Of a DNA stretch of 41,047 bases, positions 1-41,047 are shown piece by piece. The position numbers and the translations under genes are program-made. The stretch is from contig MFJM01000023.1 of assembly GCA_001779205.1 (NCBI GenBank), forward strand, positions 38,865 to 79,911. Reading direction: 5' to 3'. The notes under the pieces were generated by a model. It had not been told where the DNA came from, did not search any database, and worked only from the letters and a program-made list of their open reading frames with translations. Source of the DNA: Candidatus Gottesmanbacteria bacterium RIFCSPHIGHO2_02_FULL_39_14 (lineage in GTDB: Bacteria; Patescibacteriota; Microgenomatia; 2-02-FULL-39-11). Each line of letters begins with the position of its first letter. The first letter of the stretch is position 1.

Positions 1-495
1 ATAGTCAATAGCTATTTGAGAACTGCTAACTTGAACAGGTTTAATAGAAAGATCAGCAACAAAATAATCGCTGAAAGACAGCAAAGGAAAAATAAATAAA
101 AAAATAGCCAAAATATTGTAAAAACGGTTTATTTTCTCCAGATGATTAATTTTTTTGGTAAGGAAAAAAATCAGATATAAAAAAAAGAAGAAAACTAAGA
201 TTGCCGATAAAAGCAAACTATTATTAAGATGATAAAGTATAGGCAGATCGCCTACCAGTTTATTTAAAGGTCCGTAAAGAAAGACCGATAAAATAAAAGT
301 GGAGGTTATCAAAGCAGAAAAGCGGAAATTTCTGGTGAAAAAGAAAAGTATAAACGTAAAGAGGTTAGTGGATATAAAGACCATTAATAGAGGAAAGACT
401 ACGTCAATATAAGAAACCTGGTAGATGTTTGATGCATAAAGAGAAATAACCGGATAAAGGCTAAAAATAAGCAGATGAATAAGAGGAGAGGACAT
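1..495 (-). CDS. Partial multi-TM membrane protein (N-terminal part; gene runs off the left edge); possibly the membrane N-terminus of a sulfatase/alkaline-phosphatase-superfamily protein
   Basis: Open minus-strand frame from ATG at 495..493, overlapping the TGA of the 495..1877 ORF (ATGA). Translation begins MSSPLIHLLIFSLYPVISLYASNIYQVSYIDVVFPLLMVFISTNLF and contains several hydrophobic segments, then ADLSIKPVQVSSSQIAIDY at the window edge. Family assignment is tentative because the catalytic part is outside the window. Confidence 0.55.
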   Translation of the reverse strand, partial: MSSPLIHLLIFSLYPVISLYASNIYQVSYIDVVFPLLMVFISTNLFTFILFFFTRNFRFSALITSTFILSVFLYGPLNKLVGDLPILYHLNNSLLLSAILVFFFFLYLIFFLTKKINHLEKINRFYNILAIFLFIFPLLSFSDYFVADLSIKPVQVSSSQIAIDY

Positions 496-1877
496 CATTT
501 TTTCCTTAATAAATAAATTGACCTAAGGCTGCCTTTAAGAGGAAAATTTTTTTTAATCACAAAATAACGACTGAAGGATTCTACAAACTTATCTTCCGAA
601 TAATTGCTGAATTGTCCTGTCCTGAGGTTAATTAATTGTTGGACCTGACCGTCTGTGATGGGGATATATTCTATAATCAGATTCCTAGAGCAAGCAGCGA
701 AAAAATCCGCCATCATCGGGAAGGATAGGTTATAAGAAAAATAGAGATGGTGAATAAGAGCCAAAACCAGCGTAGTATCAACCGGCAACCTGTCTAACAG
801 CTTTTGTCTTTCAAAATTCCGCCAACCAATTGAGGGACTGGGATTGATTATATCGGCTAATAAGGGCATGAGGTTATTAATTTTTTCTTTTTTGGCCCTC
901 AGAAAATTTTCTTCAACAGAGTGCGGATCGTTATCGATGGAGATAACATATTGTGAATAGCGGCTAGTCAACCGGCTGAATAGTCCGGTATTGGATCCCA
1001 GATCAATCAGCCATTTAGGCTTTAAATTCCTGATTAAGGAGATGACCACGGCGATTTTATTTTTAAAAGCAGAGGCGGAATAATTATTGTCCTCGTAATA
1101 ACCTGACCAAAAACTTTTTTCTTTTTTTATAGATAATGAGTTTACCGCACACCTCATACTTTCTATTAAATTTTCCAGGCCAAGACCCGTAATTTTTTTT
1201 GCAGATATAGCAGATGGTCTTTTGGAAAGATATTTCTGACCTAAAGAATGAAGAAACAGATGAAGAAAGAGATGGAAATTGAAATAACTTTTTAGCGGAA
1301 GCATTTTAACCGCCAGATCCAAATCAACTCCATCAAGAAACAATTGACTTAATTTTCCCAACCTGAAATCCCTATATTTCATTAAAACAAGCGGAGAAAG
1401 AAAATGCTGGCAGAATTGACGATAGGCCACCCAGGGTGAATTTTTTTTAAGACGAATAAAAGATAAAGTATCGATAAAAACGGGTTGTGTTCCCCAAAAT
1501 TGAACGTTATAGGAAGAAGCGTCTTTTAAGGTCATCCGGTATTTTAAAGAGGTTTTTTCAATCAGAAGTGTAAGTTTGGCTGCTTCCCAAATTTGACTAT
1601 AGCACCACTCATACGGGTAAGATATGAAGGGCAAAGGACGCGGTTTAATTATTTTATAAACCTCAGAATTTAATGGTTTAACGTCTGCAGGATCTATCTC
1701 CCGATGGGCAATCAGTAATTTTTGACTAACCAATTGATCATAAAGACCGGAAGAGAGCAAAAAATCGTAATCTTCCCGATAAACCTTATTTACAGAACGG
1801 AAAATATCTTTCCCATAATGATAAATATAGCCGCTCTCATCCCTGAAGGAGGCCGGGTGGTTAACTAATTTTGTCAT
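495..1877 (-). CDS. Class I SAM-dependent methyltransferase (NoeA-like)
   Basis: 460 aa ORF; SAM-binding motif I-like LIDLGSNTGLFSRLTSR followed by acidic motif VISIDNDPHSVEEN; later LVLALIHHLYFSYNLSF, typical of the NoeA-like group. Confidence 0.7.
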   Translation of the reverse strand: MTKLVNHPASFRDESGYIYHYGKDIFRSVNKVYREDYDFLLSSGLYDQLVSQKLLIAHREIDPADVKPLNSEVYKIIKPRPLPFISYPYEWCYSQIWEAAKLTLLIEKTSLKYRMTLKDASSYNVQFWGTQPVFIDTLSFIRLKKNSPWVAYRQFCQHFLSPLVLMKYRDFRLGKLSQLFLDGVDLDLAVKMLPLKSYFNFHLFLHLFLHSLGQKYLSKRPSAISAKKITGLGLENLIESMRCAVNSLSIKKEKSFWSGYYEDNNYSASAFKNKIAVVISLIRNLKPKWLIDLGSNTGLFSRLTSRYSQYVISIDNDPHSVEENFLRAKKEKINNLMPLLADIINPSPSIGWRNFERQKLLDRLPVDTTLVLALIHHLYFSYNLSFPMMADFFAACSRNLIIEYIPITDGQVQQLINLRTGQFSNYSEDKFVESFSRYFVIKKNFPLKGSLRSIYLLRKK

Positions 1878-2043
1878 GACCGTTTTTTTTTAGGGATAAG
1901 ACCTTTTTAATCAGAGTACGAAAAAATTGAAAAGTGCGTCTTCCCGTGACGATAACGGTTAAAATAAAAGCCGCCAGAATCTGAAATAAAAAACTACCGG
2001 TGCCGGGATCAATGTAATAGGATACGGGTATTTTTTTAATCAT
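1861..2043 (-). CDS. Small membrane protein with YIDPGTGSFLFQ motif
   Basis: 60 aa ORF MIKKIPVSYYIDPGTGSFLFQILAAFILTVIVTGRRTFQFFRTLIKKVL; one TM segment; overlaps the downstream methyltransferase start by 17 bp. Confidence 0.65.
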   Translation of the reverse strand: MIKKIPVSYYIDPGTGSFLFQILAAFILTVIVTGRRTFQFFRTLIKKVLSLKKNGHDKIS

Positions 2044-2060
2044 AAATGTCTATTTTATCA

Positions 2061-3176
2061 TTATATCTTTTGATATTGTAGGAGAGTGTCTTTGGCTGTC
2101 TTTTGCCAAGAAAACCGATCAATACGTGTTTGGGCCTTCGCGACCAACTTTTTGATTTTCTGTTTAGGAAGGTTAAGTGCGGAGATGATAATTCTTTTAA
2201 TATCATCCTGATCGTGCGGATTAAAATACAGCAAACTGTTCCCCCAGATCTCCCGAAAGACCTTGATGTCCGAAACTAAGGGCAGAATTCCTAAACAGAC
2301 TGCTTCCAGATTGGGCAGCCCAAAACCTTCCATTAATGAGGGAATAATCAGAGCCCGGGCATGAAAATATAAGTCAATCAGCTGTTTGTCCGAAGCATTT
2401 CCAAAAAAATAGACGCTTTTTTTTAATTTCAGTTGATCAACCATTTTTTTTAAGCGGGGATAAAAAAACCAGTCCGTACCTGCTAAAACCAATTTAACCC
2501 GTTGCTTAATTTGCGGATCATTCATAACCATTATTAATTTTTCAAGATTCTTATGGGGATAGGCATTACCTACATAAAGCAGATAGTCAAACGGGTAGTA
2601 TTTTTTTGGAACTAGTTTTTGGGCAAGACGAAGAAAATCAGAATCAAGGGCATCATAAGTTACCAAAATTTTGTCTTCCGGGATTTGATAATGACTGATG
2701 ATCTCTTTTTTTGTAGACTTAGAAATTGCCAATATTTTTACTGCTCTTTTTAAGGCTTTAATTAAAATAAGCTTATAAAATAATCTTTTGGCCAAATAAA
2801 TAGGAAATGGTAAAGTCGTTGCCCGGCCGGTCCTGGTATGATCAATTATCAAATCATGAACGGTGACAAGATACTTTCCCGGGTAAAATACCGGAACGTT
2901 AAAATAGGGGAAATGAACCAGATCCAATTTGTACTTTTGTAAAATAAAAGGTAACAAAAGTTGCTCCCCAAGAGTGTGCCATTTGACGTCAAGAGCAATT
3001 TTATGAAAATTGGGATTTCTGAAATTAAATTTAGGAAGATCATTACTTTTGAGAAAAATAAAATAAAGATTAACAGGGTCTATTAATGACAAACACAACA
3101 GCAGATTCTTGATATAACGTCCTACTCCGGTCTCCCCTATTAATCTGGCATCAAAACCTAATCGTTTAATTTTCAT
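2061..3176 (-). CDS. Glycosyltransferase family 4
   Basis: 371 aa; DARLIGETGVGRYIKNLL N-terminus, LLYVGNAYPHKNLEKL, and ALIIPSLMEGFGLPNLEAVCLG (GT4 EX7E motif). Confidence 0.9.
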   Translation of the reverse strand: MKIKRLGFDARLIGETGVGRYIKNLLLCLSLIDPVNLYFIFLKSNDLPKFNFRNPNFHKIALDVKWHTLGEQLLLPFILQKYKLDLVHFPYFNVPVFYPGKYLVTVHDLIIDHTRTGRATTLPFPIYLAKRLFYKLILIKALKRAVKILAISKSTKKEIISHYQIPEDKILVTYDALDSDFLRLAQKLVPKKYYPFDYLLYVGNAYPHKNLEKLIMVMNDPQIKQRVKLVLAGTDWFFYPRLKKMVDQLKLKKSVYFFGNASDKQLIDLYFHARALIIPSLMEGFGLPNLEAVCLGILPLVSDIKVFREIWGNSLLYFNPHDQDDIKRIIISALNLPKQKIKKLVAKAQTRIDRFSWQKTAKDTLLQYQKI

Positions 3177-4077
3177 TTAATTTTAATTTTAAAAGTGATA
3201 AATTTTCTAAAATGGCGATCATGGCGAAAATTAAAGGAGACAACCAACTTTGCCGCCCATGCCGATAATGCTTGCGGTAAAAAAGACGCATCACCTCAAA
3301 TCTGGCTCTGGTGGAGGCGATTTTGGTTTTCTTATCTGCAGTTGAAAAATGCAGACTGTGTTTTTTAATACCGGAACTTATGCCTTTATAATGGATCATT
3401 TTGACAAAGGGAACAAAAAATACCTTAAAACTAGCCTGTTTTGCCCTGAAGCAGAAGTCCAGATCTTCTCCGTACCAAAAATAATCTTCATCCAACCAAT
3501 TGAGCCTATCCCCGACTGACTTTCTAACCAGCATAAAGGCACCCGCACAACTGTCAATTTGGTGGATTTTATTTAAATTCCGATAGCCTAAATGATAACC
3601 GTTAAAAATGAGGCTACTGGGAAATATATTAGCCAGATAAGTAAAATGACAAAAAGCATTCCAGGGAGAAGGAAATCCGCGGTGACACGCATCGTCCAAA
3701 GTCCCGTCTGCCATTTCGACTCTACAGGTGGCTATTGCGGCATTTTTATTTTTTTCCATAAAGTCCGCCATTTCCGGCAAACAGTCTTCCGGCACTAACG
3801 TATCAGGATTTAATAATAAAATATATTTACCGCGGGCATTTTTAATTCCCAAATTGTTCGCTTTGGCGAAACCGAGATTTTGGCTATTAAGTTGAAAATG
3901 TACAGTAGGGTATTTTTTTTGAAGAAATTTATAAGTACCGTCAGTTGAGGCATTATCAATAACAATTATTTCCAGCTTATTATTATCAAGTGCCGTATTT
4001 AATAAACTGGCCAGACACTGGTCAAGAAATTTTTTGGAATTGAAACTGACAATGATGACGGAAAATATGGGCTTCAT
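3166..4077 (-). CDS. Glycosyltransferase family 2 (rhamnosyltransferase-like)
   Basis: 303 aa; SVIIVSFNSKKFLDQCLASLL, IDNASTDGT, NLGFAKANNLGI, LLNPDTLVP, WYGEDLDFCFRAK. Confidence 0.9.
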   Translation of the reverse strand: MKPIFSVIIVSFNSKKFLDQCLASLLNTALDNNKLEIIVIDNASTDGTYKFLQKKYPTVHFQLNSQNLGFAKANNLGIKNARGKYILLLNPDTLVPEDCLPEMADFMEKNKNAAIATCRVEMADGTLDDACHRGFPSPWNAFCHFTYLANIFPSSLIFNGYHLGYRNLNKIHQIDSCAGAFMLVRKSVGDRLNWLDEDYFWYGEDLDFCFRAKQASFKVFFVPFVKMIHYKGISSGIKKHSLHFSTADKKTKIASTRARFEVMRLFYRKHYRHGRQSWLSPLIFAMIAILENLSLLKLKLNEN

Positions 4078-5262
4078 TTAAACGGCTTTTTGATAAATCG
4101 AATCTAACTTTTGGGCAATCGTTTTCCAACTGAATTTATTTTCCACTAAAGTTCGGCCATTTTCAGCCAAATTGTGATAAAGATTTTTGTCGGTCAAAAC
4201 CTTAACAGTTAGGGCGGCTAAATTTTGAGCATCATCAGCAATGACCGCATCCCGAAAATTCTGAGCATCCAAACCTTCGATACCTGTAGTGGTTGTAACC
4301 ACAGGAACCCCGGTAGCCATCGACTCCAAGATTTTATAACGAGTTCCGCCGGGACCGTAAATAGGGGCCAGTAATACATCAGATTTTCGATAAGCAAGTC
4401 TTATATCGTTGATATCATCGGATAAAGTTATTTGGTCTTTGGCAGAACTGACTATGTTTGGCGGAAGATGTTTTCCAACTATCCATAAGCGGACTTTTTG
4501 GCCTAATTCCTGCCTTATCTGAGGCCAGACTTTCTCCACCAGAAAGGTGACTGCTTCCCGATTTTGCAGCCATTTAAAATTACCGACAAAAAGAATAGTT
4601 TTGACCTGACCGGTTCTGGGTTTTTCTCTAAATGAAAAAAATTCGGTATCCACTCCGTTGGGTACTAAATCAACTTTTAGGTCCGTGACTCTTTCCATCA
4701 TCAGCTCTTTATCCGATTGGCTCATGGCAATAACGCGTCTGGCTTTTTTCCAAAATCGTTTTTCCCAAAAATAAATTTTGGCGACATCCCAATTCATGAG
4801 CAATTTTTTGGCAAGATTGGCTACCTTTTGGGTATAATGACGGTAAACTAAATACTCGATGGTCTGTTCGGCTAAAATAATAGGGATATTTCCGGCAGGT
4901 ATGTTAGGCATGACATAAAAGGTTTCGGCGTGTATCAGGTCGAAATGTTTACGGGAAATGACCTCTTTTAAATTATCTTTAAGCTCACGGTTTAAATAAA
5001 GACAGACTACCAAAGGATAGTAGGTTATGCCCGATAATATAAGGCTGGTTAATGACCAGGGTGGTCTTTTAAAAAAAACCTTAACTTCATCACAATACTC
5101 TTTAAGTATTGTCAGGTAATGTAATTCTTTTTCTTCCCTGATAAAGGAAAAGAGGGTAATCTGATGTTTTTGGGACAGATTTTTCAATAAATTAAAAGTT
5201 CTAATTTGACCTCCGGACCAAAGAGGATAAGGAAGGTAGGGAGTTAGCATGAGTATTTTCAT
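4078..5262 (-). CDS. Glycosyltransferase family 4
   Basis: 394 aa; TPYLPYPLWSGGQIRTFNLLKNL, ILFVGNFKWLQNREAV, GPGGTRYKILESMATGVPVVTT. Confidence 0.9.
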   Translation of the reverse strand: MKILMLTPYLPYPLWSGGQIRTFNLLKNLSQKHQITLFSFIREEKELHYLTILKEYCDEVKVFFKRPPWSLTSLILSGITYYPLVVCLYLNRELKDNLKEVISRKHFDLIHAETFYVMPNIPAGNIPIILAEQTIEYLVYRHYTQKVANLAKKLLMNWDVAKIYFWEKRFWKKARRVIAMSQSDKELMMERVTDLKVDLVPNGVDTEFFSFREKPRTGQVKTILFVGNFKWLQNREAVTFLVEKVWPQIRQELGQKVRLWIVGKHLPPNIVSSAKDQITLSDDINDIRLAYRKSDVLLAPIYGPGGTRYKILESMATGVPVVTTTTGIEGLDAQNFRDAVIADDAQNLAALTVKVLTDKNLYHNLAENGRTLVENKFSWKTIAQKLDSIYQKAV

Positions 5263-5263
5263 A

Positions 5264-8200
5264 TTATCTAGGAAGTAGACTGTCGGGAACGAGTTGAATC
5301 AAAACAAATTTATCACTGGCCTTAATTAATTTATATTTCCTCCTGGACAAATCTGCATCCGTGGCCCGGGCATATAATTCTTTAGTCAGATCATCAAAGT
5401 TAACTGAAACATAATAATGAGCGCTCATATTAATCATTTCTTCAACAGTTTTTTCCATTATGGGCCAACCGGCACGCCTGGTTTGGTATAAAAAGGCGGT
5501 ATCACCGTTATAAGGGGCAATAACCAAAGCTTTGGCAGGAGTCATCAATTCAACCGCTTGGCCGGCAACAACTATTTCCGGATGGTTGATGTTATAAAAA
5601 TCACGGATATAATACCAGCCGAACATTTCCATGAAGATGATTAATATCAGTACCAGCGAGTAAGTTTTTAGCCGGCCGGTGAATTTTTGGGCTAAAAACT
5701 CAAGAAAAATAACCCCTTTAGCCAAATAGATGGAAATAATGGGAATGGTTAAAACCTGATAATAGTCGTGCCGGACGTTACCGGTTGCAAAAATTGTGAC
5801 ATATAAAAGCAAAGATAAACCCCAGATATGAAAAAGTAAGCCTTCTTTATCTTTTTTGGCTAAGATGCCCGAAATTAAGAGGGGAAGTCCGTAAAAACCG
5901 AGAATTAATCTGCCTAATCTGTCTGCAAACAGCCAAAAGAAAAAAGCTCCTTTAAATCGTATACCGTCACCGTTTAATAGCCAGAGATTAGCCGGGGTTC
6001 CTTCAGGATAATGACTGGCCCACCAGCGCCACCAAAGTAAGGGAAGGATAGCGAGGAGAAAAAAAACTCCAAGTTTAATAAAAGATATGAAATTAAGCGG
6101 ACGGTGCCGGAACCAAAGATAAATAAGAGGCAAAAAGAGAAAAACAGCGTAGGGTTTGACAAGAAGAGCGCTGAGGGTAAAAACAAAGGAAATTAAAAAT
6201 AATAATATTTTTTTAACTCCCCTTTCGCCCTGCCAACGGTCAAAGAAATAAATCATGCCGCTAGTGGTAAAAACCAGGAAAGGTTCCGGTAAAATTACCC
6301 GGCTAAAGAAAATATTAAACGGCAAAACGGCAAAAAAGAAGGCGGTAAGAGCGGCGGCGAGACGACCGCAATACTTTCTGACTAGCAAAAAGAGGAAAAT
6401 CAGCGATCCTAGAGAGGCTAAGACGGAGGTTAACCTGCCTTTCATTTCCAGATTGTATCCAATCAAAACCTGATCAATAAAAAAATGAGCCAAGTTATAA
6501 AGAGGAAATTCAACAAATCTTAATCCACGGGGATTGTCACGACCGGAAGCGACGTTAGAAAGATCATCATAGGTTGGAAAGAGGATATTTATTCCATGTT
6601 TAACATAATTTCTCGTAACGCTCGCGGTGTCTGACTGACGCCAGGAATGCCAATCTGCCAAAGGAGTGTTGATTTTATAAGTTCTTAGAAAATAGGCCAA
6701 AATTATTATAAGCAGGAGATAAAAAAAATCGCCTTTTATAAAAGACAGAGAGCGGGATTTAATTAATTTTAAGGTTTTGCCAATATCAGCAAGATGCGGT
6801 TTAGGGATTTCTGCCTGATATTTATCTTTTAAGATTTTGACAGTTGAAAGAGAGATTCCGGTAAGCGCCCAGAAAGTAAAGGCAACTTTGGAAGATTCAA
6901 AAACATCGATATAGACGGCGTTGACTAAAAGTCCAAAAAGCAACCCAGCAAAACCGGCAATAAAGCTAAAGATAAGAGGATCCTTTATTATGGCCAGATT
7001 TCTCCAAAGATAATAGAGAATGAAGAAAAGAGTGCCGTAAAAGGCAATAAAACCTAAAAGGCCGGTTTCTCCCAGGGCTCTTAAAAAATCATTATCTGTC
7101 GATTCAGCCTCTGTAAAATCCATGAGATTTTTTTTATTGAGTGTTGAATAACCGCTACCCAAGAGCGGATTTTTCATAAATCCATTAATAGCCTGCGGCC
7201 AGAGCGCATCTAATCTAATGGCGGTTGACAAATCATACCTGAAAGCGGTTTGGGAATAGGTTCTGGGTACGGCAGCAAGAGTTCCTTCTTTAGTAATCAT
7301 TAAGGGTAGATCCTGATAAACGTCGGAGGGTCTGGCTAACTTAGGAGGCTGATCGCTTTTGGAGGTAATTCTATCTAAAATATCAGGATTATTTTCCAGA
7401 AAGTAAGCCCTATCTTTGGGAGGATTACCGATAGGCGAGGTAAGTAGCATTTTAATTCCTGTCAATCGTTGATCAATTTTAAAAAACTTGGTAAAGCGTT
7501 CAGACAAATCTCCGAATGACAACATGACGATGATTGACAAGAAACTAACCAGCAAAAAACGGGAGGTTGACCAGAATATTCCTTTTTCATAAGCCCAGAA
7601 AAAGAACATAAAGAGCAATCCGAAAATATAAGCAATGAAGGAAGTGCGGGAGGCTGTCAGAATTAGTGTCCAGAAGGCCATAGCAATTACCAGAAAGATT
7701 AGAATTTTAAGGTAGATTTTTCTGATAGCGAAGAATAAACTCCAGAGAATAACTTCCGACATCATGATAAAGGCTGCCAGATCGTAATGTCCGCCGAAGG
7801 TTGATAAAACCCTGGCATGTTCTGTCAGATAAAGTTGCCAGCCTTTGGCAAATTCCCGGTTCATAGTAGAATAGGCCGGCCAATAAAGATATTTCTGTCC
7901 GAAACCGTACAGAGAGACTAAAACTACAGTGATAATTAAAAGCAAAAGGTAAGCTTTAATTTGTTTTAAACTCCTGATACTGGAATAGAAAATAAAAAAC
8001 AAAGAAAAGTATTCTAAACGGCGGAAAAGATGCAATAAGGCTTTCTGAATATGGATGGTTTCCAAAGGTATCGTTTTGATAATAAAGATGGCTGACAATA
8101 GAGACATAAAACCGATCAGCAGATAGATAGCGATGGGACGCAATAAGGGATTGGATGAAAGGGTAATCTTTTTCCTGAAGAGATTAATAACGAAGATTGC

Positions 8201-8362
8201 CAGGCAGAGCGAAACAATAATATCTTCCAGCCTGATACGGACATTATAGCCTGGCAAAACGTCCATTAGTGGCAGTTTGGGATATAAAGGGATAAAGACT
8301 AAAATAAAACCGGCGAATACGGGTAAAAGGTGGTCATCCAACCACCTTAATAGCTTGTGCAT
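5264..8362 (-). CDS. Fusion protein: N-terminal O-antigen ligase/polymerase-like (Wzy_C) + C-terminal GT39/ArnT-like glycosyltransferase
   Basis: 1032 aa. N-half: many TMs and NGFMKNPLLGSGYSTL...STDNDFLRALGETGLLGFIAFYG (Wzy_C-type signature). C-half: YFLRTYKINTPLADWHSWRQSDTASVTRNY followed by TM repeats (PMT_2/GT39-like). Confidence 0.8.
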   Translation of the reverse strand: MHKLLRWLDDHLLPVFAGFILVFIPLYPKLPLMDVLPGYNVRIRLEDIIVSLCLAIFVINLFRKKITLSSNPLLRPIAIYLLIGFMSLLSAIFIIKTIPLETIHIQKALLHLFRRLEYFSLFFIFYSSIRSLKQIKAYLLLLIITVVLVSLYGFGQKYLYWPAYSTMNREFAKGWQLYLTEHARVLSTFGGHYDLAAFIMMSEVILWSLFFAIRKIYLKILIFLVIAMAFWTLILTASRTSFIAYIFGLLFMFFFWAYEKGIFWSTSRFLLVSFLSIIVMLSFGDLSERFTKFFKIDQRLTGIKMLLTSPIGNPPKDRAYFLENNPDILDRITSKSDQPPKLARPSDVYQDLPLMITKEGTLAAVPRTYSQTAFRYDLSTAIRLDALWPQAINGFMKNPLLGSGYSTLNKKNLMDFTEAESTDNDFLRALGETGLLGFIAFYGTLFFILYYLWRNLAIIKDPLIFSFIAGFAGLLFGLLVNAVYIDVFESSKVAFTFWALTGISLSTVKILKDKYQAEIPKPHLADIGKTLKLIKSRSLSFIKGDFFYLLLIIILAYFLRTYKINTPLADWHSWRQSDTASVTRNYVKHGINILFPTYDDLSNVASGRDNPRGLRFVEFPLYNLAHFFIDQVLIGYNLEMKGRLTSVLASLGSLIFLFLLVRKYCGRLAAALTAFFFAVLPFNIFFSRVILPEPFLVFTTSGMIYFFDRWQGERGVKKILLFLISFVFTLSALLVKPYAVFLFLPLIYLWFRHRPLNFISFIKLGVFFLLAILPLLWWRWWASHYPEGTPANLWLLNGDGIRFKGAFFFWLFADRLGRLILGFYGLPLLISGILAKKDKEGLLFHIWGLSLLLYVTIFATGNVRHDYYQVLTIPIISIYLAKGVIFLEFLAQKFTGRLKTYSLVLILIIFMEMFGWYYIRDFYNINHPEIVVAGQAVELMTPAKALVIAPYNGDTAFLYQTRRAGWPIMEKTVEEMINMSAHYYVSVNFDDLTKELYARATDADLSRRKYKLIKASDKFVLIQLVPDSLLPR

Positions 8363-9248
8363 ATAATTTAAGCACGGGAAACCTACCGATTATACCAAAA
8401 AGAATTAAGCGCAGCAAAGCGCCGGTTTTTAATAAAAGCCTGACCGGACTGAGCAAGCGGGGAAAATGTTTTTGATAAAAGTAGATAACTGATTTAAATT
8501 CCTCAACAATGGCAGTACCGGGGGATTCTGCCGAACCGCCTTTGAAATGGATAACTTCAGCTTGCGGATAATAATAAATTAAAAAATTTGCCCGCCGGAT
8601 GCGGAAACACCATTCAACCTCCTCACCATACATAAAAATATTTTCATCGAGAAGGCCTGACAGATCAGCAATTTTCCGCCGAAACAGAAGAGCAGCTCCG
8701 GACACCCAATCCACCTCCTGCATTTGCCTATAAAAAAAAGCGTGTCGGGCATGATAAGGCTTAATTAATTTGGATAAAAAGGGCAAATCATCCAAAAAGA
8801 ACATCCAGAAAAAAATCTTTGACAAATAAGGAGTAAAACCCGCCGACTGTTGCAGACTTTGGTCAGGATTAAGCAATTTGGGGCCGACAACGGCTATCCG
8901 AGAATCACTTTTCATCTGGTTAATAAGTCCTGACAGAACATTAGTACCAATCAGGGTATCGCTATTTAAGAGAAAAATAAATTCGGCTTTAGATTTTTTA
9001 ATGGCTAAATTATTAGCCTTAGCAAAACCGAGATTTTTTTTATTTATAAAGAGATTAACTTGAGGGAAATATTTTTTAATAGTAGCAACGCTTTGATCTT
9101 TAGAATCGTTATCAACAACGGTAACTTTGGTATGGTAAGTCAATCCCTCATTTTTTATAGCGGAATAAAGTGAATTGAGACAGTTCTTGAGGAGGAAGGC
9201 GGTATTATAATTAATGACGACGACTTCCAAAAGATCAGGATAAGCCAT
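8334..9248 (-). CDS. Glycosyltransferase family 2
   Basis: 304 aa; VVINYNTAFLLKNCLNSL, VVDNDSKDQSV, NLGFAKANNLAI, LLNSDTLI, MYGEEVEWCFRIRRA; overlaps the 5264..8362 ORF start by ~29 bp. Confidence 0.9.
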   Translation of the reverse strand: MAYPDLLEVVVINYNTAFLLKNCLNSLYSAIKNEGLTYHTKVTVVDNDSKDQSVATIKKYFPQVNLFINKKNLGFAKANNLAIKKSKAEFIFLLNSDTLIGTNVLSGLINQMKSDSRIAVVGPKLLNPDQSLQQSAGFTPYLSKIFFWMFFLDDLPFLSKLIKPYHARHAFFYRQMQEVDWVSGAALLFRRKIADLSGLLDENIFMYGEEVEWCFRIRRANFLIYYYPQAEVIHFKGGSAESPGTAIVEEFKSVIYFYQKHFPRLLSPVRLLLKTGALLRLILFGIIGRFPVLKLYAQAIKVVG

Positions 9249-9254
9249 AATTTT

Positions 9255-9857
9255 TTACTGGAATAATCTAGCCCTGCCAAGGCGGTAATGGGGGTTTTTG
9301 ATTTTTCTGACGCCAATTATTTTAGCCGGAATTCCGGCAACTATGGCAAAGGCGGGCACATCTTTGGTGACAACAGCTCCCGCAGCCACTACTGCTCCCC
9401 TGCCGATGGTTGTTCCAGGAAGAATAATAGCTCTGGGACCGATAAAAACATAATCTTCTATTTTTACCGGAGAAGTGGCAGCCCGAAAATCCTGACTATG
9501 AATGTCATGCTGGGAATTGTATATCAAAACTTGAGAAGCAATATCCACATGATCTCCAATTGTCAACGGCTTTCGTCCGTCAAGAAAAGCATGATCACCG
9601 ATAATGGTATCCTGACCGATAGTTATTCCATGTGGATCAAAAAAATTACACCACAGATGAATTACTGATCCGCGGCCGATATTTATACCTGATAGTCTGT
9701 AAAATAAAAGCCTGAAGTAGTGACTGGGAATGTGACCAACCCATCTTAACAACATCAGTTTAAAATCCAAAAAAATAGCCTGAAGGCGATTTACTATTTT
9801 TTGAAAAGCTTCTCTAAGGGTTAAAGGGTGACCCATCCGATCGACAAAAATTGTCAT
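9255..9857 (-). CDS. Left-handed beta-helix (hexapeptide repeat) acyltransferase, sugar O-acetyltransferase-like
   Basis: 200 aa; hexapeptide repeats [15 protein letters not shown]...[11 protein letters not shown]...[40 protein letters not shown] catalytic-His region. Confidence 0.9.
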
Positions 9858-9862
9858 TATAG

Positions 9863-10975
9863 CTATATTCGGGCAGTATTAACAATAGTAGTATAGATTA
9901 TTTCGGCAGATTTTTCCCAATTGAAGTATTTGGCACGTTCGAGGCCTTTATTGACTAGACCGGTTCTTAATTGTCTATCGAAACAGACTTTTTCTAATAA
10001 ATTAGCCAGTTGTCTGATATTTTTCGGGTCAAAAAATAGACCGGCCGGACCTACAATTTCAGGAAGAGAAGATGTTTTGGCCACAAGTACAGGACAACCG
10101 CAACTCATAGCTTCAATAACCGGAATACCGAATCCTTCATAAAATGAGGGCAAGACAAAACAAAGAGACTGACGATAGAGTGAAACCAGTTTGCTGTCCT
10201 TGATAAAATCCGTGAAAATTACTTTTTTTTCCAGAGCCAGTCTTTTAACTAAAGCAAAAATATCCCGGTAAAGCCAGCCCTTTTTACCGACGATAGTTAA
10301 TTTTAGATCTCTTTTTCTGGCAAGAATGGAGAAAGCCTTGATTAAACCGGTGATATTTTTTCGCGGCTGAAGTGTACCGACGAATAGAATATTATTATTA
10401 ACCTTCCTTTTGGCGGACGGAGTAAAAACCTGCCGGTCTATACCCGGATAGGCAACAATAATTTTTTCGGGATCAATTCCGTAATGCTTGACTAATTCGC
10501 CTTTAGAAAACTGGCTTATGGTGATTATCATTTCGGCTTTTTGAACGGAAAAATGTGTCCAATATTTCAGCTTAAACAGGTCGCCTTTTTTAAAAAGTTC
10601 CGGATAATAAAGGTAGGACAAATCTAAGACTAAGATAATTCTTTTAACATTGGTTAGTAAGGGAGCATAATGAGAAATCGAAAAAAGCAGTAAGGGTTTA
10701 TCGGCAGTCCTTTTCAAATGAAAAGGTAAAGCAAACTGGCTCCAGAGAAAAGAAGGTTTTATGACAATATACTGCCAATAAGGCGCGGAGGGGGGCAGGT
10801 CGGATAAGGGCTTGTACTTAAGATAGATTTGAAAATGAATTTTATCTTTGTTGAGAATATTAATTCTATAAATTCCCCAAAGAATCTCGAAAGAATAGCG
10901 GCCGATTCCGACCCGGTGAGCGATATTGGCTTCATTGGCATCAATAGCGATAAACTGTTGAGATTTATTTTTCAT
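9863..10975 (-). CDS. Glycosyltransferase family 4 (start trimmed relative to the supplied ORF 9863..11038)
   Basis: GT4 motifs [17 protein letters not shown] and [26 protein letters not shown] at 10975 ([30 protein letters not shown]) leaves an 11-bp overlap with the upstream gene; the longer ORF would overlap it by ~74 bp. Confidence 0.88.
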
Positions 10976-12065
10976 AAAGCTCTTCATAGATTTGAATGAT
11001 TTTTTTGGCAGAGGTGCTCCAATTGAAGCGATTGGCATTCTGATAGCCTTTCTTTATTAACTTTTTTCTTAATATATTATCAGTCCAAACTTTAACCAGT
11101 GCATTGATAATAGCCTCTTCAGATTCAGGGTCTACTATATAAGCACTATTTCCGGATACCTCTTTTAAAGATCCCCGATTACTGGTAATTACCGGACAGC
11201 CACATTTCATTGCTTCTATAACCGGCAATCCGAAACCTTCATAAAGTGAGGGATAAATGAAGATTGAAGCGCCGGAATATAACGCAGGCAAATCAGAACC
11301 GACTATATTATTGATGACTTTTATATTTGACCGGGATGCTATTTTTTCTGACAAACCAATGATTACCAATTGAACTGAGTATTTTAATTTTTTGAAAGCA
11401 GCCACTACCCTTTTGAGGTTTTTACGCGGATCATTTGCCCCTATAAAAAGAAAATAGGGGCGACGGATCCGATATTTGGACAATATTTTAGAAACAGAAT
11501 TTCGGGAAAATTTTTTAAATATTTCGTGGACCCCAGGATAAACGACTTTTATTGAATTTTGAGGAAGATGTAAAACTTCTACCAAGTCATTTCTGGTACT
11601 CACCGAATCAGCCAAAATTATTTTACACTCCGCTGAAACACGATTCATACGTCTTTTTTGGGTCTCAATTATTCTTTTAGCGGAGTACTCCGGATATTTA
11701 TAGATAACCAGATCGTGAACAGTAGTGATTTTTTTAGCCCTGGCGGGTATCTGAATCCAATCGGATGAATGATAAATATCAACAGAACCCAGTAAAAGCT
11801 CAAGGGGAAAGATATGCTTCCTATTCCAAATAAAATCAGCGGCCGATTGCGGAAGGGGAAATGAACGAATTTCAAGGCGAGAATTAATGGATTTAATATC
11901 CGTAAGAAATTTATCGATAAGATGTTTTTTTCTTAAGGAATAGCCGAAGAAGAGGTAATCGTTTTTTTTATCATTTTTAACTAAGGCAATTACCAGATTA
12001 CGCATATAATTGGCAACACCTGTTCCCTCATATGCTATTTGGGAAATGTCGATGGCTATTTTCAT
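10965..12065 (-). CDS. Glycosyltransferase family 4
   Basis: 366 aa; IDISQIAYEGTGVANYMRNLV, FLFIGANDPRKNLKRVV, PSLYEGFGLPVIEAMKCGCPVITS. Confidence 0.9.
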   Translation of the reverse strand: MKIAIDISQIAYEGTGVANYMRNLVIALVKNDKKNDYLFFGYSLRKKHLIDKFLTDIKSINSRLEIRSFPLPQSAADFIWNRKHIFPLELLLGSVDIYHSSDWIQIPARAKKITTVHDLVIYKYPEYSAKRIIETQKRRMNRVSAECKIILADSVSTRNDLVEVLHLPQNSIKVVYPGVHEIFKKFSRNSVSKILSKYRIRRPYFLFIGANDPRKNLKRVVAAFKKLKYSVQLVIIGLSEKIASRSNIKVINNIVGSDLPALYSGASIFIYPSLYEGFGLPVIEAMKCGCPVITSNRGSLKEVSGNSAYIVDPESEEAIINALVKVWTDNILRKKLIKKGYQNANRFNWSTSAKKIIQIYEELYEK

Positions 12066-12802
12066 AAAATTTTAATGATAAAAATTTGGCGATAGACAGG
12101 CGGCTGATTCATTCTGATCATAAAAGGTAAGGCAATTAACATGATTTTGCGGAAGAATATAGTTAGCAGTATATTTTTAGTCATCCAACCTTTCATAAGA
12201 AATTCCCTTAACTTTAAGTTTTCGTTGTTTAAAATCGATATCTTTATTTTTTTGTTCCAACTTACGGCAGCTTTTTCTATAAACATAACAATTTCTTCCT
12301 TTTCCGGTAATCCCAGTTTAAGCTGTTCTTCAAAAAATTGATATTTTTTTTTAAATTTTTTACGGTAATATTTACTTAACATTTTATCCTGAAGATAGGC
12401 AGGTTGTCCGCAGGGAACAGCCAGACAGACCAGCTTTTCGGCTAACCTTAACATTTCCTGAATGGCTTTTTGGCGGCTGTTTTTGTTTAAATGCTCCAAA
12501 GTATCAACGGAGACTACTACATCAAAAACACGGTCGGCAAAAGGAAGTTTTTCCGCCCTGGCTTTAATTCTATCCAAAAGATGGTGGAAGGGCGGACGGA
12601 ACTTAATATCGCAACCGGTAACTTTATAGCCGATATAGGGGGCGATCCCCAATCCTCCGGATCCGATATCCAAAACTTGGGGCTGGCGGCCCAATTTTTT
12701 TATTTCGGACACAACAGGCAAATATCTTAAGGCCACTTCAGGATGCCAACCCTGCCAAAAAAACAAACCTTTTAGAAGATTAATTAAACGGTTGTTTCTC
12801 AT
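12062..12802 (-). CDS. Class I SAM-dependent methyltransferase
   Basis: 246 aa; VLDIGSGGLGIAPYIGYKVTGCDI, FDVVVSVDTLEHLNKNSR. Confidence 0.8.
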   Translation of the reverse strand: MRNNRLINLLKGLFFWQGWHPEVALRYLPVVSEIKKLGRQPQVLDIGSGGLGIAPYIGYKVTGCDIKFRPPFHHLLDRIKARAEKLPFADRVFDVVVSVDTLEHLNKNSRQKAIQEMLRLAEKLVCLAVPCGQPAYLQDKMLSKYYRKKFKKKYQFFEEQLKLGLPEKEEIVMFIEKAAVSWNKKIKISILNNENLKLREFLMKGWMTKNILLTIFFRKIMLIALPFMIRMNQPPVYRQIFIIKIL

Positions 12803-14180
12803 AGCGATAAATAAACCCTACTCCGGGGAAATCCTTTACCTGAACTTTTCTGAACCCGCCTGAAGACAGAACAGACAATACTTTTTTGTCGGGATCGGTA
12901 AGATCGGAAAGATAATTGTAGTAATAAATTTCATCATAAGCAGAAAATTGATTTGTTAGTTCCGGTATGTTTTTGTTCTCTATGCGGAAATCTCTGGCAA
13001 CCCCTATTCCATTCAAGTAACCCCGGTTATACCAAATAAACGGCGCAAATGGTTCAGGAAATGCAAAAACGACCAAAGGCTCATCTTTTTTAACCTTATT
13101 AATCCATTCGACCGACTGGCGCCAATTTTCCCTCTGAAAACGCGGATTAAGGTAATACAGAGAAAGACCCATGAGGGAGGTTAATAATACCACGACAATC
13201 TTAGGTAGGTAGATTTTTTTAAATGGTACAACATTGTTAGAAGCGATGATCAAATAAAAAAAGGGCAACAAAAAAATCAGCCTTTGAGGTGCTACCAAAG
13301 GAAAAAAGACAGATATAAAAAAAATGATTAAGAAGGGTGTGAGAAAATAAGCCAGTAATATCCTGCCATTTTTTATTTTTCGCACAGACCAACAGCTTAT
13401 CGCAAAAGACAAAACCGACGGGAAAAGGATGAGAGCATATAGCAAGTTATTATCAAATGAGGCTTTACCGATAATGAATTTGGCCAGGGTTAATGGCACA
13501 ACTTTAACTACCTTTTCGGAAACAACGTCGGTCCAGCCGGTTAAAGCCCCGGAGAAGCCGACCTGGAGCTGTCTGAACAAATTCGGCAGCCAGGGAAGAA
13601 AAAAAAGTACGGCTATGATCTGAGATTTGAGGACCTTGAAAAAGAAATTGGGGAAAAATATTTTCGCAACAAATAACTGGCCTAACAAAAGAAAAAAGGC
13701 AAAATAATTGGTATATAACAGAAGAATATTAATTAAGGTAAAAAACAAAATTTCCTGTTTAAGAAATAAATAGGAAGATATTAGGGAAAGAGCGGTAAAC
13801 AGCATATAAGGTCTGACTTCCTGGGAGTAATATATATGGTAGGGAGACACCGCCAATAATAAAGCGGCCACGAAAGCTTCTGATTTATATTTTAATAATC
13901 CGGCTATTTTATAAAGCAGAAAAACGGAAAAAGTTCCCATTAATACCTGAGGCAGACGGGCAAAAATTTCGCTTGTGCCTAACTTCAGCCAGAAATAAAG
14001 CAAGATATGATATAAAGGAGGATGGAAGTCGGCGGCTAAATCAAACTGCTCCTTTAAAGGCCGGACAGATTCGATCATTTGAGCCGCCTCGTCCAGCCAA
14101 AAGCTCTGGTTGAGATTAACCAGTCTTAAGAGAAAGCTGATAATAAGAATTATCAGTATTATTATTTTTTTTCTGCCCAT
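12780..14180 (-). CDS. GT39/PMT_2-like multi-pass membrane glycosyltransferase
   Basis: 466 aa; RLVNLNQSFWLDEAAQMIESV with early acidic DE motif, HPPLYHILLYFWLKLGTSEIFARLPQVLMG, many TMs. Confidence 0.8.
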   Translation of the reverse strand: MGRKKIIILIILIISFLLRLVNLNQSFWLDEAAQMIESVRPLKEQFDLAADFHPPLYHILLYFWLKLGTSEIFARLPQVLMGTFSVFLLYKIAGLLKYKSEAFVAALLLAVSPYHIYYSQEVRPYMLFTALSLISSYLFLKQEILFFTLINILLLYTNYFAFFLLLGQLFVAKIFFPNFFFKVLKSQIIAVLFFLPWLPNLFRQLQVGFSGALTGWTDVVSEKVVKVVPLTLAKFIIGKASFDNNLLYALILFPSVLSFAISCWSVRKIKNGRILLAYFLTPFLIIFFISVFFPLVAPQRLIFLLPFFYLIIASNNVVPFKKIYLPKIVVVLLTSLMGLSLYYLNPRFQRENWRQSVEWINKVKKDEPLVVFAFPEPFAPFIWYNRGYLNGIGVARDFRIENKNIPELTNQFSAYDEIYYYNYLSDLTDPDKKVLSVLSSGGFRKVQVKDFPGVGFIYRYEKQPFN

Positions 14181-14851
14181 ATTAAATACAGGGAGGCATC
14201 GGAATTTTTTGATACAGGCCAGAATTTATCCTCAATAAAAATTATAAGATTACCAACTAGCGAAAACACGGCTAAGATTAATCTTCCTAAAATATTTTTA
14301 CCGGCAAGCCGATTGGCCAGAAGTAAAAGAGTATATTCCGTGACACTGGCAAATGGTCCCAGGATGGGAAAGAATTTTAAAGTCCGGAAATCATATTTTT
14401 TAATTAATAATTTTAAACCGGGAGCGGTAAAACGCTGGAAGTCGCCGGGGGAAGGATGGAACGGCCAGAGACCATGAGTGGAAAGAATTAACGATCCCTT
14501 TTTTTTAAGAATACGCTGACACTCTCTCAAATATAGATCTACATTATTGACATGTTCCAGAACCTGAGTAGACAGAATAACATCGGCAAAATTATTTTTC
14601 AGCGGCAAGGGCATATCCTCTTTAATATGAATATCGGCAATCTTGTTTTTGCCGATGTCAACTTTAAGGTAACGATTAGGTCTTATGTTGAATAGATTTT
14701 CATAAGGAGCATTGCCACAACCATAGTCAATGATAATTGAATTAGGGGGAATATAATTCGCAATAATCTTTAATAATCCATAAAGTCGTTTCAGAACAAA
14801 AAAATCGTGTTGCCAAAAAGGCGGATTTATTCTTTTAGATTTATTAACCAT
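14162..14851 (-). CDS. Class I SAM-dependent methyltransferase
   Basis: 229 aa; IIDYGCGNAPYENLF, ADVILSTQVLEHVNNVDLYLRECQRILKKKGSLILSTHG. Confidence 0.88.
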   Translation of the reverse strand: MVNKSKRINPPFWQHDFFVLKRLYGLLKIIANYIPPNSIIIDYGCGNAPYENLFNIRPNRYLKVDIGKNKIADIHIKEDMPLPLKNNFADVILSTQVLEHVNNVDLYLRECQRILKKKGSLILSTHGLWPFHPSPGDFQRFTAPGLKLLIKKYDFRTLKFFPILGPFASVTEYTLLLLANRLAGKNILGRLILAVFSLVGNLIIFIEDKFWPVSKNSDASLYLIWAEKK

Positions 14852-15665
14852 ATTTTTTCTTCAGAGAATAAAATCTAACTAACCAGATATAGGTTATTTC
14901 AAAAAGGGCTATTTTCCAGCTCCTGAAGCCAGCAAAGAGCAGGCCGCGCCAAAAATAGAGAAGCAGGAATTTTAAGGTTTCACTAAGTCCCGTCAGGATG
15001 GGATATTGATAAGTTCTTTTAATTTCAAGAAAAAGGGGGGAATGATATTTATCAGGGATATTAAAGAGCGGTAATCTGTCAAGATATTTTAGCTGTTCAG
15101 CCTGAAGGTGCGCCCAGTTATTCCATTTGCTGACAAACATGGATAAGGTGAAGTTGTCATAGGAAGGAGAATGGATAACCGTCAAATCATTCCGCAAACA
15201 CATCCGGCCATAAGAACGGGGATACTCATGGGAAATACCGATCATATACAAGAGATTTTTCTTAAAAAGTGACGGTTTTAAAGTTTTGGCAAACGGACCA
15301 TTTTTTATTAATCCCTGTTTATCCGGATACGGCCAGGAAAAACTATAAGCATCACAGCTTGTTGAATTGGCTAATTGAGGAATAGTTTTTACTAATTTAG
15401 CGCTTAATACTTCATCTGCGTCTATTTGAAGTATCCAATCACCTGAAGCCTTTTGGTAGGAAAAAGGCCGATGAAATTCCGCCTCACCAACAAAATTTCT
15501 GACATAAATCTTTGCTCCGAAATCACGGGCTATCTGAAGACTTTTATCCCGACAGGGCCCGTCGTGAATGATGATTATTTCCGAGGCTATTTGTTTTAAA
15601 CTCTTAAGACATTTAAATAGAACCGCCTCTTCATTATGAATAACCAGACAAGCAGAAATTTTCAT
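14844..15665 (-). CDS. Glycosyltransferase family 2 (WaaE/KdtX-like)
   Basis: 273 aa; ISACLVIHNEEAVLFKCLKSLKQIASEIIIIHDG, GDWILQIDADEVLS. Confidence 0.85.
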   Translation of the reverse strand: MKISACLVIHNEEAVLFKCLKSLKQIASEIIIIHDGPCRDKSLQIARDFGAKIYVRNFVGEAEFHRPFSYQKASGDWILQIDADEVLSAKLVKTIPQLANSTSCDAYSFSWPYPDKQGLIKNGPFAKTLKPSLFKKNLLYMIGISHEYPRSYGRMCLRNDLTVIHSPSYDNFTLSMFVSKWNNWAHLQAEQLKYLDRLPLFNIPDKYHSPLFLEIKRTYQYPILTGLSETLKFLLLYFWRGLLFAGFRSWKIALFEITYIWLVRFYSLKKKYG

Positions 15666-16327
15666 TATTTTTTTTGAGCACAGATAAAAAACTGTTTGCC
15701 GAATAAATAATGCAAAAGTCTAAGTTTGAGATAAATCCTTAAGAACGGCGGCCAAAGAGGCAAATATTTAACTTTGGTAGAATACGGGAGAAAAGGATAG
15801 CGATGATCCATTATGGTAAAACCGATAGTTAACAGTACTTCAGTCAGACTGGCATAAGTTATGGCGACTTTATGATCAAAAAAATCCCAATAGGATGAAC
15901 CTACCAGGGAGATATCAGGCTGCATGATCAGCAAACGGCCGCCTGATTTAAGGACGACAAATGATTCGTTAAGAAGTCTAAAAATATCTTCCTTACTGTC
16001 CAAATGCTCCAAAAGATTACTCATGAAAATTACGTCAAGGGAATTTTTAGGGAAAATACTATTAAGAAATTTAACGGGAGCAATTTTTACGGTAATATCC
16101 TTATTTGCCTTTTTAATGATATCTTTATTGATATCAACGGCATATTTTTTATGGGCTTTAATATTATTGATAAATTCACAATTCCCGGCTCCGATATCAA
16201 CAACCGTATCCTTTTTATTAACATACTTCTGCAGGAAATCACGGCATAAAATTTGCCATAAGACAACCTTCCTTATTCTTTCATAAGTTGTAAATCGGGT
16301 ATCGTATAATTTTTTGACGTCAATCAT
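15665..16327 (-). CDS. Class I SAM-dependent methyltransferase
   Basis: 220 aa; VVDIGAGNCEFINNI, LDVIFMSNLLEHLDSKEDIFRLLNESFVVLKSGGRLLIMQPD. Confidence 0.85.
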   Translation of the reverse strand: MIDVKKLYDTRFTTYERIRKVVLWQILCRDFLQKYVNKKDTVVDIGAGNCEFINNIKAHKKYAVDINKDIIKKANKDITVKIAPVKFLNSIFPKNSLDVIFMSNLLEHLDSKEDIFRLLNESFVVLKSGGRLLIMQPDISLVGSSYWDFFDHKVAITYASLTEVLLTIGFTIMDHRYPFLPYSTKVKYLPLWPPFLRIYLKLRLLHYLFGKQFFICAQKK

Positions 16328-16371
16328 AGACTAAAGGTTAATCCGGCGTGTCATAATGAGCTATTTTACTA

Positions 16372-18453
16372 TTAATTCACCCTTTTTAACAAAACAGCTT
16401 CCCCTTTTTGGATTTCAATACGGAAACTACCTTCCACTAATAAATCTTCGACCAGATTTTTAGTTTTTTCCAGATTTAAGGGTGCAAATTTATTGGGTCC
16501 GTCATGGAAATCAACGGCGATATATTGAGCATTCTTTATTTCCGGCAGGAGGTAAATTTCCTTCCTTTGGGATAAATGCGGAAAAAGACTGTTTTGGGTG
16601 GCGACAGCGGGATTTTCCGGGACGAATCCGACGAGACTGTCGGCATTTTTCATCCATTCTTCCTTCCGGTAGAGTGAGTGCTTGAAAACCGAATGGATCG
16701 GAGCAGTGAAAATAATATCCTGAAAAATGGTTGCGGAAATAAGCAGAAGGGAGGCGAAAGTTATAATTTTTAATCTTTTTCGGGGATATAATTTTATTAA
16801 TCTGACTACGGCAAAAAGAGAAGCTACCGGAAAGAGAATCGCAATCGGAGCCGCGTGATGATTGACATTTTGCCAGACGGTGAACTGCGGACCGGAGTAT
16901 AAAAAACGCATCAGAAACTGCTCAATTGAGGGAATTAGAACAGACAAGGGAGAGAGCAAGGGCAGATAGGCAAAAGAAGAAAGTGAAGACATTAATGTCC
17001 GGATTTTTTCCCGGGGCGAAAAAACGGATTTAACCATAAACATCGGATCTTTGATAAGCAAAGCTATAAATTCAGCCGGGGTTTTGGCATTACCTGATAA
17101 ATGAGCATGCTGGTAAATCCCCTTTTCGGAAATAGCCGGCATAAAGAATTCAGTCAAAAAAAAGAAAAATGCTACGCAAACAACTAAGAGAATTATGGCC
17201 GGTTTTTTTCTTTTATAAAAAAAATAAAGCGGGAATGAAAGGGCGGCGGCTAAGAGGCTGAATTCTTCTTTGGTAATCAAAAGGCCTATTATGGATAACA
17301 ATAACAGCTTATTTTTTTCTTTTTTTGCGGCAGCATAGAAAAAAAGAGCCAAAAATAAAGGTATAATTGTTGCTTCATGAAATTCATTTAAGATACTCCA
17401 TTGAGTGCCGAGGAAAAACAAATAGGAGAAAACCAGTGAAAAAGAAAAAAAACTGTGTCTGATTTCAGCTTTGGCCAATAAGTAAAGAGGATAAGCTGAT
17501 GCTACAACCAAAAAGGCTTGAGAAATTAGAAGCATATCAGGATGTGACCAAATCCTGTAGAAAAGAGCATAAACTAGAAGGATGGGAGAGAAATGATTGG
17601 CCAGAAAGTTCACGAAGTTGAGGGTGCTGAAGGGATATTCCAGCCGGCTTAATTTCCAGATTATCTGGTCAAAATAGCCCAGATCCCAGCCGAAGGTCAG
17701 GAAATGATGGTGAGAGGAAACGGCAATAAAAGCGTAAATAATAAAGATTATAAATAGAAATACTGAAAGAAAAATCAGATCCCAGCTCAGACTGTGATGC
17801 TTAAAAAGAGTAGTTACGGCAGCCACACTATCCGCGACGGTCAATTTCTTACCGGCCAAATGATTCCTGCCCTGATAAGATATCGGAACTTCGACTATGG
17901 GGATTTTAGCTTTGACAAGTTTAACGGTAATTTCCGGCTCAAAGTCAAAACGGGAAGATTTAATCTCCATTTTTTTAACGAAAACGGACGGCAGAAGTTT
18001 ATAACCGCATTCCATGTCTGAAAGTTTTGTTCGGTATAAAAAATTGGTTATAAAAGTCAGCAGTTTATTACCCAGTCGGTAAAAAAAGGGCATTTTTACC
18101 TTGGTTTTCGAGAAGCGGTTGCCGTAAACGGCGTTTTTTCCGTTAGCTTTTTTTAATAGGGCGGGAATATCATCCGGATTATATTCTAGATCGGCATCCT
18201 GAATCAGAAGATAATCGCCGGTTGAATTTTTGATGCCTTGGGTTACAGCATAACCTTTGCCTTTATTTTTCCGGTAAGAAATAAGTTTAAGACCGGGAAA
18301 TTTTTTTATTATGCTGAGCGATTTATCAGTGGAACCGTCATTAACGACAATAATTTCTTTTTTCCAGGAAATATTAAGATGCAGCAGTTTCTCTAAAACA
18401 AAAGATATGGTTTTTTCTTCATTAAAGACGGGGATAATAATTGAAAGTTTCAT
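16372..18453 (-). CDS. Fusion: polyprenyl-phosphate (DPM1/DPG-like) GT2 domain + C-terminal DUF2079 membrane domain
   Basis: 693 aa. N-term LSIIIPVFNEEKTISFVLEKLL...VVNDGSTDKS...LIQDADLEYNPDDI...YGNRFS...DMECGYKLLPS; C-term HHHFLTFGWDLGYFDQIIWKLSR...NFLANHFSPILLVYALFYRIW...LFFLGTQWSILNEFHEATIIPLFLALFFY (DUF2079-type). Confidence 0.85.
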   Translation of the reverse strand: MKLSIIIPVFNEEKTISFVLEKLLHLNISWKKEIIVVNDGSTDKSLSIIKKFPGLKLISYRKNKGKGYAVTQGIKNSTGDYLLIQDADLEYNPDDIPALLKKANGKNAVYGNRFSKTKVKMPFFYRLGNKLLTFITNFLYRTKLSDMECGYKLLPSVFVKKMEIKSSRFDFEPEITVKLVKAKIPIVEVPISYQGRNHLAGKKLTVADSVAAVTTLFKHHSLSWDLIFLSVFLFIIFIIYAFIAVSSHHHFLTFGWDLGYFDQIIWKLSRLEYPFSTLNFVNFLANHFSPILLVYALFYRIWSHPDMLLISQAFLVVASAYPLYLLAKAEIRHSFFSFSLVFSYLFFLGTQWSILNEFHEATIIPLFLALFFYAAAKKEKNKLLLLSIIGLLITKEEFSLLAAALSFPLYFFYKRKKPAIILLVVCVAFFFFLTEFFMPAISEKGIYQHAHLSGNAKTPAEFIALLIKDPMFMVKSVFSPREKIRTLMSSLSSFAYLPLLSPLSVLIPSIEQFLMRFLYSGPQFTVWQNVNHHAAPIAILFPVASLFAVVRLIKLYPRKRLKIITFASLLLISATIFQDIIFTAPIHSVFKHSLYRKEEWMKNADSLVGFVPENPAVATQNSLFPHLSQRKEIYLLPEIKNAQYIAVDFHDGPNKFAPLNLEKTKNLVEDLLVEGSFRIEIQKGEAVLLKRVN

Positions 18454-19526
18454 TTTTTCAGAAGATTGCCCATGTTTTTTTCATAAAGAGGAATAATTTT
18501 ATGCCAGGAAAATTTTTCTGCCTGACGTCTGGGAAAATTTCCGAAATTTATATTTAACGCCTGATCAAGTGATTTGGCATAAGCGGTAATACTGTTTTGA
18601 CGGAAATAAAGTCCAGCTTTCCCTATTATTTCCCGACGGTAGCCCGCGGGGGCTACTACCGGCAAATTGCAAGCTAAAGTTTCCAGATAGACATTGCCGA
18701 AAGCTTCATTTTCTACTGAGGCAAGACTGAATAATTTGCCCACCCGATAATAATGAGGGATATCTGTTAGGGAAACCGGTATTATTTTGAACCTGGAGTT
18801 GCCCAGAAGGGTATTGCCAAGACTAGAAAGTTTTTTGAATAAGGGACCGCTTCCTAAGATCAAAAGAGAGGCTTTTTTCTTCATTGCGGTCACCGCCTTG
18901 ATAGTCAGTTCCAGACGCTTGTTAGGGGTTAAAGCGGCGGCAGCAATAATAACAGGAGGCGGAAGATAAATTCTGGCAGGAGATATCCGGGGATTAAACA
19001 TTTCCAAATCAACACCGTTAGGGATAGTAACAATTCTAACTTCGGGTTCTCTTTTTTTTGCCCACTCCTCTCCCCTTTTCGTCAAGGCAATAAACAGATC
19101 CGGCTTTAACAGTAAATTCCAGGCATCATCCCGACCGATACCGGCTCTGCCGATAATCACCAATTTACATTTCTTGATAAAAGAAATTATTTTGCAGATT
19201 AAAGTCTGCCAGCCTCCGTTGACGGGAATAAGAATATCGAACCTCGATTTCAATAAAAACGGAATTGCGAAAATAGTAAAAAAGAGAATCTGCAGGCTCC
19301 AATCGTCAAGATAGAATTTGCGCAATAATCCTGTAGAAGAATCGGGCAGTTTAGAAAAAAGAACCGGCAGAGAAATTATTTGATATTTTCCAGAATTCTT
19401 ATTATTACCACCCTGGATAAGAGTAATTTGATGATGATAGCCTAATCTTTTACACAACTCTTCCGTGGACCGCTCAGCTCCTCTCTGAATGAGTCCCTGA
19501 TATATATTCAGAAAAATTATTCTCAT
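18450..19526 (-). CDS. Glycosyltransferase family 4
   Basis: 358 aa; GLIQRGAERSTEELCKRLG, AAALTPNKRLELTIKAV, SVENEAFGNVYLETLACNLPVVAP. Confidence 0.88.
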   Translation of the reverse strand: MRIIFLNIYQGLIQRGAERSTEELCKRLGYHHQITLIQGGNNKNSGKYQIISLPVLFSKLPDSSTGLLRKFYLDDWSLQILFFTIFAIPFLLKSRFDILIPVNGGWQTLICKIISFIKKCKLVIIGRAGIGRDDAWNLLLKPDLFIALTKRGEEWAKKREPEVRIVTIPNGVDLEMFNPRISPARIYLPPPVIIAAAALTPNKRLELTIKAVTAMKKKASLLILGSGPLFKKLSSLGNTLLGNSRFKIIPVSLTDIPHYYRVGKLFSLASVENEAFGNVYLETLACNLPVVAPAGYRREIIGKAGLYFRQNSITAYAKSLDQALNINFGNFPRRQAEKFSWHKIIPLYEKNMGNLLKK

Positions 19527-19529
19527 TAT

Positions 19530-20339
19530 TTAACTTATAAATTTTCTTTTAATTTTTTTAATAGGAGTAATTAAAAAGGCTAAAAGATAATAAATGAAGG
19601 TTCTGTTCGACTTGACATCAGGAATAATTGACGGTCGGCTTTTGAAAAATATCTCAGGAATTTCGCGGTTAGGAATTAGACTGCCAAGTTCAATTTTATA
19701 CTTTTGGCGGTTGAGCACATCGAATAAAAATCTTCCTTTGGCTGATCTTTGAAGATACATGGCATGAAATATTCTTTCTTCAATAAAGGCAAAGCGGTCT
19801 TTAACATTTTCTTTTATCGACCGGCCGTTTTGAGCAAAATATTCAGCCGGATATTCGCCTTTTACCTGCAATTTTGGAAAATGATTCTTATTAATTAGCC
19901 TCAATACATAATGACCGATTCTACCAAACTGATGGTAAATACCGACTGACTCGTCCTGGCAATGATAAATATCTCCAAGAAGGTCGTAGCGGTGAATTAT
20001 TATTCCGTCTAAATCCGGGCGGCTACGGATGACAGAGATTACTTTTTCAGCGGTTTTTGTAGGATAGACCTCATCCGCATCAACAATCCACAGCCATCCT
20101 TTTTTGATCATTTCAGCCTGTTCCTGGCGATAGGCAGTGAGAAGTTCCGGAGTGGCCTGTTTTTTCGGCCGGAAAATAATTTTGGGACTTTTAAAGATTT
20201 TGATGATTTCTATGGTTTTATCGGTCGACCCCGTGTCAAAAATAATAAATCTATCTACATAAGACAAAATCGAGGAAATTGAATACCAAACAAAGCGGTC
20301 TTCATTTTTAACAATCATGCAGGCGGTTATTTCATCCAT
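19530..20339 (-). CDS. Glycosyltransferase family 2
   Basis: 269 aa; EITACMIVKNEDRFVWYSISSIL, IFDTGSTDKTIEI, WLWIVDADEVYPT. Confidence 0.85.
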   Translation of the reverse strand: MDEITACMIVKNEDRFVWYSISSILSYVDRFIIFDTGSTDKTIEIIKIFKSPKIIFRPKKQATPELLTAYRQEQAEMIKKGWLWIVDADEVYPTKTAEKVISVIRSRPDLDGIIIHRYDLLGDIYHCQDESVGIYHQFGRIGHYVLRLINKNHFPKLQVKGEYPAEYFAQNGRSIKENVKDRFAFIEERIFHAMYLQRSAKGRFLFDVLNRQKYKIELGSLIPNREIPEIFFKSRPSIIPDVKSNRTFIYYLLAFLITPIKKIKRKFIS

Positions 20340-21612
20340 GTTTCAGATAATAAAATGTAAATAATGAAGAACTTATCACAGTAAATCCGTAGGCAAGAGT
20401 TAAGGTAAAGACAGGCCCTAAACGTCCGTAGTGAGGAATGAAATAAAGATTGCCGAAAAAGATAATCAGAAGTGATACTATCGTGTTAAAAGCAGATATC
20501 TGCGGTTTTTTGGCAACATAGAGAAGGAAATTGACACTGGGAATTGTGGAAACAAAAAGGGCCGCGGGCAAAAGAAGAGCGCGAAAGACCGGGATTGATT
20601 GATAATAGTTATCTCCGAGAATGAAAGGAACAAAAACGGGAGCGACAATATACATAAAAACCATAGTTAACAGAATTAGAAAAACTCCCAGAATAACTTT
20701 TTTGAGGTAGGGGATGGATTTTCCGATGGTGGGAAAAGACGAAAGACGCGGAGCTATAACCATGCTGAAACTGCCAGAGAGGAGAATATAAGTAAAAATT
20801 ATTTTATAGGCAGCAGAATATATGCCGGCTTCGTATGTTGATGATAAAGGAATTAGCATCAGAGCATCAAATCTGGAGGAAACAGCAGAAAAAACCCTGG
20901 CAAAGGCGATAAATGTTGAATATGACAGGAGTTTTTTCAATAAGGATAAACTGAATTTATCGCCAATAATTGAGAGACGTAGAAAATTTAGTCCCAATAA
21001 AATAGCAGCCAAGGGAGCAACAACAAATGAAGCTGTTACCAATTCCAGAGAAAAGCGGCCGGAATAAAACAAAAGAAGAACAAGAAGAAGTTTTACCAGG
21101 GTAGAAGAACTGCTAACAAGAACAACAGGCAAAAATCTTTTTTGGGCCGATAATGCTGCGGAGATAAAAGCGGCTATAACTGTTGTCAAAACGCCTATTC
21201 CGGCAAGAACATACAGAGATGAGAATGAAGCGGATTGGAGCAAAATTTCGGATAGGAACGGAGATAAGATAATGATAAAAATAACCATTGCCAAGGAAAT
21301 ATATAACTGGAACTTAAAGGTGTTATTTATGAAAAAATCAGCATGGGCTTCTCCTTCTTTTCTTTTAATTTCCGGATAAAAGCGGGATAAGGAAGTAGTT
21401 ATTCCCAGATCCAGGACATCGCCTGCCAATAAAATAAAAGCCGTGATTGATGAAAAGACGCCCAAATTGTCCGGTGAAAATGCACGGGCCAGAAAAATGG
21501 TGTATAGAAATGCTAAAAAAGAGGTAAAAATATTTCCGGAAAAGATCAGATACGTATCTTTAGCAGTGTCAGAGGTTAAGGAATGGGTTAAAAGTCTTAG
21601 AAATTTTCGCAT
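20332..21612 (-). CDS. Wzx-like polysaccharide flippase (MATE/MOP superfamily)
   Basis: 426 aa, ~12 TMs; IFSGNIFTSFLAFLYTIFLARAFSPDNLGVFSSITAF N-terminus; YEAGIYSAAYKIIFTYILLSGSF. Paralogous to 27708..28991. Confidence 0.88.
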   Translation of the reverse strand: MRKFLRLLTHSLTSDTAKDTYLIFSGNIFTSFLAFLYTIFLARAFSPDNLGVFSSITAFILLAGDVLDLGITTSLSRFYPEIKRKEGEAHADFFINNTFKFQLYISLAMVIFIIILSPFLSEILLQSASFSSLYVLAGIGVLTTVIAAFISAALSAQKRFLPVVLVSSSSTLVKLLLVLLLFYSGRFSLELVTASFVVAPLAAILLGLNFLRLSIIGDKFSLSLLKKLLSYSTFIAFARVFSAVSSRFDALMLIPLSSTYEAGIYSAAYKIIFTYILLSGSFSMVIAPRLSSFPTIGKSIPYLKKVILGVFLILLTMVFMYIVAPVFVPFILGDNYYQSIPVFRALLLPAALFVSTIPSVNFLLYVAKKPQISAFNTIVSLLIIFFGNLYFIPHYGRLGPVFTLTLAYGFTVISSSLFTFYYLKHG

Positions 21613-21619
21613 TTATCTG

Positions 21620-21625
21620 ATTATA
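21620..21625 (-). promoter_or_regulatory. Candidate -10 box (TATAAT) 7 nt upstream of the 21612 ATG (leaderless-type spacing)
   Basis: Minus strand reads TATAATcagataaATG; perfect -10 consensus; no clear -35; no room for a Shine-Dalgarno leader. Confidence 0.55.
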
Positions 21626-21660
21626 GCCTTAAAATACGAAAATCCAAAACTTTAAAAACG

Positions 21661-21669
21661 TGTTAAAAT
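21661..21669 (+). promoter_or_regulatory. Candidate extended -10 element (TGtTAAAAT) 9 nt upstream of the 21679 ATG
   Basis: Plus strand reads TGTTAAAATtgccacaatATG inside the 66-bp divergent intergenic region. Confidence 0.45.
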
Positions 21670-21678
21670 TGCCACAAT

Positions 21679-23298
21679 ATGCCGTCAATACTTTACTATA
21701 TCAGCTTTTTATTCCCGATCCTTTATAAGTATTCCTATGTTATTACCAATCAATATACCCAAATCCCTATCATACTTTCCTATATGAATCGGGAATATTT
21801 GCTAAACGACTGGTATGTGAATTTAGGCAGAGATTTCGGTCCGAGAACAATATTTGCCGTTTATTCGGCATTTTGGGGGAAACTAATAGGCTTGCCGATT
21901 ACTTATTTTGTCCATTATCTTTTAACCGGCGGTATTTTTATATTAGCTACCTACCGGATGGCACTTTTATTATTCAAAAACCGGAAAGCAGCAATTCTCA
22001 CGGCCATAACGATATTATTTGGAGCAACTTATTCAATTGGAGGAAATTTACTTATTACTTCAGATTTTACCGTGACTCAACTGTCTCTATCAATAAGTTT
22101 GTTGGCAATAGTTCTGATACTTGAGGAAAGATATTTTTTGTCATCAATATTATTTGCTGTTTCTTCATACTTTCACCCGCAAATCGGACCTGAATCAGCT
22201 CTTCTTGCCTATTTCTCTACTGCTTTAACATTTATTTTGACTGATCGAAAAATTTTAAACAAAAAAATGGCAGTCTTAATTAAGAAAGCAATCTTACCCT
22301 ATTTAATTTTTGTTATGCCTTTATTAATTTTCTATTTGAAAAGCAGCCAGGCGGAAATTTCAACCTCTCTTAAAATCAATATAATAGCTTTTGTAAGAAC
22401 TCCGCATCACTTTCTGCCTGCCTATTTTCCTTTAAGCCATTATTTAGCTTTTTTTATTGTCTTAATTTGCGGTTTTATAATATTAAGGAAATTGAGGGAA
22501 AATAAAAATTCAGAATTGTATCTGTTCATTTCTTTTTTTACTTTATTTACTTTTTTTATTACCGTCATCTCACTGACTGCACTTTACAGTAAAACATTTT
22601 ATCCTTTGGTAATATTGCAGCCGTTTCGACTGACAGTCTATATCTATTGGTTTATGGCCTTAACAGTAATTGGCGCAATATTTCTGGCAATTTTGAAAAA
22701 TAAAATTCAGCCCGTTTTTTCTTTTGTACCCCTGTTTCTGTCGGATTATTCACGCTTAATTCAATTTAACAAAGTAAACACGGCAGCAATAATATTAGGT
22801 TTAATTATCGTCTTTTATTTTAAGAAAATTCCTTTCAAAGCATTAACGGTCTTAATTTTGATTTTCTTTTCACTTTTCCATTTCCACGAAAAATTCAATT
22901 ACGGTTCGTATTATCAGCATCCGGTTCCGGAGGTGGAATTAGCTCAATGGGCTAAGAATAATACAACAAAAAACGATATTTTTTTAATCCCTCCGGAATT
23001 TGAAAAATTCCGATTGATTTCAGAAAGGCCGGTTGTAGCTGACTGGAAAAGCTTTCCCTTTCAGGAAAAAGGATATTATGAATGGTATTTAAGAATGTGT
23101 GACTTAGGAAATCAAAGCGTATGCGACAGTAAAAACTTAAGTCAGGATAAAGTTACTAGCGGTTTTCGGACACATACTCTTCAATCTTTGGTAGATCTTG
23201 GAAGAAAATATCAGGCAAAATATGCAGTTTCTGAGGTTGATTATCCGGAGCTTAAGAAATTATATAGCAATTTTTACCAAGTTTATATGCTTCCATGA
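21679..23298 (+). CDS. Multi-pass membrane protein, GT-C-like, with C-terminal non-membrane domain (IPPEFEKFRLISERPVVADWKSFPF...CX7C)
   Basis: 539 aa; repeated hydrophobic segments; C-terminal ~120 aa hydrophilic domain; a frameshifted paralogue lies at 24046..25667. Confidence 0.8.
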   Translation: MPSILYYISFLFPILYKYSYVITNQYTQIPIILSYMNREYLLNDWYVNLGRDFGPRTIFAVYSAFWGKLIGLPITYFVHYLLTGGIFILATYRMALLLFKNRKAAILTAITILFGATYSIGGNLLITSDFTVTQLSLSISLLAIVLILEERYFLSSILFAVSSYFHPQIGPESALLAYFSTALTFILTDRKILNKKMAVLIKKAILPYLIFVMPLLIFYLKSSQAEISTSLKINIIAFVRTPHHFLPAYFPLSHYLAFFIVLICGFIILRKLRENKNSELYLFISFFTLFTFFITVISLTALYSKTFYPLVILQPFRLTVYIYWFMALTVIGAIFLAILKNKIQPVFSFVPLFLSDYSRLIQFNKVNTAAIILGLIIVFYFKKIPFKALTVLILIFFSLFHFHEKFNYGSYYQHPVPEVELAQWAKNNTTKNDIFLIPPEFEKFRLISERPVVADWKSFPFQEKGYYEWYLRMCDLGNQSVCDSKNLSQDKVTSGFRTHTLQSLVDLGRKYQAKYAVSEVDYPELKKLYSNFYQVYMLP

Positions 23299-24041
23299 AA
23301 AAAATCGGGTTTAAAGAATCTAGACTATCTTTAAATAATTATTTTTTATGGAGAAAAGAAAGGGCAATACCTGCAGTTGAAAAAGTTAACGAAATTTTAA
23401 GTTTAAAAAACAGACAAATATTAGAAATCGGTTGCGGTTATGGAGCTCTATGTGAAGTATTAAATGAATTTGGAGCAAAGGTTAATGCAGTTGAGATTGA
23501 CAAAGAAAAAGTTAAATTTGCCATTAATAGATTTGAAAAAAATAAAAATATTCAAATTAAACTGGTAAAAGATGAAAAGTTACCTTATAAAAATAATTCT
23601 TTTGACTGTGTATTTCTGTTTGATGTCATTGAACACATAAGCAATCCAAATAAAACAATTAATGAATGTTTCAGAGTTTTAAAAAATAAAGGAATTTTAT
23701 ATGCGGAATTTACACCATATTATTCCGTAACAGGACATCATCTTTATGATTTTGCCAAATGGCCGATTCATATTTTCCCTAAATCTTTTATTAAAAATTT
23801 TGTATATTCAAAAAAAATCAGGGGTTTTTTAACTCATGAATATTTTTGGGATCTTTTTGAGTCTTTAAATAAGCTCAAAATTTCCCAATTTCAAAAAATG
23901 GTTTATAAATTTAAATGCCTTGATGAGCGGTACATAATAAAATACCCGGAATTATTGGAATTTAATATCCCCTTCTTAAGATATTTAGGCCCTTTTAAAG
24001 ACTATGCAACAATGAGTTTTGAAGGAATATATCAGAAATAA
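23295..24041 (+). CDS. Class I SAM-dependent methyltransferase
   Basis: 248 aa; ILEIGCGYGALCEVLNEFGAKVNAVEIDKEKV, FDCVFLFDVIEHISNPNKTINECFRVLKNKGILYAEFTPY; start overlaps the stop of the preceding gene. Confidence 0.88.
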   Translation: MKKIGFKESRLSLNNYFLWRKERAIPAVEKVNEILSLKNRQILEIGCGYGALCEVLNEFGAKVNAVEIDKEKVKFAINRFEKNKNIQIKLVKDEKLPYKNNSFDCVFLFDVIEHISNPNKTINECFRVLKNKGILYAEFTPYYSVTGHHLYDFAKWPIHIFPKSFIKNFVYSKKIRGFLTHEYFWDLFESLNKLKISQFQKMVYKFKCLDERYIIKYPELLEFNIPFLRYLGPFKDYATMSFEGIYQK

Positions 24042-24045
24042 AAAT

Positions 24046-25667
24046 ATGTGGTTAGTCTTAGGATTTTTTAGCGCTTATTTTTCCATTTATTTATAAATAT
24101 TCTTACGTAGTTAATAATCAATATGAGCATATTCCGATTATTCTCTCGCATCTATACCGATCCTACCTCTTAAATGACTGGTATGTAAATGTTAGCCGAA
24201 ATTTCGGTCCGCGGACATTTTTTGCTTATTATATGGCAAAAACTGCGCAATTTATGACAATACCGGGTACATTTTTTTTCCACTATGTAATATATATTTT
24301 CCTTGTAAGTATCGCTACTTTCCGACTCAGCCATTTTTTTTCCGCAATAATTATATTTTACTTTTAACTGTAATTACGGTTCTGTTTGGCTCAACAATTG
24401 CTTTGGGAGGGGATTATTTGATAACCCGCGATTTTTATGCGTCTCAACTGCCATTGGGACTATTACTCTTTGGTATCGTACAGCTTTTGGATAATAAATA
24501 TTTCCTTTCTGCCTTATGTTTTTCTTTTGCTTCTTATCTTCATCCTCAAGTCGGAATAATCGGAGGATCAATTGCATTTTCAGCCTATTTTGTAAGTACT
24601 GATAAAACCGAAGCTATCCGGTTGGTTAAATCTTTTATGTTTTATGCAGTAATAATCTTACCTCTCTATATTCTTTATAAAAACGAAATTGATCCCGTCT
24701 TTTAAAAATTAACCAGAATAGACTGATTGGCATTGTAGTTTATATGCGGGGACCGCACCATTTTCTTCCTTCCAGCTGGCTAATGGCGCATTATTTGTGG
24801 TTTGTTTCCATGCTGATTTTATTTTGTTTTTTCCTCTTCCGACAATTTAAGATAAATAAAAGCAAAGCTTTGTACTTATTTACTTTAACAACAATTATTA
24901 TTTTCCTCTGTATAATTGGATTTATCGGGACTGAATTATTTCCAATTTATCAGATAACCATCTTACAATTTTACCGATTCACCGTTCTTATTTACTGGAT
25001 ATCAGCTGTTTTAATTTATGGAACTATCTTTAATATGGTCATCAACAATAATTCAAATATAATTCTTCTTTTACTTCCGCTGTTCCTCCCCATAATCCGC
25101 AATATTCAGTTTAATAAAGTATATCTGACCTCCATTATTATTTTATTTTTTCTAATGATTTTTTCCAGAAAATTACCTAAGTATCTTTTTATCTTGATTC
25201 TTATTCTTGGCTTTGGTTTGCAGCACTATCATGAAAGATTAAATATTAATTCCATTATCGGTCATCCTACAACCGAAAGCACTTTAGCATTATGGGTAAA
25301 AAACAATACTCCGAATAATAGTATTATCTTAAGTCCGCCTGATTTTGAAAAATTCCGGGTAGTATCTGAACGGGCGATTGTTGTTGACAGAAAATCGTTT
25401 CCTTTTGAAAAATATGCCATGCTCCAGTGGGCTAAAAGAATTTGCGACATAGCAAACCAACCGCAATGTAATTACCGGCATATGAATCTTTCTATTGCGG
25501 TGGATGGATATAATAACCTGACGCTTGAAGATCTGGAAAAACTTCAAAAAAAATATGCTTTTAATTACTTTGTAGGGCGCAATTTATTACCGATAAAAGC
25601 TGATTATGCTGACAGCGGCTATTATATTTATAAGTTGCCCAAAGCAGAGAATAATGGTGAGGGATGA
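24046..25667 (+). pseudogene. Frameshifted paralogue of the 21679..23298 membrane protein (three frame changes)
   Basis: Conceptual translation across frames aligns by eye with 21679..23298: IFPFIYKYSYVVNNQYEHIPIILSHLYRSYLLNDWYVNVSRNFGPRTFFAYY; RNNYILLLTVITVLFGSTIALGGDYLITRDF; LKINQNRLIGIVVYMRGPHHFLP; PPDFEKFRVVSERAIVVDRKSFPFEKYAMLQWAKRICDIANQPQC. Frame changes fall at T6 (24064-24069), T8 (24334-24341) and T4A5 (24700-24708). Confidence 0.85.
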
Positions 25668-25670
25668 GTA

Positions 25671-26588
25671 TTAAGCTGAACCTGAAAGATAATGTTCAAC
25701 CGATATTTCTTCACGTCTAATGATAAGGTCACCAAGAAAGCCCGTAAAAATAAGCTGCAGTCCGGCCAAAGTAAAAAGAAGTCCCAGTATTAATAATGGC
25801 CTGCCTCCAATTGAGGAGCCTGAAATTTTTACAATCAGCAAATAAAAATTTATAAGTAAACCGGCAGTAAAAATCAGAATGCCGATGCTTCCGAACAAAT
25901 GCATCGGTTTTAGACCAAAACGGGCCAGAAACATATTGGTAAAAAAATCAAATATGGCCGGGAAAATCCTGTAATAATTATATTTGGAACTGCCTTTGAG
26001 GCGGGAACGGTGCTCAACTTCGATTTCGGTAACGCGATAACCGTCCATAGCGATTGTGACAGGCAGATAACGGTGAAATTCTCCCAGGAAATAGCGGGGA
26101 TTTAACACTTCTTTTTTAAAAACTTTGAGACCGCAATTGACATCATGAAGCTTAATTCCGCTAAACAAATAAAGTAATTTATTCCAGACTAAAGAAGACA
26201 ATTTTTTAAGAAAAGTATCGGAACGATTTTTCCGCCAGCCGACAACAACCTGATATCCCTTTTTCAATTGACCCAATAATTTACCGATCTCCTGCGGTTT
26301 GTCTTGACCATCGGAATCTATCGTAACAATAATATCCCCTGTGGCTTTGGTAAATCCGACCAGATAAGCAACGGATTTGCCAAAGTTTTTTCTTAAAGTA
26401 AAAACTTTAAGATTACGATATCTCTTTTCTAGCTTGGTGAGAACGGTTTGGCTTTTGTCAGTTGAACCGTCGTTAACTGCCAATAATTCATAGCTGTTTG
26501 ACAGATGTGCAACAGCTTCATTTAATTCCGGAATAAATTCAGGAAGATTATCCTCTTCATTAAAAATAGGAATTATCACAGACAACAT
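25671..26588 (-). CDS. Polyprenyl-phosphate glycosyltransferase, GT2 (GtrB/DPM1-like) with two C-terminal TMs
   Basis: 305 aa; LSVIIPIFNEEDNLPEFIPEL, AVNDGSTDKSQTVL, RKNFGKSVAYLVGF, TIDSDGQDKPQEI, HDVNCGLKVFKKEVL; C-terminal hydrophobic segments. Confidence 0.9.
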   Translation of the reverse strand: MLSVIIPIFNEEDNLPEFIPELNEAVAHLSNSYELLAVNDGSTDKSQTVLTKLEKRYRNLKVFTLRKNFGKSVAYLVGFTKATGDIIVTIDSDGQDKPQEIGKLLGQLKKGYQVVVGWRKNRSDTFLKKLSSLVWNKLLYLFSGIKLHDVNCGLKVFKKEVLNPRYFLGEFHRYLPVTIAMDGYRVTEIEVEHRSRLKGSSKYNYYRIFPAIFDFFTNMFLARFGLKPMHLFGSIGILIFTAGLLINFYLLIVKISGSSIGGRPLLILGLLFTLAGLQLIFTGFLGDLIIRREEISVEHYLSGSA

Positions 26589-26596
26589 TTTAGTGA

Positions 26597-26625
26597 ATTC
26601 TAGCCGGATAATCAGTTAATTGCAA
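26597..26625 (-). promoter_or_regulatory. Candidate sigma70-type promoter (TTGCAA-17-TAGAAT), -10 ending 8 nt before the 26588 ATG
   Basis: Minus strand: TTGCAA (26625..26620), 17 nt, TAGAAT (26602..26597), 8 nt, ATG (26588). Confidence 0.55.
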
Positions 26626-26631
26626 ACACGA

Positions 26632-27732
26632 TCAAAGAGTTCCTATCGGACCGGTATTTTTAAGAATTATCCAATGGGTTTGGGATAGGAAGGTTAACCC
26701 GCGCCAAGTAAGAAGAAAATAAACAATAAGAGCTGATATCAAAATTTTGGGATTAACAGAAAATATTTCAGCAAATACAAGACATACAGCGAAAAGAGAA
26801 ACAGTCAAATAAAATGAAGACATATGATTGGGAAGAAAGAAAAATGGCAAAGCTGCCATAAAAAACCAAAGCAGAGAAAAAATAAATAAACGGTAATTTA
26901 TTTTCCGGGATTTAATATAATAAAAAAAGCCATAAGCAAATAGTATTAAAAACAAAATAAATAATATAAATATAGAATAATCGGATGATCTTTTAATTCC
27001 CTCGGGGAGATTTAAAGCCCTAAATAAATACCATCTCACCAGGGGTAAAAAGGCAAATAAGCTTGTGGTGTAGGAACTGCTTTTGGGCAATCCAAAGACG
27101 GACGTTTTTAGTATAAGGTATATAATATCCAGTGATAGAAACACAGCAAAGAATTTTTTCCATTTCCGGAAATAATAAAAAGTCAAAATAAGTAGTAGAG
27201 GAAAAACAAATAAGACTTCGTTACTTAATAAAGCAGCTATATAGGAAACAGTCGATAAAATTTGGGATTTTTTTATCCATAACAGATAAAGTGAAAGAAA
27301 AATAAAAAAATTGCCCAAGACAAAATAAGAAACGGCAATCCAATAGTAGTTGGCGAACAATGAGACGTTAAAGGCATAAAAAAATACGACAGTATGAGCT
27401 TTTAAATCATTATTTAATATTTTTTGGCTCAAACGGAAAATCAGGTATAACGAGAGAGATGAGATGAAAAATAATATAAGATGAAAACCGAGAGGATTAA
27501 GCCCAAAAATCATTCTTCCGACTGAATAAAATAACTGGAAAGAAAGCGGGCGGTAAATCCCTTGAGGAAGTGCGGTGAAAAAATCAGAAATTTTGGGAGA
27601 GGTGAGAAAAATAATGTCATCCTGAAAAAAGGGGGCAGTAAATGACGGCCAATAGATAAGTATTGTCAGAAGAATAATTGAAATGAATATTAACAAATTT
27701 CTTTTATTCAAATAATTTTCTTTTTTTGCCAA
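26632..27732 (-). CDS. Multi-pass membrane protein, GT-C/GT39-like
   Basis: 366 aa; IYWPSFTAPFFQDDIIFL (early acidic pair in the first loop), GIYRPLSFQLFYSVGRMIFGLNPLGFHLI; many TMs; predicted start codon is TTG, overlapping the upstream gene by 25 bp. Confidence 0.65.
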   Translation of the reverse strand: MAKKENYLNKRNLLIFISIILLTILIYWPSFTAPFFQDDIIFLTSPKISDFFTALPQGIYRPLSFQLFYSVGRMIFGLNPLGFHLILFFISSLSLYLIFRLSQKILNNDLKAHTVVFFYAFNVSLFANYYWIAVSYFVLGNFFIFLSLYLLWIKKSQILSTVSYIAALLSNEVLFVFPLLLILTFYYFRKWKKFFAVFLSLDIIYLILKTSVFGLPKSSSYTTSLFAFLPLVRWYLFRALNLPEGIKRSSDYSIFILFILFLILFAYGFFYYIKSRKINYRLFIFSLLWFFMAALPFFFLPNHMSSFYLTVSLFAVCLVFAEIFSVNPKILISALIVYFLLTWRGLTFLSQTHWIILKNTGPIGTL

Positions 27733-28991
27733 TAATAAAAAATCATCAGGGTGGTGGACACACCTGTTAATCCAAAAGCCAGAATCAGGGATATAGCCGG
27801 ACCGAGGCGACCATAAATGGGAATAAAAATCAAATTACCCAGAACCACAATTGCCAGTTGAATCACACTGTTAACGGTAAGAATAAACGGCTTTTTAAAA
27901 TAATAAATGGCTACCGATACTGCCGGAACCGATCCAACGAAAAAGATCATCGACAATAGAAGGAGACGAAAAACCGGCACCGCAGGATCCGTCTTTTCAC
28001 CGAACAGAATAATCATAAAAGGACGGGCCATCATGATCATGAACAAGATAGTACTGATCAGTCCCAAAGTTGCAAAAATAATTTTCCTGAGATATTTTTT
28101 TAATTCGTAAAGGTCGGTAATAACAGCAATCTTTGGAGCGATAACAGTCAAAAAACTGCCAGACAAGAGCGGATAAATGGAAATGACCCTGGAGGCTGTT
28201 GAATAAATTCCGGCTTCGGTGGCATTTTTGATCGAAACCAACATCAAAACATCCAACCTATAGGCAATTGACGTGAACATACGGGCAATCCCCAGAAGAT
28301 AGGCAAAGCGCAACAATTTTTTAACATCAGCCACCTTGGACTTATAATTTAGAAAATCAAAATTAATAAATAATAAAGTAACCAAGAGAAGAATAGCTAA
28401 AGATAATGTCTGAGTGAGGACAGAATTATCAAGAGTAATGGCAGTAATAACCAGTATTATCAGAAGTAATATCAACCTTAATAAGCCACCGAAAGCAGTC
28501 AGGAAGGAAACAGTCAGGAACTTATATCTTGCGGAAAGACTGTAATTGATAAAATTTACCAATATAGCACAGAAAATACCGACAGCGGTCAGGATGACCA
28601 AATTATTAAAGTTTGGCGAATGAAATAGAATCAGGGAAAGTTTTTTTGACAGAATAATAATTAACAAAGATACCAGGAGAGAGATGACAATCTGAGTGGC
28701 AAAAGCAGCTTTTAAAAAACTCTTTAATTTTTCCTGACGATCTTCCAAAGGCGGTAAAAAAGACGATAATGATTGACCTATACCAATATCAGAAAGTTCG
28801 CTGGTTAAGATCATCAGAGATAAAAGGGCGGAAAAATAACCAAAATCGGCAAACGTCAAATTGCGGACTAAGATAACAGTAAATAAAAAAGAGAAAAAAG
28901 CCGATAGAACATTACCCAGAAAGACAGTGTAAGTATTACGGGCTGTAGGAGAAAAAAATAAAGTCTTTAATAATCTAATTTTTGATTTCAT
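27708..28991 (-). CDS. Wzx-like polysaccharide flippase (MATE/MOP superfamily), second copy
   Basis: 427 aa; VFLGNVLSAFFSFLFTVILVRNLTFADFGYFSALLSL; ATEAGIYSTASRVISIYPLLSGSFLTVIAPKI, clearly similar to 20332..21612. Confidence 0.88.
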   Translation of the reverse strand: MKSKIRLLKTLFFSPTARNTYTVFLGNVLSAFFSFLFTVILVRNLTFADFGYFSALLSLMILTSELSDIGIGQSLSSFLPPLEDRQEKLKSFLKAAFATQIVISLLVSLLIIILSKKLSLILFHSPNFNNLVILTAVGIFCAILVNFINYSLSARYKFLTVSFLTAFGGLLRLILLLIILVITAITLDNSVLTQTLSLAILLLVTLLFINFDFLNYKSKVADVKKLLRFAYLLGIARMFTSIAYRLDVLMLVSIKNATEAGIYSTASRVISIYPLLSGSFLTVIAPKIAVITDLYELKKYLRKIIFATLGLISTILFMIMMARPFMIILFGEKTDPAVPVFRLLLLSMIFFVGSVPAVSVAIYYFKKPFILTVNSVIQLAIVVLGNLIFIPIYGRLGPAISLILAFGLTGVSTTLMIFYYWQKKKII

Positions 28992-30099
28992 CTCTAATCT
29001 GTTGACAAATAAAGGTAATTTCCCCTGGTGTCAGATTATAACCGGAGGGCAAGTTAAGACCATGCTGAAAAAGATAATTGGAATTAGGGAATTTTTGGCT
29101 GGATTTATAAGGGGGTAGCAGATTGACGGGGAAGAAAAACGGTCTGGTTTCAATACCTTTATTTTTTAATTTTTCCATAACTTCATCGCGGGTTAAAGGA
29201 TAAGGATCATCAATTATGACGGAATATAGCCAGCAAACCGGTTTAGCTTCGTAATCCGTTTTGGGAATAATTATTCCCGGAGTGTTTTCCAGATAACGAT
29301 TATAAAGGGAGGCAAGACGAGATTTGAATTTTAAGAAGAAGTGTATTTTTTCCAATTGAGCCAGGCCAATGGCAGCCTGGAGGTTAGTAAGACGGTAGTT
29401 AAAACCGATAAGCGGATGGTAGTAACGACGACCTGGCTTTTGACCGTGATCCCGTAAAACGCGCATCCTCATAGCCAGTTGTTTGGCATCGGTAGTTACC
29501 ATTCCCCCTTCACCTGTCGTTATGATTTTATTGCCGTAAAAACTGAAACAACCAACATGACCGACACTGCCTACTTTTTTCCATAATGATTTTATTTTCA
29601 CCAAAGCTCCATGGGCTTCAGCGGCGTCTTCAATTACCTGAAGATTATATTTATTGGCAATATCCATTATTTGATCCAGATTGGCGGGAATACCGTAAAG
29701 ATGAACAGCCATTATGGCCTTGGTACGTGAATTTATTCTTTTAATTATTTCTTTGGGATCTAATTGCCAGCTTTGGCGGTTAACATCACAGAGAACGGGT
29801 CTGGCACCGCAATAAGTTATGGCATTAACGCTGGCAATAAAGGTCAGATCGGGCACGATTACTTCGTCTCCCTTGCCTATCCCAAGAGCTGTTAGAGCCA
29901 GATGAAGAGCGGCTGTACCGTTGGAGGTAGTTACAGCATAGCGGCAACCGATAAATTCCGCGAACTTTTGTTCGAATTTAATTAAATATTCTCCCTGGGA
30001 AGATATCCAGGATGATTTCAAAACCCGGTTAAGGTAGATATTTTCATTTCCGGTTAAATCCGGATAAGCAATGGGTATGAATTTTTTGATATTCTTCAC
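28975..30099 (-). CDS. DegT/DnrJ/EryC1/StrS family PLP-dependent sugar aminotransferase (perosamine synthetase-like)
   Basis: 374 aa; SSWISSQGEYLIKFEQKFAEFIGCRYAVTTSNGTAALHLAL, GDEVIVPDLTFIASVNAI, VIEDAAEAHGA, GCFSFYGNKIITTGEGGMV (PLP lysine). Confidence 0.93.
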   Translation of the reverse strand: MKNIKKFIPIAYPDLTGNENIYLNRVLKSSWISSQGEYLIKFEQKFAEFIGCRYAVTTSNGTAALHLALTALGIGKGDEVIVPDLTFIASVNAITYCGARPVLCDVNRQSWQLDPKEIIKRINSRTKAIMAVHLYGIPANLDQIMDIANKYNLQVIEDAAEAHGALVKIKSLWKKVGSVGHVGCFSFYGNKIITTGEGGMVTTDAKQLAMRMRVLRDHGQKPGRRYYHPLIGFNYRLTNLQAAIGLAQLEKIHFFLKFKSRLASLYNRYLENTPGIIIPKTDYEAKPVCWLYSVIIDDPYPLTRDEVMEKLKNKGIETRPFFFPVNLLPPYKSSQKFPNSNYLFQHGLNLPSGYNLTPGEITFICQQIRDEIKN

Positions 30100-31667
30100 T
30101 TTTTGACTGAGAGGATGTAGACATGGATATTATCCCACAATTTTGCTGCACGGACGCGAAATTCCATCAGGAAACGCAATTTGTCTTCCTGCCATTTAGC
30201 AATAGTATCGCTGTTTGAACGGGAGTCAATCATTGATAACAAAACTATAGAATGCGGCTGGCCTGAAACCGCCTGATCATAATTTAACCAGCCAAAATAA
30301 CTGTCCAGATAAGAATGGAGCGGTTTGCCTAAATAATATTCAAAAAGATAGCCCCAACCGGCAAATCTGGGACAATCCCCCAAAGCTTCCAGATTATAAT
30401 TTTCTCCTCTTATATATTGGCGGGCAAAATCCAACACAGCTAATTTACGGTTATAATTAAAACTATTTTGAGCCGTGAAAAGGGTAATTAAATTAAGAGT
30501 AAAGAATAAACTGATTATAAAGGAAACTATCAGTTGACCGTGTTCTTTTTGCCAAATAATCCCCACTGACACTCCCAAAATAATTGCCAATAAAGGAAAG
30601 AGGGATAACAGATAATACTCATGAAATGATCTGGGGTAAAAAAGAACCGAAATTATTGTAAGTAAAAATACGGAGATTATAAGTAAGAAGGGGAATTTTT
30701 TTCTGCCTTCTCTGAAATGAGATTTATATGAAATTAGGAAATACAGCAAACCAAAAAAACTTAAGCCGACAATTTCAGGGTAAGCATTCTTCTTAACCCA
30801 AGTTAAATCTTTACAGAGCCCTTTTTCAGCAAACAAGTCCGGGAATGGCGGAATAAAAATAAATCGGCCGAAGAAGTTTGTCAGGACTTTTATTCTTTCC
30901 GGGAGCTTAGATTGATCAGTCTGAAATACGGTCCTACCGGTAACTAAATTAATTACAGCACTGGAATTGGGGAAATTATGACGCAATTCAAAGATAATAA
31001 GAGGCAACTGCAGTATTAAGAATATGATAAGAGAGTAAAGCAGAATTCTTTTTTTTATTGATTTGAATTTCCGGTAAAGAACATAAATGATCAGCGGAGT
31101 ATAAATAAGCAGGGATAAATGAGTGTGGAAGGCAAGACCGAAAATTACGGCAAGATAAATAAGATAATGCTGGCGGTTAAGATTGATCTGATAAAGAAAG
31201 TAGATTATTAAAAGAGATAATAAGGGAACAAGTGACGGATTCCAGAAACTGCGGTCATAGAAGGAAGCCAGGAAGGAAACCGCATAAAAGAAAGAGGAAA
31301 AAAGGGCAGCTTTTTGATTAAACAATTTGTCAACAATATAATAGATAAGCCAAGTGGTAATAACGCCCATAAATGAAGCAGTGAATGCCCAACCAAGAGG
31401 GTTTCCCCGAAAAATAAGATAAGGAAGTGCAGCCAGGTATATAAAAAGCGGGCCTAAATAAATTCCCGTGCCTCCGGCATTAACGCCGATGAGAGGAAAA
31501 TGCTTGCCGGTAATTATATTCCTGACCAAAAAAGCTTCATATTCCTGATCCATCCCGAAAGAAAACCAATCGACCAAATGGTAAAACCTGAAGAAGAAGG
31601 AGAGGAATAAAATAACTAACAAAACAAGAGAAACCGGCTTAAGGTTACCGATTTTTATCCTGGCCAT
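30096..31667 (-). CDS. GT39/PMT_2-like multi-pass membrane glycosyltransferase
   Basis: 523 aa; FFRFYHLVDWFSFGMDQEYEAFLVRNIITGKHFPLIG; AFHTHLSLLIYTPLIIYVLYRKF; many TMs. Confidence 0.75.
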   Translation of the reverse strand: MARIKIGNLKPVSLVLLVILFLSFFFRFYHLVDWFSFGMDQEYEAFLVRNIITGKHFPLIGVNAGGTGIYLGPLFIYLAALPYLIFRGNPLGWAFTASFMGVITTWLIYYIVDKLFNQKAALFSSFFYAVSFLASFYDRSFWNPSLVPLLSLLIIYFLYQINLNRQHYLIYLAVIFGLAFHTHLSLLIYTPLIIYVLYRKFKSIKKRILLYSLIIFLILQLPLIIFELRHNFPNSSAVINLVTGRTVFQTDQSKLPERIKVLTNFFGRFIFIPPFPDLFAEKGLCKDLTWVKKNAYPEIVGLSFFGLLYFLISYKSHFREGRKKFPFLLIISVFLLTIISVLFYPRSFHEYYLLSLFPLLAIILGVSVGIIWQKEHGQLIVSFIISLFFTLNLITLFTAQNSFNYNRKLAVLDFARQYIRGENYNLEALGDCPRFAGWGYLFEYYLGKPLHSYLDSYFGWLNYDQAVSGQPHSIVLLSMIDSRSNSDTIAKWQEDKLRFLMEFRVRAAKLWDNIHVYILSVKK

Positions 31668-33228
31668 ATAAATTCCCTATCTTTAGATATTTTAGCAGAA
31701 AAGCAAGGTTAACAGTCAATGAAAAGAAAATTTGAGTCAACAATAAGTTCCCCTTGAAAAACCAGGGTTTATACTGGCTGGCCTGAATTATAAATACTGA
31801 AAGCAAAGACAGATCATAATAGGTTAAAGCAATTAAATATAAAGCGTACCAATGAAGAATAAACATCAGAACAACCAACAATTTGGTGGCTAAAGGCAAC
31901 AGGAGCGGAAATATCTGAAAAAGTTCACGCCAACCAATCAGAATAAAGAGCAAATGGGAAATAATAAGAGGAAAAAAATATCTTCCCTGAACACCGAGAT
32001 GGAATTTAAACCCACTTTCAACAAACTGCAACCAGTCAAAAAGATAAACGCCCAAAAAGAAAGCGAGATTGGCAAAAAGTAAATAGATTATTCCGTTTAC
32101 CGGCCAACGATTTATTTTTTGGCGATTTCTTATAAAAAAGAAAATAAATCCGATCAGGGATAAAAGTATCAGCCAATTAATAATTCTATGAACAATCCTC
32201 GGATAGGTGACACCTAACCAATTATAGACACCCCAATACCAGGGTAATACCTCGCGGTAAAGATGGGGAAAAGCATAAGTCTTAAGATTAATTAAAAATT
32301 TAGGCAAATCAAAACCGTAAGCTAATTTAGACAACAAAATTTGCGGACCCAGCCGGAAAACAGAGAAGAATGTGAGAAACAAAAAAATTATAAACATATA
32401 AATAGCCGCTTTAAAAAATCTTTTTTCAGGGCCGGTTTTTAAGGTTATAATTTTATAGAAAATCAGAAGAAAACTTAAAGGCAGGGTTATATAAAACTGG
32501 GGTTTAGCATAAATACCAAGCAGCGTGGTCAAGATTAAAGCAAGTAAATATTTACGGGAAAAAACAGATTTTATTAATTTTAAAGAAATAAATAAATAAA
32601 CACTGAAAATAAAGTTACTGATATTGTCGCTATTAATTCCGGCACTGACAAAGGAAAACATAGGCTGGAAAGCGACCAAAAGAGTAAGCGAATATGACAA
32701 AAAGCTATTGCCTGAAAAAATCACTTTTACCGTTTTAAACGAGATATAAACAGTTCCGATATAAAAAATAATCTGAAAAATCCTGGCTAAAAAAACCCTA
32801 TTAATTAGATTGTTAAAATAAAAAATTTTGTATAAAACTGCCAGCAATATATAATAAAGCGGCGGGTAACGACTGGCTTCTTTGCCGACCATTTGCCGGT
32901 TTTTTAAATCTTTAGCCAGAAATAGAATTTCTCTTTCATATAAACCGGTTAAGTTATTTGAATAGGGAATCCGGTATTCCGGGTGAAAGGTAAATTTGTT
33001 ATTACCATACCTGTCTCTTTTAGTACCCAGTAACTCTTCTGATAAATAAATTTCCTTCGTCAGATCATTATTATCACCGTTAGGCGAATTACCTTTTTCA
33101 GCCAGATAGGCAACTTGGGCAAAATGCGCCTGCTCATCGGGAAAATGCCATAGGGGAACCAGGATTATCCAAATGAATTCTTTAATAAAAAAGGCCAATA
33201 AAAGAAAAATAAGAAATTTTTTATTCAT
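31645..33228 (-). CDS. DUF2142-like multi-pass membrane protein (GT-C-type)
   Basis: 527 aa; VPLWHFPDEQAHFAQVAYLAEKG, SRYPPLYYILLAVLYKIF, AFQPMFSFVSAGINSDN, HLGVQGRYFFPLIISHLL. Confidence 0.75.
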   Translation of the reverse strand: MNKKFLIFLLLAFFIKEFIWIILVPLWHFPDEQAHFAQVAYLAEKGNSPNGDNNDLTKEIYLSEELLGTKRDRYGNNKFTFHPEYRIPYSNNLTGLYEREILFLAKDLKNRQMVGKEASRYPPLYYILLAVLYKIFYFNNLINRVFLARIFQIIFYIGTVYISFKTVKVIFSGNSFLSYSLTLLVAFQPMFSFVSAGINSDNISNFIFSVYLFISLKLIKSVFSRKYLLALILTTLLGIYAKPQFYITLPLSFLLIFYKIITLKTGPEKRFFKAAIYMFIIFLFLTFFSVFRLGPQILLSKLAYGFDLPKFLINLKTYAFPHLYREVLPWYWGVYNWLGVTYPRIVHRIINWLILLSLIGFIFFFIRNRQKINRWPVNGIIYLLFANLAFFLGVYLFDWLQFVESGFKFHLGVQGRYFFPLIISHLLFILIGWRELFQIFPLLLPLATKLLVVLMFILHWYALYLIALTYYDLSLLSVFIIQASQYKPWFFKGNLLLTQIFFSLTVNLAFLLKYLKIGNLYGQDKNR

Positions 33229-33233
33229 ATTTT

Positions 33234-34184
33234 TCAGTTTTGTTTTTGTTTGATTACTATCCCCAGTCCGAAAAGCAAAAAACCGATTCCAAACAGAACT
33301 TTACTAACCTTTTCTATTAACCATTGTTGAGGTTTTCTATAAACAGGTACTGTTAAAATTGAAATTAAAATATGGTAAAAAACATAGAAAAATGAAATAA
33401 AAACCAGGATTAATCTTCTGGGAAAAGAAACTTTGTTATACTTGGCAAACCAGGCTTGACCGGCAGCGAAAGACCTTTTTAACAAATATGAGACTTTTAA
33501 TTTAAAATCCTGGATAATATGCCGGAACAGCAGGTCGGGAGAGTAGTAGACAAAAATATCTTTTCCATTATTCAGCTGCCAGAGACGTTCAAAAAAAGCG
33601 GTTTCTTCATGCGCGGAAATATATAGACCCTGCATTCCGATCCGAGTGTCAAATCCGCCGAGCTGCAATAAGATTTTTTTATTGATCATCATATTGGAAC
33701 CGTTTAAGCTTTCTCCCTTTTTCAAAAAACGTCCTTTTTGCCCGAGTTTATTTATAGTCGGGGAATAATATTCTTCTTTGAACCAGTCTGGTTTTCCCCC
33801 AGGCAAAACAGGTTCTTCAGGGCCACCGACGGCCAAAGGAGAAGGTTTTATTGTCCGAAACAGATTTAAGGCGTTTTTTAACCAATCTTTGGGCATTTGA
33901 GCATCATCGTCAATAAAGGCAATATACTCCCCTGCCGATTTCTTAATACCCAGATTTCTGGCCCGGGAAAGGCCAGGTTTATATTCCCGAAAGTAAAATA
34001 TTTTATTATCGGGATATAGAGACTTAAATTTACCGATAAGTTTTTCCGTGTTTTTTGCCGGGCCGTTATCAATGACAACGATTTCATACTTATTTTTAGT
34101 TAATGACTGATCAATGAGACATATAAGGGCAGATTTTAATAAATCGGGCCGGTTATAGGTACAAATTACGACCGATATTTCCAT
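33234..34184 (-). CDS. Glycosyltransferase family 2
   Basis: 316 aa; ISVVICTYNRPDLLKSALICLIDQSL, VVIDNGPAKNT, PGLSRARNLGIKKSAGEYIAFIDDDAQMP. Confidence 0.9.
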   Translation of the reverse strand: MEISVVICTYNRPDLLKSALICLIDQSLTKNKYEIVVIDNGPAKNTEKLIGKFKSLYPDNKIFYFREYKPGLSRARNLGIKKSAGEYIAFIDDDAQMPKDWLKNALNLFRTIKPSPLAVGGPEEPVLPGGKPDWFKEEYYSPTINKLGQKGRFLKKGESLNGSNMMINKKILLQLGGFDTRIGMQGLYISAHEETAFFERLWQLNNGKDIFVYYSPDLLFRHIIQDFKLKVSYLLKRSFAAGQAWFAKYNKVSFPRRLILVFISFFYVFYHILISILTVPVYRKPQQWLIEKVSKVLFGIGFLLFGLGIVIKQKQN

Positions 34185-34191
34185 ATCTAGT

Positions 34192-35208
34192 TTATCCGAA
34201 CAATCTTCTTACCTTATGCAAAAGATGGTCGGAAAATTTGTTTTCCCGGTATAAAACTATTTCTTTTTTAATTTTTTTAACAGTATTTTTTTTCTCCGCG
34301 GAATTAATTTTTTGAGCGAAATAAGGGAAAAACTGATATTTCTCCAGGATCAGCTGTCTGGCTTTTTTGATGCTATTTAAGTTTTTCAGCCAATGATCGC
34401 TTGAAATAAGTCTATTTATTTTCTTATAAATATCGGGGTCGTCCAGATCAAAGGTAAATAAAGAATCCTTGGGGAAATAATGGCTAATATTAGTGCAACC
34501 GGAATAAATCGGCATAGTGTATGAAAGAAAACAATCAGCCAGTTTCTCCGTCCAATTATCAAGTCCGTGGTAATTTTCGATGACAATGGAATAACGATAA
34601 GGCGACAGGCCTTCCCACTTTCCTCCCCTGACAATTTTGGTATAGCCCAATTTTAATAACCGCTCCCTTAATTTGTTCGGACTTTCTGATTTATTACCAA
34701 TGGTGTAAATATCTGTGGTAGCAATAAAATCAAATCGTAAATTTTTTTTGAGTTTTTTCAATAATTCAAGCCTGGTTACATGGCCCCTGACGTTTTTTTT
34801 TAAACTGGTAATACAGGATAAAGTAAATTTTTTTTTCGGAACAGGCATGGAATTCAACTCATCATAACTTTTGTTTATATGCCAAGGTAAAGCAGGCTGG
34901 CTGTATTCGTATTTTTCTTCCTTAAAGGCGCGGTCAACCGTGAATACTCTGGAGTAAATTTTCGGTATAAATTTTAAATCCCTGAATATTGGATAGGGAG
35001 GTTCCTGGGCAACCAGCCAAATATTTTCAGGCGGACATTTTACCTTGATTGTCAAAGGAGAATAATTCAAGACAATTAAATAATCGCATTCTTTTACCGG
35101 TTTTAAAGTAAAACGGACATTTTTCCAGATGCCGAGATTTCCGGAAGTCTGTCTAAGCAAATCCGGATACGACCAATTTTTAACAATATAAGCAACTTTG
35201 TATTTCAC
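34192..35208 (-). CDS. Glycosyltransferase family 10 (alpha-fucosyltransferase)-like
   Basis: 338 aa; YRYSIVIENYHGLDNWTEKLADCFLSYTMPIYSGCTNISHYFPKDSLFTFDLDD resembles the GT10 C-terminal signature (FEN..TEKL...PIY.G...I..++P). Confidence 0.75.
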   Translation of the reverse strand: MKYKVAYIVKNWSYPDLLRQTSGNLGIWKNVRFTLKPVKECDYLIVLNYSPLTIKVKCPPENIWLVAQEPPYPIFRDLKFIPKIYSRVFTVDRAFKEEKYEYSQPALPWHINKSYDELNSMPVPKKKFTLSCITSLKKNVRGHVTRLELLKKLKKNLRFDFIATTDIYTIGNKSESPNKLRERLLKLGYTKIVRGGKWEGLSPYRYSIVIENYHGLDNWTEKLADCFLSYTMPIYSGCTNISHYFPKDSLFTFDLDDPDIYKKINRLISSDHWLKNLNSIKKARQLILEKYQFFPYFAQKINSAEKKNTVKKIKKEIVLYRENKFSDHLLHKVRRLFG

Positions 35209-36527
35209 TTACTTTTTGATTTCCCGATTAAACCTTCTTTAAAAGCCGTATATCTGCTATTTATCTGCCTCAAGTATATTTTACTGTCATCATTAAGGTA
35301 ATAAGCCTGTTGTTTTAAGATTTTCCTTTTTATCAAACCCAAAAAACCGATCAACCAATACCAACCGGTATTGGGCTCTGAGATATTTTTAAACTTCATC
35401 CTGTTCTGAAATCTATTTATCGGTTTGTCATTTAAATATATTTTTCTGATACAATCCATCAGACTAATTATCGGATCAGAATTGACAAAAAATTTACGGA
35501 TTGCCCAGGATTTAAGAAGTTTTGGTTCTTCAAGGTGTATTTCCCGGCATAAATTTAAAAAATGAGATTGTGTTTTAATTTTTTTAACTAATTTATACCA
35601 TGGAGCAATTAAGGCATTCGGCAGTTTATATGGTTCCAGCATAAAGGTCGGCCTGTCGGCAATGGAAGCTTCGATAAGACTGGTGGAAAAAGATGAAACC
35701 ACCATGTTGCTAGCCAAAATCCATTCCCTGACGGAATAGTCTTTAATGATATTTAATTTGGATGTAATTCCCGGCGATAATTTTTCCAATACGGATGTGA
35801 AATAGGCAGCACTTATGGCAGGCCTGGGACGCAATATTATTTCAACGTTATTAAATTTATCACCGGCTGTCTGTAACCATTTAAGTACTTCGAATATGGC
35901 TTTGCCACAGTAGTTTCTCATAATTAATGCCGTCTTTCTGTCCTGGCCATTCTTGATAATTTCCTCAAACTGATGGTCGGAATAAAAAAACCAGCTGTAA
36001 TTTTCAGGGAAAAAAATCCATTTTTTCTTAGGATCCAGATTAAACTTCTTAGATAAATCAAGGCGATTTTTGAAGATTTTATTATACGGTTTTTTATAAA
36101 GCTTATAAGCCGGATGACCGTTAATAATTATATTTTCCCTAGGAATTCCCCTTTTTTGAAGGAATTCACTTCTTTCCCTGCTCCAGCAGTGGTGCAAAAC
36201 TTGCTCTTTAGCAAACCAATCCTGGGGCGCTTTGTATTCCAGATTGGCTTTATAAAATATCTGTTCCCAAGCCATGTTGAAATAAATTACATCAGGAAAT
36301 TTAAGAAGAATTTTTTTCAGCATCCGATCATTGACGGAATAACAATAGGGAAGGATTATAATTTTGGGATGGAAATCTTTTAAATATACCGGAGGAAGAT
36401 CGGATGTAAAAGGCAAAATAGTAATTTTCTGCCCGAATTTTTTTTTAAATAAAACTGAAACAGCACAGGCAACATCCAATTCCCGCGAAATATGCTCGAT
36501 AAACCAGATGATATTCCCCTTTTTCAT
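35205..36527 (-). CDS. GT-B-like surface carbohydrate biosynthesis protein
   Basis: 440 aa; INGHPAYKLYKKPYN, VEIILRPRP, REWILASNMVVSSFSTSLIEASIADRPTFMLEPY (CDP-glycerol transferase / epimerase-like C-terminal donor-site pattern). Confidence 0.55.
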   Translation of the reverse strand: MKKGNIIWFIEHISRELDVACAVSVLFKKKFGQKITILPFTSDLPPVYLKDFHPKIIILPYCYSVNDRMLKKILLKFPDVIYFNMAWEQIFYKANLEYKAPQDWFAKEQVLHHCWSRERSEFLQKRGIPRENIIINGHPAYKLYKKPYNKIFKNRLDLSKKFNLDPKKKWIFFPENYSWFFYSDHQFEEIIKNGQDRKTALIMRNYCGKAIFEVLKWLQTAGDKFNNVEIILRPRPAISAAYFTSVLEKLSPGITSKLNIIKDYSVREWILASNMVVSSFSTSLIEASIADRPTFMLEPYKLPNALIAPWYKLVKKIKTQSHFLNLCREIHLEEPKLLKSWAIRKFFVNSDPIISLMDCIRKIYLNDKPINRFQNRMKFKNISEPNTGWYWLIGFLGLIKRKILKQQAYYLNDDSKIYLRQINSRYTAFKEGLIGKSKSK

Positions 36528-38443
36528 TTTAAGAGGTCAATAACTGAAGAAATGATATTGGCGCTGTCCATACCTATTTTTCTTAAAAATTCTGAACGGA
36601 AACCTGTTTCCGGAAATGAGTTAAGTGAAATTACTTTTATCAGTTTAAACTCAATTTTATTTAGATTCAAAAATGAAAGTAGGGATTCAGCCATACCACC
36701 TTTAACGAAATGATCTTCAATGATTAAAAGAGGTAAACCGCGAAGGGAGGCTTTTTTAAGATCATCCTTATCAAAATCGACCAGCCAGGGATAATTCCAG
36801 ACTTCTACCTGAATGCCCCTTTTGGAAAGTTCATCTGTTGCTAAAAGTATTTCTCCCAAAACTACCGGACCAATACCGATTGCTAAGGCATTTTTTCCGG
36901 GACGAATTTTATGGGGAAAACCTTTTTTGAGAAAAACAGGAGGAGCCGGTAATTCTATGGCCGACCTAGACATAGAAAGACGCAGGTAGAGTATATTTCC
37001 AAGAGCCCCGCGAAAGTATCTTGAAATGATATTTTGAACATCAAGGCCGGAAACAGGCTGATACATTACTATTCCAGGAATATTTTTCATGCAGGCAATA
37101 TCCCGGAAAGCCTGATGTGATTTACCGGGAGTGGCCGGAATAACACCCGACATATTGCCTACAATAAGTGCTTTGGCATTTTCGCTAGCAAGATTATAGA
37201 GCTGTTCATTAGCCCGAGAAGTCAGGAAAGCAGCATAGGTGCTAAGTACCGGTAAATAACCTAAGCGGGAAAAAGATACCGCTACTGACACCATATTCTG
37301 TTCCATTATGCCCATTTCAAAAAATCTTTGAGGATATTTTTGATGAAATGGAATAAATCCGCAATCTTCTTCCAAATCAGCATCAAAAACCACAATGTTT
37401 TCATAAATTCCAGCCGAATCTAATAATCCTTTGGCAAAACCGGCAGTTAAACTGTCTCCTTTAATCCCCTGCTCTATAGGCTCTATAGGAATATTTTTAA
37501 AAGATTGATTTAAATCCCAACTAAATCCTAATCTTTGCAGAGGTTTTTTGATACGTGAGAATATTTCATTGAAGGCAAGCTCTAACTGGTCCTTATGCGG
37601 AGACTTATTATGCCAGATATACTTGTCAGAAGTTTTCCTTAATATACGAGTGTGTTCCATGAATGAAATACCCTGACCTTTTAGGGAGTGGGAATAAAAA
37701 ATTTTTGGTCTTCCCTTTTTCTTTTTTAATTCTGAAAAAATCTGCCTGATCTTTGATATTTTTCTGCCATCCCCTTCTATAATTTCAAAACCCATATTTT
37801 TCCAGGCAGAAATCAGATCACCGTAGAAAACAATATTTGAAGTTAACTGATCAGTCTGAACTTTATTATCATCAATAATTATGAATAAATTATCCAATCT
37901 ATTACTGCCTGCGCTTAAGAATGCTTCCCAGCACTGTCCCTCCTGTAGTTCCCCATCACCGACAATAACAATAACATTGCCTCCCTGCTTGAACCTTTTT
38001 TTTGCCAGGGCGAAACCTACTGCTTTGGATAAACCGATGGCCAATGAGCCGGTATTGGCTTGGATACCGGGGGTTTCTATATCACAGTGGCCGGCCAACC
38101 CACCTAACCTTCTTAACTTATTTAACATTTCCGTTTCAAAATAACCCTTAGCAGCCAGAACGGCATAAAGAGCAGGAGCTGCATGGCCTTTGGAGAGGAT
38201 AAAAATATCACGGTTTTTAGGTTCTTTTGTTTTTGGATCAAATTTAAAAGAACGGAAATAAATTTCAGTCAGCAGTTCGACAATAGAAAGAGAGGCACCT
38301 AAATGTCCGGTACCGGCTCGGGCAACGGACAAGAGAGTATTAAAACGGATCAAATCGGCAATAAGAGGAAGATTAGTGGGATTTTTTGCCAACTGATTAA
38401 AAACTTCATATTTTATATAGCCAAGATTAGTTAATAAGTTCAT
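36524..38443 (-). CDS. tkt: Transketolase (full length)
   Basis: 639 aa; GHLGASLSIVELLTEIYF, FILSKGHAAPALYAVLA, VIVGDGELQEGQCWEAFLSAGSNRLDNLFIIIDDNKVQTDQ (ThDP motif), PQRFFEMGIMEQNMVSVAVSFSRLGYLPVLSTYAAFL. Confidence 0.95.
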   Translation of the reverse strand: MNLLTNLGYIKYEVFNQLAKNPTNLPLIADLIRFNTLLSVARAGTGHLGASLSIVELLTEIYFRSFKFDPKTKEPKNRDIFILSKGHAAPALYAVLAAKGYFETEMLNKLRRLGGLAGHCDIETPGIQANTGSLAIGLSKAVGFALAKKRFKQGGNVIVIVGDGELQEGQCWEAFLSAGSNRLDNLFIIIDDNKVQTDQLTSNIVFYGDLISAWKNMGFEIIEGDGRKISKIRQIFSELKKKKGRPKIFYSHSLKGQGISFMEHTRILRKTSDKYIWHNKSPHKDQLELAFNEIFSRIKKPLQRLGFSWDLNQSFKNIPIEPIEQGIKGDSLTAGFAKGLLDSAGIYENIVVFDADLEEDCGFIPFHQKYPQRFFEMGIMEQNMVSVAVSFSRLGYLPVLSTYAAFLTSRANEQLYNLASENAKALIVGNMSGVIPATPGKSHQAFRDIACMKNIPGIVMYQPVSGLDVQNIISRYFRGALGNILYLRLSMSRSAIELPAPPVFLKKGFPHKIRPGKNALAIGIGPVVLGEILLATDELSKRGIQVEVWNYPWLVDFDKDDLKKASLRGLPLLIIEDHFVKGGMAESLLSFLNLNKIEFKLIKVISLNSFPETGFRSEFLRKIGMDSANIISSVIDLLK

Positions 38444-39186
38444 ATTTTAAACGGAATGATGTTAATTTGCGGTAATTTGGCTTTTCTGGTTTTAATTAAA
38501 TATTCGGCATAAATCCAGTCTTTTTTGGAATTAATATCGTAGCCTTCATAATTACTGGTAATAAAAGGGAGAATATTTTTACCTGAAATTGAAATGCTTT
38601 TAAGTGGAATTTCGGATTTAGCTATCTCAAGACTGGCATTCTGGGCGTAAACTTTCGGAAGTGCCTGGAAAGGCAGACTGTGCCATTCAATCTTTTCTTT
38701 TGTTTGGCCAGAAATAACAGGAATTAAGCGATTATTGACTATTTTCCACATTTTTGCGGGATGCTGAGATGCCAGCTCAACAGCGCGCAATGAATCAGCA
38801 GATTCTTCACTTGTAATTTTGTCCCAGGCTTTTTTTATCATCTCAACAGTTCTAAAAGGACTGGTCGGCCTGAGAATTGCAAAATATTCCGGCAGATTAT
38901 TTTTTCCAATCTTTGCCAACGTGAATTTAAGCCATTCAATATCCGGAGATACAGCTGACGCATATTTTTTAGGTCTTAAGAAAGGTATATCAGCCCCATA
39001 ATATTTGGCAATTGTGGCAATTTTTTCATTGTCAGTTGACACAATAACCCGTGAGAAAATATTAGACTTAAAGGCAACGGAAATGGTATAGGCAATCAGA
39101 GGATGACCGGCAAGAATTTTGATATTCTTATTTATTATTCTTTTGGAGCCCTGGCGGGCGGGAATTAGAGCAATGATGTTTTTCAT
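38440..39186 (-). CDS. CMP-sugar (acylneuraminate/KDO-type) cytidylyltransferase-like
   Basis: 248 aa; IIALIPARQGSKRIINKNIKILAGHPLIAYTI, RVIVSTDNEKIATIAKYYGADIPFLRP, ILRPTSPFRTVEMI. Confidence 0.9.
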   Translation of the reverse strand: MKNIIALIPARQGSKRIINKNIKILAGHPLIAYTISVAFKSNIFSRVIVSTDNEKIATIAKYYGADIPFLRPKKYASAVSPDIEWLKFTLAKIGKNNLPEYFAILRPTSPFRTVEMIKKAWDKITSEESADSLRAVELASQHPAKMWKIVNNRLIPVISGQTKEKIEWHSLPFQALPKVYAQNASLEIAKSEIPLKSISISGKNILPFITSNYEGYDINSKKDWIYAEYLIKTRKAKLPQINIIPFKI

Positions 39187-40655
39187 ACGGCAGAGGGATC
39201 ATGTTTGACGTAGACGGTTTGCATATCGGAATAAAAGTCCAGAGCTTCAATACCCGGCTCCCTGGTACCATTACCCGATTGCTTTACTCCCCCAAAAGGC
39301 AGGTGAGGTTCACTGCCATAGGTCGGACCGTTAACGGAGACTACCCCGGCCTGAATATTTTTAATAAATTCCTGGATTCGATTATTATTATTGGTATGAA
39401 TAGCACTAGTTAATCCGTAAGAGGAGTTATTTGCCAGCGCCACGGCCTCTTTAAAATCCCTGACTTTATGTAGGCTGGTTACCGGGCCGAACAGTTCACA
39501 GTCATAAATATCAGATTTAACGGTGACATTTTCCAGAATTGTAGGAGAAATAAAAAATCCCTTTTTAAATTTTCCCTCGGTTAATCTATAGCCGCCAATT
39601 AATATTTTCACTCCCTCTTTTTTGGCCTGTTGGAGGGCAGTTAATATTTTATTCAACTGCTTTTCATTGATGACGGGCCCCAAATTATCACTATCACTTA
39701 TTCCAACTTTTAAATTTTTAGCTTTTTCTATGAGCATCTTTTTGAATTTTTCATAAATGGAGGAAAAAACTACTATTCTACTAGCTGAAGCGCATCTCTG
39801 GCCGGCGTTAGAAAACGCGGATGAAATGGCGAAATCGGATGCTTTGTCAAGGTCAGCGTCATCGCAAACCACAAAAGGATTTTTCCCGCCCAATTCCAAA
39901 CTTAATTTTACAAACCGAGAGGATACTTTTTGGGCAATCAAGCGGCCGGTTTCTTCCGAACCGGTAAAACTGACTAAGTTTATTCTTTCATCCTCAAGAA
40001 GAGCGTTACCGACTTCCACCCCTTTTCCCTGAAGGACCGAAAAAATTCCTTCCGGCAAGCCGGCCTCTTTTAAGATTTTGGCAAACCAAACCGGAGTATA
40101 CGGGGTATCTGATGAGGCTTTAAGTATTACGGTATTGCCGCATAAAAGGGAGGGGAAAGATTTCCAGGCGACATTGGCAATGGGAGTGTTAAAAGGAATA
40201 ATTAAAGCACAAACACCGACAGGCTTTCTAATGATCATGGCGGACCGGTCAGGCATGGCGCTTGAAGTAACTTTGCCGTAAAAACGCCGGCCTTCTCCGG
40301 CATAAAAAAATCCCAACTCGGCGGCTCCGTCCGTTTCGGCCAGGGCGTCTTTGACAGATTTACCAGTTTCCAAATGGACGATTTGGGCAATTTCATCCCT
40401 TTTTTTTTGCAGCAGAATTGAAGCCTGACGTAAAATATTAGCCCGGGAGATAATGGGTGTATTTTTCCATTCCGTGAGTTTCTTTTCAGCTTGCGAAACG
40501 GCATTATCAACATCCTTTTCATTTCCCCTGGTAATTTGACTTAAGAGTCTTCCATCTGCAGGATTTATTTTAGGGATAAAATCACCTGGTGATGATTCGA
40601 TTTCTCTATCTTCAATCCAATGATAAATTTTTTTAGGGTAAGTTTTGTCAGCCAT
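39183..40655 (-). CDS. NAD(P)-dependent aldehyde dehydrogenase family protein
   Basis: 490 aa; PFNTPIANVAWKSFPSLLCGNTVILKAS, FTGSEETGRLIAQK, LSLELGGKNPFVVCDDADLDKA, FSNAGQRCASASRIVV (catalytic Cys), PFGGVKQSGNGTREPG. Confidence 0.95.
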   Translation of the reverse strand: MADKTYPKKIYHWIEDREIESSPGDFIPKINPADGRLLSQITRGNEKDVDNAVSQAEKKLTEWKNTPIISRANILRQASILLQKKRDEIAQIVHLETGKSVKDALAETDGAAELGFFYAGEGRRFYGKVTSSAMPDRSAMIIRKPVGVCALIIPFNTPIANVAWKSFPSLLCGNTVILKASSDTPYTPVWFAKILKEAGLPEGIFSVLQGKGVEVGNALLEDERINLVSFTGSEETGRLIAQKVSSRFVKLSLELGGKNPFVVCDDADLDKASDFAISSAFSNAGQRCASASRIVVFSSIYEKFKKMLIEKAKNLKVGISDSDNLGPVINEKQLNKILTALQQAKKEGVKILIGGYRLTEGKFKKGFFISPTILENVTVKSDIYDCELFGPVTSLHKVRDFKEAVALANNSSYGLTSAIHTNNNNRIQEFIKNIQAGVVSVNGPTYGSEPHLPFGGVKQSGNGTREPGIEALDFYSDMQTVYVKHDPSAV

Positions 40656-40659
40656 TTAA

Positions 40660-41047
40660 TTATTGGAATAAAGTAATGAATAAAACTCCTATTACCATCA
40701 CAAAAGCTCCCACAATCCTCTCTTTAATTCTTTTTTCCCTAAAAATTAGATAGCCAAATATAACTGAAAAAAGTGCGCTTGTCCGTTTAATGGATATTAC
40801 ATACGAGACAAATGCAAGCTGTATCGCTGCCATGCTAAAAAAAGTGTTTAATACTTGAAAAAAACCTATTGGTATTATTACGCGAGCATGCTTTATTAAT
40901 TGTGGTAATCGTCCCTTCAATCGATAAACAATAACTGGAAATAAAGTAATAACAATAAAAACCTGCAAAGCAAATACCCAAAATAAAGGAGATGAGTGAA
41001 CAACCCCAATTTTATCGAAATTCGCACTAATACTCCATAAAAAAGCA
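40660..41047 (-). CDS. EamA/DMT-family transporter, partial (runs off the right edge)
   Basis: The supplied ORF starts at a TTG (40968), but the frame stays open to 41047 (...FLWSISANFDKIGVVHSSPLFWVFALQVFIVITLFPVIV...). C-terminus SAALFSVIFGYLIFREKRIKERIVGAFVMVIGVLFITLF-like EamA repeat. Confidence 0.8.
   Translation of the reverse strand, partial: AFLWSISANFDKIGVVHSSPLFWVFALQVFIVITLFPVIVYRLKGRLPQLIKHARVIIPIGFFQVLNTFFSMAAIQLAFVSYVISIKRTSALFSVIFGYLIFREKRIKERIVGAFVMVIGVLFITLFQ

Follow-up and report, generated by a model that had tools for sequence, protein, structure and literature searches.

Background

The combination of a GT2 glycosyltransferase, a flippase and a GT-C glycosyltransferase is an established pathway, represented by the GtrA/GtrB/Gtr systems and by the polyprenyl-phosphate-ribose synthase/MATE/GT136 systems, in the latter of which a MATE protein acts as the flippase (PMC11127046). 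Proteins of the PF03706 family have also been proposed as glycosylation flippases, and such a domain forms the C-terminal part of AglD, behind a GT2 domain (PMC5898192). Among the GT-CA enzymes, ArnT, ALG6, PglB and PimE carry their catalytic Asp in the loop that follows TM1 (PMC12041525). In the open-licence literature we found neither a paper that names the family DUF2079 nor a characterised member of it.

Here we describe a protein of Candidatus Gottesmanbacteria bacterium RIFCSPHIGHO2_02_FULL_39_14 in which a GT2 domain and a DUF2079 domain share one chain. It is encoded in a surface-glycan cluster, and the whole stretch of 41,047 nucleotides that was analysed is referred to below as the window.

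The fused protein and its genomic setting

The 693-aa protein is encoded at positions 16372..18453 (- strand) of the window, in one frame with an ATG start and no internal stop. Pfam Glycos_transf_2 (PF00535) matches residues 4-153 (E 2.9e-31; 109 bits versus a cut-off of 23.3), and DUF2079 (PF09852) matches residues 249-680 (E 6.1e-49; 168 bits versus a cut-off of 28.2). The latter match extends over positions 3-451 of the 459 in the profile, i.e., over most of its length and above the curated score. The domain search recommended in the initial annotation, which had assigned GT2 and DUF2079 from the letters of the sequence, thus bore out both assignments, far over the curated cut-offs, and the two-domain observation is confirmed.

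The GT2 half (residues 1-221; 17791..18453, - strand) is a predicted cytoplasmic polyprenyl-phosphate-sugar synthase of DPMS/AglJ-like type. Its best solved relative is the dolichol-phosphate-mannose synthase of Pyrococcus furiosus (PDB 5mlz; E 4.8e-18, residues 1-202), and its DxD motif, D86-A-D88 (18190..18198, - strand), is aligned with the DAD of that enzyme, in agreement with the earlier view of the N-terminal ~220 aa as a DPM1/DPG-type synthase. The PF00535 match, the DxD motif and the nearest solved structures, which are of DPMS/ArnC/GtrB type, together point to the polyprenyl-phosphate-sugar synthase family. Among the NCBIfam models, AglJ scores best (E 3.4e-33), with 115 bits against an equivalog cut-off of 325; judged by these scores, the GT2 half is related to AglJ and is not AglJ itself. 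A scan of genome contigs with the fused protein as query yielded GT2 relatives only, and in a tblastn search of plasmids no record was covered to 80%, the rows shown being GT2 halves. Scans of viral contigs for homologues yielded two DUF2079 relatives.

The surface-glycan cluster of the window contains GT2 and GT4 glycosyltransferases, methyltransferases, two Wzx-like proteins, a Wzy_C-PMT_2 fusion and additional PMT_2 GT-C genes. The Wzy_C-PMT_2 protein (5264-8362, - strand; 1032 aa) combines a Wzy_C O-antigen ligase/polymerase domain (residues 225-441) with a PMT_2 GT-C domain (residues 637-778). This fusion recurs in the class (L167, L189-L192, L245) and is therefore a conserved architecture, unlike that of GT2-DUF2079. 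Double GT-C proteins are suggested by L186-L188, which have a length of about 810-820 aa and a tandem pair of PMT_2-like matches. Two ORFs of the window, at 24403-24705 and 24744-25667 (+ strand), look like the remains of a second, disrupted copy of the DUF6798-containing membrane protein encoded at 21679-23298. A row of genes at 36524-40655 (- strand) encodes a transketolase that unites its N and C parts in a single chain, a cytidylyltransferase (CTP_transf_3) and an aldehyde dehydrogenase, and is probably a CMP/CDP-activated sugar branch of the cluster.

GT2 partners of DUF2079 in other genomes

The survey of PF09852 took in overlapping sets of 380 (phylum), 374 (class) and 15 (order) genomes. 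Domain content was read in 60 of the phylum neighbourhoods, and the long frames of the class list were read in part. Other GT2-DUF2079 fusions, for which the initial annotation had suggested a survey, were not seen among the about 760 genomes of the surveyed phylum, and a GT2 domain occurred in the same chain in none of the 101 distinct DUF2079 proteins that were scanned besides that of the window. Within the surveyed phylum, the fusion is a singleton.

A DPMS-like GT2 gene is located directly upstream, on the same strand, of 11 of 59 DUF2079 genes, compared to 10 of 406 other genes of the same neighbourhoods (odds ratio 9, p 7e-6); five of the 11 cases come from one family and the counts are not phylogenetically independent, so that the p value is optimistic. 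Orthologues of the GT2 half of the window protein (about 55-63% identity) adjoin a PMT_2 or DUF2079 gene in 8 of 10 family genomes, in clusters where GT-C genes are abundant. A counterpart of the window is found in genome G383, of the same family, where the cluster at locus L242 is almost gene-for-gene the same. There, the GT2 (240 aa, 7563-8282) and DUF2079 (469 aa, 8298-9704) proteins are encoded by separate, adjacent genes.

In a rival reading, the GT2 half would feed a common pool of polyprenyl-phosphate-sugar for several GT-C enzymes, with DUF2079 possibly using another donor and the fusion representing a neutral read-through without channelling. The source genome contains 12 PMT_2 GT-C matches, all potential users of the same donor, and the GT2 orthologue mostly adjoins PMT_2 genes; it is kept without DUF2079 in G386 (locus L251) and in G380, G392 and G384 (no DUF2079 match at the threshold used). 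A recent singleton fusion would also be in keeping with a common pool. However, distant families likewise have GT2 genes immediately upstream of DUF2079 and the pair stays adjacent in G383, and we regard the common pool as an unlikely account of the GT2-DUF2079 relationship.

Origin of the fusion

The two genes of G383 are separated by a TGA stop, a 12-base spacer and an ATG. The corresponding stop, spacer and start region is missing from the window at the fusion junction (about residues 212-226; 17776..17820, - strand). Codons 211 to 280 of the fused ORF contain no ATG, GTG or TTG, and the DUF2079 half is therefore without an obvious start codon of its own. The two halves are equally conserved with respect to G383, with 60-61% identity, pN of about 0.26 and pS of about 0.75 in each. 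Apart from the window, a full-length search of 187 genomes of the class matched residues 1-693 at a single site, that of G383, with 60% identity and one TGA inside. In view of the adjacent genes in G383, the missing stop/start stretch and the equal conservation of the halves, the best reading of the fusion is that two neighbouring genes recently lost, in this lineage, the stop and start codons that had separated them.

An error of sequencing or assembly might also have merged two adjacent genes, in keeping with the two genes found at this place in G383; the source assembly comprises 72 contigs (1.4 Mb, completeness 85.5%; sampled members of the phylum are mostly 0.6-1.5 Mb), and a single-base error near the junction could shift the frame. 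Nevertheless, the window lacks the entire stop-spacer-start segment seen in G383 and no start codon is available to DUF2079 between codons 211 and 280, so that the change of one base would not give back two normal genes. This argues against a simple sequencing error, and we consider an artefact very unlikely.

The initial annotation had taken the fusion as a strong functional clue. Since it is a singleton within the phylum surveyed and arose by stop/start loss between genes that G383 still has separate, the fusion is a weak clue when taken alone, and the argument for the function of DUF2079 is based on convergent associations rather than on this single event.

DUF2079 as a predicted GT-C glycosyltransferase

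The DUF2079 half (residues 222-693; 16375..17790, - strand) is a predicted GT-C membrane glycosyltransferase, on the basis of the PF09852 match and of an hhalign comparison with PMT_2. The PMT_2 profile, which was built without any DUF2079 member, aligned with that of DUF2079 at 96.5% (E 9.1e-10), as opposed to 2.7% for Wzx, 0.1% for the PF03706-like domain, 3.3% for Wzy and 4.6% for GT2, which served as negative controls. The match spans only about 160 columns, from TM1 to about TM5, and the C-terminal part is unaligned with PMT_2. A few DUF2079 proteins are also matched directly by the PMT_2 profile. Values of 99% obtained with GT83-like and 30096-like profiles were discarded, as both profiles had absorbed DUF2079 sequences.

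Examination of the aligned residues shows that the Asp of the DUF2079 "DLG" motif sits on the Asp of the PMT_2 "DE" motif after TM1, a position that corresponds to that of the catalytic Asp in the solved GT-CA enzymes (PMC12041525). In the window protein this residue is D257 (17683..17685, - strand), the predicted catalytic base, which is invariant in the aligned DUF2079 proteins (99/99) and lies shortly behind the first hydrophobic segment of the DUF2079 half (228-241). E396, of the K/R-E motif (17266..17268, - strand), is an equally invariant Glu (99/99). H287 (17593..17595, - strand), which falls within the part of the alignment that contains the PMT_2 "HPP" stretch, is conserved in 97 of 99 proteins, and Q312 and H359 in 95 of 99 each. 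DUF2079 thus combines homology to an accepted GT-C family with an acidic residue that is conserved in the loop behind TM1.

AlphaFold2 models were poor, with a pLDDT of 47.5 for the full protein and 46.4 for the DUF2079 half, owing to the few homologues (L104, L105, L132, L134) in the alignment. The best Foldseek match of the latter model was an OST complex structure, with a non-significant E value of 0.86. HMM searches of PDB sequences returned nothing up to E 10 for the DUF2079 alignment and nothing for the PMT_2 alignment. From the profile and residue comparisons, we infer a GT-C fold for DUF2079.

An N-terminal PF03706-like (UPF0104) domain was identified in 26 of the 101 distinct DUF2079 proteins, roughly one in four, and in six of these 26 a GT2 gene is located directly upstream. 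The set was recognised by a profile built from one representative, which itself has a Pfam E value of 1.6e-7 over nearly the whole profile, 2 bits below the cut-off; another protein tested had no Pfam match there. The fusions are mostly about 780-820 aa in length (L034-L036, L041, L045, L047, L106, L109-L114, L117, L118, L121, L127-L131, L197-L199). One of them (L045, 1102 aa) contains an extra C-terminal alpha/beta-hydrolase domain, and L129 and L130 come close to it in length. Together with the GT2 fusion of the window, these proteins indicate that DUF2079 has been merged with each of the other parts of a GT2/flippase/GT-C pathway. Where a GT2 gene precedes the PF03706-like-DUF2079 gene, a three-part pathway is predicted to be encoded in two genes.

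That DUF2079 is instead a flippase or another transporter for the GT2 product, as might be thought of a multi-helix membrane protein beside or fused to a donor synthase, a position also known for flippases of the GtrA and PF03706 types (AglD, for example, joins GT2 to PF03706; PMC5898192), is highly improbable in the face of its PMT_2 transferase homology with the catalytic-type Asp aligned, its invariant Asp/Glu pair and its occurrence in the same polypeptide as a PF03706-like domain, the predicted flippase, next to which it would be redundant in such a role. DUF2079 is, with high probability on the present sequence evidence, a GT-C transferase that uses a lipid-linked sugar. The initial prediction of a polyprenyl-phosphate-sugar-dependent GT-C enzyme is accordingly supported by the PMT_2 homology, the invariant D257 and E396, the upstream GT2 genes and the flippase-like fusions, and less by the GT2 fusion that had inspired it. 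Pfam may already include DUF2079 in its GT-C clan, in which case the GT-C part would be expected and the added value would lie in the partner evidence.

A proposed pathway

We consider it likely that the fused protein unites two enzymes that act one after the other in a single pathway of extracytoplasmic glycosylation, a GT2 donor maker and a DUF2079 GT-C transferase, which became joined by stop/start loss. At the cytoplasmic face, the GT2 domain, for which family, fold relative and DxD motif were observed, would load polyprenyl phosphate with a sugar taken from a nucleotide sugar; the activity and the sugar are predicted. A separate flippase would then carry the polyprenyl-phosphate-sugar to the outer leaflet. 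The Wzx/MATE-type proteins of the cluster are candidates for this role, i.e., a Wzx-like (MOP/MATE-type) polysaccharide transporter at 20332..21612 (- strand; Pfam Polysacc_synt, E 1.5e-19) and a second Wzx-like copy at 27708-28991, related to Wzx-profile genes of other genomes. PF03706 had no match in the source genome at the threshold used. A GtrA domain is found once in each of 10 sampled family relatives of the source genome, elsewhere, in a frame of 380-410 aa.

The DUF2079 domain, according to its predicted topology, would bind the lipid-linked sugar at an extracytoplasmic site. D257, in what would be the first extracytoplasmic loop, may act as the base that deprotonates the acceptor hydroxyl, as its homology and invariance suggest, and the sugar would be passed to a surface glycan or another acceptor, putatively one made by this glycan cluster. 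The GT-C half may use the product of its own GT2. The earlier description of the protein as making and using its donor in one chain skips a step, since the donor must first cross the membrane from the cytoplasmic GT2 to an extracytoplasmic GT-C site, and the chain includes no flippase.

A broader proposal, for which we see the chances as evenly balanced, is that DUF2079 represents a widespread GT-C family that performs the last step of three-component pathways. It would have been merged with the donor maker in the window protein and with a predicted flippase in roughly one in four of those examined, the whole pathway being contained in two genes in some lineages, and the fused chain would hand its own donor, via the flippase, to its own transferase site. 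With the partner genes, both types of fusion and the invariant catalytic-type Asp, a "predicted membrane protein" can be given a specific enzymatic role as a testable hypothesis, for which the natural fusion, the split pair of G383 and the two-gene cassettes are handy test objects.

Comparison with known systems

The GT2 half can be aligned over nearly its full length, including the DAD motif, with the dolichol-phosphate-mannose synthases (P. furiosus DPMS, 5mlz, and haloarchaeal AglJ). Unlike these enzymes, the fused protein is devoid of C-terminal GtrA-type helices and contains a GT-C-like domain in their place. DUF2079 resembles the PMT_2/ArnT-type GT-C transferases (PF13231) in the homology of the profiles along the first 160 or so columns, in the Asp after TM1 and in its GT2 neighbours, whereas it has motifs of its own (DLGxxDQ, HxxP, DFH and K/R-E), a Pfam family of its own and a C-terminal half that is unaligned with them.

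As in AglD, a GT2-PF03706 fusion (PMC5898192), a GT2 donor maker shares its chain with a membrane-embedded partner that serves the same pathway; the partner is a predicted flippase in AglD and a predicted transferase in the window protein. In the PF03706-like-DUF2079 fusions of the same phylum, DUF2079 is likewise joined at its N-terminus to a pathway partner, which is a predicted flippase in those proteins as opposed to GT2 in the window protein. Like the three-component systems (PMC11127046), in which a GT-C enzyme acts on surface glycans together with a flippase and a polyprenyl-phosphate-sugar synthase (a GT2 enzyme in the case of Gtr), the locus is part of a surface-glycan cluster with Wzx-like proteins, and donor synthase and predicted GT-C enzyme are encoded together, in the same chain in the window and by adjacent genes in G383. 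In contrast to those systems, the GT-C component of the window is a DUF2079 domain fused to the synthase, and for the flippase there are candidate proteins in the cluster.
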